IMG/VR virus record: IMGVR_UViG_3300040751_001712
Location: 1-64,000 of that record
DNA from: a virus
Strand: one strand, 5' to 3'
Length of the DNA: 64,000 nucleotides
Made by a program: the position numbers and the translations under genes. Below are positions 1-64,000 of this stretch, piece by piece. Under the pieces are notes generated by a model that saw nothing but the letters and a program-made list of their open reading frames with translations, had not been told where the DNA came from and did no database searches. Numbering within the stretch: position 1 is the first letter of the stretch; every line of letters starts with the position of its first letter.

Positions 1-171
1 TCAGGAGAAGATAGATATTACGGTTATGATATGGATGAAGATGATTTAAATTTAGAATTAGTAGTTTATAACGGGAATTTATTAGATGGTTACAGTAGAG
101 CGACCAAACTTTTAAATAATGATTTTAATGCAAAAACTAATGCGTTTGTGTTAGATATAGAAACTAAGTAG
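1..171 (+). CDS. 3' end of a possible ParB/Srx-like domain protein (partial)
   Basis: An open frame enters from the left edge and stops at 169-171, giving the last 56 residues of a protein whose start lies outside the window. The motif GNLLDGYSRATKLL resembles the 'G-x-hydrophobic-DG-x-x-R' nucleotide-binding loop of ParB/Srx-type domains, which are common as single-domain proteins in T4-like phages. Only this loop supports the family, so the assignment is tentative. The stop is followed two bases later by the next ATG, so the two genes are probably co-translated. Confidence 0.45.
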   Translation, partial: SGEDRYYGYDMDEDDLNLELVVYNGNLLDGYSRATKLLNNDFNAKTNAFVLDIETK

Positions 172-173
172 AT

Positions 174-2555
174 ATGAAAACCTACAACCTACTAATAGAA
201 TCTAAATTAGAAGAGCTTATAAATACCTTAAATGAAGAAGTATTTAATTTTAAAGGTCTTGACGATGACGCAAAAGATAGAATATTTTCTATATTTAAGG
301 ATTCTTATGAAAAATCATTAGGCACATCTTGGTCTAAGGATAAGTTCTTAAGTAGAGCAAACAACTGGGAGTTTTATGGAACAGAGAAAGGTTTTGTAGC
401 AGTAAGACCTCAAAGGTCAGGTCTATATAAGTTAGTAGGCGTTGCAGGTAATATGCGAGATATTTTAAAAGGATTAAATGAATTAGAATCTAAGAATGTT
501 CCTGTTTGGGGGATGGTAAGTTCCGATATAAAGTCTATGGCTGAAAAGAAAGGGTTTAAAACTCCTTCCAAGTTAATGTTAAAGATGATTTATAAGTTTA
601 TACCTAAAAGCGTTTTTGGTGGAGTTGATACTCAAATAAATAAGGATGGTAGTATAACTTTAAAATACTCAGATGTTGGTGACGCAAAAAAATATTTTAT
701 CGGTAATGATAAATATTTTCAAAAGATAAAGAAGGATATAATGCCTTCTTTAAAAGATAAGTTAAAGTTATTTGAGGACATTACAGCAGGTAGGATGATA
801 GTATATCATAGAACTGAAAGTTATAAAGAAGTGCCTAAAGGAGTTGCTGCTGATGGTTGGAGGATAGGTCACGGTGATTACTATGGTCCTGGAATTTATA
901 CTAACTATAAGTTTGAAGGAACTCAAACGAGTTATTCTAAAAACTATGGTGATATAATAATAGAGTCGAGAGTTTTAAACTTAAAAGATTTTTTAATATT
1001 AGATAAAGAACCTGCTAAAAAAGTGTATGGAACTGACTACTCTGTAGAGTCTCAGCTTAAAAAAATACTTAAAGGTAAGTGGAATACTTACAAAAATACT
1101 GAAGAGGTAAGAACTCTTATTACTAAAATGAAAGATTGGCCAGAAAAACCTGGAGAAATATATAAAAAGTTTTATGATTCAAGTAAAAAAGATGTTGTAC
1201 CATATTTTAGAGGAGTAGTATATGATGGATACAGGGATGCTTATACTTGTATTATATATGATAGAAACAATGTCGAGCCGTTAAGATACAGTTTAGATGA
1301 TGGTAAAACTTGGACATTGATTAATAATAAAAATATTCTAAAAAGAATAAAATCTGGTAAATTTAAAACTAAAAATTTACGCAACATTCATCTTATGAAC
1401 AAAGTTGGATTAGAAAAACTTGAGGATATAGATGTAAACGATATAAAGAAACTTCCAAAAAATGAGTTAGATTATTTTATTGACAAGGTTTCGGATATTA
1501 GTCAATATATTAGTAGTGATATCTATAATGTTTTACCAAAAGATAAAAAACAATCTTACATAGAAAAGAAAGTTGAAAAAGGCTATGAGATATCAGACGA
1601 ACATTACGAAGATGCTTCTGACGAATTAAAAAAATTATATATAAAAAAGATAGCTGAAAAAGGCCATCCTCTAACAGACCAACAATACGAAGATGCTTCT
1701 GACGAATTAAGAAAATTATATATAGAAAATAGAGTTAAAGATGGGTTTTATCTAACAGACCAACAATACAAAAATACTTCTGACGAATTAAAAAAGTTTT
1801 ATATAGAAAATATGGCTAAAAGTAGCTATAATCTACCAAACGAACTATACAAAGATGCTTCTGACGAATTAAAAAAATTATATATAGAAAAGAGAGTTGA
1901 AAAAGGCTATGATTTAACAGACCAACAATACGAAGATGCTTCTGACGAATTAAGAAAATTATATATAGAAAAGAGAGTTAAAGATGGGTTTTATCTAACA
2001 AACGAACAATACAAAGATGTTTTTGACGAATTAAAAAAATTATATATAGAAAAGAGAGTTGAAAAAGGCTATGAGATATCAGACCAACAATACGAAGATG
2101 CTTCTGACGAATTAAAAAAGTTTTATATAGAAAAGATGGTTGAAATAGGCTATACTCTATCAGACCAACAATACGAAGATTCTTCTGACGAATTAAAAAA
2201 ATTATATATAGAAAAGATAACTGAAAGAGGGTTTCTTCTATCAATCCAACAATACAAAAATTCTTCTGACGAATTAAAAAAGTTTTATATAGAGAAAACA
2301 GTTGAAAATGGGAATTTTCTAACAAACCGACAATATAATGATTCTTCTGACGAATTAAGAAAATTATATATAGAGAAAAGAGTTGAAAATGGGTATCATC
2401 TCGGAGACCAACAATACAACAATTCTTCTGACGAATTAAAAAAATTATATGTAGAAAAGACAGTTGAAAATGGGGGTTTTCTAACAAACCAACAATTACA
2501 AGATTCTTCTGAAGAATTAAAAAAGTTTTATATAGAAAAGAAAAAGAATACTTAA
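174..2555 (+). CDS. ADP-ribosyltransferase-like protein with GNAT-like N-terminus and 27-residue repeat array
   Basis: 793 residues in three parts. Residues about 20-140 read like a degenerate GNAT fold (FYGTEKGFVAVRP, then PVWGMVSSDIKSMAEKKGF). Residues about 205-290 carry IVYHRT, then GDYYGPGIYT and a following aromatic-rich strand. This order of His and G-x-G-x-Y-x-T is seen in ADP-ribosyltransferases and PARP-like folds, which transfer ADP-ribose from NAD+ to a target. From about residue 475 to the end there are 12 tandem 27-residue units of the type QQYEDASDELKKLYIEKRVE, with one degenerate unit before them. The repeats are charged and predicted helical. I do not recognise their family. 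T4-like phages inject ART enzymes (Alt, ModA, ModB) to modify host proteins, so an injected effector is a reasonable inference. The catalytic Glu was not identified. Confidence 0.6.
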   Translation: MKTYNLLIESKLEELINTLNEEVFNFKGLDDDAKDRIFSIFKDSYEKSLGTSWSKDKFLSRANNWEFYGTEKGFVAVRPQRSGLYKLVGVAGNMRDILKGLNELESKNVPVWGMVSSDIKSMAEKKGFKTPSKLMLKMIYKFIPKSVFGGVDTQINKDGSITLKYSDVGDAKKYFIGNDKYFQKIKKDIMPSLKDKLKLFEDITAGRMIVYHRTESYKEVPKGVAADGWRIGHGDYYGPGIYTNYKFEGTQTSYSKNYGDIIIESRVLNLKDFLILDKEPAKKVYGTDYSVESQLKKILKGKWNTYKNTEEVRTLITKMKDWPEKPGEIYKKFYDSSKKDVVPYFRGVVYDGYRDAYTCIIYDRNNVEPLRYSLDDGKTWTLINNKNILKRIKSGKFKTKNLRNIHLMNKVGLEKLEDIDVNDIKKLPKNELDYFIDKVSDISQYISSDIYNVLPKDKKQSYIEKKVEKGYEISDEHYEDASDELKKLYIKKIAEKGHPLTDQQYEDASDELRKLYIENRVKDGFYLTDQQYKNTSDELKKFYIENMAKSSYNLPNELYKDASDELKKLYIEKRVEKGYDLTDQQYEDASDELRKLYIEKRVKDGFYLTNEQYKDVFDELKKLYIEKRVEKGYEISDQQYEDASDELKKFYIEKMVEIGYTLSDQQYEDSSDELKKLYIEKITERGFLLSIQQYKNSSDELKKFYIEKTVENGNFLTNRQYNDSSDELRKLYIEKRVENGYHLGDQQYNNSSDELKKLYVEKTVENGGFLTNQQLQDSSEELKKFYIEKKKNT
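1596..2552 (+). repeat. 81-bp in-frame tandem repeat array (12 units)
   Basis: Twelve direct repeats with an 81-base period (for example the core gcttctgacgaatta at 1695 recurs at 1776 as acttctgacgaatta) encode 27-residue units of the preceding protein. Units differ mainly at the loop positions (for example YEISD, FYLTD, YDLTD), while the core SDELKK(L/F)YIEK is kept. The last unit is truncated by the stop codon. Confidence 0.9.
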
Positions 2556-2573
2556 AAAATAATCCATAAAAGT

Positions 2574-3131
2574 ATGATAAAACTCAAAGAACTATTACCA
2601 ATATCAGAAGGTCTACAATACCACATAGACAATAAGATACCTATTATGGAAAACATCTATAGGTATTCTTCTGATAAATTTTTGGAATTATTTAGAGAAT
2701 GTCGTACCTTACACAATAAAGGTAAAATACAGTTATGCGAAGAGGACATAAATCTATTAGAAACCACAGATATTGGAGAATACGGACTATACGAAGGAAA
2801 CAAAGTTCCTCTCGATATGCCAATGGTAGAAGCGGAGTATCAAGGAAAAGACGTTCAATTAGGAAAGCCAAAGAGAGGGGGTAGTAAGAAGTTTTATGTG
2901 TATGTAAGAGACCCACAATCCAAAAACATAAAAAAAGTATCTTTTGGTGCTAAAGATGGGGGTGGTAAGTTGTCTGTAAAGTTAGATGACCCAAAGAGAA
3001 GAAAAGCATTTGCAGATAGGCACGATTGTAAAAATAAAAAAGATAGGACATCTCCAGGATATTGGTCATGCAGAATCCCAAGATTTTGGAAAACCCTGGG
3101 AGGAAGTAAAAACTATTCAGGATATTGGTAG
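2574..3131 (+). CDS. conserved phage protein with basic C-terminal domain, function unknown
   Basis: 185 residues. The C-terminal half, from about residue 100, has the pattern KFYVYVRDP-KKVSFGAKDGG-KLSVKLDDPKRRKAFADRHDC-KDRTSPGYWSCRIPRFWK. I associate this basic domain with uncharacterised proteins of T4-like and other large phages. It contains a paired Asp-Pro/Arg-Arg turn, two Cys and a Gly-Tyr-Trp end. The N-terminal half has no recognised domain. The gene follows the ART-like protein by 18 bases and is followed two bases after its stop by the next ATG. No function can be stated. Confidence 0.6.
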   Translation: MIKLKELLPISEGLQYHIDNKIPIMENIYRYSSDKFLELFRECRTLHNKGKIQLCEEDINLLETTDIGEYGLYEGNKVPLDMPMVEAEYQGKDVQLGKPKRGGSKKFYVYVRDPQSKNIKKVSFGAKDGGGKLSVKLDDPKRRKAFADRHDCKNKKDRTSPGYWSCRIPRFWKTLGGSKNYSGYW

Positions 3132-3133
3132 AT

Positions 3134-3412
3134 ATGGAACAACCTTTTGAAGAGCTAATAGGAACGTATGATAAGTCCGTAAGAGTTTTCAGTAGTGATA
3201 TAGATGAAGAAGATTTAGTATGGCATAGAGATAGAGAAGATAGGCTATTACAAATTGTTGGGGAGATGAGCGATTGGCAAATACAATTAGAAAACCAACT
3301 ACCTCAAAACATAGATGGGGTGTTTATACCTAAAGAAACTTACCACAGACTCATAAAAGGAAGTGGTTCTGTTATAATTGAAGTTAGAAAGTATGTGGAT
3401 ACACAAGAATAA
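3134..3412 (+). CDS. small hypothetical protein
   Basis: 92 acidic residues starting MEQPFEELIGTYD. I chose the ATG at 3134 because it sits two bases after the previous stop (tag-at-atg), a spacing used repeatedly in this genome. A longer reading from a TTG at 3125 would overlap the previous gene. There is no recognisable domain, signal peptide or membrane segment. The 3' end overlaps the next gene by 20 bases, which suggests translational coupling. Confidence 0.6.
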   Translation: MEQPFEELIGTYDKSVRVFSSDIDEEDLVWHRDREDRLLQIVGEMSDWQIQLENQLPQNIDGVFIPKETYHRLIKGSGSVIIEVRKYVDTQE

Positions 3413-3797
3413 GCCTGTAGATTCTTTAGAAGATATGCCTAAAGGTGCTATAGGTTTTATATATGAGATAACTCATATTCCTTCCGATAAAAAGTATATA
3501 GGTAAAAAGATATTACACCACAATAAAAAGTTACCTCCTTTAAAAGGCAAAAAGCGAGCGAGAAGAGTAATAAAAGAATCAGACTGGAAAACATACTATG
3601 GATCTAATGATGAAATTAAATCTATGATAAAAGAAGGTAAGCAGTCTGAATTTACAAGAAAAATACTTATATTCGCAACTAGTAAAAAACAGTTATCTTA
3701 TTTAGAGGCTAAAGAACAGTTTAAAAGAGGGGTTTTAGAAAGAGATGACTATTTTAACACTAACATATTAGGAAGGTTTTATAGTAAAGATGTATAA
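3393..3797 (+). CDS. GIY-YIG-type nuclease (Seg-like), putative
   Basis: 134 residues from the ATG at 3393 (a TTG at 3378 would add five residues). The N-terminal domain reads GFIYEITHIPSDKKYIGKK, matching the paired 'G-x-I-Y' and 'Y-I-G' strands of GIY-YIG nucleases. It is followed by a basic segment, W-K-T-Y-Y-G-S and a helical stretch with a Glu-containing LSYLEAKEQF. This pattern is known from Seg-like homing endonucleases and free-standing repair-like nucleases of T4-like phages. It is small and lacks an obvious extra DNA-binding region, so it may be a conserved phage nuclease rather than a homing enzyme. It sits between a small gene and primase. Confidence 0.65.
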   Translation: MWIHKNKPVDSLEDMPKGAIGFIYEITHIPSDKKYIGKKILHHNKKLPPLKGKKRARRVIKESDWKTYYGSNDEIKSMIKEGKQSEFTRKILIFATSKKQLSYLEAKEQFKRGVLERDDYFNTNILGRFYSKDV

Positions 3798-3802
3798 AAG
3801 TT

Positions 3803-4714
3803 ATGCAAAATCAGAACTCTCAACTAGATATACTTAAAAAGTATCTAGGAGATATGACCCAAAAGAAGGATAATAATTATGCTTTTCATTGTCCTTTTTG
3901 TAATCACCACAAGCAAAAATTGGAGGTAGATTTAGATACTGGTCTATGGAACTGTTGGGTATGCCATACGAGGGGGAAAGGTGTTTCTTATCTTTTGAAA
4001 AAGATGCGGGCAGGGAAAGACGATATACATAAGATAAAAACATACGAAAACTATAATAATAAGGTTTTTGACTTTTCTGAGCAAGTGATAACTCTTCCCG
4101 ACCACTTTTCTCTACTGACTAAAGAAGAGGACAGTGTTATTGCTAAAATATGTTACGATTATCTTTTATCTAGAGGTCTAACTGATGAAGATATTATACG
4201 GTATAAAATAGGATATATTTATTCTGGAAAAAATTTAGGTAATATAGTCATACCTAGTTACAGTAGTTCTGGGTATCTTAACTACTATGTGTTTAAGAAT
4301 CCTAAAACGGGCATGTACTTAAACCCTAAACACCCTAAAAGTCAGGTATTTTTCGATATATTTATTAACTGGAACGATCCTATTGTTATAGTAGAAGGCA
4401 TGCTAGATGCTATATCTGTTCGTTATAACTCTATTCCTCTGTTGGGTAAGATTCTTAACAAGAGGATAAAGAATAAGATACTAAAATCCAGCAACTCTAC
4501 TTACTATATCTGTCTAGATGGTGATGCTAAGAGTTCTGTTATGGCTATAGCTCAGTATCTTATTAGTATAGGTAAGACTGTTTTTAATGTAGAGTTGCCC
4601 TATAATGAAGACCCTTCATCTCTTGGACACAAAAAAGTTTGGGAGATGATCAAAAACTCAAAACTAATAACAGAAAAAGATATTCTATTCAGTTCTTTAC
4701 TAGAAAGTCTATAA
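3803..4714 (+). CDS. DNA primase (CHC2 zinc finger and TOPRIM)
   Basis: 303 residues. Residues 30-54 form a zinc-binding site (C30-x2-C33 and C51-x2-C54), and the surrounding residues fit the DnaG-type CHC2 finger. The TOPRIM domain is visible as VIVEGMLDAIS (Glu199) followed by YICLDGDAKSS (Asp239, Asp241), the residues that bind the catalytic metals. The protein makes RNA primers for lagging-strand synthesis and would pair with the gp41-type helicase encoded at 58120. At 303 residues it is about half the size of bacterial DnaG, since it lacks a helicase-binding C-terminal domain. This is close to the size of T4 gp61. The start follows the previous stop by five bases. Confidence 0.92.
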   Translation: MQNQNSQLDILKKYLGDMTQKKDNNYAFHCPFCNHHKQKLEVDLDTGLWNCWVCHTRGKGVSYLLKKMRAGKDDIHKIKTYENYNNKVFDFSEQVITLPDHFSLLTKEEDSVIAKICYDYLLSRGLTDEDIIRYKIGYIYSGKNLGNIVIPSYSSSGYLNYYVFKNPKTGMYLNPKHPKSQVFFDIFINWNDPIVIVEGMLDAISVRYNSIPLLGKILNKRIKNKILKSSNSTYYICLDGDAKSSVMAIAQYLISIGKTVFNVELPYNEDPSSLGHKKVWEMIKNSKLITEKDILFSSLLESL

Positions 4715-4720
4715 AAATTA

Positions 4721-4728
4721 TATTTATA
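4721..4728 (+). promoter_or_regulatory. putative late promoter, TATTTATAGTAAA
   Basis: TATTTATA followed by GTAAA lies 13 bases before the ATG of the giant fibre gene. The same 13-mer recurs before genes at 12553, 27142, 44664 and 46294. It is the reverse complement of the T4 late core TATAAATA. Assignment is by recurrence and position only. Confidence 0.6.
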
Positions 4729-4741
4729 GTAAAGAAACTAA

Positions 4742-7700
4742 ATGGCTATAAAGTCTTTTATAGATACAGGTGCTATATGGGATGGAGATACTTATAGTGT
4801 AAAATACTTTGGAGTATCTAAAAACTTTACAGAACTAAAGTTAGGTAAAAACACCATTACCTTATCTCCTAGTGTAGCTATAGTACCAGGAACTAAGTTA
4901 GAAGTAGAAGTTTTAGATAGAAATGGTAATAGAGTACAGGTAGAGTATCCTAATCAAATTACTCCTAATGGCTCTAATATCTTACATATAACTATAACAG
5001 AGGAGACATTATCAGGGGTTTGTAGGTTTTTTATAAGAGGTACTGCTTTTTATGATGCTGATACTGGTCAGCAGTTAGATACTTCTTATCCTAATGTTAT
5101 TTGGAGAGGTATATCTTCTATAAAAAAATTAGAAGATGAAGAGACTCCAGAAGATCCTGAAGATTTAGTATTTGAAAAAGATAAGAAAGATATTTCTGTA
5201 AATGTGCAGTCTAAGTGTCTTCCTTATCAGGATAAAGGTGGTGTAGAAAGGCCTACAGAGCATACTGGTACAGGCACTTTAACTTACAATTCTGTAACAA
5301 CTTCTAGCACCTTTTCTCCGAATATAGCAGATAAGCCTACTACAAAATCTAGTACTTCCAGCAGACCTATTTCTCAAGTAAATAACTCTCAATCTAATAC
5401 CACTTTAGGAAGTCCTACATCTAATTCTGATGGGTTTCCTACTTTGGTTAGTTCTGCGGCTGAGTTTACGGCTGATATGGTAGGGTCTACTATTACCATA
5501 ACTCCTAACATAAATTCTTTTGTACCTACTCAATTACTGTCTGTTATAGGAGTATTACCAGATTTTACCGCTACTATAATAGAAGTATTAAACTCAACTA
5601 CTGTACGAATAGATAACTCTTTTTCTTATAGTAATCCGCAGCTGAGTCTTTTCGTTCAAGATTTTACATCTTCTTCGTATACTATAAAGTATAATAAGTC
5701 TGTTTCTACTACAGGAGGTCAAAAAGTTACTTGCTATGCCCAGCTTTGTTTTGATAATGTAGCGACTTCTAATGGACAGGTAGATAAAGTGAGAGTGTCT
5801 GCTAAGCCTGTGGGTGCTGTAGGAGATGCTATGTTGTTGGGAGATTTTGATGTGCAGTATCCGAATAAAATGCAGGATACAGGTTCTTTTACAATGGATC
5901 CTAGGACTGGTATAGAGTATAAAAGTGCGGGAGATGTATCATCTAGTGCAGATGTATCTAATTATTATACAGCAGAAACATATCAAACAGTAGCAACAGC
6001 TACCGATTCTTTAAGTGACTTCAACTATCAGTCACTAGGTTCTGCTCCAACACCTACCCATAGTGATGATAAACTCATGCACAGTTTGTCTACATCAGCT
6101 CCAGTAGATGGTACTCAGGTAACGGCTATATCTGTAAAAGATCAGTATTTAGGATCTGCAAAAGCAGGGAATGTTTATAAAATAATTTTAAACGCTCATT
6201 CTAGAAAAGACGCTACAGGAAAGACACCTAAAGCACAACTATATATTAGTGGACCAGCTGTAGAAGAGTTTACACAAACTTCTAATACTTTTGGAACTCT
6301 TATAGAGACAATAACTGGGGGAGATGGAGAGACTCAAACTGGACTAGAATACAAGTTTACAGCAGCTTCAGACTCAGATAAAGTAAAACTGTATATCGTT
6401 TTAGATATAGGTACTTGGGATTTTTCTAATATTAAATTAGAACCTTCTTCAAAAACTAATAATACTCCTAATGAGTTTTGTACTCTTGTTCCTTTAGACA
6501 GTCTGCCAGTAAATAAGATAAATGAGGAGTATGTTTTTGTAGTAGATTTTATAGGTAAAAACGGTAAACCTGCTAATATAAAATTAACTACTCAGAGTAT
6601 AACTCTTAATAGTGACGTTACTATAGATGAGTCTTTGGTAATAAATACTTTTAATAGTAGTACCTTAATACAAACGGCTATATCTGGTTCTAGTATTTTT
6701 TATATGTCTGAAGGAGGGGATGAGACTGATGTTAAAACAGAGGATACGTTTTCTTTTGTAGAGGGGGGTGCTATAGATATGTCTTTAAATGTTGGCGGAA
6801 AGTCTCTAACAATATGTCATGAAGACACCTCTACTCAAAGTAGTATAGTTTCAAATGGAAGTCTTTACATAAAAAGTATATGTTTAGATACTTACGGACA
6901 TGTTACTTGTATAGAAACAGAAGCTACTAGCTCAATAGGGGATACTGAAGGAGGGTCTCCTACAGATGACTATGTTTCTGGAGCTTCCTTTAATACAAGT
7001 AATGGAGAGTTAACTTTAAACAGGATATTAGGAGGAAGTGTTACAGTAGACTTAGATGGTAGATATGCTACTTCTGACTCCGATACGGTAACTACCGTAG
7101 GTACTTCTTCTTTAGGAAGCTCTGGAACTATAACTTTGTTGGGGAGCGGTTCAATAGAACTCTTTGAACAAGCGACTGACTCTGGTAGTATTATAACTAT
7201 ATACTCTGATAGTAACCCTTTAAATGTATCAGGAAGTCTAATATCAGGATCTTTTGACGGAGCAACAGCTACTATAGAGTTGTTTAGACAGTCTACTTCT
7301 TCTGTATTTGTTCCTATTTCTTCATTAGATACGAACAATTATGTCTGTGGAGTGTCTTTTAACACTACCAACGGGTGTTTAACTTTAAATAGATTAGGTC
7401 TTTCTGATTTATCAGCTTGTTTAGATGGTAGATATTCTACTTCTCAAGCATCTAATTGTACAATAACATTACAAGGAGACGGTACTGGTATAAATACAGT
7501 GATCGGTGATTTTACACTAGACCAAACTTCTAATGAGACTTTAACTGTCTCACATAAAGATACATCAACACTTTTAGGATCATACGGTACAAATGGCATC
7601 TCCTCCATAACCGTTGATTCACTCGGACACATTACTGCTATATCCACTGCAACCTACTGTACTACAGATACAAATAACTACGTCTGCAATGCTTCTTTTA

Positions 7701-8872
7701 ATACAAGTAATGGAGAGTTAACTTTAAACAGATTAGGACTAGGTGATGTAGTTGTAAATTTTGACGGAAGGTACTGTACTACGGATACAGATACAAATAA
7801 CTACGTCTGCAATGCTTCTTTTAATACAAGTAATGGAGAGTTAACTTTAAACAGGATATTAGGAGGAAGTGTTACAGTAGACTTAGATGGTAGGTACTGT
7901 ACTACGGATACAGATACAAATAACTACGTCTGCAATGCTTCTTTTAATACAAGTAATGGAGAGTTAACTTTAAACAGGATATTAGGAGGAAGTGTTACAG
8001 TAGACTTAGATGGTAGGTACTGTACAACAGTTCCTACTGTGAACGATCCTACAATAAGCGTAACAGGTTTAGATGGTGTGTGTGTCTATGGGGACAATTC
8101 CTTTACTTTAAACCAATCAACACCTGGATGTGTAACTATATGTTCTGTAGACAGTCTTTGTTCTGTTACTGTGAGAGGGTCAACTACAGCTCAAACGGTT
8201 GCTTTCCAAAACTGTGCGTATATTTTTTGCTCTACAGCATTAAACTCTAATATACTACCTCCATCTTCTTTAGGTGTAGGTTTAGTAGGTCCTTTTTATG
8301 CGTGCAATCTAACCGCAGAGCAGTCTCCTACTCATATATTAGCTATAAATAACCCTACAGGAACTTATCAAGGAGGTAGTGCAGAAGTTGTATATACATC
8401 TTTAGATCAATTAAATGCTCAAATATCTGGGAGTATACAGACAAGTCTTGGTACTGATCCTGGAACTTTAGATACTACTACTACAAATATTATATCGGAT
8501 GGGGTTCATTGTCATGCTATAACTACAACTCAAACAGATACTGCTTCGACTATAGTTCAAACTAATGCTTGTGGAGAAATAACTGCTGCTAACTTTATAA
8601 CAACCTCTGATAAGAGATTAAAGAAAGATATAGAGCCTATAAAAAGTGGGCTAGATGTACTACAAAAATTTAACTCATATACTTATCTAAAAAAAGGTAT
8701 ATGTGACGCTGGTTTTATAGCACAAGAGGTGTGTTCGGTATTACCTTATTCTGTACAGGAAGATAGTGAAGGTTTTTTAACTATAAAAGAAAATCATATA
8801 TTAGCTCACATGCATAAGGCTATACTTGAACTAAATAATAAATTAAATTGTTTGGAAACTAAATTAGGTTAA
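4742..8872 (+). CDS. giant tail fibre/adhesin with C-terminal S74 chaperone domain
   Basis: 1376 residues. The first roughly 150 residues form a beta-rich head, probably the virion attachment region. A long Ser/Thr/Gly-rich beta region follows, with repeated units of the type NYVCNASFNTSNGELTLNR-GGSVTVDLDGRY at residues about 740-1090, two of them identical at DNA level. The C-terminus (residues about 1290-1376) starts TTSDKRLKKDIEPI and contains GFIAQEV and a terminal coiled coil. That is the peptidase S74 intramolecular chaperone of endosialidase-type fibres, which trimerises the fibre and is then self-cleaved before the Ser of SDKR. The protein is unusually rich in Cys for an extracellular fibre. 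A late-type promoter precedes it, and the Thr-tract protein gene starts two bases after its stop. Confidence 0.88.
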   Translation: MAIKSFIDTGAIWDGDTYSVKYFGVSKNFTELKLGKNTITLSPSVAIVPGTKLEVEVLDRNGNRVQVEYPNQITPNGSNILHITITEETLSGVCRFFIRGTAFYDADTGQQLDTSYPNVIWRGISSIKKLEDEETPEDPEDLVFEKDKKDISVNVQSKCLPYQDKGGVERPTEHTGTGTLTYNSVTTSSTFSPNIADKPTTKSSTSSRPISQVNNSQSNTTLGSPTSNSDGFPTLVSSAAEFTADMVGSTITITPNINSFVPTQLLSVIGVLPDFTATIIEVLNSTTVRIDNSFSYSNPQLSLFVQDFTSSSYTIKYNKSVSTTGGQKVTCYAQLCFDNVATSNGQVDKVRVSAKPVGAVGDAMLLGDFDVQYPNKMQDTGSFTMDPRTGIEYKSAGDVSSSADVSNYYTAETYQTVATATDSLSDFNYQSLGSAPTPTHSDDKLMHSLSTSAPVDGTQVTAISVKDQYLGSAKAGNVYKIILNAHSRKDATGKTPKAQLYISGPAVEEFTQTSNTFGTLIETITGGDGETQTGLEYKFTAASDSDKVKLYIVLDIGTWDFSNIKLEPSSKTNNTPNEFCTLVPLDSLPVNKINEEYVFVVDFIGKNGKPANIKLTTQSITLNSDVTIDESLVINTFNSSTLIQTAISGSSIFYMSEGGDETDVKTEDTFSFVEGGAIDMSLNVGGKSLTICHEDTSTQSSIVSNGSLYIKSICLDTYGHVTCIETEATSSIGDTEGGSPTDDYVSGASFNTSNGELTLNRILGGSVTVDLDGRYATSDSDTVTTVGTSSLGSSGTITLLGSGSIELFEQATDSGSIITIYSDSNPLNVSGSLISGSFDGATATIELFRQSTSSVFVPISSLDTNNYVCGVSFNTTNGCLTLNRLGLSDLSACLDGRYSTSQASNCTITLQGDGTGINTVIGDFTLDQTSNETLTVSHKDTSTLLGSYGTNGISSITVDSLGHITAISTATYCTTDTNNYVCNASFNTSNGELTLNRLGLGDVVVNFDGRYCTTDTDTNNYVCNASFNTSNGELTLNRILGGSVTVDLDGRYCTTDTDTNNYVCNASFNTSNGELTLNRILGGSVTVDLDGRYCTTVPTVNDPTISVTGLDGVCVYGDNSFTLNQSTPGCVTICSVDSLCSVTVRGSTTAQTVAFQNCAYIFCSTALNSNILPPSSLGVGLVGPFYACNLTAEQSPTHILAINNPTGTYQGGSAEVVYTSLDQLNAQISGSIQTSLGTDPGTLDTTTTNIISDGVHCHAITTTQTDTASTIVQTNACGEITAANFITTSDKRLKKDIEPIKSGLDVLQKFNSYTYLKKGICDAGFIAQEVCSVLPYSVQEDSEGFLTIKENHILAHMHKAILELNNKLNCLETKLG
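7658..8020 (+). repeat. 41-residue tandem repeats in the fibre gene (two identical 123-bp copies)
   Basis: Units 7775-7897 and 7898-8020 appear identical base for base. Unit 7658-7774 is a 117-base diverged copy. Looser copies occur near 6967-7066 and 7333-7437. Each encodes a Cys-containing beta unit ending in DLDGRY. Perfect identity of two units implies recent duplication. Confidence 0.88.
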
Positions 8873-8874
8873 CA

Positions 8875-10263
8875 ATGCCCGTCCCTACTTCTGGTGATTT
8901 TAAAATGTTTGATCCTAATGCTAATGATCCAGAGAGCATTGAAGGTGCTATTAATTCGCATGGTGGAGATACAAGTACATCAGATAGTTTTACAGACCTA
9001 ATTTCTGTTTCTGTTGCTTCTTATTATGATCCTGTATATGCAGGTACTATAAATACTCCTTCTACTGATGTATCTGCTTCTGAACAGTTTAGAAATTATC
9101 CTAATATATGCAAATGGGTAAGCTTATACAAGCTAAACAGTACTGACTGTACTTTGGATACCTCTATTCTTTATGTTGATTTTTCTGTTTGTTCTGGTAG
9201 TTTGAATCCCTATACTGTTGGAGATGTGTGGGGAGATGGTGCTTTTTGCTATGAGATACAGTCATTTGGCAGTCCTCCTGCCCCTAGATTCTTTTCTACA
9301 CCTACTAATATAGAGTTAGAGCCTATGACTCCATACGGTAGCTGTGAGGAGTGCTATGGTATAACTACAACTACTACGACAACATCTGCACCTACTACAA
9401 CTACTACGACTACCACCACAACTTGTACACCAGCAGGAACTCCTCTAGGCACGAGGAGCGAGTGTGTAGGTTTTGATGAGTATGTTTATAACGTATATGC
9501 TGACGGGAACTGTGGAACTTATGAAGTTTACTCATATACTATACCAAATAGTACTAATTGTGGGTATACTACCACTACTACTACTACAACTACTACGACA
9601 ACAATAGCGCCTTTCAAAATATACTACAGACTATTAAGATACTTCTCAGATTGTTCAAATGATATAATACTAAGACAAGGGTACAGATGGAATTACGAGA
9701 CACAGCCATCTATAAATGATTATGTGACTTTAGGAGATGGGTATTGCTACAGAATAACATCAGGAACTCCTGTAGGTACAGATCTAGGACAAATACAATC
9801 TACTTTCTATAGTGATTGCTTTACTTGTTACGGAATAACTACTACTACGACAACAGACGCACCTACAACTACTACAACTACTACGACTACTACGACAACA
9901 GACGCACCTACAACTACTACAACTACTACGACAACAGACGCACCTACAACTACTACAACTACTACGACTACTACGACTACAGCTGCACCTACAACTACGA
10001 CTACTACGACTACAGCTGCACCTACAACTTATAAGTACCTTATAGGAAGATGTACCTTGTTAGATCAGCAAAGAGTAGTAGAATCTACAGTGCTTCTAAC
10101 TCCTAGCCCGACAGGAGACGGATCTTCTGTTACAATCGTTGGAGGAGGTTCTCAATGCTGGGCAGTATTAAGCACAAGTACAGGCACTGCTACAGAAATA
10201 GTAGATCAGGTATTCAGTTCATGTGCTATTTGCGAAGGTGGAGGCGAAGGTGGAGGCACTTAA
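8875..10263 (+). CDS. Thr/Pro-tract, Cys-rich virion surface protein
   Basis: 462 residues with no signal peptide. Three Cys-containing beta modules are separated by pure Thr tracts. Module ends are similar: SCEECYGIT, DCFTCYGIT and SCAICEGGG. Thr tracts occur at residues about 163-184, 232-245 and 322-384. The longest is punctuated by DAP, DAP, DAP, AAP and AAP, giving a mucin- or extensin-like stretch. The N-terminus (MPVPTSGDFKMFD, then DPESIEGAINSHGG) resembles phage structural proteins that bind the particle. It directly follows the giant fibre and precedes two glycosyltransferases and a hydroxylase, so the tracts are plausible O-glycosylation targets. That target assignment is inference. 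No catalytic domain is seen. Confidence 0.75.
   Translation: MPVPTSGDFKMFDPNANDPESIEGAINSHGGDTSTSDSFTDLISVSVASYYDPVYAGTINTPSTDVSASEQFRNYPNICKWVSLYKLNSTDCTLDTSILYVDFSVCSGSLNPYTVGDVWGDGAFCYEIQSFGSPPAPRFFSTPTNIELEPMTPYGSCEECYGITTTTTTTSAPTTTTTTTTTTCTPAGTPLGTRSECVGFDEYVYNVYADGNCGTYEVYSYTIPNSTNCGYTTTTTTTTTTTTIAPFKIYYRLLRYFSDCSNDIILRQGYRWNYETQPSINDYVTLGDGYCYRITSGTPVGTDLGQIQSTFYSDCFTCYGITTTTTTDAPTTTTTTTTTTTTDAPTTTTTTTTTDAPTTTTTTTTTTTTAAPTTTTTTTTAAPTTYKYLIGRCTLLDQQRVVESTVLLTPSPTGDGSSVTIVGGGSQCWAVLSTSTGTATEIVDQVFSSCAICEGGGEGGGT
9838..10026 (+). repeat. ACN-codon microsatellite encoding Thr/Pro tract
   Basis: About 190 bases of act/aca/acg triplets interrupted by gac-gca-cct or gct-gca-cct (Asp-Ala-Pro or Ala-Ala-Pro). 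The block 'acagacgcacctacaact' recurs at spacings that differ by multiples of three. The tract length is therefore likely to vary by slippage or recombination without breaking the frame. Confidence 0.85.
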
Positions 10264-10278
10264 TTTAAAATAAAGATT

Positions 10279-11199
10279 ATGATCAGGTTTATAATGGCGC
10301 AGCCCGCAATAAAATACTACTCATGGCAAGTAGAAGTTTTATTGAATAATATGATAGAGATAGGGATAAACCTAAATTACGTTGATGTTGTATGTTATGT
10401 AGAAGATACTATACCTAAAGAATGGGATAAATTAAGACATGGTTATGCTGCAAGATTCTTCTTTTATAAAGATACTAGAGAGACCAAAAACTATATAAGC
10501 AGTATCAGGCCTAATATCTTAAAACAGCATTGGGAAAATCACCCGTATCTGGAAAACGAAGTGATTTTTTACCACGATTGCGACATAATCTTTACAAGAC
10601 CTCTTGATTTAGACAAGTACAAAAAGGACGATACCTGGTACGGTAGTGATACTAAATGGTACATAAGTTATGACTACATTATAGGAAAAGGAAATGATAT
10701 CTTTAACAAAATGATAGATATTATAGACATTGATCCAGACATTATTATAAAAAATAATGATAACAGTATAGGCGCACAATATATTATGAAGAATGTAGAC
10801 AGGGAGTATTGGGAAGATGTAGAAAAAGACTCCGAAAATCTGTTTGTAGAGGTAACAAGTTTAAACAGTGAAAAGAAAAAAAAGGATCCAGATTATCACG
10901 AGATACAAATATGGTGTGCAGATATGTGGGCAGTTTTATGGAACGCTTGGAAAAGAGGCTATATTACTAGATGTGATCCAGATTTAGATTTTAGTTGGGG
11001 GACATCAACAGAAGAAGACTATTATAAATACAATATAATGCATAATGCGGGGGTTACTGATGATAAAGGGGGTCTATTTTTTAAAGCAAAGTTTACAAAT
11101 AAATTTCCATACAATTTAAACTTGTCTATACGAAATAACACTGCGTCAAAAAAGTATTATGAGTGGGTGCAGAAAATAGAGAAAAAAACAGTTTTATAA
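10279..11199 (+). CDS. glycosyltransferase-like protein with DxD motif (GT-A type)
   Basis: 306 residues. Strand-turn VIFYHDCDIIFTRPLDL contains the D100-C-D102 motif expected to bind a metal and a nucleotide sugar in GT-A enzymes. Later segments, DFSWGTST and YNIMHNAGV, supply conserved polar residues and a His at the end of the fold. The overall pattern recalls the eukaryotic peptidyl-serine/hydroxyproline glycosyltransferase type more than bacterial cell-wall enzymes, but I hold that only loosely. It starts 15 bases after the Thr/Pro-tract protein, which makes that protein the natural candidate acceptor. The protein has no signal peptide, so it would act in the cytoplasm on newly made virion protein. 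Confidence 0.65.
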   Translation: MIRFIMAQPAIKYYSWQVEVLLNNMIEIGINLNYVDVVCYVEDTIPKEWDKLRHGYAARFFFYKDTRETKNYISSIRPNILKQHWENHPYLENEVIFYHDCDIIFTRPLDLDKYKKDDTWYGSDTKWYISYDYIIGKGNDIFNKMIDIIDIDPDIIIKNNDNSIGAQYIMKNVDREYWEDVEKDSENLFVEVTSLNSEKKKKDPDYHEIQIWCADMWAVLWNAWKRGYITRCDPDLDFSWGTSTEEDYYKYNIMHNAGVTDDKGGLFFKAKFTNKFPYNLNLSIRNNTASKKYYEWVQKIEKKTVL

Positions 11200-11231
11200 A
11201 ATATTAAGTAATATTATAGATATCTTTGTGG

Positions 11232-11867
11232 ATGTTAAAAAATATACATCAAATATGGTTAGGTAATAAAAGAATACCTAAACACATAAAAGAATATATG
11301 CAAGAAATAGAAAAAGAGCATAAAGAATACAATTACTTTTTTTGGAATGATAGTAATATACCTGATATGCCTAAAATTTTAAGATCAGTATTTGATTCTT
11401 TAGACCATCCTGCGATGAAAAGTGATTTACTAAGAGTGTACGTTCTTTATCTGCATGGCGGTATTTATTTAGATGTTGATTACAAATTATTAGCAAATAT
11501 AGATAATCTTAAGTTAGATAGTAAAGATGACTATATAGTATATCAGAAAAAATCCAAAGTAGAAGACTTTAATTCATGTCTCTATATTTCAAACAAGAAA
11601 GGTAAGTTTGTATCATATATGTTAAAAACAATTAATGAAAAAAAAATGTGGTTAGGACCTCATTGGTATGCAAAATGTATATATGATTATTTAGGGCTAG
11701 AGAAACATTGTGATTATAAAGATATTTTAAAAAAATGTGATGAAAATAATATAGGGTACATTGATTGGGACTATTTTGATAGTAACATTGCTAAACATAC
11801 TTTTATGGCATCATGGTATCCAGATTCATTTTGGAAGAAAAAGTTTGATGAAGATAGTTATGAGTAA
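11232..11867 (+). CDS. GT32-type glycosyltransferase
   Basis: 211 residues from ATG 11232 (TTG at 11226 would add two). It begins IHQIWLGNKRIPKHI and carries AMKSDLLRVYVLYLHGGIYL followed by DVD (D81-V-D83). This is the signature of the Gly_transf_sug/OCH1-like family (GT32), which uses nucleotide sugars with a metal held by the DxD motif. The conserved Ser-Asp-Leu-x-Arg helix and the Gly-Gly-x-Tyr-x-Asp-x-Asp turn are intact. A second enzyme immediately after the first glycosyltransferase suggests stepwise building of a short glycan. The acceptor cannot be read from the sequence. Confidence 0.88.
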   Translation: MLKNIHQIWLGNKRIPKHIKEYMQEIEKEHKEYNYFFWNDSNIPDMPKILRSVFDSLDHPAMKSDLLRVYVLYLHGGIYLDVDYKLLANIDNLKLDSKDDYIVYQKKSKVEDFNSCLYISNKKGKFVSYMLKTINEKKMWLGPHWYAKCIYDYLGLEKHCDYKDILKKCDENNIGYIDWDYFDSNIAKHTFMASWYPDSFWKKKFDEDSYE

Positions 11868-11906
11868 TTTTGCGAATAGTGTACTTTAATAAAATAAAAA
11901 CTATTT

Positions 11907-12497
11907 ATGGTAACATCTTATTTTTTTAAATCTAGACAAAGTAATTTTGGTAATTACTATTTTCTTAATGATGCCTTAACTAAGGACGAGATAGATAGCA
12001 TACTAACTTCTGTAGAGTATATACCCTCTCAAGACGCTATTATAGATGATAGCAGTAGAGAAACTAATATAAGAACCTCTATTATTAAATGGATACCAAA
12101 AAACCAGGATTGGGAATGGTTGTATTATAGATTATTTGATATAATGAATATTGCAAATAATTCTATGTGGAATTTAGATATAACCACTATGTTTGATATG
12201 ATACAGTATACTGAGTACTACGCTACAGAAAACGGGCATTATGATTGGCATATGGATGTAGGATCTGGGGAGGCTTCTTATAGGAAAATTTCTATTTCTG
12301 TACAAATATGCGAGGCAGATGATTTTGAGGGAGGTGACTTACAGATGTGGTTAGGCGGTACAAGTTTTTTAACTATGCCTAAAGGTATAGGAAATGCTGC
12401 TGTTTTCCCTAGTTTTTTTATGCATAGAGTATCTCCTATCACCAGAGGAGTTAGAAAAAGTTTGGTAATGTGGGCGGGAGGAACTCCTTATAGATAA
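11907..12497 (+). CDS. 2-oxoglutarate/Fe(II)-dependent hydroxylase (prolyl hydroxylase/PKHD type)
   Basis: 196 residues. The double-stranded beta-helix core shows HYDWHMDVG (iron ligands H115 and D117), then EGGDLQMW, then FPSFFMHRVSPITRGVRKS with the distal iron ligand H173 and the 2-oxoglutarate-binding R183. The arrangement matches PKHD-type/prolyl-4-hydroxylase enzymes, which hydroxylate Pro, Lys or other side chains using O2 and 2-oxoglutarate. T4-like cyanophages carry related genes of mostly unknown substrate. Here the gene closes a block of a Thr/Pro-rich protein and two glycosyltransferases, so hydroxylation of the Pro residues between the Thr tracts is an attractive but untested role. 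Confidence 0.88.
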   Translation: MVTSYFFKSRQSNFGNYYFLNDALTKDEIDSILTSVEYIPSQDAIIDDSSRETNIRTSIIKWIPKNQDWEWLYYRLFDIMNIANNSMWNLDITTMFDMIQYTEYYATENGHYDWHMDVGSGEASYRKISISVQICEADDFEGGDLQMWLGGTSFLTMPKGIGNAAVFPSFFMHRVSPITRGVRKSLVMWAGGTPYR

Positions 12498-12515
12498 TAA
12501 AACTTTTTTATGGTA

Positions 12516-12523
12516 TATTTATA
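12516..12523 (+). promoter_or_regulatory. putative late promoter, TATTTATAGTAAA
   Basis: TATTTATAGTAAA lies 29 bases before ATG 12553, in the gap between the hydroxylase and the head module, where a new transcription unit would be expected. Confidence 0.6.
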
Positions 12524-12552
12524 GTAAATATTTATTATAAAACAAAACTATA

Positions 12553-13170
12553 ATGAAAAGGAGACAACTTTCAGAAGCAGACTTAAAAAAATTAGGACAA
12601 AAGATAAACAGAGGTTTTGATTTTTTAAAGCAAGGGTTAGAAACTAAAGAATTAACTAAAGATAAAGTATTAGCATTATTGCAAGACTTACTCCATTCTT
12701 TATATAATACAGGTAAAATAACAAAGCAGCAGGTATTAAATATTACACGTGATTTACCTAGTCAAAAGCCGAGACCTAATCAGCAGCAGTCTATGGCTGA
12801 AAGAAAGTTTACGAATGAAGACGTTAGAGAATTATATGAATTGTTGACTATTTTAAAAGAGATAAGAGAAGAAGAAGAAAAAACTCCTGCTGAGGATCCA
12901 AAAGATGTTGAAGCTAAGGAAGAAGAGCCTAAAGAGGAAGAACCAAAAGAAGAGCCGAAAGATGAGGAACCAAAAGAAGAAGAGCCTGAGTCTAGCGAAT
13001 TAGTGTCTGCTTTGTTTAAAACTACTGCTGGTAAAAATTTTAAAAGATTAGTAGGTAATATTTCAAATCAAGAAGAAAAGGCTGAGGTTATTATTGACTT
13101 GATTAAGGAATTACCGAAGGCTGATAGTCAAACGTTAAGTAATAAGCTGAGAAGATATTTTTCTAATTAA
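12553..13170 (+). CDS. acidic Lys/Glu/Pro-rich protein, function unknown
   Basis: 205 residues. Residues about 1-75 look helical and basic (DLKKLGQKINRGFDFLKQGL). Residues about 110-150 are a low-complexity Glu/Lys/Pro linker of the type KEEEPKEEPKDEEP, and the end is a short helical domain. There is no recognised family. Its place just before terminase genes, behind a late-type promoter, suggests a virion or assembly role. The charged linker could be a flexible tether in an internal head or scaffold-like protein. Confidence 0.55.
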   Translation: MKRRQLSEADLKKLGQKINRGFDFLKQGLETKELTKDKVLALLQDLLHSLYNTGKITKQQVLNITRDLPSQKPRPNQQQSMAERKFTNEDVRELYELLTILKEIREEEEKTPAEDPKDVEAKEEEPKEEEPKEEPKDEEPKEEEPESSELVSALFKTTAGKNFKRLVGNISNQEEKAEVIIDLIKELPKADSQTLSNKLRRYFSN

Positions 13171-13183
13171 TTAAACATAACAT

Positions 13184-13810
13184 ATGTCTAAGTTACAGAA
13201 CATAAAAGCTGTCAAGGAGATGTTGGCAGGCACTCACCGTTTTCAAAGAAAAACAACGGTAGGATACGAAAAAAAACAAGATACTAAAACTAGAAAGGTA
13301 GGGGAGATATGGGAAGAGACTATGCCTAATGGAGATGTGGTAGAATGGGAGCAGAAACAGGGGTATAGAGTTAAGAGGAGAAAGATTACTAAAATACTGG
13401 ATAAAGTTCGGGAGGAGTTAAACACTTATCCTAACTGTTACGATAACTGTGAAAAAAAGAAAACAGCTAAATATACTATACATGATAAAAAGATAAGAGA
13501 CGTTCATGGTATGTGTTTAGATTGTTTAGCTAGGTATGAAACTTATCTTAAAGCTAATGGAGAGTTTAAGGAGTATGAGAGAAAGAGGCATTTAGAATCG
13601 GCTACATCTTTTTTTAAGGATGCAGAAGTAGAAAAAGAGATTATAAAAAAAGCACTAGAGTCTATAGAATACGTAGAGGAAGACGGAAGTAAAGAGGTCT
13701 GGAAATCAGAAAATAAACAAGCTCTATTAGAAAAGATAGATAGAGACTTTGAGAAGTTAAAAAATGACATATTAGGTCCTTTACAAAAAGAAGAAGATGC
13801 AAATAATTAA
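13184..13810 (+). CDS. hypothetical protein with possible zinc-binding cysteines
   Basis: 208 residues. Two Cys pairs, NCYDNCEKKK (about residue 85-90) and GMCLDCLARYE (about residue 110-115), are spaced like a zinc ribbon. The rest is strongly charged and helical, ending in an acidic coiled-coil-like segment. It lies three genes before large terminase, so the small terminase subunit or a packaging helper is possible. It does not match gp16 in any motif I can see, and I leave it unassigned. Its end overlaps the next gene by 14 bases. Confidence 0.55.
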   Translation: MSKLQNIKAVKEMLAGTHRFQRKTTVGYEKKQDTKTRKVGEIWEETMPNGDVVEWEQKQGYRVKRRKITKILDKVREELNTYPNCYDNCEKKKTAKYTIHDKKIRDVHGMCLDCLARYETYLKANGEFKEYERKRHLESATSFFKDAEVEKEIIKKALESIEYVEEDGSKEVWKSENKQALLEKIDRDFEKLKNDILGPLQKEEDANN

Positions 13811-14243
13811 CCAAGCACTGGAATTTATTAAACAGCCACAGTTCTATTATTATGCTGGCGGAGGTTTACTTATATTAATATTATTGTATTTATTATTTAA
13901 GAAAAAAAATACATCCAGTTCTGGAGGCATTGATAATCTTATAAAAAACTTTCTGTCTATAGTAATTGTGAGTGTTCTTACTTTGCAGATTTTTTTAGGT
14001 ACTAGGAAAAATGTTGCGGACAAGAAAGTAAAAAAAGATATAGACGATAATGATGATAAGAAAAAAGAACTAGATGATCTAAAAAATAATATAGAGAATG
14101 AGATACAAGATAAGAAAAAAAGTATAAAAGACATAGAAGAAGAGATAGAGAAAATACAGCAAGAAAAAAATAATATAAAAAAAGAAAGCGATAAGAATAC
14201 TAAATCTTTAAAAGATATCTCTAATAAACTAAAAAACTTATAA
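13797..14243 (+). CDS. membrane-anchored coiled-coil protein
   Basis: 148 residues. Two hydrophobic segments (about residues 19-34, YAGGGLLILILLYLLF, and 46-65, LIKNFLSIVIVSVLTLQIFL) are followed by an uninterrupted Lys/Glu/Asp/Ile coiled coil to the C-terminus. The start overlaps the previous gene and the stop overlaps the next gene (taatg), so the three are coupled. A membrane-anchored coiled coil next to a second coiled-coil, signal-peptide protein resembles the layout of a spanin pair used in host lysis. The topology is not the textbook one, so this is only a suggestion. Confidence 0.55.
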   Translation: MQIINQALEFIKQPQFYYYAGGGLLILILLYLLFKKKNTSSSGGIDNLIKNFLSIVIVSVLTLQIFLGTRKNVADKKVKKDIDDNDDKKKELDDLKNNIENEIQDKKKSIKDIEEEIEKIQQEKNNIKKESDKNTKSLKDISNKLKNL

Positions 14244-14647
14244 TGAAAAAGTTATATATTTTAATTACGTTTTTGCTTACAGTTTTTGTATCTTACGGCC
14301 AACAAGCAGACACTGTTTTTACTTCAGATCAACTTGTTAGAATTTATGAGTATATAGACTCTTTAGAAACTGAGGTAGAAATATTAAGTAGAAAAAATGA
14401 ACTTAATTTAAGATTGGCTGAGCAGTATAAGTATAATAATTCACAACTAAATGATTTAGTTGATTACAATGAGAGGTATATAGCAGTAAGAAATGCTCAA
14501 TACTCATTACTGGAGAAGAATATAGAATCGTATCAAGAATATATAAAAACAACTAAAAGACCTTTTTGGGATAAACCTATAGTATGGTTTGTAGTAGGAG
14601 CAGGTACTATATACTTTTCTTCTACTATTGTGGCAAATGTGAAATAG
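14243..14647 (+). CDS. exported coiled-coil protein with C-terminal membrane segment
   Basis: 134 residues. The N-terminus (KKLYILITFLLTVFVSYGQQ) is a signal peptide of the Bacteroidota type with probable cleavage around SYG-QQ. A coiled coil follows (residues about 40-100), then a C-terminal hydrophobic segment (KPIVWFVVGAGTIYFSS). It starts at the stop of the previous membrane coiled-coil gene and precedes terminase by four bases. It may form an envelope complex with its neighbour, either in lysis or in superinfection exclusion. No lipobox is present. Confidence 0.55.
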   Translation: MKKLYILITFLLTVFVSYGQQADTVFTSDQLVRIYEYIDSLETEVEILSRKNELNLRLAEQYKYNNSQLNDLVDYNERYIAVRNAQYSLLEKNIESYQEYIKTTKRPFWDKPIVWFVVGAGTIYFSSTIVANVK

Positions 14648-14651
14648 TTAT

Positions 14652-16220
14652 ATGGCTAAAAAGACCTTAAAACAGATAATAGCGGAAGAGTATAAAAGGT
14701 GTAGTATAGACCCTATACACTTCATGAAGAAGTATTGTAAGGTACAGCACCCTAAAAAAGGTAAAGTAAACTTTAATTTATACTCTTTCCAGGAACAGTG
14801 TTTATTCGACTTTGAGGAGAATAGATATGTTATAATAAATAAAGGAAGGCAGCTAGGATTATCCACTTTAACCGCTGGTTATGTTCTATATAAAATGCTC
14901 TTTAATTCTGATTTTAATGTTTTAGTAGTAGCTACAAAACAAGAGGTTGCAAAGAACTTAGTTACAAAAGTTCGGGTGATGCACGAAAATTTACCTATGT
15001 GGCTAAAGGGAGAAGCTATAGAAGATAATAAACTTTCTTTAAGGTTTAAGAATGGTTCTCAGGTAAAAGCTGTAGCAGCCTCTGTGGATGCAGGTCGTTC
15101 TGAAGCTTTGTCCTTATTAGTTATAGACGAAGCAGCGCATATTGACATTATAGATGACATTTGGGCAGCAGCACAATCTACACTGTCTACTGGTGGTAGT
15201 GCTATACTAATATCTTCTCCTAACGGTACTGGTAACTTATTCCATAAAAAATGGGTAGAAGCAGAGCAAGGTAAAGAATTTTTACCTATAAGACTTCCTT
15301 GGTATGTACATCCTGAGAGGGATAAAAGTTGGCGAGATGCTCAAGATGATCTATTAGGTCCTAAAATGGCAGCCCAAGAAAATGACTGCTCCTTTTTAAC
15401 TTCTGGACATTCAGTATTAGAAGGTACTTTAATTCAATGGTATAGGGATACTTATGAACAAGAACCTGTAGAGACAAGAGGTTTTGATGGCAACTATTGG
15501 ATATGGGAATATCCTTCATACAGTAAAACTTATATAGTGTCTGCTGATGTTGCTAGAGGTGATGGAGAAGATGAAAGTGCTTTTGTAGTTATTGATGTAG
15601 AAAATGTAACACAAGTAGCAGAGTATAAAGGTGCTATATCTACTAGGGATTATGGTAATATGTTAGTTGCAGTGGCTTCTGAATGGAATAATGCTTTACT
15701 TGTTATAGATAATAACGGTATTGGCTGGGATACCGTGCAAGTTGCTATAGACAGGAATTATGAAAACTTATTTTATCATTATAAGAATGACCCTTATGTC
15801 GATGCGGCTAAGCATCTTATAGGAGGTTATGATGTTCAGGATAAGTCTAAGATGACTCCTGGAGTTTCTATAAATATGAAAACTAGACCTGTTATGGTAT
15901 CTAAACTAGAAACTTATTTTAGAGAAAAACTGCCTATATGTAGGAGTAAGCGTTCTTTGGATGAGTTTGAAACTTTTATATGGAAGAATGGAAGAGCAGA
16001 GGCACAAAAAGGTTATAATGATGATTTGACAATGTCTTGGGCTATGGCCTTTTGGATAAGAGATACTGCTTTGAGATTAAGACAGCAGGGTATAGAGTTA
16101 CATAAGAAAACTTTGGATACTTTTACAAGAACCGTTTATACGCCAAACAATACAGGAAGACAGGAATATACTCAGAAACTTCCTAATAATGAAACAGAAG
16201 ATCTTAGGTGGCTTTTATAA
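14652..16220 (+). CDS. gp17: terminase large subunit (gp17-like)
   Basis: 522 residues. The packaging ATPase has a Walker A variant NKGRQLGLST (residues 63-72), Walker B LLVIDEAAH (Asp159/Glu160) and a coupling segment SSPNGTGN. The nuclease domain has three acidic sites: YIVSADVARGDGEDE (Asp299), LLVIDNNGIGW (Asp353) and GYNDDLTMS (Asp457/458), matching the RNase H-like fold that cuts concatemeric DNA. Length and motif order agree with T4 gp17. It pumps DNA into the prohead through the portal encoded next door. No gp16 homologue is evident immediately upstream. Confidence 0.95.
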   Translation: MAKKTLKQIIAEEYKRCSIDPIHFMKKYCKVQHPKKGKVNFNLYSFQEQCLFDFEENRYVIINKGRQLGLSTLTAGYVLYKMLFNSDFNVLVVATKQEVAKNLVTKVRVMHENLPMWLKGEAIEDNKLSLRFKNGSQVKAVAASVDAGRSEALSLLVIDEAAHIDIIDDIWAAAQSTLSTGGSAILISSPNGTGNLFHKKWVEAEQGKEFLPIRLPWYVHPERDKSWRDAQDDLLGPKMAAQENDCSFLTSGHSVLEGTLIQWYRDTYEQEPVETRGFDGNYWIWEYPSYSKTYIVSADVARGDGEDESAFVVIDVENVTQVAEYKGAISTRDYGNMLVAVASEWNNALLVIDNNGIGWDTVQVAIDRNYENLFYHYKNDPYVDAAKHLIGGYDVQDKSKMTPGVSINMKTRPVMVSKLETYFREKLPICRSKRSLDEFETFIWKNGRAEAQKGYNDDLTMSWAMAFWIRDTALRLRQQGIELHKKTLDTFTRTVYTPNNTGRQEYTQKLPNNETEDLRWLL

Positions 16221-16231
16221 TTAATATTACA

Positions 16232-16239
16232 TATTTATA
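16232..16239 (+). promoter_or_regulatory. putative late promoter, TATTTATAG
   Basis: TATTTATAG lies 17 bases before the portal ATG at 16257 in a 36-base gap. It matches the motif shared by other structural units but lacks the GTAAA extension. Confidence 0.55.
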
Positions 16240-16256
16240 GTTATACAATAAAATTT

Positions 16257-18083
16257 ATGGAAAATAATTCTTTTAGAAGTAGGTTAGCAAGTCTTTTCTC
16301 AACTCAAGTTATAGTTAGGAGAACAGGAAAAAGAAAAGTTAAGGTATTCGATACTTCAAAAATGCAGTCTGTTGGTACTAGAGATAGTGCCTATAGAGGT
16401 AGATATACAGGAGTTCATACCTATAAGTCTCACGGATACTATACTCCCAATGCTTCTACTAACTTTTTTGCTACAAAATTAGAACTTTACCGAGACTACG
16501 AGGCTATGGATGAAGATCCTATATTAGCTTCTGCTTTAGATATATACGCAGATGAGACTACAGTTAAATCTGGAGATGGGACTATCTTACATATAAGTTC
16601 GGAAGATGATAAAATAAAACAAATACTACATAACTTATTTTATGATATTCTAAACATAGAGTTTAATCTATGGCCTTGGGTTAGAAATGCTTGTAAATAT
16701 GGTGACTTTTACTTAGCTCTTGATTTAGATGAAGAGTTAGGGGTTGTTAATGTTATTCCTATGTCTTCGTATGATGTACAAAGACTTGAGGGGATGGAAG
16801 TAGTTCAAAATAATATGAATACTTCTGACCAGACTTTTCCAAACTATAATCCCTATGATGTAAGGTTTAGGTACGATCCTCTTACTAATAGAAATCCTTT
16901 ACTTAGAGATGAATACGCATATTATGAAATTGCTCATTTTAGACTTCTCTCTGATACTAATTTTCTTCCTTATGGTAGGTCTATGTTGGAGCCTGCGAGA
17001 AAAGAGTTTAAAAGATTAGCCCTTATGGAAGATGCTATGATGATTCATAGAATTATGCGTGCGCCTCAAAGACGAGTCTATAAAGTGTCTGTTGGGAACT
17101 TATCTCCTAATGATATAGACCAGTATATGCAGAAGATTATAGACAGTACAAAAAAGATTCCTTATATTGACGAGAAGACAGGGCAGTATAATTTGAAGTT
17201 TAATCTTCAAAATATGGTTGAGGATATTTACATTCCTGTTAGGGGTGGAGATGCTGGTACAGAGATAGAGACTTTAGAAGGTCTTGGAAATGAAGGGTTT
17301 ATCGAGGATGTTGACTATATTAAGCAGAAGATGATGGCTGCTCTAAAAATACCAAGAGCTTTCTTAGGATTCGATGAGAACCTGGATGGCAAAGCTTTAT
17401 TAGCTGCTGAAGATGTTAGATTTGCTAGAACTATAGAAAGGATACAAAGTATATTTGAGTCTGAATTAAATAAGATTGCAGTTATACATTTATTCTTACA
17501 AGGATATACTGATGCTTCTTTAATTGACTTTGAACTTAAACTAAATAATCCTTCTATTGTATATGAAAGACAGAGGGTTGAGATAATGACCGAGAAGATG
17601 AATCTTGTTAATGCTATGAAGGATTCTAAGATGGTTTCTAGGAAAGCTATATTTGAGAATGTTCTTAATTTATCTACTGACGAATGGAAGGATGAAGAAG
17701 ATTTGATACTTCAAGATCAAGCTACTAACTGGAGACTTACTCAAATGGAGAGTGAAGGTAATGACCCTAAAAAGTCGGGAGAAGTAAAAGGAACTCCGCA
17801 TTCTATAGCACAGATGCAGATAGGAAAAGAGGATGATAAGATAACTGCATTTGATTTAGAAAAGGATGATAAGTATGTGGATAAGGGAGGTAGACCTAAA
17901 TCTTTAAGAAAGTTTGGTACAGATAGGGATAAAGCCAATGGCAGAGACCCTTTAGGTTTCCAAAGAACAATGTCTGATACTGGATTTTCTACAAGAGGTT
18001 TTAATGAAACAAAAGATTTAATAGACTCTTTGAATAAGAAATTTAAAAAAGAGCCTTTAAATGAAATGTTAGGAGAAGATTGA
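16257..18083 (+). CDS. gp20: portal protein (gp20-like)
   Basis: 608 residues, somewhat longer than T4 gp20. Its location between large terminase and prohead protease is the T4 gene order. Visible portal features include DEDPILASALDIYADETTVKS near residue 82, AYYEIAHFRLLSDTNFLPYG, the helical stem region RRVYKVSVGNLSPNDIDQYM and KMMAALKIPRAFLGFDE near the C-terminal third. These are typical of the DUF3184/gp20 family in T4-like phages. Twelve copies form the vertex through which DNA enters and to which the neck attaches. The last 100 residues are charged and probably disordered. Confidence 0.92.
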   Translation: MENNSFRSRLASLFSTQVIVRRTGKRKVKVFDTSKMQSVGTRDSAYRGRYTGVHTYKSHGYYTPNASTNFFATKLELYRDYEAMDEDPILASALDIYADETTVKSGDGTILHISSEDDKIKQILHNLFYDILNIEFNLWPWVRNACKYGDFYLALDLDEELGVVNVIPMSSYDVQRLEGMEVVQNNMNTSDQTFPNYNPYDVRFRYDPLTNRNPLLRDEYAYYEIAHFRLLSDTNFLPYGRSMLEPARKEFKRLALMEDAMMIHRIMRAPQRRVYKVSVGNLSPNDIDQYMQKIIDSTKKIPYIDEKTGQYNLKFNLQNMVEDIYIPVRGGDAGTEIETLEGLGNEGFIEDVDYIKQKMMAALKIPRAFLGFDENLDGKALLAAEDVRFARTIERIQSIFESELNKIAVIHLFLQGYTDASLIDFELKLNNPSIVYERQRVEIMTEKMNLVNAMKDSKMVSRKAIFENVLNLSTDEWKDEEDLILQDQATNWRLTQMESEGNDPKKSGEVKGTPHSIAQMQIGKEDDKITAFDLEKDDKYVDKGGRPKSLRKFGTDRDKANGRDPLGFQRTMSDTGFSTRGFNETKDLIDSLNKKFKKEPLNEMLGED

Positions 18084-18085
18084 TA

Positions 18086-18093
18086 TACTTATA
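18086..18093 (+). promoter_or_regulatory. putative promoter variant, TACTTATA
   Basis: TATACTTATATATAAAC lies 20 bases before ATG 18114. It differs from the TATTTATA consensus at one base and shares the TATAAA tail seen at 26136 and 33480. Confidence 0.45.
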
Positions 18094-18113
18094 TATAAAC
18101 AAATGTCATAAAT

Positions 18114-18950
18114 ATGACTAAAAAATTTAAGCATAAGAAGTTAAAGAATACTGGTCTGTTGTATGAGTTGCTCATAAGACAAATGACCAGTGATGTACTT
18201 CAAGGAAAAAAACCTACTAGTGTTTCTATTATAAAGAAATATTTTAGAAAAGATTCTCCTTTAATGGAGGAGTTAAAACTATATAATTCTATATTAGAAG
18301 CTAAGGAAAAAGATTCTAACTTTGCTTTACAAATAGTAGAATCAGCTATAAGCAGTAGAAAGTTTATAGATGACGATAAGCTACAAAAAGATAAATATAA
18401 TCTAATAAAAGAAATAAACGAGAATTTTGATAGAGATTTATTCTTAAAAACTCAAGTAGATAATTATAAAGTATATGCATCTTTATTTAATTTGTTTGAG
18501 TATAAAGATTCTGAAAATCCTAACTTATATCTTAAGAATAAACTATATGTAGCTAACTTTATTATAAGTGAGAGAAAAGAGCATAGCCAAGAGAAGAGTG
18601 AGTTATTGGAAGGTCTAGATCCTGAGATGAAGGCTCTGACCTTTAAACTTTTGGTGGAGAAGTTTAATAACAAGTTTAGTAGTTTAAACGAAAACCAAAA
18701 AGCTATACTAAGACACTTTATATTCAACTCAGTTGATAGTTTAGACACAAAGAAGTTTATAGCAGAACAAGTAGATTATATTAGCGAATCTATTAAAAAG
18801 TCTATAGCTAATACAAAAGATACAGTTCTTATTATAAAACTAAAAGAAATACTGAACCTACTTCCTGAGATAAAGAATGTAAACTTTGTAACAGAATCTC
18901 AGTACCTTTCTTTAATAAGATATCATCAATTAGTAGAGGAGCTTAAGTAA
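18114..18950 (+). CDS. hypothetical head-module protein
   Basis: 278 residues, helical and Lys/Glu-rich, starting KFKHKKLKNTGLLYELLIRQ. No catalytic motif or membrane segment is visible. In T4 the portal-protease interval holds gp67 and gp68, small prohead core proteins. This gene occupies that interval but is larger and shows no evident similarity. A similar-looking protein is found near portal genes in other T4-like marine phages as far as I recall. A prohead core or assembly role is inferred from position only. Confidence 0.55.
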   Translation: MTKKFKHKKLKNTGLLYELLIRQMTSDVLQGKKPTSVSIIKKYFRKDSPLMEELKLYNSILEAKEKDSNFALQIVESAISSRKFIDDDKLQKDKYNLIKEINENFDRDLFLKTQVDNYKVYASLFNLFEYKDSENPNLYLKNKLYVANFIISERKEHSQEKSELLEGLDPEMKALTFKLLVEKFNNKFSSLNENQKAILRHFIFNSVDSLDTKKFIAEQVDYISESIKKSIANTKDTVLIIKLKEILNLLPEIKNVNFVTESQYLSLIRYHQLVEELK

Positions 18951-18955
18951 TTTTT

Positions 18956-19582
18956 ATGAATAGAAACTCTTTAGTGTATCAACTTAATGTTCTACTAGAG
19001 AATACCTCTATAGATAGAGAGTTAGGCGAATTACAGAGAGTGGCTCAGGACTTAAAAAGAAATGAGGGCATAGAGATAAGTGTTGATAGTTTAAAGAAGT
19101 TGTTTTATGATGCTGATGAGGTTACTTTAGATAAAAAAGTGTGGGAGAAGCTAGAAAATACAGAATCAAACGATATTAAGAAGGGTGATATGGATGCAGC
19201 ATATAAAGTTGCTAATACATATAATAAGACCAATCCTGATAAACTAAAACGTAAATTTGAGAATGATACATACGAAAGACCTCTTATTTTAAAGTTTGGA
19301 GATAGGTATCATTTAGTTGCTGGTAATACTAGATTATCTACAGCAGCTGCTATGGGTTTTACTCCTAAAGTTATTATAGCAGAATTGCCTACAGAATTAG
19401 TTGAAGAGAATGTTTCTGCAAATGTAGCTGGATATCAATCTCCTAATATATTTATGTCTAAGCCTGCAAGAAAATCAGATAAGAAGAAACAAGATGATAT
19501 AATTTATCAACTCCCTTTTAAGAAAGCTAAAAAATCTTATAAAAATACAATCAAAGCTTATAGCAGTAAAAAAAATAAATAA
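18956..19582 (+). CDS. ParB/Srx-like domain protein
   Basis: 208 residues. The segment RPLILKFGDRYHLVAGNTRL followed by STAAAMGFTPKVIIAEL (residues about 100-140) matches the ParB/sulfiredoxin-type fold, in which G-N-T-R is the nucleotide-contacting loop. The C-terminus is strongly basic (KKAKKSYKNTIKAYSSKKNK), which could bind nucleic acid or the prohead core. ParB-like proteins hydrolyse nucleoside triphosphates or act as nucleases. The role inside a phage head operon is unknown. It ends two bases before the protease start. Confidence 0.7.
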   Translation: MNRNSLVYQLNVLLENTSIDRELGELQRVAQDLKRNEGIEISVDSLKKLFYDADEVTLDKKVWEKLENTESNDIKKGDMDAAYKVANTYNKTNPDKLKRKFENDTYERPLILKFGDRYHLVAGNTRLSTAAAMGFTPKVIIAELPTELVEENVSANVAGYQSPNIFMSKPARKSDKKKQDDIIYQLPFKKAKKSYKNTIKAYSSKKNK

Positions 19583-19584
19583 AG

Positions 19585-21303
19585 ATGAAAGATTTATTAG
19601 TAGAATATATACCATTTAATATTTCTCCTAGTATAATACAGGAGAGTATTTCTATTAATGGCAAGATACTAGTCTCTGGAGTATTACAAAGAGCTGGAGC
19701 AAAGAATCAGAATGGTAGAGTTTACCCTAAAGATGTTTTACAAAGAGAAGCTGAAAAGTACAATCAGGAGTTTGTAGCTCAAAATAGAGCATTGGGTGAA
19801 TTGGACCACCCAGAGTGCCTAACATCTTCAGCTGAATTAATGACAACAGATGGATGGAAGTATCTTAAAGATTTGTCTGGTTCTGAAAAAGTTTTTACTT
19901 TAAATAGATTTACTAATGAAATAGAAGTAAAGTCTATAAATAAAGTAATAAATGAGCCGTATAAAGGTAAGATGGTGGTAATAAAAGGTAAAAACATTAA
20001 TACGACTGTAACTCCTAATCATAAATTTATAGTCACAGATAGAAATGGTGTGAACACTTTTATTACTGCACAAGAAATATTAGATTTATCTAAAAAAATA
20101 AAGGTATCTCATTTAGCTATACCTAAAACAGGTATTTGGAGAAAAGATGCTTATGAAGATTCTTTTACTATAGATCCTGTAGAAACTAATAAAAGGTCTT
20201 CTAAGAAAAGATCTGAAGAGCAATCTAAACCTTTAGTTCTGAACACTAAAGCTTTTTTCGCCTTTTTGGGATTCTATTTTGCTGAAGGAGGTGTGGATAA
20301 ATCAGGGAGATCTAATTCTATAACTTTTACTCAAAACAAAGGAGAAGTTTTAGATGAGTTTAAGTCTATACTAAAAGAATTAAGTGATGAACTACATTGG
20401 AAAGAGTATCCCAAGTCTTTGAAAAGCGTTATGTTAAAAGTATCTGATCAGAGATTGCATACTTTTTTAAAAGATTTTGGGAATGTGTATACTAAAAGAA
20501 TACCTGAATTTATAAAAGATAGCCATCCAGAATTATTAGATATTTTCTTAGAGTGGTATATAAAAGGAGATGGTACTATAGTTAGGAGTAATGGGTATGA
20601 TAGGTGTTCTGTTTTTACTGTTTCAAAAGGTATGATAGAAGACTTAAATGAGATATTAATTAAAGTAGGATCTTCTGGGGTTATAAAAGAGCAAGTGTCT
20701 AAAAAAGATTATAATTTTGCTGGAAGAGTGATACAACATAAAAATAAAAAGACGCTATATAGGCTTTGGTTTGAGAAGTCTAAATACATTCATTTAGATT
20801 TTAGATTTATAGATGTTGAAGAAGTAGATTACGAGGGTAATGTTTATTGCATAAATACAGATAATGAAACTTTTTACTGTAGAGATAATAAAAAAAGTTT
20901 TTGGAGTGGTAATTCATCTGTAGTTAATTTAGCAAATGCTTCCCATAATGTTATAAAAATGTGGTGGGAAGGAGATGATCTTATGGGTAAGGTAGAGGTA
21001 CTCCCTACACCTTCTGGTAATATTCTAAAATCATTACTAGAGTCTGGAGTTACTTTGGGTATTAGTTCTAGAGGAGTAGGTTCTGTAAAAGAAGTATTTA
21101 CAGAAGATAGGCAGAAGTATTTGCAAGTACAAGAAGATTTCGAATTAGTATGTTTTGACTTTGTTTCTAACCCTTCGACTCATGGAGCATTTATGAATCC
21201 TGTTAGAGAAAGTGTGGGAGATGCAAACAACAAGACAGCAAAAATAAATAAACTAATCACTGATATAATATGTGATATAGGGGAATATTGTCCCTGTAAC
21301 TAA
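19585..21303 (+). CDS. gp21: prohead core protease (gp21-like), interrupted by an intein
   Basis: 572 residues, of which 206 are host protein after removal of a 366-residue intein. Extein landmarks are NGRVYPKDVL, the catalytic His in GELDHPE (His75) and the catalytic Ser in TLGISSRGVG (about residue 494-495), the arrangement of the T4 gp21/U9-type prohead proteases. The enzyme cleaves scaffold and capsid precursors during head maturation. Its substrates gp22 and gp23 are the next two genes. The intein is inserted three residues after the catalytic His, so the protease should be inactive until splicing is complete. Confidence 0.93.
   Translation: MKDLLVEYIPFNISPSIIQESISINGKILVSGVLQRAGAKNQNGRVYPKDVLQREAEKYNQEFVAQNRALGELDHPECLTSSAELMTTDGWKYLKDLSGSEKVFTLNRFTNEIEVKSINKVINEPYKGKMVVIKGKNINTTVTPNHKFIVTDRNGVNTFITAQEILDLSKKIKVSHLAIPKTGIWRKDAYEDSFTIDPVETNKRSSKKRSEEQSKPLVLNTKAFFAFLGFYFAEGGVDKSGRSNSITFTQNKGEVLDEFKSILKELSDELHWKEYPKSLKSVMLKVSDQRLHTFLKDFGNVYTKRIPEFIKDSHPELLDIFLEWYIKGDGTIVRSNGYDRCSVFTVSKGMIEDLNEILIKVGSSGVIKEQVSKKDYNFAGRVIQHKNKKTLYRLWFEKSKYIHLDFRFIDVEEVDYEGNVYCINTDNETFYCRDNKKSFWSGNSSVVNLANASHNVIKMWWEGDDLMGKVEVLPTPSGNILKSLLESGVTLGISSRGVGSVKEVFTEDRQKYLQVQEDFELVCFDFVSNPSTHGAFMNPVRESVGDANNKTAKINKLITDIICDIGEYCPCN
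19816..20913 (+). other. intein with LAGLIDADG endonuclease in gp21
   Basis: 366 residues from Cys78 (CLTSSAELMTTDGWK) to Asn443 (FWSGN), followed by Ser as the +1 nucleophile. Splicing block B is TVTPNHKF. Two LAGLIDADG-type motifs, FLGFYFAEGGV and FLEWYIKGDGT, indicate a homing endonuclease. The residue before the terminal Asn is Gly, where most inteins have His. Block F reads VYCINTDNETFYCRDNKKSF, which otherwise fits the family. Confidence 0.93.
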
Positions 21304-21344
21304 AAAAAAATCTTATTTTTTGTAATTTTTTTGTAATTACTATA

Positions 21345-21352
21345 TACTTATA
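21345..21352 (+). promoter_or_regulatory. putative promoter region upstream of scaffold and capsid genes
   Basis: The 143-base gap 21304-21446 is the longest in the head module. It holds TATACTTATATAG (21343-21355), one base from the TATTTATA consensus, and an AT-rich leader of about 90 bases before ATG 21447. A long leader is expected where the most abundant virion proteins are made. Confidence 0.4.
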
Positions 21353-21446
21353 TAGTAGATGGTATATCTATAATATATACCTAAATAAGAATTAGAATAT
21401 TTTTTTAAGATTTATAATATCTTAATTTACAAAAAAATTATAACAA

Positions 21447-22367
21447 ATGGCCGATTTAATTAAAGAATCAATCGCAGAAGCTAAAGCTCTCAGAGATATC
21501 GCTATTGAGAATGCTAAGGCTAGTCTAGCAGAAACATTTGCTCCTCAAATTAAAAATATGATCTCCAACAGACTTGCTGAGGGAGATGACTTATTTGAAG
21601 AAGAGGAGTTAGAAGATGCGGAAGAGACAATGGATGAAACTATCTTTGAAGTTGATGAAGAAGACTTAGAAGGTAAAGAAGAGACTATGGATGAAGCAGA
21701 GGGAGAAGATATGGAAGGCGAGGCAATAGACGAAGAGGAAGATCCAGACAGTATGTATGGAGATGACTTAGATGAAATTATTGCTGAGTTAGAAAAAGAA
21801 GTAGAAGGCGAAGATGAGATGATGGAAGGCGAGGATATGGAAGAAGAAGAGCCTGAGATGAAAGGTGAGGGCTACGGCAAGAAAGACAAAGACATCGAAG
21901 AGTATATCAATGAATTGATTGCTGAGATGGAAGGTGGAGAAGAGGAAATGGAAGATGGAGAGCCTGCACCTACAAAAGAACAGGTGGAAGAACTAGAAGA
22001 CGAGTTAAAAGAAGCTTACAAAACAATTTCTTTCCTTAAAGGAAAAATGAATGAGGCAATGTTAATCAACTCCAAGCTCCTTTATTCAGGAAAGATTTTT
22101 AGATCTTATAATCTTAATGAGAGCCAGAAGGTTTCTATTTTAGAAACTTTTGACAGAGCGACTACTATTAGAGAGACAAAATTACTCTACGCTTCTTTAA
22201 GTACTACTCTCAAAGAAATTAAGTCTAATCCTAACAAGAAAGTTGCTAGACTTAAGGAGTCTAGAGCTTCTAAAGCTACATTAAGCAACACGAAGCCTGC
22301 TAAAGAAAAGGTTTTAGAGGAGAATAAGGTAGTTAGCAGATTACAACAACTTGCAGGAATTATTTAA
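21447..22367 (+). CDS. gp22: prohead scaffold/core protein (gp22-like)
   Basis: 306 residues. The middle (residues about 45-190) is extremely acidic, rich in Glu, Asp, Met and Gly (EGEDEMMEGEDMEEEEPEM). The N-terminal helix (AEAKALRDIAIENAKASLAE) and C-terminal helical domain flank it. Position between protease and major capsid, plus charge and length, fit T4 gp22. It forms the internal core on which the capsid assembles and is then degraded by gp21. Sequence conservation is low in this family, so the call rests on position and composition. Confidence 0.82.
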   Translation: MADLIKESIAEAKALRDIAIENAKASLAETFAPQIKNMISNRLAEGDDLFEEEELEDAEETMDETIFEVDEEDLEGKEETMDEAEGEDMEGEAIDEEEDPDSMYGDDLDEIIAELEKEVEGEDEMMEGEDMEEEEPEMKGEGYGKKDKDIEEYINELIAEMEGGEEEMEDGEPAPTKEQVEELEDELKEAYKTISFLKGKMNEAMLINSKLLYSGKIFRSYNLNESQKVSILETFDRATTIRETKLLYASLSTTLKEIKSNPNKKVARLKESRASKATLSNTKPAKEKVLEENKVVSRLQQLAGII

Positions 22368-22391
22368 TTTAAAAAATTTAATTAAGAAAAA

Positions 22392-24014
22392 ATGAACATT
22401 CAATCCTTTTTGCCAACCGATTTTAATAAGACTAGAAAGGCTGAGGTCGCTGGTCTTACTAAGAAGTGGGAAAAGCTAGGTTTGTTGGAAGGTCTTGATG
22501 ATAGAAAACAGGAAAGGTCTAATATGGCTATCTTGTTAGAGAATCAAGCTAGACAATTAGTTGTTGAAGCCAACAGAACTGGTACTGAAGCCAACTCTGA
22601 GGAGTGGGCAGGTGTAGCACTTCCACTTGTTAGACGTGTATTTACAGAGATCTCTGCTAAAGATATGGTTTCTGTACAACCTATGAACATGCCTACAGGT
22701 CTTGTATTCTTCCTTGATTTCAAATATGGAACAAACCAAGGTGGGTTCCAGACTGGATCTGGAAGAACTTCTCAAGAAGATTCTGTATTCGGTGTAACTG
22801 ATTCTAGAAGAGGAACTCCAGGTACTGGAGGTTTCTACGGAGCAGGTAGATTCTCTTATACATCTAATGATGTGTCTGCATCTGTATCTTATACAAGTGC
22901 ATCTATTTCTACAACTGCTGCTTGGGATGCTGCTTTGAACTATGATGCTGTAGTATCTTCTTCTCTTGCAAGTGCAGGAACTAATATTGCTAAAGTAACT
23001 GTTGCTACATCATCTCTTAGTGCGCCTGATATGGAGGCTGTTAGAGCATTTGCAATTAGTGGTAGCGGTATTTTATCTTACTACCCTGCATTTACAAAAG
23101 TTGATGCATCAAACAATATCGAATTTATTGTAGCAGTGACTACTGATGCTGGAGATATTGCTAACGCTGTAGTAACTTATACTAAGCAGCCTACGTTTAT
23201 TGAAAGAGGTGATTTTGAAGCAGGACAAGCTTCTGCAACATTTGACTCTCAGTTAGATATTCCAGAAATTAATTTAGAACTTAGATCTGAAGAGATTACG
23301 GCTAAGACTCGTAAGTTAAAGACTAAGTGGACTGATGAATTTGCTCAGGATTTGAACGCATATCATTCTTTGGATGCTGAGGCAGAATTAACTGCTATGA
23401 TTTCTGAGTATATTTCTCACGAAATTGATTTGGAAATTCTTGATATGCTTATTAAGAATGCTCAAACTGTTGAGTACTGGTCTGCTAGAAACAATGAAGT
23501 ATGGAATGGAAACGGATTTACTCAGCAGTCAGCAGGAACTGGTGGATACTACAACTCTCAAGGAGAATGGTTCCAGACTTTAGGAACTAAACTACAGAAA
23601 GTATCTAACGAGATTCACAGATTAGTATTGAAGGGTGGTGGAGCTAACTTTATGGTAGTTTCTCCAACTGTATCTACTGTTCTTGAGTCAATCCCTGGAT
23701 ACGCTGCTAATACTGATGGAACTAAAGATCAGTATGCAATGGGTGTTCAGAAAGTAGGTACTCTTAATAGCAGATATACAGTTTATAAGAATCCTTATAT
23801 GACTGAGAATACTATTTTGATGGGATATAGAGGATCTCAATTCTTGGAAACTGGTGCTGTTTATGCTCCTTATATTCCAATTATGATGACACCTACAGTA
23901 TTAGACCCTGAAAACTTCACTCCAAGAAAAGGAATCCAGACTCGCTATGCTAAGAAGATTGTGAGACCTGAATTTTATGGAAAGATTTATGTAGGAGGTC
24001 TAGAGACTATTTAA
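22392..24014 (+). CDS. gp23: major capsid protein (gp23-like)
   Basis: 540 residues, close to T4 gp23. The N-terminal part carries SNMAILLENQARQLVVEAN and EWAGVALPLVRRVFTEISAKD followed by VSVQPMNMPTGLVFFLDFKY, a strongly conserved gp23 segment. The C-terminal part has NFMVVSPTVSTVLESIPGY and IQTRYAKKIVRPEFYGKIYV. It folds as an HK97-type shell protein and should be trimmed at its N-terminus by gp21. Codons are less AT-biased than neighbours, with more C-ending codons, as expected for the most abundant protein. A strong terminator follows. Confidence 0.95.
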   Translation: MNIQSFLPTDFNKTRKAEVAGLTKKWEKLGLLEGLDDRKQERSNMAILLENQARQLVVEANRTGTEANSEEWAGVALPLVRRVFTEISAKDMVSVQPMNMPTGLVFFLDFKYGTNQGGFQTGSGRTSQEDSVFGVTDSRRGTPGTGGFYGAGRFSYTSNDVSASVSYTSASISTTAAWDAALNYDAVVSSSLASAGTNIAKVTVATSSLSAPDMEAVRAFAISGSGILSYYPAFTKVDASNNIEFIVAVTTDAGDIANAVVTYTKQPTFIERGDFEAGQASATFDSQLDIPEINLELRSEEITAKTRKLKTKWTDEFAQDLNAYHSLDAEAELTAMISEYISHEIDLEILDMLIKNAQTVEYWSARNNEVWNGNGFTQQSAGTGGYYNSQGEWFQTLGTKLQKVSNEIHRLVLKGGGANFMVVSPTVSTVLESIPGYAANTDGTKDQYAMGVQKVGTLNSRYTVYKNPYMTENTILMGYRGSQFLETGAVYAPYIPIMMTPTVLDPENFTPRKGIQTRYAKKIVRPEFYGKIYVGGLETI

Positions 24015-24042
24015 GGTTTTCTGTCGCTTATAGATATTTTTT

Positions 24043-24071
24043 AAACCCTGGCTTTTTGCCAGGGTTTTTTT
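24043..24071 (+). terminator. Rho-independent terminator after gp23
   Basis: Stem AAACCCTGGC/GCCAGGGTTT with a TTTTT loop, then a run of T's. The stem is ten perfect pairs. It lies 28 bases after the capsid stop and before the next promoter. Confidence 0.93.
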
Positions 24072-24083
24072 GTTTTAGGTGTA

Positions 24084-24091
24084 TATTTATA
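24084..24091 (+). promoter_or_regulatory. putative late promoter, TATTTATA
   Basis: GTATATTTATATATG lies directly after the gp23 terminator and 24 bases before the phoH-like ATG at 24116, so it should restart transcription. Confidence 0.6.
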
Positions 24092-24115
24092 TATGACACA
24101 AAACCTATAAAATAG

Positions 24116-24772
24116 ATGGCAGAAAACATCGAGAAGAAAGCACCTAAGAGTAGTGTAAAGTTTTCAATATCTTTATCTGAAGAGCAGAAGTTAGCGAAGG
24201 AACAGATACTAAAACACCCTTATAATTTTATCTTTGGAGAAGCAGGAACTGGTAAGACTCTACTGAGTATACAGATTGCTTTGGATAAGTACTTTAAAAG
24301 GGAGATAAATAGGATAGTCATTACTAGACCTACAGTATCTTCTGAGAATATTGGGTTTTTACCTGGAAGTATTCAGGAGAAAATGGAGCCTTGGTTAATA
24401 CCTATAATGGACAACATAAGAAAGGTTTATTCAAAAGATAACATAATAGAGAAAATGTTTGAAGATGGTGCTATAGAGATAGTATCTTTGTCTCACTTTA
24501 GAGGTCTTACTTTTGACAATGCTGTTTGTATTGTTGATGAGTGTCAAAACCTTACTGTAGAGCAAACTGCTATGTGTATAGGTAGATTAGGTAAAGACAG
24601 TCAAATGATGTTTTGCGGAGATTATAGACAGGTGGATTTAAAGTATAATGAAGATAGTGGACTATCAAAAATAAAGAACTTAGAGAATAGTTCTTATGTT
24701 TATATTGTAGAATTATTAGAAAACCATAGACACCCAGCTTTAAAAGAAGTTTTAAGATTATATTATTCATAA
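24116..24772 (+). CDS. phoH: PhoH-like ATPase
   Basis: 218 residues. Walker A is FGEAGTGKTLL (residues about 40-50), followed by VITRPTVSSENIGFLPGS and Walker B CIVDECQNLT. MMFCGDYRQVDLK acts as sensor. These are hallmarks of the PhoH family, which is widespread in marine and T4-like phages. The biochemical role in phages is not settled: RNA helicase/RNase-linked and phosphate-response functions have been proposed. The gene starts a new transcription unit after gp23. Confidence 0.92.
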   Translation: MAENIEKKAPKSSVKFSISLSEEQKLAKEQILKHPYNFIFGEAGTGKTLLSIQIALDKYFKREINRIVITRPTVSSENIGFLPGSIQEKMEPWLIPIMDNIRKVYSKDNIIEKMFEDGAIEIVSLSHFRGLTFDNAVCIVDECQNLTVEQTAMCIGRLGKDSQMMFCGDYRQVDLKYNEDSGLSKIKNLENSSYVYIVELLENHRHPALKEVLRLYYS

Positions 24773-24787
24773 ATTAAATTCGTTATT

Positions 24788-25762
24788 ATGGAGTTACCAG
24801 GAGATCCATTATTTTTAGAGGAGCATGAAGAAGTGGATACAGTTTTTACTGATTTTGCATATACCGAAAAATATGTAATTGTACATATAGAGGGAGGTTT
24901 AGGGAAACACATAGCAGCTACGGCAGTTTTAAAGGCTGTAAAAAAGAAGTATAGCGATAGAAAAATTATTGTAGTATGTGGTTATCCAGAGGTGTTCCTA
25001 TGGAACCCTGATTGTTGGAGGGTGTATGGCTTAGGAAATACCCCCTATTTTTATGATGATTATGTAAGAGGTAAGGATACTATTATCTTAAAAAATGATC
25101 CTTATGCTACTACTGACCATATTCATCAAAGGAGACATCTTATAGAAAGTTGGTGCGAGGCCTTTGGATTAGAGTATGATAATGAACTTCCTAACTTATA
25201 TACTCCTTATAGAATGGCAGAGTTAGTTATACAAAAATACTCTAATAGAAATAAGCCTATTCTTCTTTTACATACAAATGGAGGTCCTTACAACGCTGAT
25301 AATAACTATGACGTTAATCAACTAGTAAGTTGGTCTAGAGATATGCCTTTGCCTATAGCTGAAGGTATAGTTAAACATTTCTCTAAAACACATCACATTA
25401 TTCAAATTTGTAAGAGTAAAGAGAATAGGATTCCTGGAGTAGAGCATATAGTAGGTCCTCAATACAATTTAGAGCTAATATCTTTACTTAGGATAGCTGA
25501 TAAGAGGATTTTAATAGACTCATGTCTACAGCATGCAGCAGCTGCCTTTAGACTTCCTTCTACAGTATTGTGGAATGGAACATCTCCTACGGTTTTTGGA
25601 TATAGCCTACACAATAATATCACTCCTAAAAGGGAGTATATGGAAGGATTTAAGAATATAAAAGCTTACTTATATGACTATGAGCTTTGGGGAGACCCAA
25701 TTCAGTGTCCTTATGATACTAATGACATTTATGATTTAGAAACAATAGTAAAAACAACTTAA
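24788..25762 (+). CDS. GT9-like glycosyltransferase (heptosyltransferase fold), copy 1
   Basis: 324 residues. VIVHIEGGLGKHIAATAVLKAV near the N-terminus matches the glycine-rich first loop of GT9 enzymes. KPILLLHTNGGP starts the second Rossmann domain, and ILIDSCLQHAAAAFRLPSTV with TVLWNGTSP resembles the sugar-nucleotide site of ADP-heptose:LPS heptosyltransferases. A clear paralogue is encoded at 38247 on the other side of the fibre block. The substrate is unknown. Candidates are virion fibres or host surface glycans. Confidence 0.8.
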   Translation: MELPGDPLFLEEHEEVDTVFTDFAYTEKYVIVHIEGGLGKHIAATAVLKAVKKKYSDRKIIVVCGYPEVFLWNPDCWRVYGLGNTPYFYDDYVRGKDTIILKNDPYATTDHIHQRRHLIESWCEAFGLEYDNELPNLYTPYRMAELVIQKYSNRNKPILLLHTNGGPYNADNNYDVNQLVSWSRDMPLPIAEGIVKHFSKTHHIIQICKSKENRIPGVEHIVGPQYNLELISLLRIADKRILIDSCLQHAAAAFRLPSTVLWNGTSPTVFGYSLHNNITPKREYMEGFKNIKAYLYDYELWGDPIQCPYDTNDIYDLETIVKTT

Positions 25763-25763
25763 A

Positions 25764-26117
25764 ATGCTAGTTTTTAAAATGCCTTGGAAGCAAGAGACAG
25801 TAAATTTGGAGTCTGTTATTCTTGTTCTAAAAACTTACTCTATTACTAGGGAGGATTTTGAGCATATTATTAACGGAGAAGATGGGGAAGAACGTATATC
25901 TTGGAAACACAAAATAAGATTAGTTTCTATATTTGAGGTGTATCCAGATGAAGATTCTTTTAGAAGAAGGGTTTTACCAATAACCTTGGTAAAAGATACT
26001 CATTTACTTGGTAAAGTGGATCAAGAATATGAGAAAATTGTGTGGGAGAAGTTAAAAACTAAAAAAGACGATCTACAAGAGTTCTGGAAAGGTGAAGTTA
26101 TTAGTATAGAGGTATAA
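25764..26117 (+). CDS. hypothetical protein
   Basis: 117 residues, acidic, starting MLVFKMPWKQETVNLESVIL. It begins one base after the previous stop region. No domain, signal peptide or membrane segment is visible. It is the last gene before the promoter at 26136. Confidence 0.5.
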   Translation: MLVFKMPWKQETVNLESVILVLKTYSITREDFEHIINGEDGEERISWKHKIRLVSIFEVYPDEDSFRRRVLPITLVKDTHLLGKVDQEYEKIVWEKLKTKKDDLQEFWKGEVISIEV

Positions 26118-26135
26118 TAATAAAAGTTTTCATAC

Positions 26136-26143
26136 TATTTATA
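26136..26143 (+). promoter_or_regulatory. putative late promoter, TATTTATATATAAA
   Basis: CTATTTATATATAAAG lies 13 bases before ATG 26157. The same 14-mer core is found before the fibre gene at 33508. Confidence 0.58.
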
Positions 26144-26156
26144 TATAAAGAATAGT

Positions 26157-26555
26157 ATGGCTGCTGGCATATATAACTTTATTATTGAACAAGGCACTAC
26201 TGTTGACTTTAGAATAGACTATAAAGATTCTGACGGAACTCCTTTTGACTTAACTGAATATACAGCAAGGATGCAGATAAGAGACTCTCCTAAAGGAAGT
26301 GTTTTGTATGCATCTTTAACATCTACATTAACACCTTGCGGAACAGGATTAGACTTAACTCCAGAAGTTAACGGAGAAATACAGCCTGCTAGTTCTGGTA
26401 GTATAGGCATTAGTATTAGTGCCTTATCTTCTTCTGCGTTTACATTTGATCAGGCTTACTATGATTTAGAGATTGTGAGCGGGAGTGGTACTTGTGAAGT
26501 AGTTAATAGAGTACTACAAGGAAAAATTAAACTTAGTAAAGAAGTAACTTACTGA
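26157..26555 (+). CDS. small virion protein, beta-rich (fibre or baseplate associated)
   Basis: 132 residues. The sequence IEQGTTVDFRIDYKDSDGTP followed by DLTEYTARMQIRDSP resembles the N-terminal beta domain of phage upper-baseplate/fibre-anchor proteins (BppU-like). The end, YDLEIVSGSGTCEVVNRVLQGKI, fits the same fold. It starts the fibre cluster behind its own promoter and shares a base with the next gene (tgatg overlap). Function as a fibre attachment subunit is inferred. Confidence 0.6.
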   Translation: MAAGIYNFIIEQGTTVDFRIDYKDSDGTPFDLTEYTARMQIRDSPKGSVLYASLTSTLTPCGTGLDLTPEVNGEIQPASSGSIGISISALSSSAFTFDQAYYDLEIVSGSGTCEVVNRVLQGKIKLSKEVTY

Positions 26556-27091
26556 TGTCTAAGAGAATTATAGTATCAAAAGATGATGAGCAGGTAAACA
26601 TAAAGTCTGGTAAGACTCCTAACAATGTAGTAATAGTAAAACCAGATACTAAGGTTGTAACTGTAGCTTCTCAAGGTAAGAGAGGACCTAGAGGATATGA
26701 TGGTGGTACTTTATTTAGACCTACAGGTAGTTTTATATCTACTACTAACAATGTACAAATAACTGGATCATTATCTGCAACAACTCTAATAGGAGACGGT
26801 AACGCTATATATAATATACCTACATCTTCTATTGTTAACTTTAATCAAGCAGTATCCCAGTCTTTGTTTCCTTTTTACGGTAAGGCTGAGATAACAGGTT
26901 CTATAGAGCTACAAAGACCTAGTGTAATTGCAGGTCTAGATTTTTTTATAATAAGGTCAGGGTCTTTTAATGCAGTAACTGTAACATCTGATGGTGTTTT
27001 AAAATTAGGAGAGTTTGATGAATTACCTCCCCCAGTAGCAGGAGGTTTGGCGTATAGTCAAGCAAATTTTTGGGTAGGTACAGAAGATTAG
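26555..27091 (+). CDS. virion fibre-like protein
   Basis: 178 residues. It begins with a compact domain (KRIIVSKDDEQVNIKSGKTP), then a short collagen-like segment (GKRGPRGYDGG) and a Ser/Gly beta region with ITGSLSATTLIGDGNAIYNI, a pattern typical of phage fibre repeats. The start overlaps the preceding stop, so the two are probably made together. It is likely part of a fibre or its connector. Confidence 0.62.
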   Translation: MSKRIIVSKDDEQVNIKSGKTPNNVVIVKPDTKVVTVASQGKRGPRGYDGGTLFRPTGSFISTTNNVQITGSLSATTLIGDGNAIYNIPTSSIVNFNQAVSQSLFPFYGKAEITGSIELQRPSVIAGLDFFIIRSGSFNAVTVTSDGVLKLGEFDELPPPVAGGLAYSQANFWVGTED

Positions 27092-27111
27092 ATTTTTATT
27101 TAATTCTTATA

Positions 27112-27119
27112 TATTTATA
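27112..27119 (+). promoter_or_regulatory. putative late promoter, TATTTATAGTAAA
   Basis: TATTTATAGTAAAG lies 22 bases before ATG 27142 in a 50-base gap between two fibre genes. Confidence 0.6.
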
Positions 27120-27141
27120 GTAAAGATAAAACTATAGCATA

Positions 27142-28095
27142 ATGGCTCAATGGAAAAAAGTACTCGTTAGTGGTTCTAATATACATGTAAACGAGATAAC
27201 AGCGTCAAGTCTTACTAATGACAACTTAGTTCTTATTGGAACTGGCGGGTCTTTAGAAAGTAGTGGATTAACTTATGATGGTAGTATTTTAGATATAACT
27301 GCTGCGTCTGTTGTTTCTGGATCACTGTTTTCTGGATCATTTGTAGGTGATGGGTCTGGTTTGACAGGACTTGTTACTACTTTAAATATAACAGGTTCGG
27401 ATGGCGGTGAAACTTACGGATCTGTGGATCTTCTTACTCAAGACTTAACTGTTACTGCTGGGGAAGGTATTGATATTACTGTATCAAATCAGAATATAAC
27501 TTTTTCTGGTGAATACGCTACTACTGATAATAATAAAGGTATCGCATCTTTTGATAGTGGAGATTTTGTAGCTACTTCTGGAAATATTACTTTAGCAAAC
27601 TCTCTTGATGGTGCTGTTTTAGCGATTAACGGAACTACAAATGAAACTACTGTTTCTAGAACTTTAGGTACAGTAACTGTTGGATTGCCTGATGATGTAA
27701 CTATTACAAACAGTCTTACTGTTCCTACTGCATCTATTACAGGAAATCTATTTGTTGATGGAGATTTAGCAGTTAATGGTGATTTAACTTATATCAATAC
27801 TGCTAACTTATTTGTAGAAGATAAGTTTATTTTATTAAATAGTGGTTCTGCTAACCCTGATGAAGGTGGTATTATCATTGATGAAGGGTTAGGGTTAGGA
27901 CACGCATTCTTTTATGAGGCTGACAGAGTTAGATGGGGATTCAACCAATCAGTAAGCAGTACAGCAACTACTGCTGACACTACTGCGTATGCTGCTGCTG
28001 TAGTAGATGTTGATGGACCTCACACCGACATTTCAGAGTATCAAAAGAATGGTAACATAAAAGTCGAAGGAGGAGAAATATACATCTTTGCATAA
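27142..28095 (+). CDS. tail fibre-like structural protein
   Basis: 317 residues starting MAQWKKVLVSGSNIHVNEIT. The start is nearly the same as that of the protein at 28466 (MPNWKKVIVSGSDAVLN), so the two share an N-terminal attachment module. Fibre repeats such as SGSFVGDGSGLTGL and TASITGNLFVDGDLAVNGDL follow. The C-terminal part, NTANLFVEDKFILLNSGSA, recurs in T4-like cyanophage fibre proteins. It lacks an S74 domain. Confidence 0.75.
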   Translation: MAQWKKVLVSGSNIHVNEITASSLTNDNLVLIGTGGSLESSGLTYDGSILDITAASVVSGSLFSGSFVGDGSGLTGLVTTLNITGSDGGETYGSVDLLTQDLTVTAGEGIDITVSNQNITFSGEYATTDNNKGIASFDSGDFVATSGNITLANSLDGAVLAINGTTNETTVSRTLGTVTVGLPDDVTITNSLTVPTASITGNLFVDGDLAVNGDLTYINTANLFVEDKFILLNSGSANPDEGGIIIDEGLGLGHAFFYEADRVRWGFNQSVSSTATTADTTAYAAAVVDVDGPHTDISEYQKNGNIKVEGGEIYIFA

Positions 28096-28104
28096 ATTAT
28101 AAAA

Positions 28105-28356
28105 TTGTTCATTTCAAAAATTATAAGAGTTTTGCCAACAGTAATTAAGAAAGGTTCTACAAAAGTAGTTACACCAGTTACTACAAAAAGTGTGGAAGAA
28201 GAACCAAAAAGAGAAATATTTTATACTCCTGAAGAATTAGAATTTGTAATTAAGGTATTAGGAGAACAAACATTTAAGATAAAAGAGATAGAGTTTATCT
28301 ATAATTTAATAGTTAAATTACAAGAAGACTATCTCCAACAATCTAAAAAGAAATAA
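28105..28356 (+). CDS. small basic hypothetical protein, TTG start
   Basis: 83 residues. The frame opens at TTG 28105 with no ATG inside, ten bases after the previous stop. The N-terminus (FISKIIRVLPTVIKK) is amphipathic and the C-terminus is a Glu/Lys helix. It sits between two fibre genes and is followed immediately by a hairpin terminator, so it ends a transcript. No family is recognised. The unusual start lowers confidence. Confidence 0.5.
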   Translation: MFISKIIRVLPTVIKKGSTKVVTPVTTKSVEEEPKREIFYTPEELEFVIKVLGEQTFKIKEIEFIYNLIVKLQEDYLQQSKKK

Positions 28357-28390
28357 TGTTTAGCATATAGATTATGTTAAACATTTTTTT
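28355..28390 (+). terminator. Rho-independent terminator
   Basis: Inverted repeat AATGTTTAGCATA/TATGTTAAACATT (13 pairs with one G-U) with a short loop, followed by seven T's. It starts within the stop codon of the small gene at 28105. Confidence 0.85.
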
Positions 28391-28425
28391 ATATAATTTT
28401 ATTATTGGCCCTTATGGGAAGTGGG

Positions 28426-28438
28426 CGGTAAATTACCG
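28426..28438. promoter_or_regulatory. perfect palindrome CGGTAA-A-TTACCG, possible operator
   Basis: A 13-base perfect inverted repeat lies 28 bases before ATG 28466, between the terminator and the next fibre gene. This 109-base gap lacks the TATTTATA motif that other fibre units have, so the palindrome may mark a different kind of control. No protein that binds it is identified. Confidence 0.35.
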
Positions 28439-28465
28439 TAACCAACCATAGTAAAAAACAGTTAA

Positions 28466-29890
28466 ATGCCTAATTGGAAAAAGGTAATCGTCAGTGGTTC
28501 TGACGCTGTACTTAATAGTGTTAATGCAACAACTGCTCTAACAGCGAGTGGTATAATTTATCCTACCGTAGATGGTACTGCAAATCAAGTAATACAAACC
28601 GATGGTTTAGGTAATCTATCTTTTGGTTCTGTAGATACGACTTATGAAGTTGTAAAAAATGTATCAGGAACTACTTTATACAAAGGGACTCCTGTTCACG
28701 CCACAGGGTCAGGAACTTCAGGTAATCTTGTCGGTATTATAGCAGCTTCCGCATCTAATCCTGCCACAATGCCTGCCACCTTAGTTTTAAATGAGGATTT
28801 AGCAGATGGCGATGAAGGGTATGCTATTATAAGTGGTTTAATACAAGGTGTTGATACCTCTACTTTTGAGAGTGGGCAGGTTATATATGTTGGGGAGAAT
28901 AGTGGATATACAAACGTAAAGCCTACAGGGTCTAATCTTATACAGAATTTAGGTATTGTGACTAAGATACATCCTTCCAATGGAGCGGGTATTGTCTTAG
29001 GAGCAGGTAGAAGTAATGATGTTCCTAATTTACTTAACGGAGAGGTCTTTTGGGGGGAAGGTAATAGAGCTATTAAGAAGCCTCTCGCCCACATTTTGTC
29101 GGGGAGCAGTTACATCTATAGTGGAAGTTTTAGTGGAAGTTTTCAAGGTGATGGAAGTGGTCTAACAGGAATAGCAGTATTAAGGTCACAAGCAATAACA
29201 GGCTCTTTTACATCTGTTACATCTACTACAATAACACACAACTTAGAAACAGAAAATATATTAGTATCTGTATATGACAATACTAAAAACTATATTATAC
29301 CTGATTCTATACAGATATTAGACTCTAATAATGTTCAGGTAGGATTCTCTGCTCCAACAACAGGATACGCTGTTGTAACAAATGGGGGTCATATTGTAAG
29401 TGGTTCTATAGATTGGACTAATGTTTTAAATAAACCGAGTGGACTTGTTAGTTCCTCTGCCCAACTTTCTAATCAAACAGTACCAGGAAACTTCACAGTC
29501 GGAGGAATCTTAACTGCTCAAGAGTTTCATACAGAGGTCGTATCAGCATCTATAATTTATCAGAGTGGTTCTACACAGTTTGGAAACTCTTTAGATGATA
29601 CGCATAATTTTATAGGTACAGTATCAGCTTCAAATTTTGTGGGAGATGGCTCACAAATAACCTCGGTTCTTTCGATGCATCAGGAGAACTTTACGTTAGG
29701 TTCTTCTACTAATAGTATTACGGTAACTTCGGGAAGTTTGCCGAGCAGTAATGATAAAATACTTATCTACTATAACGGACAGTTTATAAATAAAACATAT
29801 ATATCTTCTAAGACAACAGATACAATTAACTTAACCTTCTCCGCATCTTTAGGAGACCAAATTGATGTCGTATGGTACAATTTCAATTAA
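28466..29890 (+). CDS. tail fibre protein with conserved N-terminal attachment module
   Basis: 474 residues starting MPNWKKVIVSGSDAVLN, paralogous at the N-terminus to the protein at 27142. Residues about 50-200 (TTYEVVKNVSGTTLYKGTPV, LNEDLADGDEGYAIISGLIQ) form a beta domain seen in many phage fibres. Ser/Gly repeats follow, and the end (GQFINKTYISSKTTDTINLT, GDQIDVVWYNF) is a complete beta-sandwich tip. Because the C-terminus is complete, the 19-base overlap with the next gene is not a broken fusion. Confidence 0.75.
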   Translation: MPNWKKVIVSGSDAVLNSVNATTALTASGIIYPTVDGTANQVIQTDGLGNLSFGSVDTTYEVVKNVSGTTLYKGTPVHATGSGTSGNLVGIIAASASNPATMPATLVLNEDLADGDEGYAIISGLIQGVDTSTFESGQVIYVGENSGYTNVKPTGSNLIQNLGIVTKIHPSNGAGIVLGAGRSNDVPNLLNGEVFWGEGNRAIKKPLAHILSGSSYIYSGSFSGSFQGDGSGLTGIAVLRSQAITGSFTSVTSTTITHNLETENILVSVYDNTKNYIIPDSIQILDSNNVQVGFSAPTTGYAVVTNGGHIVSGSIDWTNVLNKPSGLVSSSAQLSNQTVPGNFTVGGILTAQEFHTEVVSASIIYQSGSTQFGNSLDDTHNFIGTVSASNFVGDGSQITSVLSMHQENFTLGSSTNSITVTSGSLPSSNDKILIYYNGQFINKTYISSKTTDTINLTFSASLGDQIDVVWYNFN

Positions 29891-32541
29891 AAAAATTATA
29901 TATAGGTTTAATCTTCCTATTCTTATCTATATCGGTGTACTCACAAGGACCTCCACGATTACGCTTTACTCAGCTACCGCAATCGGATTCTATTGGTTCT
30001 TTACTTCTAACTAATAGTCAGAAGAACTTAGAGTTTACCAACAACCTTAGATATCTTAACAATGTCTTTAGTGTGGTGGGAGATGCTAATTTTGATGATA
30101 ATACGTTGTATGTCGATGCGACTAATAATAGGGTTGGAATTGGTACGGTAAGTCCATCTGTAAAATTGCACATCGAGGGTGGAAATATTTTTGCAAAAAA
30201 AGGCAGTTCATCAATTTTGTTTGATGAATATAATAATGGTTCGATTCTTTGGATGGATGGTTCTGATGGTGATGTAACTGGTGGAGATTATTGGGGCGTA
30301 TATGCTCAAAGTTCCACTCTTTGGGGAGTAAATTATGCTGGTGGTAATAATATTCTAAATATAACTTCATCTGGCAACGTAGGAATTGGTACGGATGCAA
30401 TAACAGGAAAATTACATATTGTAGGCAATACACCTGGACCTGAATATAGAGGATTTATATACACAAATAATAGCAGCGCAACATTAACTAATGAAAGTTT
30501 ATTTCAAGCAGTTGCTGCAGGGTACTCCAGTAATTCACCCATATTCTTATTTAGGGATGATAGAAGTGACCAACAAACAACACAAAGAATATTTGAATTA
30601 CAAGGTGCAAGAAGTGGGGTAGGCACAATTCTTACAACATTAGCCAACGGCAACGTAGGAATTGGTACGAGTACGCCAAATGCCAAACTTGCCATTAAAG
30701 ATGGCTCTAACACTGATTTAGAGCTTTTTTCAGAATCAAGCGGTACAGCGTTGCAATCTTACAATAGAACTACTTCTACTTGGGGATATTTAAGGTTTCT
30801 TGCAGGAGGTGGTGAGAAAATGCGTATTCATACAGATGGCAACGTAGGAATAGGTACGACTAATCCGTTAGCTAAGTTAGATGTAAGGGGAAGAACTAAT
30901 GTATGGGGTGGAGGAACTACATCAGGAACATTAGGGTTTAGTGTACTGGACTTAGGTTCTAATTACAACTTTTATGTTGAAGATGATGGTGGAGCTTACC
31001 TAAGAGGAAATGTTAGAATAGGTAATTCTACAAATAATGGGTATAAGTTAGATGTTAACGGAACGGGTAGGTTTAGTAATACATTAACAGCATCAAGCAC
31101 AGCAGGTGGTACTTCCGCTATATTTCAAAACACAGGAGCACAAAATTCTAATGGTATTGAATTAAGAGGAGGTACTGCTGGCACTTCAGTAAATTGGAAA
31201 ATTGAGAAAGACAATACAGTTGGTAATGCTTTTCAGATTACACCATCAACTACTAACGGAGGGACTACTTACACAACTCCATCCCTCACCATAGCCTCCA
31301 CAGGTGCAGCCACCTTTAGCAACAACGTAGGAATTGGCCAATTAAATCCAAATGCCCCATTACACGTTGTAGGTCGGGCTATCGCAAGTAATTTTGTTGT
31401 CGGTCCATACTCCTCGCTCAATGACGCAACTGGTATTGCAAACACCTTACAGTTTGGGAATTATGCTATTGCTTCATTTATAGACCAAAATAGTGCAGAC
31501 GCATATGTTTACAAAGCTTCCTCATCAGTTAGCGGCATGGCGCCCCAAACCCTTATGTTTCAAACCAGAAGTGATGTGGATGGTGGTGGTTTTGCTTTTG
31601 TAAGTGGTAATACACCGACAGCTAAGATGTACATTGAAGGTTCATCTGGCAACGTAGGAATTGGTACGACTTCGCCAAGTGCCAAACTTGATGTAGATGG
31701 TGGTATTAGATTATCAGAAAGTGGAAATTTAAGTGGAAGAGGATATCCTTATACTACTACAGTAGGTTCTGGGGCAGATGCAACAACAACATACATAGAG
31801 GCTGGGTCAACATCAGGGTATCAATCAAGAATAACAGTAGCAGGAGGTGGTGCCGCCACAGACCCTAATACCATAAAGTTTAGTGTTGCTTCTAATGAAT
31901 CAATGCGCATTGATGCAAACGGCAACGTAGGAATTGGTACAACAAGCCCAGATTATAAGCTTGATGTTAACGGAGGTATTAAACTAAACGGCAAATCTGC
32001 CCTAACTGATGACGCATATTTCGTTGGCGCTCCTAATTACGGATTTAGATGGAATAGTGTTGATAATTTATACAATAATGTCATTATGTACGATAATGGT
32101 AATATGTATGTTCGAGGCAACGTAGGAATTGGTACTACTTCACCATCCTACAAACTTCATGTTAATGGTTCTGTTGCAGGTGTAGGAGCATATAATAACT
32201 TATCTGATGTTAATTATAAAAAGAATATAAATGATTTAGAATTAGGATTAGATATAGTTAAACAGTTAAGACCGATAACATATAATTGGATTAATGAAGA
32301 ATATGGTACAAGAACTAATATTGGTTTTATTGCCCAAGAAGTAGAATCTGTATTACCTAACATAGTAACAACAGCTGATGATAATGTTAAATCTATGGCT
32401 ACAACAGATTTAATACCAATACTAACTAAAGCTATTCAAGAACAACAAACGATTATAGAAACCCAAGAACAAAAGATACAAGAATTAGAAACTCTACTAC
32501 AAACTTTAGTAAGTAGAATAGAAACATTAGAAAATAAATAA
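29872..32541 (+). CDS. NVGIGT-repeat fibre with signal peptide and S74 chaperone domain
   Basis: 889 residues. The N-terminus (QLKKLYIGLIFLFLSISVYS) is a signal peptide with a likely cut before QGPPRL, which is unusual for a phage fibre and typical of secreted Bacteroidota proteins. The body has at least eight NVGIGT(T/S)-type repeats, each followed by a K-L-D/H-V stretch. The C-terminus (residues about 778-889) begins LSDVNYKKNINDLELGLDIV, contains IGFIAQEVESVLP and ends in a coiled coil, as in peptidase S74 self-cleaving chaperones. It starts inside the preceding gene. It could be a host-derived fibre gene or a genuinely exported adhesin. Confidence 0.8.
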   Translation: MVQFQLKKLYIGLIFLFLSISVYSQGPPRLRFTQLPQSDSIGSLLLTNSQKNLEFTNNLRYLNNVFSVVGDANFDDNTLYVDATNNRVGIGTVSPSVKLHIEGGNIFAKKGSSSILFDEYNNGSILWMDGSDGDVTGGDYWGVYAQSSTLWGVNYAGGNNILNITSSGNVGIGTDAITGKLHIVGNTPGPEYRGFIYTNNSSATLTNESLFQAVAAGYSSNSPIFLFRDDRSDQQTTQRIFELQGARSGVGTILTTLANGNVGIGTSTPNAKLAIKDGSNTDLELFSESSGTALQSYNRTTSTWGYLRFLAGGGEKMRIHTDGNVGIGTTNPLAKLDVRGRTNVWGGGTTSGTLGFSVLDLGSNYNFYVEDDGGAYLRGNVRIGNSTNNGYKLDVNGTGRFSNTLTASSTAGGTSAIFQNTGAQNSNGIELRGGTAGTSVNWKIEKDNTVGNAFQITPSTTNGGTTYTTPSLTIASTGAATFSNNVGIGQLNPNAPLHVVGRAIASNFVVGPYSSLNDATGIANTLQFGNYAIASFIDQNSADAYVYKASSSVSGMAPQTLMFQTRSDVDGGGFAFVSGNTPTAKMYIEGSSGNVGIGTTSPSAKLDVDGGIRLSESGNLSGRGYPYTTTVGSGADATTTYIEAGSTSGYQSRITVAGGGAATDPNTIKFSVASNESMRIDANGNVGIGTTSPDYKLDVNGGIKLNGKSALTDDAYFVGAPNYGFRWNSVDNLYNNVIMYDNGNMYVRGNVGIGTTSPSYKLHVNGSVAGVGAYNNLSDVNYKKNINDLELGLDIVKQLRPITYNWINEEYGTRTNIGFIAQEVESVLPNIVTTADDNVKSMATTDLIPILTKAIQEQQTIIETQEQKIQELETLLQTLVSRIETLENK
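30373..32135 (+). repeat. dispersed 20-mer GGCAACGTAGGAATTGGTAC within the fibre gene
   Basis: The 20-mer occurs exactly at 30373, 30649, 31648, 31921 and 32116, with close variants at 30838 and 31323. Related copies are in the next fibre gene at 35799 and 36044. It encodes (G)NVGIGT. Conservation at DNA level exceeds what the protein requires and would favour recombination between fibre genes. Confidence 0.85.
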
Positions 32542-32553
32542 ATTAATATACTT

Positions 32554-33249
32554 ATGAAAACAGCATTTCACATCGTTATTTTTACTGTTCTTTTTCTTAT
32601 TACGTCTACTGTAAAAGGACAGATTCCTGACACAATTTATATAGAATCTTATAACTCTGAAAGTTCTGTTGTGTTAGGTTTATTACAGTCATCGGGAACA
32701 TCTGATGCTACTATATCTTCTGATTATTATATTTTGTATGAAGGTACATACTATCCAAATATAGAGCAGACTGTAATATCTCCTATTGATAGAAGGTTTA
32801 CAACACAACAGGCTGTAGATTATTTAGTTAAGTTGATAGAAACGGTAGAGAGTAGGATTTGGTATAACCAAGCCACAGTCTTAAAAAATTTAGATGTGAA
32901 TGAGATATACCCAACGGTTAATAGATTATTAGATTCTTTGGGTAGTAGTGGTTATTATGCTGTTATGGCTGATAAGTACGGTAGTAATTTTGATGGAATT
33001 TGGCAGGTAGATGTAGGGGATGTTAGTTATTATTTAGATTTTACTGAAACAGGAGTTGTTACTGAAGTAGATAGTAGTTTTGTTCCGCTCCCCCAAAAAA
33101 GTGCGGGAGCGTACCTCATAAAAACTTTAGGAAGATTTGTACTAACTAATATAGAAGGTTTACCAACCCCTATAACCTTTACAAAAAGTTTAGATAGTAG
33201 TTTTTACTACAATGAAACTAAAACTATTAAAATACAAAAATTACTGTAA
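32554..33249 (+). CDS. exported hypothetical protein
   Basis: 231 residues. The N-terminus (KTAFHIVIFTVLFLITSTVK) is a signal peptide with probable cleavage near VKG-QIP. The remainder is Ser/Tyr-rich with strands such as PDTIYIESYNSESSVVLGLL. No known domain is visible. It follows the signal-peptide fibre by 12 bases and may be its partner. An internal GC-rich hairpin near 33088-33112 lies inside the frame. Confidence 0.5.
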   Translation: MKTAFHIVIFTVLFLITSTVKGQIPDTIYIESYNSESSVVLGLLQSSGTSDATISSDYYILYEGTYYPNIEQTVISPIDRRFTTQQAVDYLVKLIETVESRIWYNQATVLKNLDVNEIYPTVNRLLDSLGSSGYYAVMADKYGSNFDGIWQVDVGDVSYYLDFTETGVVTEVDSSFVPLPQKSAGAYLIKTLGRFVLTNIEGLPTPITFTKSLDSSFYYNETKTIKIQKLL

Positions 33250-33251
33250 CT

Positions 33252-33461
33252 ATGACAAAATACAGAATTTACAAACAACTAATACCTGCCCCATTTAATG
33301 CTAATGACCCTCATTGGGCAAAAAGACAGGTATGGGTACAGAAACTAAATAGTACAGATACGATAGATGAGTTTGATACAGAGGCAGAGGCACAAGCCTA
33401 TGCCGATGAACTAACACAGGCAGACCCGACCTCTCGTATTTATGAGATACGTCAAGTGTAA
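33252..33461 (+). CDS. small hypothetical protein
   Basis: 69 residues starting MTKYRIYKQLIPAPF, with WAKRQVWVQKLNSTDTIDEF and EAEAQAYADELTQADPTSRI. The pattern of an N-terminal beta strand followed by an Ala-rich helix is seen in small proteins next to tail fibres, but no function is known. The first 19 bases of this gene recur at 39173, where the frame stops after nine residues. Confidence 0.55.
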   Translation: MTKYRIYKQLIPAPFNANDPHWAKRQVWVQKLNSTDTIDEFDTEAEAQAYADELTQADPTSRIYEIRQV

Positions 33462-33479
33462 AATGTGCGGGAGAGGCTC

Positions 33480-33487
33480 TATTTATA
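33480..33487 (+). promoter_or_regulatory. putative late promoter, TATTTATATATAAA
   Basis: CTATTTATATATAAAAC lies 20 bases before ATG 33508. It is identical in its 14-base core to the site at 26136. Confidence 0.58.
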
Positions 33488-33507
33488 TATAAAACAAACT
33501 ATACCGT

Positions 33508-36500
33508 ATGCGTACCATAGGTAATCTAACAATATCAGGTTCATTAAATACAAGTGGTTCTATAAGAGCAACTACCTTTATAGGAGTTGTGAGTTCTTCT
33601 GCCCAACTTTCTACAGAGATATCAGGAGCATTTACGTCTACCTCTGCCTCACTTGCTTCTGATATACAGAACAATGATACACGATTATCTACCTTGGAGG
33701 GTAAGACCTTGGTGAGTTCTTCTGCACAAATATCTTATACAGGTATTACAGATATACCTAATGGGATTGTGAGTTCTTCTGCCCAACTTTCTATAACAGA
33801 ATCCCAAATAAGTGATTTAACTCATTATACTAACTCCGATACTTTATCTTATATTAATAGTATAGGAGTTGTATCAGGTTCTGCTCAAATAACTCTTTCT
33901 TCTGCTACAGGTAATTTAACAGCAGTAAGAATATCAGATTTTGATACAGAGGTTTCTAATAATACTTCTGTAGTTGCAAATACAGCAAAAGTAGGTTATA
34001 CAGATGCTTTAGTTAAAGCAAAACTGAATACAGAGTCTGTTTTAAGTGGTTCTATTACATCTGCTAAAATAACAGATGTAGATGCATTTTCACAATCAGG
34101 AACTTATGCTAATTTAAGAGCGCAAGGAACTACAGCATCTGATGTTGGTTTAGGTAATGTTACAAACGAGTCTAAGGCAACGATGTTTACAAATGCTGCT
34201 TTGACAGGAAATCCAACAGCACCTACCCAAACAGGAACTGACGATTCTACTAAAATTGCAACAACTGCATTTGTACAGGGTAGAATTGATACTATAATAG
34301 GAACTGCGGGTTCTGCATTAGATACGTTAGGAGAACTGTCAGCTTCGTTATCTAATGACCAAGATGCTTTAGTTTCACTTACCACTACGGTAGGTACTAA
34401 ATTAGCAAAATCTTCAAACTTATCAGATTTAACAAATGTTGTAACAGCAAGGACAAACTTAGGATTAGGTACTGCTGCAACAACAAATTCTACCGCTTAT
34501 GCTACGGCAGCTCAAGGTACTAATGCTGATACTGCTTACAGTTGGGGAGACCATTCTTTAGAAGGATACACAACTTGCATAGGTGATATAACAGGAGTAA
34601 CAGCAGGAACAGGACTCACAGGAGGAGGTACAAGTGGAACAGTAACCGTATCTCACGCTGATACGTCTACATTAACAGGTGCGCAAGGTAGTGCAGGTAT
34701 AGCATCTATCACAGTAGATGCTTTAGGTCACGTTACGGCTGTAACAACAGCAACATATTGCACTACAGACACTAATACCACTTATACCGCAAATGAAATG
34801 CTTACTTGCATTAAGACTGTGGATGGAGCAGGTAGTGGACTTGATGCGGATACTTTGGATGGTTTAGATTCTTCTCAATTTTTGAGAAGTGATACTTCTG
34901 ATACGTTCAATGGAACTCTATCTGTATCGGGTAATATTGAATCATCAAATCAAATATCTGTTAATAACAGAACAGCTATTTCAGTTGCACATTGGTCAGC
35001 TCCTTCGACAACTACAGGTGCTATAAAAATACAAATACCTGGTTTGCATATTGGCAATTATAGTATGTTAGTATTGAGAATTACTGTATATGAATATAAC
35101 TCAACAGCTGCTACAATTTACTATGTTTCAGGACATGATTGGACATCAGGATGGTATAATAATGGAGTTATAAAAATCGGTAATGGAAACAAAGATATAA
35201 GTTTAGGTTATGATTCTAATTATGATTATATTATAGTAGGTGATACATCATCTTCTTGGTCTTATGGGCATGTAACCGTAGATGTAATGTCTCATCCAAG
35301 TTTCTATAGTAGCCTGATGGATATTACATCAGGATGGAACATAACCCAAGAGACATCACTATCAGGCATTACAACTCAGAGTGTAATAAATAAAAGAGTG
35401 CTTACAACATCAGATGAAGGGTCAGGAAATGGACTTGATGCAGACTTATTAGATGGACAACAAGGTTCTTATTATTTAGATTATAATAACTTTACTAATA
35501 AACCTACAATACCCACCAATAACAACCAACTTACGAATGGGGCAGGGTACTGTACAACAGATACTACTTATACCGCAAATGAAATGCTTACTTGCATTAA
35601 GACTGTGGATGGAGCAGGTAGTGGACTTGATGCAGATTTGTTGGATGGTAATCAAGCAAGTGCGTTTTATTTAGCTACAAACCCAAGTGGATACACAACT
35701 TGTACAGGAACTCTAACAGGCACAGGAACATCAGGATATATATCAAAGTGGAATGGAAGTACATCTCAAACTAATTCTGTTATTTATGATAATGGTACAA
35801 ACGTAGGAATTGGTACGACTAATCCTTTATCTAAATTGCAAGTTGGTACAAGAGGAACTAATAGTGCTTTATCGCTTGGGCTTACTGATGCTATTTTATT
35901 TGATTTTTACAATGATAATTCTCCTTTTAAAAGACACGGAGTAATAATATCTCAAGCTGCAGACGCAAGTGAGTCTGTTTTGGATTTTAATACAAAAGCA
36001 GCCAACGGAACAAATACCACTAAGATGACTATTTTAGGAAACGGCAACGTAGGGATAGGTACTACTACTCCTGCTGCGAACTTGGATGTAAATGGGAGTG
36101 GTAGATTCAACGGTAGCTTAATAGTAAATACTGGTAATATACTTAGTTTAGACCAAAATTATAATGTGCATGGATATCTAAAATTCTCAGTTACCGACTT
36201 TGGAAGTGAAAATTCTTTTGGAATGTATGGTTATTATGGCCTTGCTTTTCAGACAAGGCAAGGCATAGGAATTGTACTTAAAGGAAACTCTAACAACGTA
36301 GGTATAGGTACTACGTCTCCATCCACCAAACTTGAAGTGAACGGTACAGCTACAGTTACTACCATTGTAGAAACATCTGCATTAAGATTTAAGGAAAATA
36401 TAAATACTATAGAAGATACATCTATTATAGATAAGTTAAGACCTGTCTCTTTTGATTGGAAAGACTCTAAAGAAACAGAATATGGGTTTATAGCAGAAGA

Positions 36501-36657
36501 AGTTTATGATTTAGATACTACTCTTGTTACAAAAAGTGGGGAAGATGAACTACAAGGTGTAAAGTACACAAAACTAATACCTCTACTTGTTAAAAAAGTG
36601 CAGGAGCAGGACAAACAAATAAATAAACTAAAAGATTTACTAAATGGCAACACTTAA
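33508..36657 (+). CDS. long tail fibre with S74 chaperone domain
   Basis: 1049 residues. The N-terminal 200 residues are VSSSAQ(I/L)-containing repeats. The middle has GLTGGGTSGTVTVSHADTST and ASITVDALGHVTAVTTATYC, which closely parallel the giant fibre at 4742. Two copies of YTANEMLTCIKTVDGAGSGL are encoded by an exact 68-base repeat. NVGIGT repeats follow, and the C-terminus (ALRFKENINTIEDTSIIDKL, YGFIAEEVYDLD, coiled coil) is an S74 domain. A promoter precedes it, and the next gene starts within its last 14 bases. Confidence 0.85.
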   Translation: MRTIGNLTISGSLNTSGSIRATTFIGVVSSSAQLSTEISGAFTSTSASLASDIQNNDTRLSTLEGKTLVSSSAQISYTGITDIPNGIVSSSAQLSITESQISDLTHYTNSDTLSYINSIGVVSGSAQITLSSATGNLTAVRISDFDTEVSNNTSVVANTAKVGYTDALVKAKLNTESVLSGSITSAKITDVDAFSQSGTYANLRAQGTTASDVGLGNVTNESKATMFTNAALTGNPTAPTQTGTDDSTKIATTAFVQGRIDTIIGTAGSALDTLGELSASLSNDQDALVSLTTTVGTKLAKSSNLSDLTNVVTARTNLGLGTAATTNSTAYATAAQGTNADTAYSWGDHSLEGYTTCIGDITGVTAGTGLTGGGTSGTVTVSHADTSTLTGAQGSAGIASITVDALGHVTAVTTATYCTTDTNTTYTANEMLTCIKTVDGAGSGLDADTLDGLDSSQFLRSDTSDTFNGTLSVSGNIESSNQISVNNRTAISVAHWSAPSTTTGAIKIQIPGLHIGNYSMLVLRITVYEYNSTAATIYYVSGHDWTSGWYNNGVIKIGNGNKDISLGYDSNYDYIIVGDTSSSWSYGHVTVDVMSHPSFYSSLMDITSGWNITQETSLSGITTQSVINKRVLTTSDEGSGNGLDADLLDGQQGSYYLDYNNFTNKPTIPTNNNQLTNGAGYCTTDTTYTANEMLTCIKTVDGAGSGLDADLLDGNQASAFYLATNPSGYTTCTGTLTGTGTSGYISKWNGSTSQTNSVIYDNGTNVGIGTTNPLSKLQVGTRGTNSALSLGLTDAILFDFYNDNSPFKRHGVIISQAADASESVLDFNTKAANGTNTTKMTILGNGNVGIGTTTPAANLDVNGSGRFNGSLIVNTGNILSLDQNYNVHGYLKFSVTDFGSENSFGMYGYYGLAFQTRQGIGIVLKGNSNNVGIGTTSPSTKLEVNGTATVTTIVETSALRFKENINTIEDTSIIDKLRPVSFDWKDSKETEYGFIAEEVYDLDTTLVTKSGEDELQGVKYTKLIPLLVKKVQEQDKQINKLKDLLNGNT
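34780..34847 (+). repeat. 68-bp exact direct repeat, copy 1
   Basis: Identical to 35566-35633 in the same fibre gene. Both copies are in frame and encode TYTANEMLTCIKTVDGAGSG followed by LD. Confidence 0.88.
35566..35633 (+). repeat. 68-bp exact direct repeat, copy 2
   Basis: Second copy of the repeat at 34780-34847, 786 bases downstream. Recombination between them would delete 262 residues in frame. Confidence 0.88.
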
Positions 36658-37501
36658 AAATACCGTTGTAAATGATACAGGATATTTAAAATTACCCGCA
36701 GGTACAGATGCACAAAGACCTGGTACACCACAAGCAGGTATGATGAGATGGAATACTACATCAAGTGGTGTAGAGGTATATAATGGAACATCTTGGAGTG
36801 GTGTAGGTAGTAGTGATGCAGATACTTTAGATGGCATCGACAGCACAGGGTTTGTTAAAAATAACTGCAGCCAAACTAATCATGTCCTAATGTTTGGTGC
36901 TGGATATAACACAAGTCACGGTGATTGCGCCTACGCCATATTTCAGGAAGGTGGAACTTGGTCATACCCCTACCCTGACCTGAGAATCGCATACCACACT
37001 GGCATTAAAATAGGAGCGAATACAAGTTACCAAGGCACCAGGTTTTACAATGACTACAATATGGCAACTGAGTTGTTCAGCGTAGGTAACGGAGATAACA
37101 ACGTCAGAGTAGCTTATAACCTATATGCTCCTATCTTCTATGATTCAAACAACACTGGGTATTATGTAGACCCTGCAAGTACATCTAACTTTAATACAAT
37201 ATGTGCTGCTAATTATTGTGGATTACCTGCAAGTGGCGGTGGTCAATGTCAATATTGCATTGTTGTAAACGGTTTTTCAAGCTGTACAGTAAGTCCAGGT
37301 AAAAGTTTATTTGTAAGCATTAATAACAGTAATTATGATACGGGGTTTGTTAATGCAGATAATTATATGGCTACATATGTTAGCAACAATGGTTGGTCTA
37401 ATTACAATTACTTACGATTACGTTGTATTAGTAGTACATCTACATCAATTACTGTTTGTAGACAATGTGCTGGTGATACTTGGTTTTATGTAAAATATTA
37501 A
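36644..37501 (+). CDS. fibre tip/adhesin-like Cys-rich protein
   Basis: 285 residues. The N-terminus (KLPAGTDAQRPGTPQAGMMR, WNTTSSGVEVYNGTSW) is a fibre motif that usually sits near a knob. Later segments include SNNTGYYVDPASTSNFNTIC and a Cys-rich end (GGGQCQYCIVVNGFSSCTV, LRLRCISSTSTSITVCRQC). It overlaps the preceding fibre by 14 bases, as expected for a tip protein made together with its shaft. Receptor binding is inferred. Confidence 0.65.
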   Translation: MATLKNTVVNDTGYLKLPAGTDAQRPGTPQAGMMRWNTTSSGVEVYNGTSWSGVGSSDADTLDGIDSTGFVKNNCSQTNHVLMFGAGYNTSHGDCAYAIFQEGGTWSYPYPDLRIAYHTGIKIGANTSYQGTRFYNDYNMATELFSVGNGDNNVRVAYNLYAPIFYDSNNTGYYVDPASTSNFNTICAANYCGLPASGGGQCQYCIVVNGFSSCTVSPGKSLFVSINNSNYDTGFVNADNYMATYVSNNGWSNYNYLRLRCISSTSTSITVCRQCAGDTWFYVKY

Positions 37502-37504
37502 ACT

Positions 37505-37900
37505 ATGTATATAAAAATAGAAAATAATATAATAACTGAAATACATCAAACAGAAGTAGAAAACAGCTACTTTATTGAGGATGGTGTTATGTTAGAAGTA
37601 GGGTGGACAGTAGGGTTATGGGATGAAGGTAAACCTATAGGTTTTGGAAGTTCATCAATACCCTCTACTGCTGAACAAATACAGCAAGCTGAATATGATA
37701 ATACTATAGAAGAAGTAAATAATAAGAGAAATATACTACTTCAAGAAACTGATTGGATAGTAATCAGAGCAGTAGATACCAGTACACCTATGCCTGTATA
37801 TTGGCAAGTATACAGACAGGCTTTAAGAGATATTACTACTCATGCTAATTATCCTTTTTTACAAGATGAAGATTGGCCTATTAAACCACAAAATATATAA
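37505..37900 (+). CDS. tail fibre assembly chaperone-like protein (Phage_tail_APC type)
   Basis: 131 residues. The C-terminal half shows RNILLQETDWIVIRAVDTST, then PVYWQVYRQALRDITTHANY and DWPIKP. This is the RN-x2-L-x2-TDW ... YRQALRDI ... WP pattern of phage tail assembly chaperone family proteins found beside fibre genes. It probably helps folding or attachment of the adhesin encoded just before it. Confidence 0.82.
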   Translation: MYIKIENNIITEIHQTEVENSYFIEDGVMLEVGWTVGLWDEGKPIGFGSSSIPSTAEQIQQAEYDNTIEEVNNKRNILLQETDWIVIRAVDTSTPMPVYWQVYRQALRDITTHANYPFLQDEDWPIKPQNI

Positions 37901-37902
37901 AA

Positions 37903-38235
37903 ATGAATATTACATATAGTTGGAAAATAATTAGTTTATTTAAGCAAACAGTAGATAGTTTGCAAGATGTAGTCATTAGAGTAAAATATCATTACGTTGG
38001 AATTGATAGTGTTAGTGGAGAGCAAGGTAAGTTTGAAGGAGTAAGTCCTTTACCAACACCTACACAAGAAGGATTTATACCATTTGACCAATTAACAGAA
38101 CAAAACGTTATAGAGTGGTTAATAGCAAATGTAGACCCAACACACATGCAGACAAGAATAATTAGAGAAATAGAAAGAAAATTAAACCCAGAACAAGAAG
38201 TAGATTCTTTGCCTTGGGATATTGGTAATTTATAA
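37903..38235 (+). CDS. conserved phage protein of unknown function
   Basis: 110 residues: NITYSWKIISLFKQTVDSLQ, DVVIRVKYHYVGIDSVSG, then FIPFDQLTEQNVIEWLIANV. Strand-turn-strand followed by 'LT-x-x-x-V-x-x-W' is a pattern I recall in small proteins of T4-like cyanophages beside fibre genes. Function is unknown. It begins two bases after the preceding stop. Confidence 0.6.
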   Translation: MNITYSWKIISLFKQTVDSLQDVVIRVKYHYVGIDSVSGEQGKFEGVSPLPTPTQEGFIPFDQLTEQNVIEWLIANVDPTHMQTRIIREIERKLNPEQEVDSLPWDIGNL

Positions 38236-38246
38236 ATTAATATAAT

Positions 38247-39161
38247 ATGAGTTTTGACAGTCAAGAAAAGTTTGTAATTTTCCACATTGCAGGTGGAGTA
38301 GGTAAACATATTGCAGCAACAGCTGTGTTAGAAGGTATTAATGATAAATACCCAGACAGAAAACTAATTGTAGTATGTGCTTGGACAGAAGTATTTGAAT
38401 TTCATCCATTAGTAGATAGAGTTTATCAGTTAGGTAATACCGATTACTTTTATCAAGATTATATTGAAGGTAAAGATGTTGTAATACTTATGCACGACCC
38501 TTATCATGTTACAGGACATATAAAACAGGAACAGCACTTGATTAAAAGTTGGTATGAATGTTTAAATCTTGACTATAATAACCAACTACCTAAGTTGTAC
38601 AGTTCTTATAGAATAAGAGAAATTGTATTGCAGAAGTTTAGAAGAAACAAGCCTATTATGCTTATTCACAGTAATGGTGGTATGATACCTAATGATAATG
38701 AAGTTAATCCTTACAACATTAAAAGTTGGGCAAGAGATATGCCTTTAAGTCTTGTACAGAAATTAGTAGATAAATATAAAGATACATATCATATTATGCA
38801 GGTTTGTAAGCATAAGAATAACTTAGTACAGGGTGCAGAGTATGTACAAACACACTCTTTATTAGAGTTGTTTACTTTGTTAAGATTGACTACTAAAAGA
38901 ATTTTAATAGACAGCTCTTTGCAACATGCAGCAGCTGCTTATCAGTTACCTTCTGTTGTTTTATGGAATACAACATCACCTAATGTATATAGCTATGATA
39001 TACATAAGAATGTTTTATCTAATAAAGAAAAACTAACAGCAAAAAATAGAACAACCTATTTCGAAGAGTATGCAATAGATGGCAACCCTTTACAATGTCC
39101 TTATGAAGATGAGGATATATTTGATTTTGAAGAAGTTACAGAACTCGTAGATAAATTATAA
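38247..39161 (+). CDS. GT9-like glycosyltransferase, copy 2
   Basis: 304 residues, paralogous to the product of 24788. Shared landmarks are VIFHIAGGVGKHIAATAVLE, CAWTEVFEFHPLVDRVYQLG, KPIMLIHSNGG, ILIDSSLQHAAAAYQLPSVV and LWNTTSPNVYSYD. The two copies bracket the fibre cluster, suggesting that both act on fibre or host surface sugars, or that one is a recent duplicate with a different donor. Confidence 0.8.
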   Translation: MSFDSQEKFVIFHIAGGVGKHIAATAVLEGINDKYPDRKLIVVCAWTEVFEFHPLVDRVYQLGNTDYFYQDYIEGKDVVILMHDPYHVTGHIKQEQHLIKSWYECLNLDYNNQLPKLYSSYRIREIVLQKFRRNKPIMLIHSNGGMIPNDNEVNPYNIKSWARDMPLSLVQKLVDKYKDTYHIMQVCKHKNNLVQGAEYVQTHSLLELFTLLRLTTKRILIDSSLQHAAAAYQLPSVVLWNTTSPNVYSYDIHKNVLSNKEKLTAKNRTTYFEEYAIDGNPLQCPYEDEDIFDFEEVTELVDKL

Positions 39162-39172
39162 AACTTGTCAAG

Positions 39173-39202
39173 ATGACAAAATACAGAATTTCTAATTTAT
39201 AG
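39173..39202 (+). pseudogene. remnant copy of the start of the gene at 33252
   Basis: The 19 bases atgacaaaatacagaattt are identical to the first 19 bases of the gene at 33252. Here the frame continues only to MTKYRISNL and a stop. It lies after a fibre-cluster gene as the intact copy does, so it looks like the edge of a duplication or recombination event. The 138-base gap 39162-39299 otherwise holds only the promoter at 39266. Confidence 0.4.
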
Positions 39203-39265
39203 AATGGGATATTAGGATTATTTATAAAAAGTTTGCGAGAAGCCTAAAAAACTAAAACAGTTATA

Positions 39266-39273
39266 TACTTATA
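39266..39273 (+). promoter_or_regulatory. putative promoter variant, TACTTATA
   Basis: TTATATACTTATATAGAC lies 26 bases before ATG 39300. It is close to the sites at 18086 and 21345 (TACTTATA form). Confidence 0.45.
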
Positions 39274-39299
39274 TAGACATAACCAAACTATTAATTATT

Positions 39300-39518
39300 A
39301 TGAAAACACTACTTAAACTATTAGTAGTTACAGTAGTTTTATCCTCTTGTTCAACTTATCGTTCTGCTTATCACTATGAACCTATGTACTATTACTCACG
39401 ATTACCTATGAGTACAAAACAGCAGTATAGTATAGCACAAGAGTATTTTAACCAATTAACTAACTCTAAAAAACCTACGGTTACTATCGTAGAAAAAGTT
39501 GGGGAGAAGCAACCCTAA
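39300..39518 (+). CDS. small lipoprotein
   Basis: 72 residues. The signal peptide KTLLKLLVVTVVLSSCSTYR contains a lipobox (LSSC), so the mature protein would start at about Cys17 and be lipid-anchored. The mature part is short, Tyr-rich and basic. Small phage lipoproteins act as outer spanins in lysis or as receptor blockers that prevent superinfection. Either would fit, and its place next to fibres slightly favours the second. Confidence 0.7.
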   Translation: MKTLLKLLVVTVVLSSCSTYRSAYHYEPMYYYSRLPMSTKQQYSIAQEYFNQLTNSKKPTVTIVEKVGEKQP

Positions 39519-39559
39519 AAATTAATACCCCCTTAACACTCTTTTCTAAAAAACATATC

Positions 39560-39567
39560 TATTTATA
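39560..39567 (+). promoter_or_regulatory. putative late promoter, TATTTATAATAAA
   Basis: TCTATTTATAATAAAGG lies 44 bases before ATG 39612, giving the EF-hand gene its own promoter. The leader is A-rich (caaaacaaaacaaataaaac). Confidence 0.55.
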
Positions 39568-39611
39568 ATAAAGGAACTTAATTATTATAACAAAACAAAA
39601 CAAATAAAACT

Positions 39612-39977
39612 ATGTCTACTATTGGTATCGAAAAATTAACACCTACTATCAGAACAGTTGCACAACTTATCACAGCATTAACTAAAATTGATGCTAATAA
39701 GGATGGTAACATCGACACAGCAGAAATCTTTGCAATCGTACAAGTATTTGTAATGAAGGTTGTTGCTGTATACGGCTCACTACCTGCTGCACTTGCTGAA
39801 CTAAAGGATGTTGATTCTACCGAAAGAAAAGAACTTGTTAAGGTATTTAACGAAGAGTTTGACTTGAGTAATGATGTGTTGGAAGGTCTTATCGAAGAAT
39901 GGTTGGTCATTGTTGACCAATTAGTAACTTTAGGATTAAAGACAGCTTCTCACTTTAAAACAGAACCTCAAGCGTAA
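39612..39977 (+). CDS. EF-hand-like calcium-binding protein
   Basis: 121 residues. DANKDGNIDTAE (residues 27-38) is a complete canonical EF-hand loop: Asp, Asn, Asp, Asn, Asp and Glu at positions 1, 3, 5, 7, 9 and 12, with Gly at 6 and Ile at 8. The flanking sequences are helical, and the rest of the protein is an alpha-helical domain (LPAALAELKDVDSTERKELV). It is flanked by its own promoter and a strong terminator, and its codons resemble those of the capsid gene, so it may be very abundant. A Ca2+-stabilised head, neck or internal protein is possible. Confidence 0.72.
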   Translation: MSTIGIEKLTPTIRTVAQLITALTKIDANKDGNIDTAEIFAIVQVFVMKVVAVYGSLPAALAELKDVDSTERKELVKVFNEEFDLSNDVLEGLIEEWLVIVDQLVTLGLKTASHFKTEPQA

Positions 39978-40007
39978 GAACTGAACCCCGACCAACCCCG
40001 CTTTTTG

Positions 40008-40035
40008 AAACCCTGTCTTCGGATGGGGTTTTTTT
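40008..40035 (+). terminator. Rho-independent terminator with TTCG loop
   Basis: Stem AAACCCTGTC/GATGGGGTTT (ten pairs including two G-U) closed by a TTCG tetraloop, followed by seven T's. It ends the EF-hand transcript just before the promoter of the neck-tail unit. Confidence 0.92.
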
Positions 40036-40049
40036 GTTTACAAAGATTA

Positions 40050-40057
40050 TATTTATA
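40050..40057 (+). promoter_or_regulatory. putative late promoter, TATTTATAATAAA
   Basis: TATTTATAATAAAAG lies ten bases before ATG 40068, immediately after the EF-hand terminator. Confidence 0.58.
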
Positions 40058-40067
40058 ATAAAAGATT

Positions 40068-41225
40068 ATGGCAGACATACCAATATGGCCAGGATCAGCA
40101 TCTTTCTTCCCAGGAGACACTCCTTTTGGGTATTATGATGATGACTATTCTTTTCAGCAAGATGCTGACACAGTAGCGGTATGGTGCGCTAGAAGATTGG
40201 GATATCCTATTGTAGATGTAGAATTACAGCAGACTAATTTCTTTGCTGCTTTTGAGGAGGCTATATCTGAGTACGGTAATCAGGTAAATACTTATGTAAG
40301 TAGAGATAACTTACTGTATTTATTAGGTGCTAATACTGGATCTGAAAGTTTATCTCAGGAGTTTGTAGATCCTACAAATGCTTCTGTTTTTGATTTATCT
40401 GAGCATTATGGTACTTCTGTAGGTGTTGGAGGTAATGTAACTTATTATACAGGAAGTATAGAGGTAAAGAAGGACGTACAAGTTTATGACTTTACAAAAA
40501 ACAATACAGTACAACTAGAGTCTGGATCTTTTCAGACTGATAAATTTACTATAAGAAAAGTACATCATTATCCTATGCCAGCCTTGATAAGGTATCAAGA
40601 TCCTTATGCTGGGACTGGTTTAGGTATGCAAGGTTTGTTAGAAGGTTTCGAGTGGGGAGGTTATACACCTGCTGTTAGTTTTGTATTGTATCCTTTAAAT
40701 CACGATCTTCTCAGAATACAGGGTATAGAGTTTAATGATTTAATTAGAAAGAGTGCTTATAGTTTTGAGTTGATAAATAATAGACTAAAACTATTCCCTA
40801 TACCTACTAGAGACTACACACTACACTTCGAGTATACTCTAGATAATTTAGAGAGAAATCCTTTAAAGAGAGGTAAGGGTAGAGTCAGTGACTACTCCAA
40901 TGTACCTTACGGTAATATGGTTTACTCTAGAATTAACTCTATGGGTAAGCAGTGGATTAAAAGATATACTTTGGCTATAGCTAAAGAGATGTTAGGGTAT
41001 GTAAGAAGCAAGTACTCTTCTATACCTATACCTGAGTCTGATATAACTTTAAATGGAGATGCTCTTTTGAGTGCTGCTGAATCTGAGAAGACTGCTTTAA
41101 TAGAAGAGTTAAGAGAAATTCTCAATGAGTTCTCTAGGCAGAGTTTATTGGAGAGAAAGCAGGCTGAGTCTGATGCTTTACAAAATGAGATTAACAAAGT
41201 ACCTTTAAGATTTTATATAGGATAA
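40068..41225 (+). CDS. neck protein (gp13-like position), putative
   Basis: 385 residues. VWCARRLGYPIVDVELQQTN followed by FFAAFEEAISEYGNQVNTYV describes an acidic helical domain common in head-tail connector proteins of T4-like marine phages. The next two genes precede tail sheath and tube, which is the place of T4 gp13, gp14 and gp15. The length exceeds T4 gp13 (about 309 residues), so identity is by position and general pattern. It would form part of the neck that closes the filled head. Confidence 0.6.
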   Translation: MADIPIWPGSASFFPGDTPFGYYDDDYSFQQDADTVAVWCARRLGYPIVDVELQQTNFFAAFEEAISEYGNQVNTYVSRDNLLYLLGANTGSESLSQEFVDPTNASVFDLSEHYGTSVGVGGNVTYYTGSIEVKKDVQVYDFTKNNTVQLESGSFQTDKFTIRKVHHYPMPALIRYQDPYAGTGLGMQGLLEGFEWGGYTPAVSFVLYPLNHDLLRIQGIEFNDLIRKSAYSFELINNRLKLFPIPTRDYTLHFEYTLDNLERNPLKRGKGRVSDYSNVPYGNMVYSRINSMGKQWIKRYTLAIAKEMLGYVRSKYSSIPIPESDITLNGDALLSAAESEKTALIEELREILNEFSRQSLLERKQAESDALQNEINKVPLRFYIG

Positions 41226-41226
41226 T

Positions 41227-41760
41227 ATGGCACTATTTGGCGGCTCTAGAGATGTTAGCTTAGTTAGAAGAATAAATAAGGAGTTAATAAATGATATTAT
41301 TAACACTCAAGTTGTCGTGTATAAGATTGCTACACAGTATACAAAAATAAATATTTACGGAGAATCTTCTAAAAAAGTATTCTTTAATCCTTTAAAGTTT
41401 AACTGTCTAATAACTAGGGATGCTAAAGATTTTGCGGGAGATGACTATACAACATTTGCTAAAACTATTAGATTTGCTTTCTTAAGAGATGAGCTAAAAG
41501 AAAAAAACTTTGTACTAAAAGAAGGAGATATTGTAAAGTGGGATGCTGAGTACTATGAGTTAAACTTAATAACAATTAATCAATTGTGGACAGGAAGAAA
41601 TCCAGAAACTTTACCTATAACAGTAGATGATGGATCAGATGAATTTGGGTATAATGTATCTATAGTAGCCACAGGATTTAAAACAACACCTGATAGACTA
41701 AATATAGAAAACGTTTCTACACCAAGAACAAGTATTTATGACTTACCAAATTCTATGTAA
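41227..41760 (+). CDS. neck/head completion protein (gp14-like position), putative
   Basis: 177 residues starting MALFGGSRDVSLVRRINKEL, with INTQVVVYKIATQYTKINIY and FLRDELKEKNFVLKEGDIVK. It begins one base after the preceding stop and shares its last base with the next start (taatg). T4-like phages have gp14 here. The assignment rests on order and on the beta-rich composition of connector proteins. Confidence 0.55.
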   Translation: MALFGGSRDVSLVRRINKELINDIINTQVVVYKIATQYTKINIYGESSKKVFFNPLKFNCLITRDAKDFAGDDYTTFAKTIRFAFLRDELKEKNFVLKEGDIVKWDAEYYELNLITINQLWTGRNPETLPITVDDGSDEFGYNVSIVATGFKTTPDRLNIENVSTPRTSIYDLPNSM

Positions 41761-42584
41761 TGCCAGAAAATCCTAACATACCATTTTCTTCTAATAATGC
41801 AACTATCAATAGAGCTTATGAAACTAGAAGGGATAATGATACCTTCAAAACACCTTCTATTACAATATATGATATAGACTACGCAATAATGTACTTTCTT
41901 AGAAATGAGATAGACTTACAAGTAGATCAGAATGAGGTTATGATAGATGTTCCGATAGTATATGCTTCTGGAGAGATATGGTCACAAATTCAGGGCAGAG
42001 GATATATGAGAGATAGGCAAGGTAAAGCATTAGCTCCTTATGGAGTTATAAGAAGACTTTCTATGTCTGAGGATGAGAGGTTTAAGAAGTTAGACGTAAA
42101 TATGGCTCCTTATGAGTCTAATATTATTATAAGACCTATAAATGAAAGAAATTTTGAGAATATAAGAGATAGACATAATGAGCTACAGAATAGTAATTTT
42201 TCTAATGAGTTTTATATTTCTGTAGTTCCTGAATTTTATGTAGTAGAGTATGAGTTAATTTTGTACACACATTTAGTAGAGCAGATGAACAATTTAGTTC
42301 AAACTATAATACCTACTAGTAATTTTGTGTGGGGAGATTCTTGGAAGTTTAGGACTAGAGTAGGGGATATTTCTTTTGATACTATAAACCCTACTGACTC
42401 TGAAAGACTTGTTCAAGCTACTATACCTTTATCTGTGGATGGAAGATTACAGCAAGAGTTTGAGTTAAGAAAATCTACTATACAAAAAGCACACTCTATA
42501 AAGAGATTGGTATTTAGAACAGACCAGTCATCTTTTGATATAAATGCGGTCACTAATTTTCCTGGCGAGAAGCCTAACACTTAA
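41760..42584 (+). CDS. tail terminator/sheath stabiliser (gp15-like position), putative
   Basis: 274 residues, close to T4 gp15 (272). Features include TIYDIDYAIMYFLRNEIDLQ near residue 35, VDVPIVYASGEIWSQIQGRG-type strands and YVVEYELILYTHLVEQMNNL. It directly precedes the sheath promoter. gp15 caps the tail and joins it to the neck. Length and position support this. Confidence 0.62.
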   Translation: MPENPNIPFSSNNATINRAYETRRDNDTFKTPSITIYDIDYAIMYFLRNEIDLQVDQNEVMIDVPIVYASGEIWSQIQGRGYMRDRQGKALAPYGVIRRLSMSEDERFKKLDVNMAPYESNIIIRPINERNFENIRDRHNELQNSNFSNEFYISVVPEFYVVEYELILYTHLVEQMNNLVQTIIPTSNFVWGDSWKFRTRVGDISFDTINPTDSERLVQATIPLSVDGRLQQEFELRKSTIQKAHSIKRLVFRTDQSSFDINAVTNFPGEKPNT

Positions 42585-42603
42585 TTTTGGAAAATTTATA
42601 CTA

Positions 42604-42611
42604 TATTTATA
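42604..42611 (+). promoter_or_regulatory. putative late promoter, TATTTATAG
   Basis: CTATATTTATAGATAG lies 39 bases before the sheath ATG at 42651 in a 66-base gap. Confidence 0.55.
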
Positions 42612-42650
42612 GATAGATGTTTGAATTATAAACTATAAACAAAAAATAAA

Positions 42651-44618
42651 ATGGCTGATAGATTTGTATCTCCAGGTGTTTTTACAAGAGAAAAAGACTT
42701 AAGTTTTCTCCCACAGGAGATTGCCGCTATAGGTGGTGCTGTAATAGGACCAACTCTCTATGGACCTGCATTTAGACCTACCACAGTATCTAATTATGCT
42801 GAATTTATTAGAGCTTTTGGTAACTCTTTTATATCAGGATCTGGAGCAGTAGCAAAAGAGTATAAATTTCTTACTAACTATACTGCACAAGAGTATTTAA
42901 GGTATGGTGAGAATTTAACTGTACTTAGAATTGTAAATAGTGATGCTACTATTGGATATTCTAATATTGTAAAATCTGGATCTTACCAAACGCATCTTAA
43001 TGAGTATCTTTCTGGTGGAGATGAGTGGGCATTAATTTCTGCTTCTTTGGCAAGTCCTACCTCTACAGTAGAAGGTATTAATTCTAGTGCGTCCTTAGCT
43101 TTTAGAAACACACTTACAGGATCTGTATTCTCTGGATCATCTGACCCTTCCTTTAGAGTTCATTTGATGTTTGAAGGTGAGTATGGAAATAGTGGTGCTG
43201 GGTTAGCTGCTACTAACGGTATAGCCTCTCCAGCAGACGAAGATAGTTTAGGATTATTAAATACTTCTGGAAGTAGACATAACTTTAGATGGGAAATTAA
43301 TAATGTAAATCATAGAAGAGGTACATTTAATTTAATACTTAGAAGAGGTGATGATAGAACAGGAAGGAAAGTAATTATTGAACAGTATAATAACTTGTCG
43401 TTAGACCCTAATGATCCTGGGTATGTACCAAGAGTAATTGGGGATCAATTCTATACTCTAAGAGGAAGTGGGACAGGAAGACCTTATTTACAATTATCAG
43501 GCTCTTATCCTAACCGATCTAGATTTATTAGAGTAGAGATGTTAGGAAATGATACTTTGAATTATATTGATGAGGCAGGTAGAGTTAGAGATGGAGCATT
43601 GTCTGGTTCATTACCAGCTGCTGTGTCTGGTACATTTGCTTTTGGTAGTGACGGGTATGTACACCACCCAAGAGCCTTTTATGGGGATATTGTAAAAGAG
43701 AATACTCAAGGATTTAACTTACACGAAAGTGCTGCTGGTATCTCTGGATCTACAGCCTATTATGATGCTATTGACATTTTATCTCATGCAGATGAATATG
43801 ATATCAACATGTTGTTTATGCCAGGTATTGTAGACAATGCAGCAGGACAGCATAGTGATATTGTAACGTATGCTATTGCAACTTGTGAGGAAAGAGGGGA
43901 TGTATTTATAGTAGTTGACCCTACTCGATATGGGGATTCTGTAGGTTCTGCAAGATCTACTGCTGAAGGAAGAACTTCTAACTACGCAGCTATGTACTAT
44001 CCTTGGATACAAGTATCCGACCCAGACTTAAACAGAAACGTTTGGATTCCGCCTTCTTGTGTAGTTGCTGGAGTGTTAACTTTTAACGACTATGTTAAAT
44101 TTCCTTGGTTTGCGCCAGCAGGTTTGAATAGAGGTGGAATTGAGATAGCTGTTCAAGCTGAGAAGAAATTAACTACCGCAGACAGAGATGACCTATATGC
44201 AAGTAATATTAACCCAATCGCAACCTATCCAAGAGATGGTGTTGTTGTATGGGGACAAAAAACACTACAGAAGAAGCGTTCTGCTTTAGATAGAATTAAC
44301 GTAAGAAGATTACTTATTGCAGCTAAGAAATTTGTTGCATCTTCTTCTAGATACTTAGTATTTGAACAGAATACGGTAGCGACTAGAGACAGATTCATAG
44401 ACATAGTAACACCGTACTTTAACGATGTTAGACAAAAAGAAGGTTTGTACGACTTTAGGGTAGTAATGGATGAAAGTAATAATACACCAGAAGTAATTGA
44501 TAGAAATGAATTAAGAGGTGCTATTTACTTGAAGCCTACTAGAACTGCTGAATTTGTAATTATTGATTTCTTTGTATTACCTACGGGAGCAGTTTTCCCT
44601 ACTGATACAAATGAGTAA
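42651..44618 (+). CDS. gp18: contractile tail sheath protein (gp18-like)
   Basis: 655 residues, matching T4 gp18 in length (659). The N-terminus FVSPGVFTREKDLSFLPQEI and AAIGGAVIGPTLYGPAFRPT is the sheath signature. The C-terminal part has NVWIPPSCVVAGVLTFNDYV, NPIATYPRDGVVVWGQKTLQ, RINVRRLLIAAKKF and GAIYLKPTRTAEFVIIDFFV, the conserved sheath core. It contracts to drive the tube into the host. Tail tube follows with its own promoter. Confidence 0.96.
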   Translation: MADRFVSPGVFTREKDLSFLPQEIAAIGGAVIGPTLYGPAFRPTTVSNYAEFIRAFGNSFISGSGAVAKEYKFLTNYTAQEYLRYGENLTVLRIVNSDATIGYSNIVKSGSYQTHLNEYLSGGDEWALISASLASPTSTVEGINSSASLAFRNTLTGSVFSGSSDPSFRVHLMFEGEYGNSGAGLAATNGIASPADEDSLGLLNTSGSRHNFRWEINNVNHRRGTFNLILRRGDDRTGRKVIIEQYNNLSLDPNDPGYVPRVIGDQFYTLRGSGTGRPYLQLSGSYPNRSRFIRVEMLGNDTLNYIDEAGRVRDGALSGSLPAAVSGTFAFGSDGYVHHPRAFYGDIVKENTQGFNLHESAAGISGSTAYYDAIDILSHADEYDINMLFMPGIVDNAAGQHSDIVTYAIATCEERGDVFIVVDPTRYGDSVGSARSTAEGRTSNYAAMYYPWIQVSDPDLNRNVWIPPSCVVAGVLTFNDYVKFPWFAPAGLNRGGIEIAVQAEKKLTTADRDDLYASNINPIATYPRDGVVVWGQKTLQKKRSALDRINVRRLLIAAKKFVASSSRYLVFEQNTVATRDRFIDIVTPYFNDVRQKEGLYDFRVVMDESNNTPEVIDRNELRGAIYLKPTRTAEFVIIDFFVLPTGAVFPTDTNE

Positions 44619-44635
44619 AAAAATAAATTAAACTA

Positions 44636-44643
44636 TATTTATA
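44636..44643 (+). promoter_or_regulatory. putative late promoter, TATTTATAGTAAA
   Basis: CTATATTTATAGTAAATAAA lies 20 bases before the tail tube ATG at 44664. Confidence 0.62.
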
Positions 44644-44663
44644 GTAAATAAAATTAATTAAAA

Positions 44664-45206
44664 ATGGCATACTCAGATCCAGCTTTATACCGAAACGGGT
44701 TCCAGTTTGTTGACATGAAGCAACAAAACAGGTTTATAATGACTATCCCAGATTGGTTCCAGGATGGTTCGGCTGGTTCTTACTTAATAAGAACTGCGGA
44801 TTTACCTAGTTTAGAGAATAATCCTGTAACAGTAGATACCATTAACTCTGAATATAAAATAAAGGGTAAATCAAGATGGCAGGATATTTCTGTAACTTTT
44901 TACGATCCTATAAATACATCTCCTGGTTTGGCTGGGCCTACTGGGGCTACTAAAGCTCACGGATGGATAAATAGAGAACATCACAATGCTTTATCAAAGA
45001 GAGATCAATTTATGACTATCTACAAAAAACAAATAAAGCTTAAGTATGTTGATCCACAAGGAAACGATACTGGTGAGTTTTGGCAATTAAATGGAGCTTT
45101 TTTTGCTAGTGTTAATTGGGGTAGTGTTGACGTTTCTTCTGATGATTTAGTGTTGTTAGAGGCTACTATATCTTATGATTGGGCTTATCATTATCCTCTA
45201 TCTTAA
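44664..45206 (+). CDS. gp19: tail tube protein (gp19-like)
   Basis: 180 residues (T4 gp19 has 163). RFIMTIPDWFQDG begins the tube fold, then YLIRTADLPSLENNPVTVDT, YKIKGKSRWQDISVTFYDPI and the final ATISYDWAYHYPLS are typical of gp19-like tube subunits, including the conserved 'W-x-DISVTF' strand. It stacks into the inner tube. It lies between sheath and the assembly chaperones as in other myoviruses. Confidence 0.92.
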   Translation: MAYSDPALYRNGFQFVDMKQQNRFIMTIPDWFQDGSAGSYLIRTADLPSLENNPVTVDTINSEYKIKGKSRWQDISVTFYDPINTSPGLAGPTGATKAHGWINREHHNALSKRDQFMTIYKKQIKLKYVDPQGNDTGEFWQLNGAFFASVNWGSVDVSSDDLVLLEATISYDWAYHYPLS

Positions 45207-45245
45207 AATATTATTCAAAGTTTTATAATAGTTTTAAATTAATTT

Positions 45246-46094
45246 ATGAAAATAGAAAATGAATTACCGAAAAGGGATGGCAGTGCTATCCCTTCTTCTG
45301 CTAATGCAGAAAATCAGCCACAAGAAGTTACTACCTACAAAGTACCTACAGAAATTATTGATTTGCCTTCTAGAGGACTGCTTTATTCAAAAGATAGCCC
45401 ATTAAGTAGTGGGACTATAGAGGTAAAGTACATGACTGCTAAAGAGGAAGATATCTTAACTACTGAGTCTTTTATAAGAAAAGGAGTTGTAATAGATAAA
45501 TTTCTACAGTCTCTTATAGTAACTCCTAATGTTAATTTATCTGATATGCTGATTGGAGATATAGATGCGTTAACAGTAGCAGCCAGAATTTACGGTTATG
45601 GTAATGATTACGATGCTTTTATAGAGACTCCTAGCGGTAAACAGCAAAGAACTGAGATAGATTTAACTCAATTAAAGCTAAACTATTTAGAGGATAGGTT
45701 TCTAAAAGAAGCAAATGTGAATGAGTTTGATTTTGAACTTCCTAAATCTGGAGTAAAAGTTTCTTTTAAAATGCTAACTAAAGCAGATCAAGAGAGGTAC
45801 TCTGCTGAGGTTGAAAAAAATAAAAAAGCTTTTAGCGGTCAAACAAAGAGTGCTTCTACTCAATTCGTTTATCAAATCGTTTCTGTTGATGGTAATAGAG
45901 ATGAGAGGGCTATTAGACAGTTTGTTGAAGAAGGGCTTATGGCTTATGATGCTAGAGCCTTAAGAAGGTATATTGATGAAGTACAGCCTGGGATAGACCT
46001 GTCAGTGGAGGTGACAGATAGAGAGACTGGTGAAACATTTCCCGCTGAAGTTCCCATCGGGGTACAGTTTTTTTGGCCTGACGCAAAAGTATAA
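45246..46094 (+). CDS. tail assembly chaperone/baseplate protein (T4 gp26-like)
   Basis: 282 residues. IIDLPSRGLLYSKDSPLSSG followed by EVKYMTAKEEDILTTESFIR is the signature of the T4 base plate family that includes gp26. TPSGKQ and DRFLKEANVNEFDFELPKSG fit the same family. It lies between tail tube and tape measure, the place of tail assembly chaperones. Near its end is a run of seven T's (46068-46074). A +1 slip there would join it to the overlapping frame ending at 46254, making a longer form as in the G/GT chaperones of other tailed phages. Confidence 0.82.
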   Translation: MKIENELPKRDGSAIPSSANAENQPQEVTTYKVPTEIIDLPSRGLLYSKDSPLSSGTIEVKYMTAKEEDILTTESFIRKGVVIDKFLQSLIVTPNVNLSDMLIGDIDALTVAARIYGYGNDYDAFIETPSGKQQRTEIDLTQLKLNYLEDRFLKEANVNEFDFELPKSGVKVSFKMLTKADQERYSAEVEKNKKAFSGQTKSASTQFVYQIVSVDGNRDERAIRQFVEEGLMAYDARALRRYIDEVQPGIDLSVEVTDRETGETFPAEVPIGVQFFWPDAKV

Positions 46095-46254
46095 ACTTAG
46101 CTTCTATAAAGAGATTTTAGATTTAGCTTATCACAGTAAAGGTTCTTTATCTTTTACTGAAGTATATAATATGCCTATATCTTTAAGGAGGTTGTATATA
46201 GAGCAGATAAAGAAGTATATAAAAGAAAGCCAACCTAAGAAGAGTAGCTATTAA
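46030..46254 (+). CDS. overlapping +1-frame extension of the tail assembly chaperone (gp51-like)
   Basis: This open frame overlaps the end of the gp26-like gene in the +1 frame. It has only a GTG at 46030 inside the upstream coding region, with no leader. Its distinctive part, FYKEILDLAYHSKGSLSFTE and VYNMPISLRRLYIEQIKKYI, looks like the helical tail of GT-type or gp51-type proteins. The 7-T run at 46068-46074, read as TTT TTT TGG in the upstream frame, lets two Phe tRNAs re-pair perfectly one base further on and continue as GGC CTG ACG. The fusion product would be about 334 residues. Independent initiation remains possible. Confidence 0.68.
   Translation: MKHFPLKFPSGYSFFGLTQKYKLSFYKEILDLAYHSKGSLSFTEVYNMPISLRRLYIEQIKKYIKESQPKKSSY
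46068..46074 (+). promoter_or_regulatory. candidate +1 ribosomal frameshift site (T7)
   Basis: Seven consecutive T's, in frame TTT TTT T in the gp26-like gene, lie seven codons before its stop (TAA 46092-46094). A +1 shift here enters the frame that runs open to 46254. Confidence 0.62.
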
Positions 46255-46271
46255 AAAATACTAATAAATAC

Positions 46272-46279
46272 TATTTATA
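46272..46279 (+). promoter_or_regulatory. putative late promoter, TATTTATAGTAAA
   Basis: CTATTTATAGTAAATG lies 14 bases before ATG 46294, separating the chaperone genes from the tape measure unit. Confidence 0.6.
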
Positions 46280-46293
46280 GTAAATGTACTATT

Positions 46294-46509
46294 ATGAAGC
46301 AAGATAAATCTGAGGTTTTAAAAGAAGGTTTATTAGCGTCTCTATTATCTTTGTTGTCTTTTGGTAAGCAGGTGAAAATGTTGCGGAGATTGTACAATGC
46401 AACAAAAGATCCTGAATTAGAAGCCATGATACACGATTATAAATATAATCAAGATAGATATAAGGATCAAATAAAAAGAATAAGAAAGAAGTATCCTAAT
46501 CTAAAATAA
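46294..46509 (+). CDS. small hypothetical protein
   Basis: 71 residues. An N-terminal hydrophobic helix (KEGLLASLLSLLSFGKQV) is followed by a basic coiled segment ending in RIRKKYPNLK. It is encoded just before the tape measure gene behind a late-type promoter. It may be a virion-associated peptide or an assembly helper. No family is recognised. Confidence 0.55.
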   Translation: MKQDKSEVLKEGLLASLLSLLSFGKQVKMLRRLYNATKDPELEAMIHDYKYNQDRYKDQIKRIRKKYPNLK

Positions 46510-46515
46510 GTGTAG

Positions 46516-49500
46516 ATGGCAAATTCTAATTTACCTCCTATAGACGAACTTAAACAACTGCTAGAAGATCTTCGTAACTATTCTAGACAAGGTCCTACTT
46601 CTTTTAATAGAGTTAAAAGAGAAGTAGAAGGTATTGTTACAAAGATGTCTCAGATGGCAGGCATACCTAAAGAGCAGTTAAAAGACTTAGGAGAGCTGAT
46701 AAGTAGGTATGAGCAGATAGAAGATGCAATTAATGATATTAACACCGCTAATAGAGGATCTAATAGAGCTTTAGCCGATCTAATTAGAAAATTAAATAGT
46801 TATGCACAACAATCTGCTGCTATTGTAGAGGGGTTAGAACAGTCAGAAGGTGTTTATGCGAAAATATTAAAGTTATTAGAAGAGCAGACAGACGAAGTGA
46901 AAGAACAACAGACTATAGAAGAAAAGGTAGAAAAAACAAAAAAAGGTAATTTTGAAAAACTAATAAAAACAAAAGGAATACTAGAACAGACCAACAGAAT
47001 ATTAAATATTCAGATAAGCGAACAAGATAGAATATTAGATGCTATTGCAATATCTGAAGGGAGTTACTCTGAGCTATTAGGTTATCTTGAAGGTATGGGG
47101 GAATCTGCTAGTAAACTTTTAGATACTATAACAAGTCAAAGTGATGTATATGATGATAATGTAGATGCAGTAAAACAGTTAGTGGACAACACTAAACTCT
47201 CTTTAATGCTTCAAAAACAGCAATACTATATACATTTAAAATATAATGATATATTAGAGGATTCTAAGAGAGACGTTAGAGACATGTATACTAAGTATGC
47301 TATGATATCTAACTTAATTCCTGTAATAGGACAGAGGCTATCTAAAGCTTTTATGAGAGCTAATGCTATTGCCGAAGAAGCATTAGATACAGCCTATAAC
47401 ACTTTTTTAGAAACAGGAAATATTTTTGAGTCTGCTAACCAAGGGTTAAATGTTTTAACCAGAGGTCTTGGAGGTATAGGAACAGCTTTTACAGCTTTTG
47501 CTTTAATTATGGCAGGAGTGTATAAGCTATTTAAAGGTATTGACCAAAAAGTTGGCGAGATTGCAGAAAGAACAGGTTTATCAGCAGATCAGTCTTACAT
47601 CCTATACAAAAACTCATTACAAACACAAACAGCTTATGCTAATCAGTACTCTTCTTTAGAAGATATATTATCTATACAATCACAACTAGTTTCAGAAACT
47701 GGTAAACAGTTAAACTATACTGAATCTTTAATAGGCAAAGTATCAGACATGTCTGTAGTATTTGGCTATAGTGCTGATACAGCAGGTAAACTTCATAATA
47801 CTTTTTTACAGTTAGCTGGAGCTATGCCTATGAAAGACGCTGAAGAGTTGTCTACTAAGATGCAGTATATGTTAGGTTCTATGGCTGAGGCTAACGGTAT
47901 TGCTCCAGGAATAGTTGCTAAAGACTTAGTAGATAACTCAGAGTTTGTTGCAAGGAACTTTGCTGGTATGCCTGAAAGGGCTATGAGAGCTGCTGTTGAG
48001 GTAAGAAAGTTAGGATATTCACTTGCTCAAGCAGCTAAAGTATCCGAGCATTTGTTTGATATACAAGGAAGTTTAACTTCTCAGATGGAAGCTTCTGTTG
48101 CTTTAGGTAGGTTAGTGGATATGAATGCTGCTAGGCGTTATGCTTTAGAGGGCAAGACTGGTAAGATGATGGAGGAGGTCTCTAAGCAAGTAGGAAGTTA
48201 TGCTGAATTTACTGAGATGACTGTACCTCAGAGAATCCTTCTTGCTAAAGCAGCAGGTATGGAGGTCTCAGAACTACAAAGAAGTTTATATATACAAAAA
48301 GAACTAGGACACTTATCTACAGAAGAGCGAGAGAAGATAGCAAATAACTTAAAAGATGTAGAGGGGATAACTGATATGAGTGCAGATCAGTTAAAGATAG
48401 CTAGTAAACAGGTAAATAAAACTAAAGAGTTTGATAATGCTATTCAGAAAATAAAGATGGCATTAGTAGAAAGTATACTACCTATAGCTGAAACTTTAGT
48501 TCCTTTATTTGGCACGTTAGCTAAAATTATAGGTGTTTTACTCTTTCCTTTAAAGGTTATGAAATTTGTATTTGAGTCTATGAGTTTTGTAGTCAGATTT
48601 TTAGCTGATAGTTTAAACGAAATAACTGGAGGTGCGATAGGATCTTTTTTCAGTAGTATACACCAAACTCTTATAGGTTGGGATAATACTATATCAAACT
48701 TATCTTCTAATACAAATAATTGGATCAAAGGACTTGTGGGAGGGATTGGTCTTGTTATGGTAGCTTTTAAACCTCTTAGAAGTATGCTATTTAGTATCTT
48801 AAATCCTAAAACATATGTTAAGGGTTTTAGTAAACTAGGAGGTCTTTTAGGGACGCTTGGTAAAAAAGGAAAAGATGGAAAGACTGGTGGGTCAAGTTCT
48901 TATTTATCTAGTATTTTGTCGAATACTAAGTTAGGTAAATTATTTTCTGGTACTAAAATAGGGAAGTTAGTTGGGGATACTATAGATTCTGGAGGTTTAG
49001 CAGACAGTGCTAAGTCTCAATTAGATGTTCTAATAGAGATAAGAGATTTAATTAAGGATTGTTGTCCAGGTAGTATTGGATCTGGTATAGAGGAAACTAT
49101 GACCCAATTACTGGATGATAAAGGTAGGCCTATATCTAAAGACTCAAAAGGGGTTACTGAAAGGACACGACCAACAAGACCGAGTGGTAGGGACATAGCA
49201 GATTCTCCCACAACAGGAAGAAGAAGAACGGCTCCTAGAGCAAGAGTAAGAGCTAGAAGTGCTTATAGGGGAGCTATGAGAGGTGCTAGACGTTTAGGAG
49301 GAAGAGGTTTAGGCCTAATAGGAGCTGCTTCTACAGCATCTTCTATTATACCTAAAGGATCTTTGTCTAGGATAGCTGGTGCTAGTAAGGGTTTATTTTC
49401 TAAAGTAGCCGATGCAGGAAAAGGTTTATTTTCTAAAATAGGTAAAGGAAGTATGGGTCTTATGGGTGGTACAGGAGGTCTTACTGGTATTTTAGGTAGA

Positions 49501-49998
49501 GGGGCTGGTAAAGGTTTAGCTAAGGGGTTGGGTAAGACTGCACTTAAAAAGATTCCTGGAGTAGGTTTGGTGATGGGTGCTATATCTTCAATAGAAAGGT
49601 TTACTGAAGGGGATATTTTAGGTGGAGTAGGAGAAGCACTATCAGGTATAGCAAGTACTTTACCAGGCATAGGTACAGCAGCTTCTTTAGCTATAGATGG
49701 AGCATTAATGGCTAAGGATGCAGGTATGTTTGATAAAAAAGAAATTCCAACAACACCTTCTCAGATAACAGCTAATGTACCTACTTCTGATCCTGTTGTT
49801 CAATCTAGTATAGCATCTGTAAAGAAAGAAGCAGCGCAGAAAGAAACTTCTAACGATATGGCTATGTTAAATAATAATATGAGAGAACTAATTAATTTAA
49901 ATAGAATGTCAGTAGCTCAAGATAAGAAAATGTACATACAGTTTGATAACGGCACTGTTAGAGAAGTTTCTAAGATCCAAAGACAAACATCAGCATAA
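46516..49998 (+). CDS. tail tape measure protein
   Basis: 1160 residues, the longest gene of the tail block and placed between chaperones and baseplate. The N-terminal 300 residues are helical/coiled coil. Hydrophobic segments occur near residues 315-340 (GTAFTAFALIMAGVYKLFKG) and 640-700 (ETLVPLFGTLAKIIGVLLFP, then MKFVFESMSFVVRFLADSLN). The C-terminal third is Gly/Arg/Ala-rich (RARSAYRGAMRGARRLGGRG). This fits a tape measure that sets tail length and is ejected into the host envelope. It is about twice as long as T4 gp29, so the tail may be longer. Confidence 0.82.
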   Translation: MANSNLPPIDELKQLLEDLRNYSRQGPTSFNRVKREVEGIVTKMSQMAGIPKEQLKDLGELISRYEQIEDAINDINTANRGSNRALADLIRKLNSYAQQSAAIVEGLEQSEGVYAKILKLLEEQTDEVKEQQTIEEKVEKTKKGNFEKLIKTKGILEQTNRILNIQISEQDRILDAIAISEGSYSELLGYLEGMGESASKLLDTITSQSDVYDDNVDAVKQLVDNTKLSLMLQKQQYYIHLKYNDILEDSKRDVRDMYTKYAMISNLIPVIGQRLSKAFMRANAIAEEALDTAYNTFLETGNIFESANQGLNVLTRGLGGIGTAFTAFALIMAGVYKLFKGIDQKVGEIAERTGLSADQSYILYKNSLQTQTAYANQYSSLEDILSIQSQLVSETGKQLNYTESLIGKVSDMSVVFGYSADTAGKLHNTFLQLAGAMPMKDAEELSTKMQYMLGSMAEANGIAPGIVAKDLVDNSEFVARNFAGMPERAMRAAVEVRKLGYSLAQAAKVSEHLFDIQGSLTSQMEASVALGRLVDMNAARRYALEGKTGKMMEEVSKQVGSYAEFTEMTVPQRILLAKAAGMEVSELQRSLYIQKELGHLSTEEREKIANNLKDVEGITDMSADQLKIASKQVNKTKEFDNAIQKIKMALVESILPIAETLVPLFGTLAKIIGVLLFPLKVMKFVFESMSFVVRFLADSLNEITGGAIGSFFSSIHQTLIGWDNTISNLSSNTNNWIKGLVGGIGLVMVAFKPLRSMLFSILNPKTYVKGFSKLGGLLGTLGKKGKDGKTGGSSSYLSSILSNTKLGKLFSGTKIGKLVGDTIDSGGLADSAKSQLDVLIEIRDLIKDCCPGSIGSGIEETMTQLLDDKGRPISKDSKGVTERTRPTRPSGRDIADSPTTGRRRTAPRARVRARSAYRGAMRGARRLGGRGLGLIGAASTASSIIPKGSLSRIAGASKGLFSKVADAGKGLFSKIGKGSMGLMGGTGGLTGILGRGAGKGLAKGLGKTALKKIPGVGLVMGAISSIERFTEGDILGGVGEALSGIASTLPGIGTAASLAIDGALMAKDAGMFDKKEIPTTPSQITANVPTSDPVVQSSIASVKKEAAQKETSNDMAMLNNNMRELINLNRMSVAQDKKMYIQFDNGTVREVSKIQRQTSA

Positions 49999-50003
49999 TT
50001 ATT

Positions 50004-50516
50004 ATGGCATATACTATAGCTAGATATCAGGGATTTAATTTTGAGTTTGAACTTTTACCAGACCCTGGAGTAGGTGTTATAGAGTTTGAGGCAGATATAA
50101 ACAGTATAGGGTCTAGATTTAGCCCTTCTTGGCAACAGTTTATGGAAGTGGGTAGAGCGGATCCTAAAATACTTTATAGCCAGTATGTAAAAGAAGTTGA
50201 CTTAGATTTTAATGTTGTTGCTACTGGAGGAACAAATGATACTAAAGCTATTTTTAGAAAATTAGATAATTTAGCTAAATCTACTGCTCCGCAATATTTT
50301 AGCTCTACTAACTCATATCAAGGACATTTCTTAAAGTTTAGTATAGGTAACTTATTTTTGAATGAGATTGGGTATGTGACCTCTTTACAATACCAATGGG
50401 AAAATGATAAAACTAGTTGGATAGATGATTTACCTTTATTAACTAGAGCAAACATGACTATCGTGTGGGTAGGTAAGCGGATGCCTCAATCTTCTAACAA
50501 ACTTTATAACTACTAA
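50004..50516 (+). CDS. tail tube/baseplate junction protein (gp48/gp54-like or tube-like), putative
   Basis: 170 residues: AYTIARYQGFNFEFELLPDP, SPSWQQFMEVGRADPKILYS, then FLKFSIGNLFLNEIGYVTSL and TIVWVGKRMP. The 'strand, SW-x-x-x-x-x-GRADP, SIGN-x-F-x-x-x-G-Y' pattern is typical of small proteins linking tape measure, tube and baseplate. Position just after tape measure supports a tube initiator. Which T4 gene it equals is unclear. Confidence 0.62.
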   Translation: MAYTIARYQGFNFEFELLPDPGVGVIEFEADINSIGSRFSPSWQQFMEVGRADPKILYSQYVKEVDLDFNVVATGGTNDTKAIFRKLDNLAKSTAPQYFSSTNSYQGHFLKFSIGNLFLNEIGYVTSLQYQWENDKTSWIDDLPLLTRANMTIVWVGKRMPQSSNKLYNY

Positions 50517-50528
50517 AAAGTTGCCGAG

Positions 50529-50825
50529 ATGAAAAGATACCAACTATACTCAGATATTATACGAGATAACTTATCTAACAAACAAAGAATATCTTCTACT
50601 TACTATCCTACTATACCTTATAGAGAGTCTGATATTTACATATATAGTAAATCAAACCATAGACTAGATATACTAGCTTATGAATATTATGATAATCAGA
50701 CCTTTTGGTGGGTAATAGCTAGAGCAAACAATTTAGGGAAAGGAACATTTAATGTACCTCCAGGTATAAGATTAAGAATACCTTTTCCTGTAGACGAGTT
50801 ATTTTTAACTGAAATATCGCAATAG
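50529..50825 (+). CDS. baseplate wedge protein with LysM-like domain (gp53-like)
   Basis: 98 residues. RESDIYIYSKSNHRLDILAY, EYYDNQTFWWVIARANNLGK and FNVPPGIRLRIPF give the 'RLD-x-LA-x-x-Y-Y-x-x-x-x-x-WW-x-I-x-x-x-N ... G-x-x-x-x-x-P-x-G-x-x-L-x-IP' pattern of LysM-like/gp53 baseplate proteins. T4 gp53 is about twice as long, so this is a minimal version. It likely holds baseplate wedges together. Confidence 0.85.
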   Translation: MKRYQLYSDIIRDNLSNKQRISSTYYPTIPYRESDIYIYSKSNHRLDILAYEYYDNQTFWWVIARANNLGKGTFNVPPGIRLRIPFPVDELFLTEISQ

Positions 50826-50826
50826 T

Positions 50827-52890
50827 ATGAGTTTATTAAGGCAGCCTTTTGATAGTCAGGTTAAGTCTATATTAGATACTAGAAAAGCAGAACATCAGAG
50901 GATGCTTAATGGAGGTATTGATACAACAGGAAATTACTCTAGAAGACTTCCTGCTTGGGCTAAGATAACTATCCCAGGAACTAATGCTCCTGAGATTGTT
51001 ATGAACAGAGAAGGCTTTCAGGGAAAATACGATCAAAGTCACGGTAGACCTAAAGAAGCTTCTTTAAAATCTATAACTATTAGAAGAGTTACTGGATATG
51101 CTCCTAGAGTAAACTTAACTTTAGAAGTTGAGGTAGAGTTTGAAGTGTATACTTTTGAGGATTTCGAAAGATATGCTAGAGCTTATTTAAGAAGACATCC
51201 TGAAAGAAAACCTTTGAAGATAGAGTGGGGTAATGGTGCTACTTATGGGGGAAGAGGTGCTACTAATCATGAACTTAACGGTGCTATGGTATTAGCTGGA
51301 GGTTTTACTAATTCTGAATTAAATACTTACCAATGTAAGTTTACAGCAATAGGCCCTGCTAATGCTATATGTGAGTTAGATATTTTTGGAATGAGGGATT
51401 TAAAAGGCATCTTCAAAGGGCAAAAGTTCAAGTTTCAAAGAGTAGGTCAAGACGGATATACAGAAGTCTCTAATATTATAGAGAAGATAATGCACGACCT
51501 TCAGTATACTAAAAATAATGAACTGTTAGTAACACAAGATAAAAAGAACGGAGAAGAACCAGAACTATTTACAGACGGTTCTAGAGAAGGTATAGAGACT
51601 CCTGATAAAGTTGGGAAGATCTTTTCTCCTTTTAAAGGTTCTAAAGCACCAAATCTATTAGGTAGAGTGTTTAATCAGACAGGAGAGCAGTCAGGTATAG
51701 AGAGTGATGCTCATGAGTATCTTTCTTTAGAGTATGTTGTCTGGTTGATTAATAGTACAGTACTTAGAACTGTCGTAGATAAATGTGGTCAACAGTTAGA
51801 TTATAGGATAGTGTTCGAGGATAATGATAGGCATTACTCAAAAATAACTAAAGACTTAGGACATTTTAGATCAGCTAATCCTATAGAGGTTCTATTCTTA
51901 GACTTTACAGGAGCTTGTGGTAAGTATTGTGTAGATGGCGATTGTGAAGCAGGAAAGGACTTTAATATTACTCCTGGAGGTGTATCTGACTTTGCTGAGT
52001 GTGTAGACTTAGGACAAGCTAAATTAAATCACAAGAAGATACTCATAGACAGGCGTTCTGTTATAAGCCCTTTATTAGATGTTATAGAAAAAAGACAAAA
52101 AGAATCTGATGATAAGAAGAAGAATAGTCTTAGAATGGATAGGGAGTCAGACAATATATTAAAAGTTAATACTTTTTTTAGTGTGTTATTTGATAAGATC
52201 AATAGAGCGTCAGGAGGCTACGTTAATTTATCTTTGAAGAACTATGAGCCTAGTAAAGTAAAAGACCCCAGAGAGGCTCAGAAACTTATAATAACGGACA
52301 CTAATACTATATGGGACGATGCTCCTTTAAATATGTTAGACCCTGTAAAGGGGGATGGCAGTACTTTTAGAGTTTCTTTGGACGGTAAACTACCAGACAA
52401 CTTATTGGCACTATCTTTAATTCCTGGTTTAGAGGAAGGTTCTGGAACTAGCGGTAAATATTCTCAAGACGATACTGCCTTAAATGAGTTGTTTATAAGA
52501 CTTATAGAGCTAAAAGCTAAACTAACAAGCGATCAAGTTAATGATGGTTGCTATGCTAAGATGGCTAGTAAAAACTTTGATCCTACTACAGTACAAGATA
52601 CCGTATCAACTTTAGCAGAGTACAGAAAAGTTTCTATGGCTTTAAAGTTACTACAAGGTTCTCCTTTCGAGAAATTTGATTTTGTTGAGTATTTTGATAT
52701 TTCTATGAATATAGAGATGGAAGGTGTATTTCCTATAATAGCTGGAAACATATTTTCATCTAAAAACTTACCTTCTTTTGCACGACCTGATAATAAAGTA
52801 GGTTTTGTTGCTTTAGACATAGAAGATAGGATAGAAGCTCCAGGATTTTGGACCACAACAGTACAAGCAAGATTAACACCTTATGTTTAA
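50827..52890 (+). CDS. large baseplate protein (hub or wedge), putative
   Basis: 687 residues, beta-rich at the N-terminus (SLKSITIRRVTGYAPRVNLT, LEVEVEFEVYTFEDFERYAR, KPLKIEWGNGATYGG), then a long region with FKGQKFKFQRVG and scattered Cys (GACGKYCVDGDCEAG). The C-terminal domain (FDFVEYFDISMNIEMEGVFP, WTTTVQARLTPYV) looks like a phage baseplate beta domain. Gene order after tape measure and gp53-like places it in the baseplate, where a gp27-type hub is possible. I cannot decide which subunit it is. Confidence 0.6.
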   Translation: MSLLRQPFDSQVKSILDTRKAEHQRMLNGGIDTTGNYSRRLPAWAKITIPGTNAPEIVMNREGFQGKYDQSHGRPKEASLKSITIRRVTGYAPRVNLTLEVEVEFEVYTFEDFERYARAYLRRHPERKPLKIEWGNGATYGGRGATNHELNGAMVLAGGFTNSELNTYQCKFTAIGPANAICELDIFGMRDLKGIFKGQKFKFQRVGQDGYTEVSNIIEKIMHDLQYTKNNELLVTQDKKNGEEPELFTDGSREGIETPDKVGKIFSPFKGSKAPNLLGRVFNQTGEQSGIESDAHEYLSLEYVVWLINSTVLRTVVDKCGQQLDYRIVFEDNDRHYSKITKDLGHFRSANPIEVLFLDFTGACGKYCVDGDCEAGKDFNITPGGVSDFAECVDLGQAKLNHKKILIDRRSVISPLLDVIEKRQKESDDKKKNSLRMDRESDNILKVNTFFSVLFDKINRASGGYVNLSLKNYEPSKVKDPREAQKLIITDTNTIWDDAPLNMLDPVKGDGSTFRVSLDGKLPDNLLALSLIPGLEEGSGTSGKYSQDDTALNELFIRLIELKAKLTSDQVNDGCYAKMASKNFDPTTVQDTVSTLAEYRKVSMALKLLQGSPFEKFDFVEYFDISMNIEMEGVFPIIAGNIFSSKNLPSFARPDNKVGFVALDIEDRIEAPGFWTTTVQARLTPYV

Positions 52891-52893
52891 TTT

Positions 52894-53412
52894 ATGGATA
52901 TATTACAATCTAAATTAGGCGATTTTTATACATTAGACGGACAGCCGTACAAAGGATCTTATTATATAGAGAAAGGTACTAATATTGCGTACACTTACTC
53001 TCCTAACACTAAAAAAAGAAAAGTACTTGTACCTTATTATGTACATAATACAGAAACAGTTAGGATGAGAACTAACATAAAAGGAGGCTATAAGTCTCCT
53101 TCTTCCTATAAACCTTCTCCTACTGATTATGATTATAGGTATGGGTATGTAATAAGATACTTTTTACAGAAGAGAACTTCTCCCGAAAATTCTATAATAG
53201 AAGTTAATGAGGATGATTATAACGCAGTATCTCCTAATCCTTCTTCTACAAAAATTGACGAGAAGTCTTATAACAGCTTAGAACTTTTTTGGACTATAAC
53301 AGGAAATAAGAGTTATGTGGCAAATGCTAATATGATAGTTTTAGATAAGTCTGAGAAAATATTTCCTGGTATTAAAAAATTTCTATCAAATTTATTAGAA
53401 TTTTATAAATAA
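52894..53412 (+). CDS. hypothetical baseplate-associated protein
   Basis: 172 residues, Tyr/Ser/Lys-rich: LGDFYTLDGQPYKGSYYIEK followed by GTNIAYTYSPNTKKRKVLVP. The 'Y-T-x-x-G-x-x-Y-x-G-x-Y-H/Y' start is a short motif I have seen in virion proteins that carry a small beta tip. No catalytic residues are evident. It closes the structural block, three bases after the baseplate gene. Confidence 0.5.
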   Translation: MDILQSKLGDFYTLDGQPYKGSYYIEKGTNIAYTYSPNTKKRKVLVPYYVHNTETVRMRTNIKGGYKSPSSYKPSPTDYDYRYGYVIRYFLQKRTSPENSIIEVNEDDYNAVSPNPSSTKIDEKSYNSLELFWTITGNKSYVANANMIVLDKSEKIFPGIKKFLSNLLEFYK

Positions 53413-53417
53413 AGAAG

Positions 53418-53425
53418 TATATTTG
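53418..53425 (+). promoter_or_regulatory. Bacteroidota-type -7 box TATATTTG before the polymerase gene
   Basis: TATATTTG matches the TAnnTTTG element of Bacteroidota housekeeping promoters and lies 21 bases before ATG 53447. No convincing -33 TTG was found, so the call is moderate. Confidence 0.42.
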
Positions 53426-53446
53426 TTTGTTATAAAGTTATGTTTA

Positions 53447-54682
53447 ATGAAATTAGTTATCTGTTTGCCTACAAGCAATTCTCATTATTTAGAATCGAAC
53501 ATATCTCATATTGCGATATGCGATACAGGTAGCAGTGTTACAAATCACTATCCTATATCTTTAACAGATATTAAAAACGTAGATCTTCCTAAGATAGAAG
53601 GCACTTGTGTGGTACTTAATAAAAGACTTTTCGATAGATTTTATGATGCCGATTCCTATGATTTAGAGACCTTTTACTGGTTAAGGTATAATAAACCCTT
53701 GGACTCTTTTGTAGACTTTAGTATTTTTAATACTTTTAAAAAGTTCTATTCTCATATAGATGATTTTTATAGGTACATTCCTTTTATGAGAGTAAAAGAG
53801 TTTTGCGAAACTTTAATTAAAAAGTTTTTAGTTTTTGATTTTACTATAAGTAAAGCTGATAAGTTTTACTCCAATGTAGTCTATAAGTGCGTGACTTACA
53901 TAGAAAGTAATGGTTTAAAAGTAGATTTAGATTTATTTAATACTGTTTTTAATAAGTCTTATTCTGAGAGTTTAGTAAAATCTTTTTACAGCTTACACAA
54001 TATTACTGGGAGACCTTCTAATACTTTCGATAATGTGAATTTTAGTGCTTTAAATAAAACAGATGACAGTAGACGGTGTTTTATAAGTAGATTTGATGGA
54101 GGTTACTTATTGGAGTTTGATTTCGATGCCTATCATATTAGGCTTATATCGCATTTGATGGGTTACGAATTGCCGAAAGAAGGTAGTGTGCATAATTATT
54201 TAGGCAGGTATTACTTTAACAAAGACAGTTTAACGGAGCAAGAGTATATTAAGAGTAAGTCTATTACGTTTAAGTATCTCTACTCTGATGATGTACAGGC
54301 TATGGACATTCCTTTTTTTGCTAAAGCTTCTGAGTATAAAGATAGTATATGGAAAGAGTATAGTGAACTAGGTTATTTAGTCAGTCCTTTGTCTGGTAGG
54401 GTACTTAGCAAAGAAAATTTGGGCGAGATGAAAAAATCAAAACTATTTAATTATTTCATACAAATGATAGAAACGGAATTTTCTATGCTATTTATATATA
54501 AAGTCTATAACATATTAAAAGACAGAAGATCTAAGATAATAATGTATACGTATGATTCTATACTAATAGACTTTAATGTTAACGATAAGAAAGAAGTAAT
54601 ATCCGAAATAAAAGATAAAATTATTAAATCAAAAGTAAAGATAGGTAAAAACTACAAGGATATGGAGACGTATTCTTTTTGA
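53447..54682 (+). CDS. family A DNA polymerase, polymerase domain only
   Basis: 411 residues from ATG 53447 (a TTG at 53423 would add eight). Motifs are TGRPSNTFDNVNFSALNK (residues 187-204, the thumb-palm TGR loop), motif A LLEFDFDAYHIRLISHLMGY (Asp225), motif B EYIKSKSITFKYLYS (Lys in the O helix) and motif C IIMYTYDSILIDF (Asp370). Residues 1-130 do not show the DxE exonuclease motifs, so proofreading must be supplied by another protein. In motif A the position of the usual Glu is His230, and motif C reads YDS instead of HDE. From memory, Rhodothermus phage RM378 also splits polymerase and exonuclease. Adjacent replication genes support this role. Confidence 0.82.
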   Translation: MKLVICLPTSNSHYLESNISHIAICDTGSSVTNHYPISLTDIKNVDLPKIEGTCVVLNKRLFDRFYDADSYDLETFYWLRYNKPLDSFVDFSIFNTFKKFYSHIDDFYRYIPFMRVKEFCETLIKKFLVFDFTISKADKFYSNVVYKCVTYIESNGLKVDLDLFNTVFNKSYSESLVKSFYSLHNITGRPSNTFDNVNFSALNKTDDSRRCFISRFDGGYLLEFDFDAYHIRLISHLMGYELPKEGSVHNYLGRYYFNKDSLTEQEYIKSKSITFKYLYSDDVQAMDIPFFAKASEYKDSIWKEYSELGYLVSPLSGRVLSKENLGEMKKSKLFNYFIQMIETEFSMLFIYKVYNILKDRRSKIIMYTYDSILIDFNVNDKKEVISEIKDKIIKSKVKIGKNYKDMETYSF

Positions 54683-54701
54683 GGAGAAACACTTAAAAAC
54701 T

Positions 54702-55091
54702 ATGAAAAAACAACTATTATGCACATTTAGCCCAAAAGCTTCTTTGAGTTTAACTATGGACTATGTGTCTACTTTTTACAAAATAAGTAACAACAGAATA
54801 TATCTGTACTCTGAGGAGGATGCTTACGACAACTACATACTATTCTATAACATTGAGGATAATATTAGAGGCGGTCTAGCAAAGCACACTATACTAGTAC
54901 ATAGAAAAGTACAGAGTAATAGTTTCTATACTATTAACGCTTTGAATGCTTTAATAAAAAGAGTTAATAATGGAGTGTTAGATAAGTCCTACCAAGTAGA
55001 TTGGAATAGTTACGCAAACACTTTATTGATAATAAAAGAAGGAAATTTAGAAATGGTTAACATAGTTTTCGAAAAATCTTTATATTTGTAG
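54702..55091 (+). CDS. hypothetical replication-region protein
   Basis: 129 residues: KKQLLCTFSPKASLSLTMDY, VSTFYKISNNRIYLYSEEDA, then FYTINALNALIKRVNNGVLD and VDWNSYANTLLIIKEGNLEM. No family is recognised. It resembles a compact alpha/beta protein. Location between polymerase and SSB suggests a replication or expression-control role, for example a translational regulator, but nothing in the sequence proves it. Confidence 0.5.
   Translation: MKKQLLCTFSPKASLSLTMDYVSTFYKISNNRIYLYSEEDAYDNYILFYNIEDNIRGGLAKHTILVHRKVQSNSFYTINALNALIKRVNNGVLDKSYQVDWNSYANTLLIIKEGNLEMVNIVFEKSLYL
55081..55088 (+). promoter_or_regulatory. Bacteroidota-type -7 box TATATTTG before the SSB gene
   Basis: TATATTTG overlaps the last codons of the preceding gene and lies 31 bases before ATG 55120. 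It is identical to the box before the polymerase gene. Confidence 0.42.
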
Positions 55092-55119
55092 ATATTTTTT
55101 AATTATTAAATTTTAAGTT

Positions 55120-55893
55120 ATGTCAGAAATTAATTTGACCGCATTGCACAAATTGAGAAATTCTTCTATTGGTTTTAAAAAAAGAACTAACTCTATTGGA
55201 GATTATCTATGGACACCTCCAGAAGGTACGTCTACTGTTAGGATTCTTCCTTATGTACACCAAAAGGACATGCCTTTTGTTAGGATGTTTTTTCATTTTA
55301 ACTTTCTAAAAGATGTTAGGGTACTTCTATCTCCTAGAACTTTTGGGGATAATGACCCTATTGATAGGTTTGGAGACTCTTTACGAGAGTCTGGAGACCC
55401 TAGTAAGATCGAACTTGCAGATAGAGAGTACACTTCAGTAGAGAAGTTTTACTGTCCTATATTGATTAGAGGTCAGGAGGATAAAGGGATTAAGCTGTGG
55501 GCTTTGCACAGTAGTATTTTTAATGATCTTGTTGACCAGATTAGTTTAGTTGGCAGTAATTTCTTAGACTTGAAAGAGGGTAGAGATATTAATATTCGCT
55601 ACTCAAAAAGTCCTAATTATGCTTATAAGGTACAGTTTGCTTCGCAACCAAGCCAGGCTTTTTCAGATCCTTCTTTTATAGAGAAACTTAAAGCTTTTCC
55701 TAATATTCAAGATTTGTATAAGAAGTATTCTATTGAAGAGATTCAGACTTTATTAGATAGAAAATTAGGATACACAGATCCTAGTAAAGTTTTTGTTACC
55801 GATACCGCTCCACAATTTGATAGTTCTGCTATTTCTACTAATAGTGATAACTCCTCTAGCTTTGATGATTTGGTTAAAAATTTTGATTTTTAA
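55120..55893 (+). CDS. gp32: single-stranded DNA-binding protein (gp32-like)
   Basis: 257 residues. STVRILPYVHQKDMPFVRMF followed by FHFNF is the OB-fold core seen in gp32-like proteins of T4-like marine phages. VEKFYCPILIRGQEDKGIKL and WALHSSIFNDLVDQISLVGS continue the fold. The end (DNSSSFDDLVKNFDF) is an acidic tail that recruits replication partners. T4 gp32 binds zinc through a His/Cys3 site, but here a single Cys is present in that region, so zinc binding is probably lost. It is followed by uvsX 18 bases later. Confidence 0.88.
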   Translation: MSEINLTALHKLRNSSIGFKKRTNSIGDYLWTPPEGTSTVRILPYVHQKDMPFVRMFFHFNFLKDVRVLLSPRTFGDNDPIDRFGDSLRESGDPSKIELADREYTSVEKFYCPILIRGQEDKGIKLWALHSSIFNDLVDQISLVGSNFLDLKEGRDINIRYSKSPNYAYKVQFASQPSQAFSDPSFIEKLKAFPNIQDLYKKYSIEEIQTLLDRKLGYTDPSKVFVTDTAPQFDSSAISTNSDNSSSFDDLVKNFDF

Positions 55894-55911
55894 ATAATTT
55901 AAATAGTAAAA

Positions 55912-57090
55912 ATGTCTAAAAAAAATAAAGTTGAGGGGGATGCCCTTCTGAATATAGGTAGGATGTTGACTGATGAGCTGAATAAGCACTACAAGAACTC
56001 AGACAACAAGGCTTACTTTTTAGGAGAAGAGGAGGAAGCCGTTTCTAGTGTTACAGATTTTGTGTCCACTGGATGTACTCCTTTAGATTATGCTATTGCA
56101 AATAGGAGGAATGGTGGTATACCTGTAGGTAGGATTACTGAGATATACGGATTAGAAGGTAGCGGTAAATCTTTATTAGCCGCTCACCTTACTAAGTCTA
56201 CACAACAAAAAGGCGGTCAAGTAGTCTACATAGATACTGAAAGTGCTGTAAGTAAGGAGTTTTTCTCTGCTATAGGTGTAGATTTAGATCGACTTATTCT
56301 AATACCTTTATCGGCTATAGAGGATATTTTTGAAACAATAGAAAAAGTTATTCATTCTTTTAGAGAGAAGAGTAAGGATATTCCTTTAACTATTATCGTA
56401 GACTCTATTATGGGGGCTACTACAAAAAAGGAGTTTGAGTCTGATTATCAAAAAGACGGATATGCTACTGACAAGTCTATTATAATCAGTAAGGCTATGA
56501 GAAAGATGACTAACTTTGTAGGTATTAAGAAGGTAACTTTAGTATTTACTAATCAGTTAAGAATTAATCTTAATGCAGGTCCTTTTAGCCCTGATAAATA
56601 TATTACAAGTGGGGGTAAGGCTATTCCATTTGCCGCTTCTGTTCGTATACGTTTGAAGAGGGTAGGTAAGATACCTACACAAGGCACTGAGCTTTTAGGT
56701 TATAAGACAGAAGCTACTATTGATAAAAATAGATTAGGACCTCCCAAAAGAAAAGTTAATTACAGTATCTACTTTTCTAGAGGTATGGATGATATTGATA
56801 GTATTTTAGAAGCTTTAGTTGACTATAACATTATAAGTAAGACTGGTGCTTGGAACTCTTTTACGTATAAAGACAAAGTTACTGGGGAGAAACATGATAC
56901 TATTAAATTTCAAAATAAAGATTTTGTAGATTTAGTATTTAGCGATCCTTTATATAACGAGTATCTTTTAGATGAACTTGAGAAAGCTATGGTCATCCCT
57001 TATGATCCAGATAGTACTTTTGAAAAGATCTCTTACCAGGAAGATTCTAGTAAGCCTTTAGATGCTGATAGTATATTAGACTTTGACTAA
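55912..57090 (+). CDS. uvsX: UvsX/RecA-like recombinase
   Basis: 392 residues, the size of T4 UvsX. Walker A is IYGLEGSGKSLLAAHL (residues about 78-93), then VVYIDTESAVSKEFF, Walker B LTIIVDSIMGA and the L2-adjacent VTLVFTNQLRINLNAGP. ITSGGKAIPFAASVRIRLKR matches the family. It forms filaments on ssDNA and drives strand exchange for recombination-dependent replication, working with the gp32-like SSB encoded just before. Confidence 0.94.
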   Translation: MSKKNKVEGDALLNIGRMLTDELNKHYKNSDNKAYFLGEEEEAVSSVTDFVSTGCTPLDYAIANRRNGGIPVGRITEIYGLEGSGKSLLAAHLTKSTQQKGGQVVYIDTESAVSKEFFSAIGVDLDRLILIPLSAIEDIFETIEKVIHSFREKSKDIPLTIIVDSIMGATTKKEFESDYQKDGYATDKSIIISKAMRKMTNFVGIKKVTLVFTNQLRINLNAGPFSPDKYITSGGKAIPFAASVRIRLKRVGKIPTQGTELLGYKTEATIDKNRLGPPKRKVNYSIYFSRGMDDIDSILEALVDYNIISKTGAWNSFTYKDKVTGEKHDTIKFQNKDFVDLVFSDPLYNEYLLDELEKAMVIPYDPDSTFEKISYQEDSSKPLDADSILDFD

Positions 57091-57094
57091 TAGT

Positions 57095-58117
57095 ATGGAC
57101 GATAGCATTTTAGAACACTATAAAAAGTTTAGAGAAAACCAATACACCTCTAATAAGAGTAACGTAGTAATTATAGACGGTTTTAACTTGTTTATAAGAC
57201 ACTATGAGGTTAATCCTAGAATAGATTCTACGGGATATCTTATAGGAGGTGTTTATGGTTTTTTTCAGAATCTTAAGAAAGTGTGTAAAGATTACATACC
57301 TAAAGAGATATTTATTGTCTTTGATGGCAAAGGAGGAAGTCTTAGGAGAAAGAAGTTGCTAAAAGAATATAAGTCCTATAGAACTCCTTCTTCAAAATAT
57401 AATAGATTTCCAGATACAAAAGGTGCTGTAGATGAAAATAATGAGAGAGCTTATCAGTTCTCTCAATTATTTGAAACTTTATCTTATTTGCCTATTAAGG
57501 TATTATCTGTAGATTATATAGAGGCTGATGACTGTATATCTTATTTATGTAGAGAGGTGTTTAGTTCTGAGGAGTATCTTAAAATAATTGTTAGTACAGA
57601 TAAAGATTTTTTACATTTAATAGATGATAATACTTTTATCTATAGCCATGTAAAAAAACAACTTATAGATAAAGATAGAATGGTCTCTGAGTATGGGTAT
57701 TTACCTTTGAACTACTTAACTTTAAGATGCTTTACTGGCGACAGATCTGATAATATTAAAGGTGTAAAATATGTTGGCGAGAAGGGCTTAAACAAACATT
57801 TTGACCTAGACTCTAAAGATACTGTCCTAGATGTAGAAACTGTTATAGAGAAAGCAGAAGAAGCTCTTAGCTCAGGTAAGAAAGATAAAATATTTGAGAA
57901 TATAGTAAATAATAAACTTACTATAGACAGAAACTATAATCTTATGCAGTTACTAGAACCTTCTATATCTTCTATGAACAAAACTTTAATTAGCAACATA
58001 ATAGAAAAAGATCCTTTTGATTTTGATGCTAAATCTTTTTTTAGTAAATTGAGCGACTTCGGTTTTAATGTCGATAGAGATGAAATGAATTTTTGGTTAC
58101 GTATATTTAAAAAGTAG
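57095..58117 (+). CDS. rnh: 5'-3' exonuclease/flap nuclease (T4 RNase H-like)
   Basis: 340 residues from ATG 57095 (a TTG at 57083 would overlap uvsX by eight bases). The metal sites are NVVIIDGFNLFIRHYEV (Asp28), IFIVFDGKGGSLRRKKLLKE, YIEADDCISYL, VSTDKDFLHLI and RCFTGDRSDNIKGVKYVGEK with the helix-hairpin-helix. This is the FEN/T4 RNase H type, which removes RNA primers. It overlaps no neighbour but is two bases before the helicase start. Confidence 0.92.
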   Translation: MDDSILEHYKKFRENQYTSNKSNVVIIDGFNLFIRHYEVNPRIDSTGYLIGGVYGFFQNLKKVCKDYIPKEIFIVFDGKGGSLRRKKLLKEYKSYRTPSSKYNRFPDTKGAVDENNERAYQFSQLFETLSYLPIKVLSVDYIEADDCISYLCREVFSSEEYLKIIVSTDKDFLHLIDDNTFIYSHVKKQLIDKDRMVSEYGYLPLNYLTLRCFTGDRSDNIKGVKYVGEKGLNKHFDLDSKDTVLDVETVIEKAEEALSSGKKDKIFENIVNNKLTIDRNYNLMQLLEPSISSMNKTLISNIIEKDPFDFDAKSFFSKLSDFGFNVDRDEMNFWLRIFKK

Positions 58118-58119
58118 AT

Positions 58120-59439
58120 ATGACAGATAGTTTTAATGTTTATGGAAGGGACTTTGAGACAAAAGTAGTCGCTTCCATATTAGAAGATAGTTCTTTTTTG
58201 GCACAGGCATCAGACATACTCAAGCCAGAGTACTTTGTTAATCCTTCATATTCTTGGGTAGTATCTTCTATATTGAGCTACTATGAGGAATACAAAAAGT
58301 CACCATCTTCTACAGTTATAAAGACTGAGATAGTAAATTCTGGGCGAGATGATAACTTCAAAACTGAAGCTTTCTTGTTTCTTAAAGATGCTAATGAACA
58401 GTTAAAGTCCTCAGATCTATCTTATGTAAAAGATAAAGTATTACAGTTCTGTAAGAACAATGCTTTGAGAATAGCTATAAAAGATTCTATTCCTTTACTA
58501 GAAAAGAACGATTTTGATTCAGTTAAGGTACTGATAGATAAGGCACATAAAATAGGCATGTCTAAAGATATCGGACATGTTTATAAAGATTCCTTTGATC
58601 TTAGGTATTCGGAAGAGAGTAGGTATGCAGTAAAAACTCCCTGGAGTCCTATTAATAGGATAAGTCAAGGAGGCTTAGGTCCAGGAGAGTTAGGTATAGT
58701 AGTGGCTCCTTCTGGAGCAGGTAAGTCTTGGGTACTTAGTTCTTTAGGAGCATCCGCCGCAAAAGAAGGAAAGACAGTAGTACACTATACTTTAGAGTTA
58801 AATAAGATCTACACTTCTAAAAGATATGATAGTATTTTTAGTAAGTTTCAAAACTCAGAACTAGAAGTAAATAAAGAAGAGGTTAGGAAGATAGTAGAAT
58901 CTCTTAAAGGTAATATTGTTGTACAAGATTATCCTTCTAAAGGAGCTTCTATTAATACTATAAGAGGACATTTAGATAGGTGTATTGCTAATGAAATAGT
59001 TCCTGATCTTATTATAGTTGATTATGCTGATTTGTTGAAAGGAGGACATAAGGAGTTAAGAACAGAGTTAAACCAAATTTATATGAGTCTTAGGGAGCTG
59101 TCTAGTGAGTACAACTGTCCTGTATGGACTGCTTCTCAAAGTAATAGGTCTTCTATTGATGAGGAAGTAATACAAGCCAATAGGATAGCAGAAGATTATT
59201 CTAAGATAGCTACTGGTGATTTTATAATATCTTTGGCTAGAAGGACAGAGGATAAGACTTCTGGTATCGCTAACATGCATATAATAAAAAATAGGTTTGG
59301 TCCTGATGGTATGACCTTTCCTTGTAGGTTCAACGCTTCTATAGGAGATATAGAAGTTCTGGAGAATCCTATAGATAATGCTGTATCACGTCCTGCTGTG
59401 AGTGGTAGTTTTGATGTTTCTAATTTTAGTTTTGATTAA
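58120..59439 (+). CDS. gp41: replicative DNA helicase (DnaB/gp41-like)
   Basis: 439 residues. The N-terminal domain (VYGRDFETKVVASILEDSSF) is DnaB-like. Walker A is VVAPSGAGKSWVLS (residues 195-207), Walker B DLIIVDYADLLKGG (Asp301), followed by SEYNCPVWTASQSNRS and an arginine-finger region SLARRTEDK, all in the order of RecA-fold hexameric helicases. It unwinds the fork and pairs with the primase at 3803. Confidence 0.94.
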   Translation: MTDSFNVYGRDFETKVVASILEDSSFLAQASDILKPEYFVNPSYSWVVSSILSYYEEYKKSPSSTVIKTEIVNSGRDDNFKTEAFLFLKDANEQLKSSDLSYVKDKVLQFCKNNALRIAIKDSIPLLEKNDFDSVKVLIDKAHKIGMSKDIGHVYKDSFDLRYSEESRYAVKTPWSPINRISQGGLGPGELGIVVAPSGAGKSWVLSSLGASAAKEGKTVVHYTLELNKIYTSKRYDSIFSKFQNSELEVNKEEVRKIVESLKGNIVVQDYPSKGASINTIRGHLDRCIANEIVPDLIIVDYADLLKGGHKELRTELNQIYMSLRELSSEYNCPVWTASQSNRSSIDEEVIQANRIAEDYSKIATGDFIISLARRTEDKTSGIANMHIIKNRFGPDGMTFPCRFNASIGDIEVLENPIDNAVSRPAVSGSFDVSNFSFD

Positions 59440-59479
59440 TTTTTTATTATTTTAGTCTTGTTTTTAGGTTATAGTTTTA

Positions 59480-59487
59480 TATTTATA
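59480..59487 (+). promoter_or_regulatory. putative promoter, TATTTATAG
   Basis: TTATATTTATAGTTGC lies 26 bases before the nrdB ATG at 59514 in a 74-base gap. This is the only exact TATTTATA I found in front of a metabolism gene, so the motif may not be strictly late. Confidence 0.5.
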
Positions 59488-59513
59488 GTTGCATTCATTT
59501 TAAAATAACTGCT

Positions 59514-60497
59514 ATGGAAAAGAGAAGAATTTTCGATGGTAGAACTAACATTCTACCATACGACTACCCGTCTTTACTTGAATATAAAGACGCTATTAGA
59601 CACTCCTATTGGATTGATACAGAGTATAACTTTACTACAGACATTAACGATTTTAAAGTGAATGTATCTGAGTTAGAGCGGAGTATCATAAAAAAGACTA
59701 TGCTGGCAATATCTCAGATAGAGGTTAATGTAAAAACCTTTTGGGCAGATATGTACAAACGCATGCCTATTACTGAGATAGGTGATGTGGGTATGACTTT
59801 TGCCGAGAGTGAGGTAAGGCATAAAGATGCCTATGCACGTTTACTTAGAATTTTAGGATTAGAAGATGAGTTTAGGACTGTTGTGGATATTCCTGCTATT
59901 AAAGATCGTATTGCCTATTTGTCTAAATATTTAGATGGTACTAGAAGTAGAGACGATAAAATGTATACTAAATCTGTATTATTATTTTCTCTATTCATTG
60001 AGCATGTTTCTTTGTTTAGCCAGTTCCTTATTATGATGTCTTTTAATAAAGAAAAGAACATATTCAAAGGCATATCTAATGTTGTAGAAGCTACTTCTAA
60101 AGAAGAAGATATACATGGTAATTTTGGTGCGGAGATAATTAATATAATAAGAAAAGAGTATCCAGAGTGGTTTGATGATGACTTTACTTCTTTAATTTAT
60201 TCTGCATGTAATAAAGCCTATAAAGCAGAGTGTAAGATTTTAGATTGGATATTCGAAAATGGAGAATTAGAATTTTTATCAAAGAAGACTATTCAACATT
60301 TTATTATGAATAGATTTAATAATTCTTTGGAGAAGATTGGAATAAAACCTTTATTTGCTGTAGATGCGACTGAATTAGAAAAAACTAAGTGGTTTGATGT
60401 AGAGGTAACTTCTACTAAGGAAGGAGACTTTTTCTATAAGAGACAAATAGACTATTCTAAAAAACAGAAGTCTATTACTGAAGATGATTTATTTTAA
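59514..60497 (+). CDS. nrdB: ribonucleotide reductase small subunit (class I)
   Basis: 327 residues. VGMTFAESEVRHKDAYARLL gives the E-x-x-H metal ligands and the radical Tyr four residues after the His. ISQIEVNVKTFWADMY provides the first acidic ligand and EDIHGNFGAEII the second Glu/His pair. RNR small subunits make the tyrosyl radical passed to NrdA to reduce ribonucleotides for phage DNA synthesis. Its pattern is the shorter type common in phages and Bacteroidota. nrdA follows 17 bases later. Confidence 0.94.
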   Translation: MEKRRIFDGRTNILPYDYPSLLEYKDAIRHSYWIDTEYNFTTDINDFKVNVSELERSIIKKTMLAISQIEVNVKTFWADMYKRMPITEIGDVGMTFAESEVRHKDAYARLLRILGLEDEFRTVVDIPAIKDRIAYLSKYLDGTRSRDDKMYTKSVLLFSLFIEHVSLFSQFLIMMSFNKEKNIFKGISNVVEATSKEEDIHGNFGAEIINIIRKEYPEWFDDDFTSLIYSACNKAYKAECKILDWIFENGELEFLSKKTIQHFIMNRFNNSLEKIGIKPLFAVDATELEKTKWFDVEVTSTKEGDFFYKRQIDYSKKQKSITEDDLF

Positions 60498-60514
60498 ATT
60501 AAAAGATTAAAGAA

Positions 60515-63268
60515 ATGTCGTACGATAAATATTATTGGCTTAATGATGATGCAAGAACTTTCTTATCAAGAGGGTATATACAAGAATCTGCCGAAGAAAG
60601 AATTAAGGAAATAGCAGATGCTGCTGAAAGATTATTAGGTATCCAAGGGTTCTCTGAAAAGTTTGAAGACTATATGTCAAGAGGTTTTTATAGTCTTTCT
60701 ACTCCTGTGTGGGTTAATTTCGCTAAAGATAAAGGACTGCCTATAAGTTGTTATGGCTCCTATGTTGATGATAGTATGGATTCTATGTTAGATGTTACAA
60801 AAGAGATTGGAATGATGTCAAAATATGGAGGAGGAACTTCTGCTTATTTAGGTGATATACGGCCAAGAGGTGCTTCTATAAGAACTGGCGGTAAGGCTGA
60901 TGGACCAGTACATTATGCTAAACTTTATGATACTGTTATAGATGTGTGTAAACAAGCTGAAGCAAGACGAGGTGCTTGTGCTGTATACTTACCCGTAGAA
61001 CACGATGATATTTTGGAATTTTTAGATATTGCCACAGAAGGTAATCCTATTCAAAATTTACAGTATGGAGTTACTGTTGGAGATGAGTGGTTACAACATA
61101 TGAAAGATGGGGATTCCTATAAGAGAAAAGTTTGGGCGAAGATTATACAAAGAAGAGGAGAGATTGGACTTCCTTATATTATGTTCAGAACTACAGCTAA
61201 CCTTAATACTCCTTACAAGTATTTACCTTATACTATAAAAGCGTCTAATCTATGTTTAACTTCTGATCAAAGGGTTGTTACCTCAAAAGGGTATTTAACA
61301 GTACAAGAACTCTATGAAAGTGAGGAGGAGCTAATTTTGTTTGATGGAGAGAAAGAAGTTAAAGCATCAAAAATGTTATTAAGGGATGATAATTCAGAAG
61401 TTCTTAAAATAACTTATTCAAATGGAATGTCTCAAAAAGTAAGTCCTAATCACGGAATAGCTGTGTTAAATGATACTAAAAAAGATATAGTAAGAGTAGA
61501 GGCTAAAGATTTAAGAATAGGAGATTATGTTGCTACTCAAACTAATAAAGGTATCTTCGGAACAGTAGATATGAAAGATGAAGCATTTTTATTAGGATTA
61601 TATCAAGCAGATGGAACACAGCATAAAGATTCGATTATGATTGATATATGGGAAAATGATTTTGATTTAGTAGATGAAATCCAAGAAAAATTTAATAAAA
61701 TACATTATGAATATGGTTGTGATACTTATCAAGTAGTTAATCAAACGGGCAAAACTAATTCTGTAAGAAAAAGAAAACCAGCTGAGTTCGTTGAGTGCTG
61801 TACTAACCAATCTACAGTTAGAAAGAAACGATTAACTTCAAGAACTTTAAAAAAAGCATTAAACTTTGAAAAAGGGTATGTTCCATCTTGGGTATGGGAG
61901 GCTAATGAAGAGACTGTATGGTCATATTTAAGAGGTCTTTTATATGCAGATGGTACAGCAAATTTAGGAACTTCTAACGGTAATCCATTACAAATAAGTT
62001 ATGCTTGTATCAACAGAGGCTTTTTGGAAGAATTACAAGTATTATTTACAAATTTAGGACTCTCTTCTTCTATAAAAATATTAAGACATGCAGGAGAAAC
62101 TTTATTGCCTGATGGTAAAGGTGGTCATAAATATTATAATACTCAAGATTGTTGGCGATTAATATTTTCAAATAAAAATGATGCTTTAAAAATAGAAGAA
62201 AAAACATCTTTCCTAACAAGAAAAGGTGTGGTTATAGAGTCAAGAGATTACAGAGATAATTCTAAAAAAAGAGCAAAGGTAATATCCATAGAAAAATTAG
62301 AAAATGAACCAGTATACTGTCCGACTGTTTATACTGATGAGCATATTTTTGTTTCAAATGGGTTGAAAACTTTTAATTGTTCGGAGATAATGCTCCCTTC
62401 AGATGATGATGTATCTTTTGTTTGTTGCATAGGATCTATAAACTTACTACATTGGGATGAGATAGAGAAAACAGATGCTGTAGAAACCTATGTTTATTTT
62501 TTAAATGCAGTAATGGATGAGTTCATACAAAAGGCTTGGGATTTACCAGGAATGAAGAAAGCTCATAGATTCGCAAGAGAACATAGGGCAATAGGTGTAG
62601 GAGTTTTAGGGTATCACTCTTTACTTCAGTCTAAAAATATAGCTTTTGAGTCCTTACAAGCAAAGCAATACAATCATAAGATTTTTAGTACATTAAAAGA
62701 GCGTACAGATAAGGCTTCTCAAGATTTATATATGTCTATGCCTACAAAGTATCAATGTGTTAGAGATGGATATGCTAACTCTACTTTAATGGCTATTGCT
62801 CCTACAAAATCAAGTTCTTTTATTTTAGGTCAAGTATCTATGGGTATTGAGCCTATTAAGTCTAATTACTTCGTAAAAGATTTAGCAAAGATAAAGACTG
62901 TATATAAGAATCCTTTCTTAAAAGCAGAGTTAGAAAAGTATAGTTTAGATACCGAAGAAGTTTGGGATAGCATTCTTAAAAAAGATGGATCCGTACAGCA
63001 CTTAGATTTTCCTACAAAAGAAGTGTTCAAAACTTTTGTAGAGATTTCTCCAAAGGAAATAATTTTACAAGCAGCACAGAGGCAGAAGTATATAGACCAG
63101 TCTCAGAGTTTAAATTTACAAATACACCCTTCAATACCTGCTAAAGATATTAATCAACTATATTTATATGCTTGGGAGGAAGGTATCAAAACTCTGTACT
63201 ACCAGTTTAGTCAAAACTCTGCACAAATGTTTTCAAGAAATATTTTAGAATGTGTAAGTTGTGAGTAA
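60515..63268 (+). CDS. nrdA: ribonucleotide reductase large subunit with intein
   Basis: 917 residues, 542 after removal of a 375-residue intein. Extein landmarks are ISCYGSYVDDSMDSMLD (first redox Cys), GGGTSAYLGDIRPRGASI, the catalytic SNLCSEI (interrupted), SFVCCIGSINLL (second redox Cys), GIKTLYYQFSQN (Tyr pair of the radical path) and the C-terminal CVSC. The product reduces NDPs with NrdB. The extein is about 200 residues shorter than E. coli NrdA, and no N-terminal ATP-cone is visible, so allosteric activity control is probably absent. Codons and signals match the neighbours. Confidence 0.94.
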   Translation: MSYDKYYWLNDDARTFLSRGYIQESAEERIKEIADAAERLLGIQGFSEKFEDYMSRGFYSLSTPVWVNFAKDKGLPISCYGSYVDDSMDSMLDVTKEIGMMSKYGGGTSAYLGDIRPRGASIRTGGKADGPVHYAKLYDTVIDVCKQAEARRGACAVYLPVEHDDILEFLDIATEGNPIQNLQYGVTVGDEWLQHMKDGDSYKRKVWAKIIQRRGEIGLPYIMFRTTANLNTPYKYLPYTIKASNLCLTSDQRVVTSKGYLTVQELYESEEELILFDGEKEVKASKMLLRDDNSEVLKITYSNGMSQKVSPNHGIAVLNDTKKDIVRVEAKDLRIGDYVATQTNKGIFGTVDMKDEAFLLGLYQADGTQHKDSIMIDIWENDFDLVDEIQEKFNKIHYEYGCDTYQVVNQTGKTNSVRKRKPAEFVECCTNQSTVRKKRLTSRTLKKALNFEKGYVPSWVWEANEETVWSYLRGLLYADGTANLGTSNGNPLQISYACINRGFLEELQVLFTNLGLSSSIKILRHAGETLLPDGKGGHKYYNTQDCWRLIFSNKNDALKIEEKTSFLTRKGVVIESRDYRDNSKKRAKVISIEKLENEPVYCPTVYTDEHIFVSNGLKTFNCSEIMLPSDDDVSFVCCIGSINLLHWDEIEKTDAVETYVYFLNAVMDEFIQKAWDLPGMKKAHRFAREHRAIGVGVLGYHSLLQSKNIAFESLQAKQYNHKIFSTLKERTDKASQDLYMSMPTKYQCVRDGYANSTLMAIAPTKSSSFILGQVSMGIEPIKSNYFVKDLAKIKTVYKNPFLKAELEKYSLDTEEVWDSILKKDGSVQHLDFPTKEVFKTFVEISPKEIILQAAQRQKYIDQSQSLNLQIHPSIPAKDINQLYLYAWEEGIKTLYYQFSQNSAQMFSRNILECVSCE
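61253..62377 (+). other. intein with LAGLIDADG endonuclease in NrdA
   Basis: 375 residues from Cys247 (CLTSDQRVVTSKGYLTVQEL) to Asn621 (GLKTFN), followed by Cys as the +1 residue, which is also the catalytic Cys of SNL-CSEI. Splicing block B is QKVSPNHG. LAGLIDADG-like motifs are AFLLGLYQADGT and YLRGLLYADGTA. The residue before the last Asn is Phe where His is usual (KTFN rather than KTHN). Confidence 0.94.
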
Positions 63269-63480
63269 TGTTTTTAGTTGTTGTTTATAAGGAGTCAAAA
63301 AAAAGTAAAGAAAAAATTAGTATATTTACAGAAAATACTTTAGACGATTTGTTAAGTATATCCAAAAAAAAGCCTCTTCTTCCCTATGAGTACGAGATAG
63401 TATACATAGGTGTGGGAGAGGCTTTTAAGGATAGATTTATACAGGAGTACGGTATTAGTTATAAAGAAAAAGATAAATAA
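63268..63480 (+). CDS. small hypothetical protein
   Basis: 70 residues: FLVVVYKESKKSKEKISIFT followed by ENTLDDLLSISKKKPLLPYE. The ATG overlaps the nrdA stop (taatg), so it is translationally coupled to it. It looks like a small alpha/beta protein. No Cys pair is present, so it is not a glutaredoxin. No family is recognised. Confidence 0.55.
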   Translation: MFLVVVYKESKKSKEKISIFTENTLDDLLSISKKKPLLPYEYEIVYIGVGEAFKDRFIQEYGISYKEKDK

Positions 63481-64000
63481 TGAAGTTACGATCAAATCAA
63501 ATAGAACCTGTAAATAAAGGTGTAGAGTTTTTTAATAGTAAGGACGCAAAGCCTTCTATTATAGTGGCTCCTACTGCTTTTGGGAAGTCTGTGGTAATAG
63601 CGAGTATAGCTGACAGGATACAAGACAAGGTTATCGTTCTGCAACCATCAAAAGAATTACTAGAACAGAACTACAACAAGTATATAAATTTGGGCGGAGA
63701 GGCTAATATATTTTCTGCATCAATGAATACTAAAGAGATAGGGAACGTCACTTACGCAACTATAGGCTCTATAGTAAAAGCATCTAAAAAAGTAAAAGAA
63801 CTAGGGATAAAAAAAATAATAATAGATGAGTGTGATAGATTCCCAAGAGAGCCTTCAGGTATGTTGAGGAAATTCTTAAACGCTATAAACGCATCTCATA
63901 TCTTAGGCCTTACTGCTACTCCTTTAAAGTTACAGACTAATAGAGATTTAGATGGTAATAACTTTTCTAAACTAGTAATGCTTACTAACAGATCAAGTAA
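63481..64000 (+). CDS. uvsW: UvsW-like SF2 helicase (partial, runs off the window)
   Basis: At least 173 residues, cut by the window edge. KLRSNQIEPVNKGVEFFNSK resembles a Q-like motif. IIVAPTAFGKSVVIASIADR is Walker A, KIIIDECDRFPREPSG is motif II (DECD), and ILGLTATPLKL is motif III. The type matches phage UvsW/ComF-like DNA helicases that act in recombination and fork regression. The start follows the previous stop with no gap. Confidence 0.85.

Follow-up and report, generated by a model that had tools for sequence, protein, structure and literature searches.

A putative phage cassette for glycosylation of poly-threonine tracts on a virion protein

Our results indicate that four adjacent genes of a phage, recorded in IMG/VR as IMGVR_UViG_3300040751_001712 (102,022 bp), probably constitute a virion glycosylation cassette acting on the poly-Thr of one of its own proteins. 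As the best explanation of the locus as a whole, we give this reading a probability of about 0.8. The window analyzed comprises the first 64,000 nucleotides of the record. Comparative sequence evidence strongly supports that the cassette enzymes are dedicated to glycosylating the Thr-tract virion protein, because the gene pairing is conserved, tract and glycosyltransferase are gained and lost together on two virion proteins, and the type of tract is swapped along with the cassette. What the sequences and the predicted structures show are the genes present, their active-site residues and folds, the co-occurrence, the paired gain and loss, and the cassette swap.

The features of the locus are shown in Table 1. 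The first-pass annotation had described a Thr-tract protein followed, at spacings below 40 bases, by a DxD glycosyltransferase (GTa), a GT32 protein, and a PKHD-like enzyme. We confirmed the four ORFs at those coordinates, with intergenic gaps of 15, 26, and 39 nt. The three enzymes have 306, 213, and 196 amino acids; the GT32 ORF is counted from a TTG, and an ATG two codons downstream is the likelier start. The tract gene starts 2 nt past the stop codon of the fibre gene.

Table 1 Features of the predicted cassette and its neighbours, in window positions
Feature	Position	Strand	Basis
Tail-fibre-like protein, 1376 aa, C-terminal S74 endosialidase chaperone domain; operon partner upstream	4742..8872	+	PF13884 E 2e-9; PHROG tail fibre matches
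Thr-tract protein (462 aa) with a conserved module at the N terminus (1-76), modules containing Cys, and 8 poly-Thr runs with xAP; proposed glycosylation substrate	8875..10263	+	sequence; Thr-Pro orthologues in sister phages
First Thr-tract block, T7-SAP-T10	9364..9423	+	
12-Thr run, then IAP	9568..9603	+	
Main tract block, T6-DAP-T12-DAP-T9-DAP-T12-AAP-T8-AAP	9838..10023	+	
GTa, GT-A-fold glycosyltransferase, PHROG 4417, DxD D100/D102; proposed poly-Thr glycosyltransferase	10279..11199	+	profile, alignment, structure prediction
GT32-type glycosyltransferase; proposed second sugar transferase	11226..11867	+	PF04488
2OG-Fe(II) oxygenase, PKHD/prolyl-hydroxylase type, H115 D117 H173 R183	11907..12497	+	PF13640, alignment, fold
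Conserved gene bounding the cassette; swapped cassettes of sister phages stop at the same gene	12553..13170	+	

The Thr runs of the tract protein are 6-12 residues long, hold 76 Thr, and are punctuated by SAP, IAP, DAP (three times), and AAP (twice). With 115 Thr, 41 Ser, and 28 Pro overall, the protein shows the dense Thr/Ser tracts with interspersed Pro of a mucin-like domain. All 28 (ACN)7 matches of the whole record fall inside this gene, as does every run of at least six Thr in a six-frame translation of the window. The protein had no match in Pfam or NCBIfam, nor by tblastn against phage records. Its earlier description as a virion-type protein is nevertheless supported by gene context and by relatives, in which a major tail protein (PF06199/PHROG 1407) with a C-terminal T/S tract directly precedes GTa.

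GTa is a full-length member of PHROG 4417 (E 3.3e-67, residues 3-301), a family labelled "prophage pi2 protein 34" and "unknown function." The DxD residues are invariant across 47 relatives. Since sequence searches of Pfam, NCBIfam, and PDB returned no match for GTa, its structure was predicted. The AF2 model (pLDDT 96.8) had UGGT, LgtC, and glycogenin as top Foldseek matches (E about 1e-6, TM about 0.5), and by this predicted fold GTa is a GT-A glycosyltransferase, GT8/GT24-like. Membership in CAZy GT8 or GT24 was rejected at the sequence level, given the lack of Pfam, NCBIfam, or PDB matches. The GT32 protein matched PF04488 (Gly_transf_sug; E 5e-14, 53.2 bits against a cut-off of 23) and had no tblastn match among phage records. 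Scans of viral contigs with either the GT32 protein or the oxygenase as lone query returned almost only a near-identical record.

A tblastn search with GTa over 50,697 phage records gave 74 matches. In IMG/VR loci, a T/S tract was present in 46 of the 76 genes directly upstream of GTa but in only 4 of the 361 genes downstream (p 5e-37, relatedness ignored); genes further upstream had one in 30 of 248 cases. After de-duplication at 80% identity, the tract was immediately upstream in 27 of 34 loci and somewhere in the locus in 30. An (ACN)7 tract was found in 42 of the 50 GTa-bearing records and in none of 31 TerL relatives lacking GTa. The association has exceptions that count against the cassette reading. 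A few loci have GTa and no tract (L034, L076, L005, and, within 4 kb, three Bacteroidota genome loci). Conversely, a strict T7-AP-T5 scan found 34 loci, only six of them with GTa alongside and 28 without it in the stretch examined, which rules out that tracts are exclusive to GTa. Nor are the GT32 protein and the oxygenase constant partners of GTa, as PF04488 occurred in 6 of the 50 GTa records.

Among isolated phages with GTa, all 17 inspected have Thr tracts nearby, mostly on the tails of major capsid or tail proteins. Their hosts are Enterococcus, Staphylococcus, Lactobacillus, Lactococcus, Arcanobacterium, and Chryseobacterium, with one unidentified. In the GTa-bearing Lactobacillus phages iLp84 and R9.1, the major capsid protein ends in ...VLVPTTTTTTTSK and ...VLVPGKTTTTTTTSHV, respectively, and the major tail protein has a poly-Thr end as well. 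In iLp1308, CL1, and R26.9, which have no GTa at that site, the capsid protein ends in ...VLIPKP and the tail protein ends without poly-Thr. None of the eight GTa-less controls in this close comparison had the tract. In this comparison, tract and GTa are gained or lost as a pair, with both virion proteins affected simultaneously.

Sister phages of the window provide a further comparison. Their orthologue of the tract protein has Thr-Pro repeats instead, with a different enzyme cassette at the same site: a GlcNAc transferase (PF11397, 1.6e-58) that had no PDB match by sequence, a GT4-like enzyme, a variable GT25/GT11, and UDP-galactopyranose mutase (3e-73). A short-tract Thr-Pro orthologue in L209 is not followed by any cassette; this, and the lack of a database match for the tract protein of the window, weigh against the cassette reading.

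As to the modified residue, the identity of the sugars, the order of action, and the function of the coat, we infer the following. The tract protein, made right after the tail fibre, would lie on the virion surface, its poly-Thr stretches serving as modular glycosylation tags. GTa would set the first sugar on Thr of the tracts, GT32 would probably attach a second, and the 2OG oxygenase would oxidize the product, either at the Pro of the DAP/AAP punctuation or on the sugar. The outcome may be a mucin-like bristle close to the fibre. In relatives, the GTa family would work on the poly-Thr tails of the major capsid and major tail proteins. The use of the same enzyme there, and the exchange of Thr-Pro repeats and cassette in sister phages, make diversifying selection on the coat likely, for shielding or altered surface binding.

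DNA or the host serotype is often the target of phage glycosyltransferases (PMC12619734), so the enzymes could act on DNA or the host envelope while the Thr tracts are mere flexible spacers. We consider this improbable, because in close phages the presence of GTa goes with poly-Thr tails on each of two different virion proteins, and in most lineages the gene just upstream of GTa is a tract gene. Slippage can also yield low-complexity sequence, and the tract might be a functionless product of repeat expansion. That idea has almost nothing to recommend it here: the Thr codons of the runs are mixed (ACT 39, ACA 23, ACG 11, ACC 3), so the tract is not a pure trinucleotide microsatellite, and tracts on unrelated proteins recur next to the same enzyme family, a non-random distribution that contradicts an artefact.

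The target of the oxygenase is a separate question within the glycosylation reading. The enzyme matched PF13640 (E 2.5e-10, 41.6 bits against a cut-off of 27), and its HxD...H iron triad (H115, D117, H173) and 2OG-binding R183, numbered exactly as in the first-pass annotation, are invariant in six relatives. Its best score against the PiuC/YbiX PKHD-type equivalog of NCBIfam, 42.9 bits, fell short of the cut-off of 143, and this assignment was rejected. A profile search of PDB gave PKHD and prolyl hydroxylases as relatives (the P4H 3itq/5hv0, EGLN1, 4iw3, 5c5t/5c5u), and the fold matches PHD2 and the P4H of P. putida. In both sequence and fold, the enzyme is a good candidate for a prolyl hydroxylase. 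It may hydroxylate Pro of DAP/AAP, with hydroxyproline and/or Thr then glycosylated in the manner of extensins and mucins; this is the cassette reading with the oxygenase step specified. In L079, a related oxygenase is flanked by a T-tract/poly-Pro protein and by GTa, and a 46%-identical relative in L086 belongs to a glycosyltransferase cluster adjoining a collagen-like Gly-Pro fibre. We nonetheless hold this possibility tentatively, at rather less than even odds. By sequence, PiuC and not a P4H gives the best match; the Thr-Pro repeat cassettes lack an oxygenase, although one of these phages has two matches to PF13640 outside the cassette; among the 50 GTa records, only 3 have PF13640; and most of the 28 loci with oxygenase relatives, found with an alignment query, are phage loci without a Thr/Pro tract, most lacking tracts or glycosyltransferases. 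These counts rule out the oxygenase as a fixed partner of GTa.

Instead of Pro, the attached sugar or something else (the fibre, a host protein) could be oxidized, and we consider this nearly an even bet. A different 2OG family lies directly 3' of GTa in seven loci, resembling TIGR04324 ("sporadic carbohydrate cluster 2OG-Fe(II) oxygenase," NCBIfam) weakly at 7e-14, below the cut-off, and having no PDB match by profile. FkbM-like methyltransferases, GT2 enzymes, and radical SAM proteins in GTa loci would form a plausible tailoring set, and in the sister phage L266 a collagen-like fibre is followed by tandem 2OG-like enzymes together with a sulfotransferase-like gene. However, the oxygenase of the window falls in the P4H/PKHD branch and outside the sugar-cluster family. 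The earlier proposal that the phage both hydroxylates and glycosylates its own protein is strongly supported for glycosylation, by the pairing, joint gain and loss, and cassette swap; hydroxylation of the tract is only plausible. That proposal had named enzymes in loci without a Thr/Pro-tract protein as evidence against it, and for the oxygenase such loci predominate. A bolder extension, which we think unlikely, is that PHROG 4417 reads poly-Thr as a portable, self-contained tag on any virion protein (capsid, tail tube, or fibre-associated) and that, with Pro hydroxylation here, the system is a phage analogue of mucins or extensins.

Across unrelated phages, GTa nearly always accompanies Thr-run tails of coat or tail proteins, and these comparative sequence data point to a widespread, largely unrecognized phage route to sugar-coated particles. 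They offer a testable function for PHROG 4417, which occurs among phages infecting Bacteroidota, Firmicutes, and one actinobacterial host, and suggest that virion glycosylation is common outside mycobacteriophages, encoded as a swappable tag plus cassette. Pairs of close phages, one carrying the module and the other lacking it, allow a direct test of what virion sugars contribute to adsorption, shielding, and host range. The poly-Thr/GTa pair might double as a simple bacterial O-glycosylation tool.

The first-pass annotation was aware of no described phage system of this kind, which is too strong, since two papers cite mycobacteriophage virion glycosylation (PMC12619734, PMC12363180). Phage glycosyltransferases are reported to modify the virions of Che8, Corndog, and Myrna (Freeman et al., 2023, as cited in both papers), where capsid and tail-tube subunits are reportedly modified at their C-termini and the virions shielded from antibodies. 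Phage-encoded glycosyltransferases acting on such subunits are the likeness to our proposed system; a poly-Thr tag, cassette swapping, and a hydroxylase do not appear in the description given by these two papers. None of the 74 tblastn matches of GTa was in a mycobacteriophage, a comparison of sequence and not of fold. We found no earlier description of poly-Thr, mucin-like, or prolyl-hydroxylase phage systems in the open-licence literature, an absence that is not proof; on this basis, the poly-Thr/PHROG 4417 pairing, the cassette swapping, and the hydroxylase appear to be new, and phage virion glycosylation itself was already known. PHROG 4417, previously without an assigned function, is here tied to poly-Thr tracts.

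Two further systems share parts with the phage loci. Viral prolyl hydroxylases exist, for example in chlorella virus PBCV-1; such an enzyme and the oxygenase of the window share the P4H fold and the HxD...H...R residues and are only remotely similar, with 5c5t/5c5u ("Prolyl 4-hydroxylase") among the profile matches. The other comprises the mucins of Trypanosoma cruzi and PF11397-type GlcNAc transferases, which the phage loci resemble in their proposed poly-Thr/Pro substrates and, in the sister cassettes, in a PF11397 enzyme and UDP-galactopyranose mutase, a likeness of parts only.

The four-gene block lies in a T4-like myovirus with a gp23-type capsid, tail sheath, S77 prohead protease, terminase and portal; its IMG/VR record has 102,022 bp, the window being the first 64 kb. 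The genes are co-directional, separated by short gaps, and stand between a tail-fibre gene and a conserved gene. In the Thr-tract protein, eight Thr runs, each 6-12 residues long, are punctuated by xAP; its Thr codons are mixed, and the record has no second gene of this kind. A SegE-type GIY-YIG endonuclease gene occurs just upstream (3378-3797; PF19835, E 2e-33), and intein/LAGLIDADG insertions are present in the prohead protease and ribonucleotide reductase genes (19585-21303 and 60515-63268).

Features of the window locus and of the cassette found at the same site in sister phages
Locus	Feature	Window position
Window	Tail-fibre gene with S74 chaperone domain	4742-8872
Window	Thr-tract protein	8875-10263
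Window	DxD glycosyltransferase (GTa)	10279-11199
Window	GT32 glycosyltransferase	11226-11867
Window	2OG-Fe(II) oxygenase	11907-12497
Window	Conserved gene, other border of the block	12553
Sister, 1	PF11397 GlcNAc-type transferase	
Sister, 2	GT4-like protein (assigned by eye; no Pfam match)	
Sister, 3	Variable enzymes, from none to several: GT25-like, GT11 fucosyltransferase-like, unassigned	
Sister, 4	UDP-galactopyranose mutase	

GTa belongs to PHROG 4417, a family that carries no assigned function. Its structure model (pLDDT 97, high confidence) resembles the GT-A enzymes UGGT, LgtC, glycogenin and WbbM, which speaks to fold and not to family assignment; D100/D102 and H255/G258/K269 are invariant. 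An IMG/VR scan with GTa gave 295 relatives, of which 80 were kept. The direct upstream neighbour was usually a Thr/Ser-tract protein, from several unrelated families: tracts occurred in 46 of the 76 immediate upstream genes, compared with 30 of 248 genes at more distant upstream positions and 4 of 361 on the downstream side. After 80%-identity de-duplication, 27 of 34 loci had a tract immediately upstream. In one such family, a long T/S tract is carried by a Phage_tail_2/PHROG 1407 major tail protein whose gene is directly followed by GTa. A clade without an adjoining tract, which makes up part of the remainder, has tracts elsewhere on the contig (G009, G011, G013, G014, G020, G038). Among whole records, (ACN)7 was present in 42/50 with GTa versus 0/31 relatives without it (Fisher p 3e-15, uncorrected for relatedness). 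The 31 were picked by terminase similarity, and GTa absence was checked in 17 of them plus others, either with a profile or within the locus fetched. T7-AP-T5 Thr-tract proteins with no GTa in the fetched stretch were also seen (L089, L104, L106, L110, L113, L115, L116, L118 and others).

GTa relatives occurred in 74 phage records, chiefly from Lactobacillus, Enterococcus, Staphylococcus and Lactococcus, plus Chryseobacterium and Arcanobacterium. In all 17 isolated phages inspected, Thr tracts lay upstream of GTa at a distance of no more than about 1 kb, versus no tract in eight phages lacking GTa (7-10 kb covered in each). Many of these tracts form the C-terminal tail of the major capsid protein or of the major tail protein, and several phages had such tails on both (iLp84, R9.1, phiFL1A). 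In the Lactobacillus phages iLp84 and R9.1, GTa sits between the capsid and connector genes, and their capsids end in ...VLVPTTTTTTTSK and ...VLVPGKTTTTTTTSHV; iLp1308, CL1 and R26.9, with about 90% identical major tail proteins, lack GTa at that site and their capsids end in ...VLIPKP. The tail proteins differ in the same manner. Two separate structural genes gained like tails along with one enzyme gene, a joint gain that is hard to explain unless the poly-Thr tail is the GTa substrate. The analysis demonstrates gene content, conserved active sites, folds, co-occurrence, paired gain and loss and the cassette swap; that Thr is the acceptor is inferred from there, as are the identity of the sugar, the order of action and the biological role.

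In some isolates the tract occupied an overlapping or adjoining frame after the structural gene (SA2, PT1-4, TPWB06 and, at the capsid gene, Planchet and VFW). The junction in Staphylococcus phage SA2, CCC-TAA with a +1 relation, resembles a site of programmed frameshifting and suggests that such frameshifting yields a minor decorated form. Different-frame poly-Thr tails close major tail or capsid genes in L241 (2170-2433) and, similarly, in L242, L243, L084, L245 and L247.

Downstream of GTa, other phages encode a conserved 290-aa protein, FkbM-like methyltransferases, GT2 enzymes, radical SAM proteins, GT32 (6/50 records) or a 2OG-type protein weakly matching TIGR04324, a variety expected if glycan elaboration varies. 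A 207-aa enzyme of the latter type (weak match to TIGR04324, 'sporadic carbohydrate cluster' oxygenase) directly follows GTa in seven loci (L006-L009, L019, L021, L032). Radical SAM/SPASM proteins of about 343 aa adjoin GTa homologues in five (L025, L039, L058, L073, L005), where further peptide or sugar modification is possible.

The catalytic residues that the first-pass annotation had named in the window oxygenase (H115, D117, H173, R183) were exactly right. By profile and fold the enzyme groups with PKHD and prolyl hydroxylases, and some neighbourhoods are suggestive: a T-tract plus poly-Pro protein with oxygenase and GTa (L079), several oxygenases around GTa (L005), and a collagen-like Gly-Pro fibre adjoining a GT cluster (L086). 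However, most of the 28 oxygenase relatives have neither tract nor GT close by, and we regard Pro hydroxylation in the window tract as less likely than not; oxidation of a sugar or other target is slightly more probable.

In sister phages (terminase 81% identical), the tract-protein orthologue is 41-45% identical overall and keeps the N-terminal module and Cys motifs, with TPTPTPIPTATPTP repeats in place of poly-Thr, and a different cassette follows at the same site. Its variable middle is unlike among the closely related contigs L126, L132, L137, L139 and L208. In L209, where the orthologue's TP tract is short, no cassette follows, and in the more distant relatives L146, L153 and L166 this site is free of tract and glycosyltransferases alike. 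One TP-cassette sister (L266; G052:C1:22000-33000, 1995-7390) encodes a collagen-like GxQ-repeat fibre, then three 2OG-oxygenase-like genes and a sulfotransferase-like gene.

In the literature searched, the pairing of poly-Thr with PHROG 4417 and the breadth of that pairing appear undescribed, as do the cassette swap and the hydroxylase. Phage-encoded virion glycosylation is already known in mycobacteriophages (PMC12619734, PMC12363180), and the system proposed for the window phage is of that kind.
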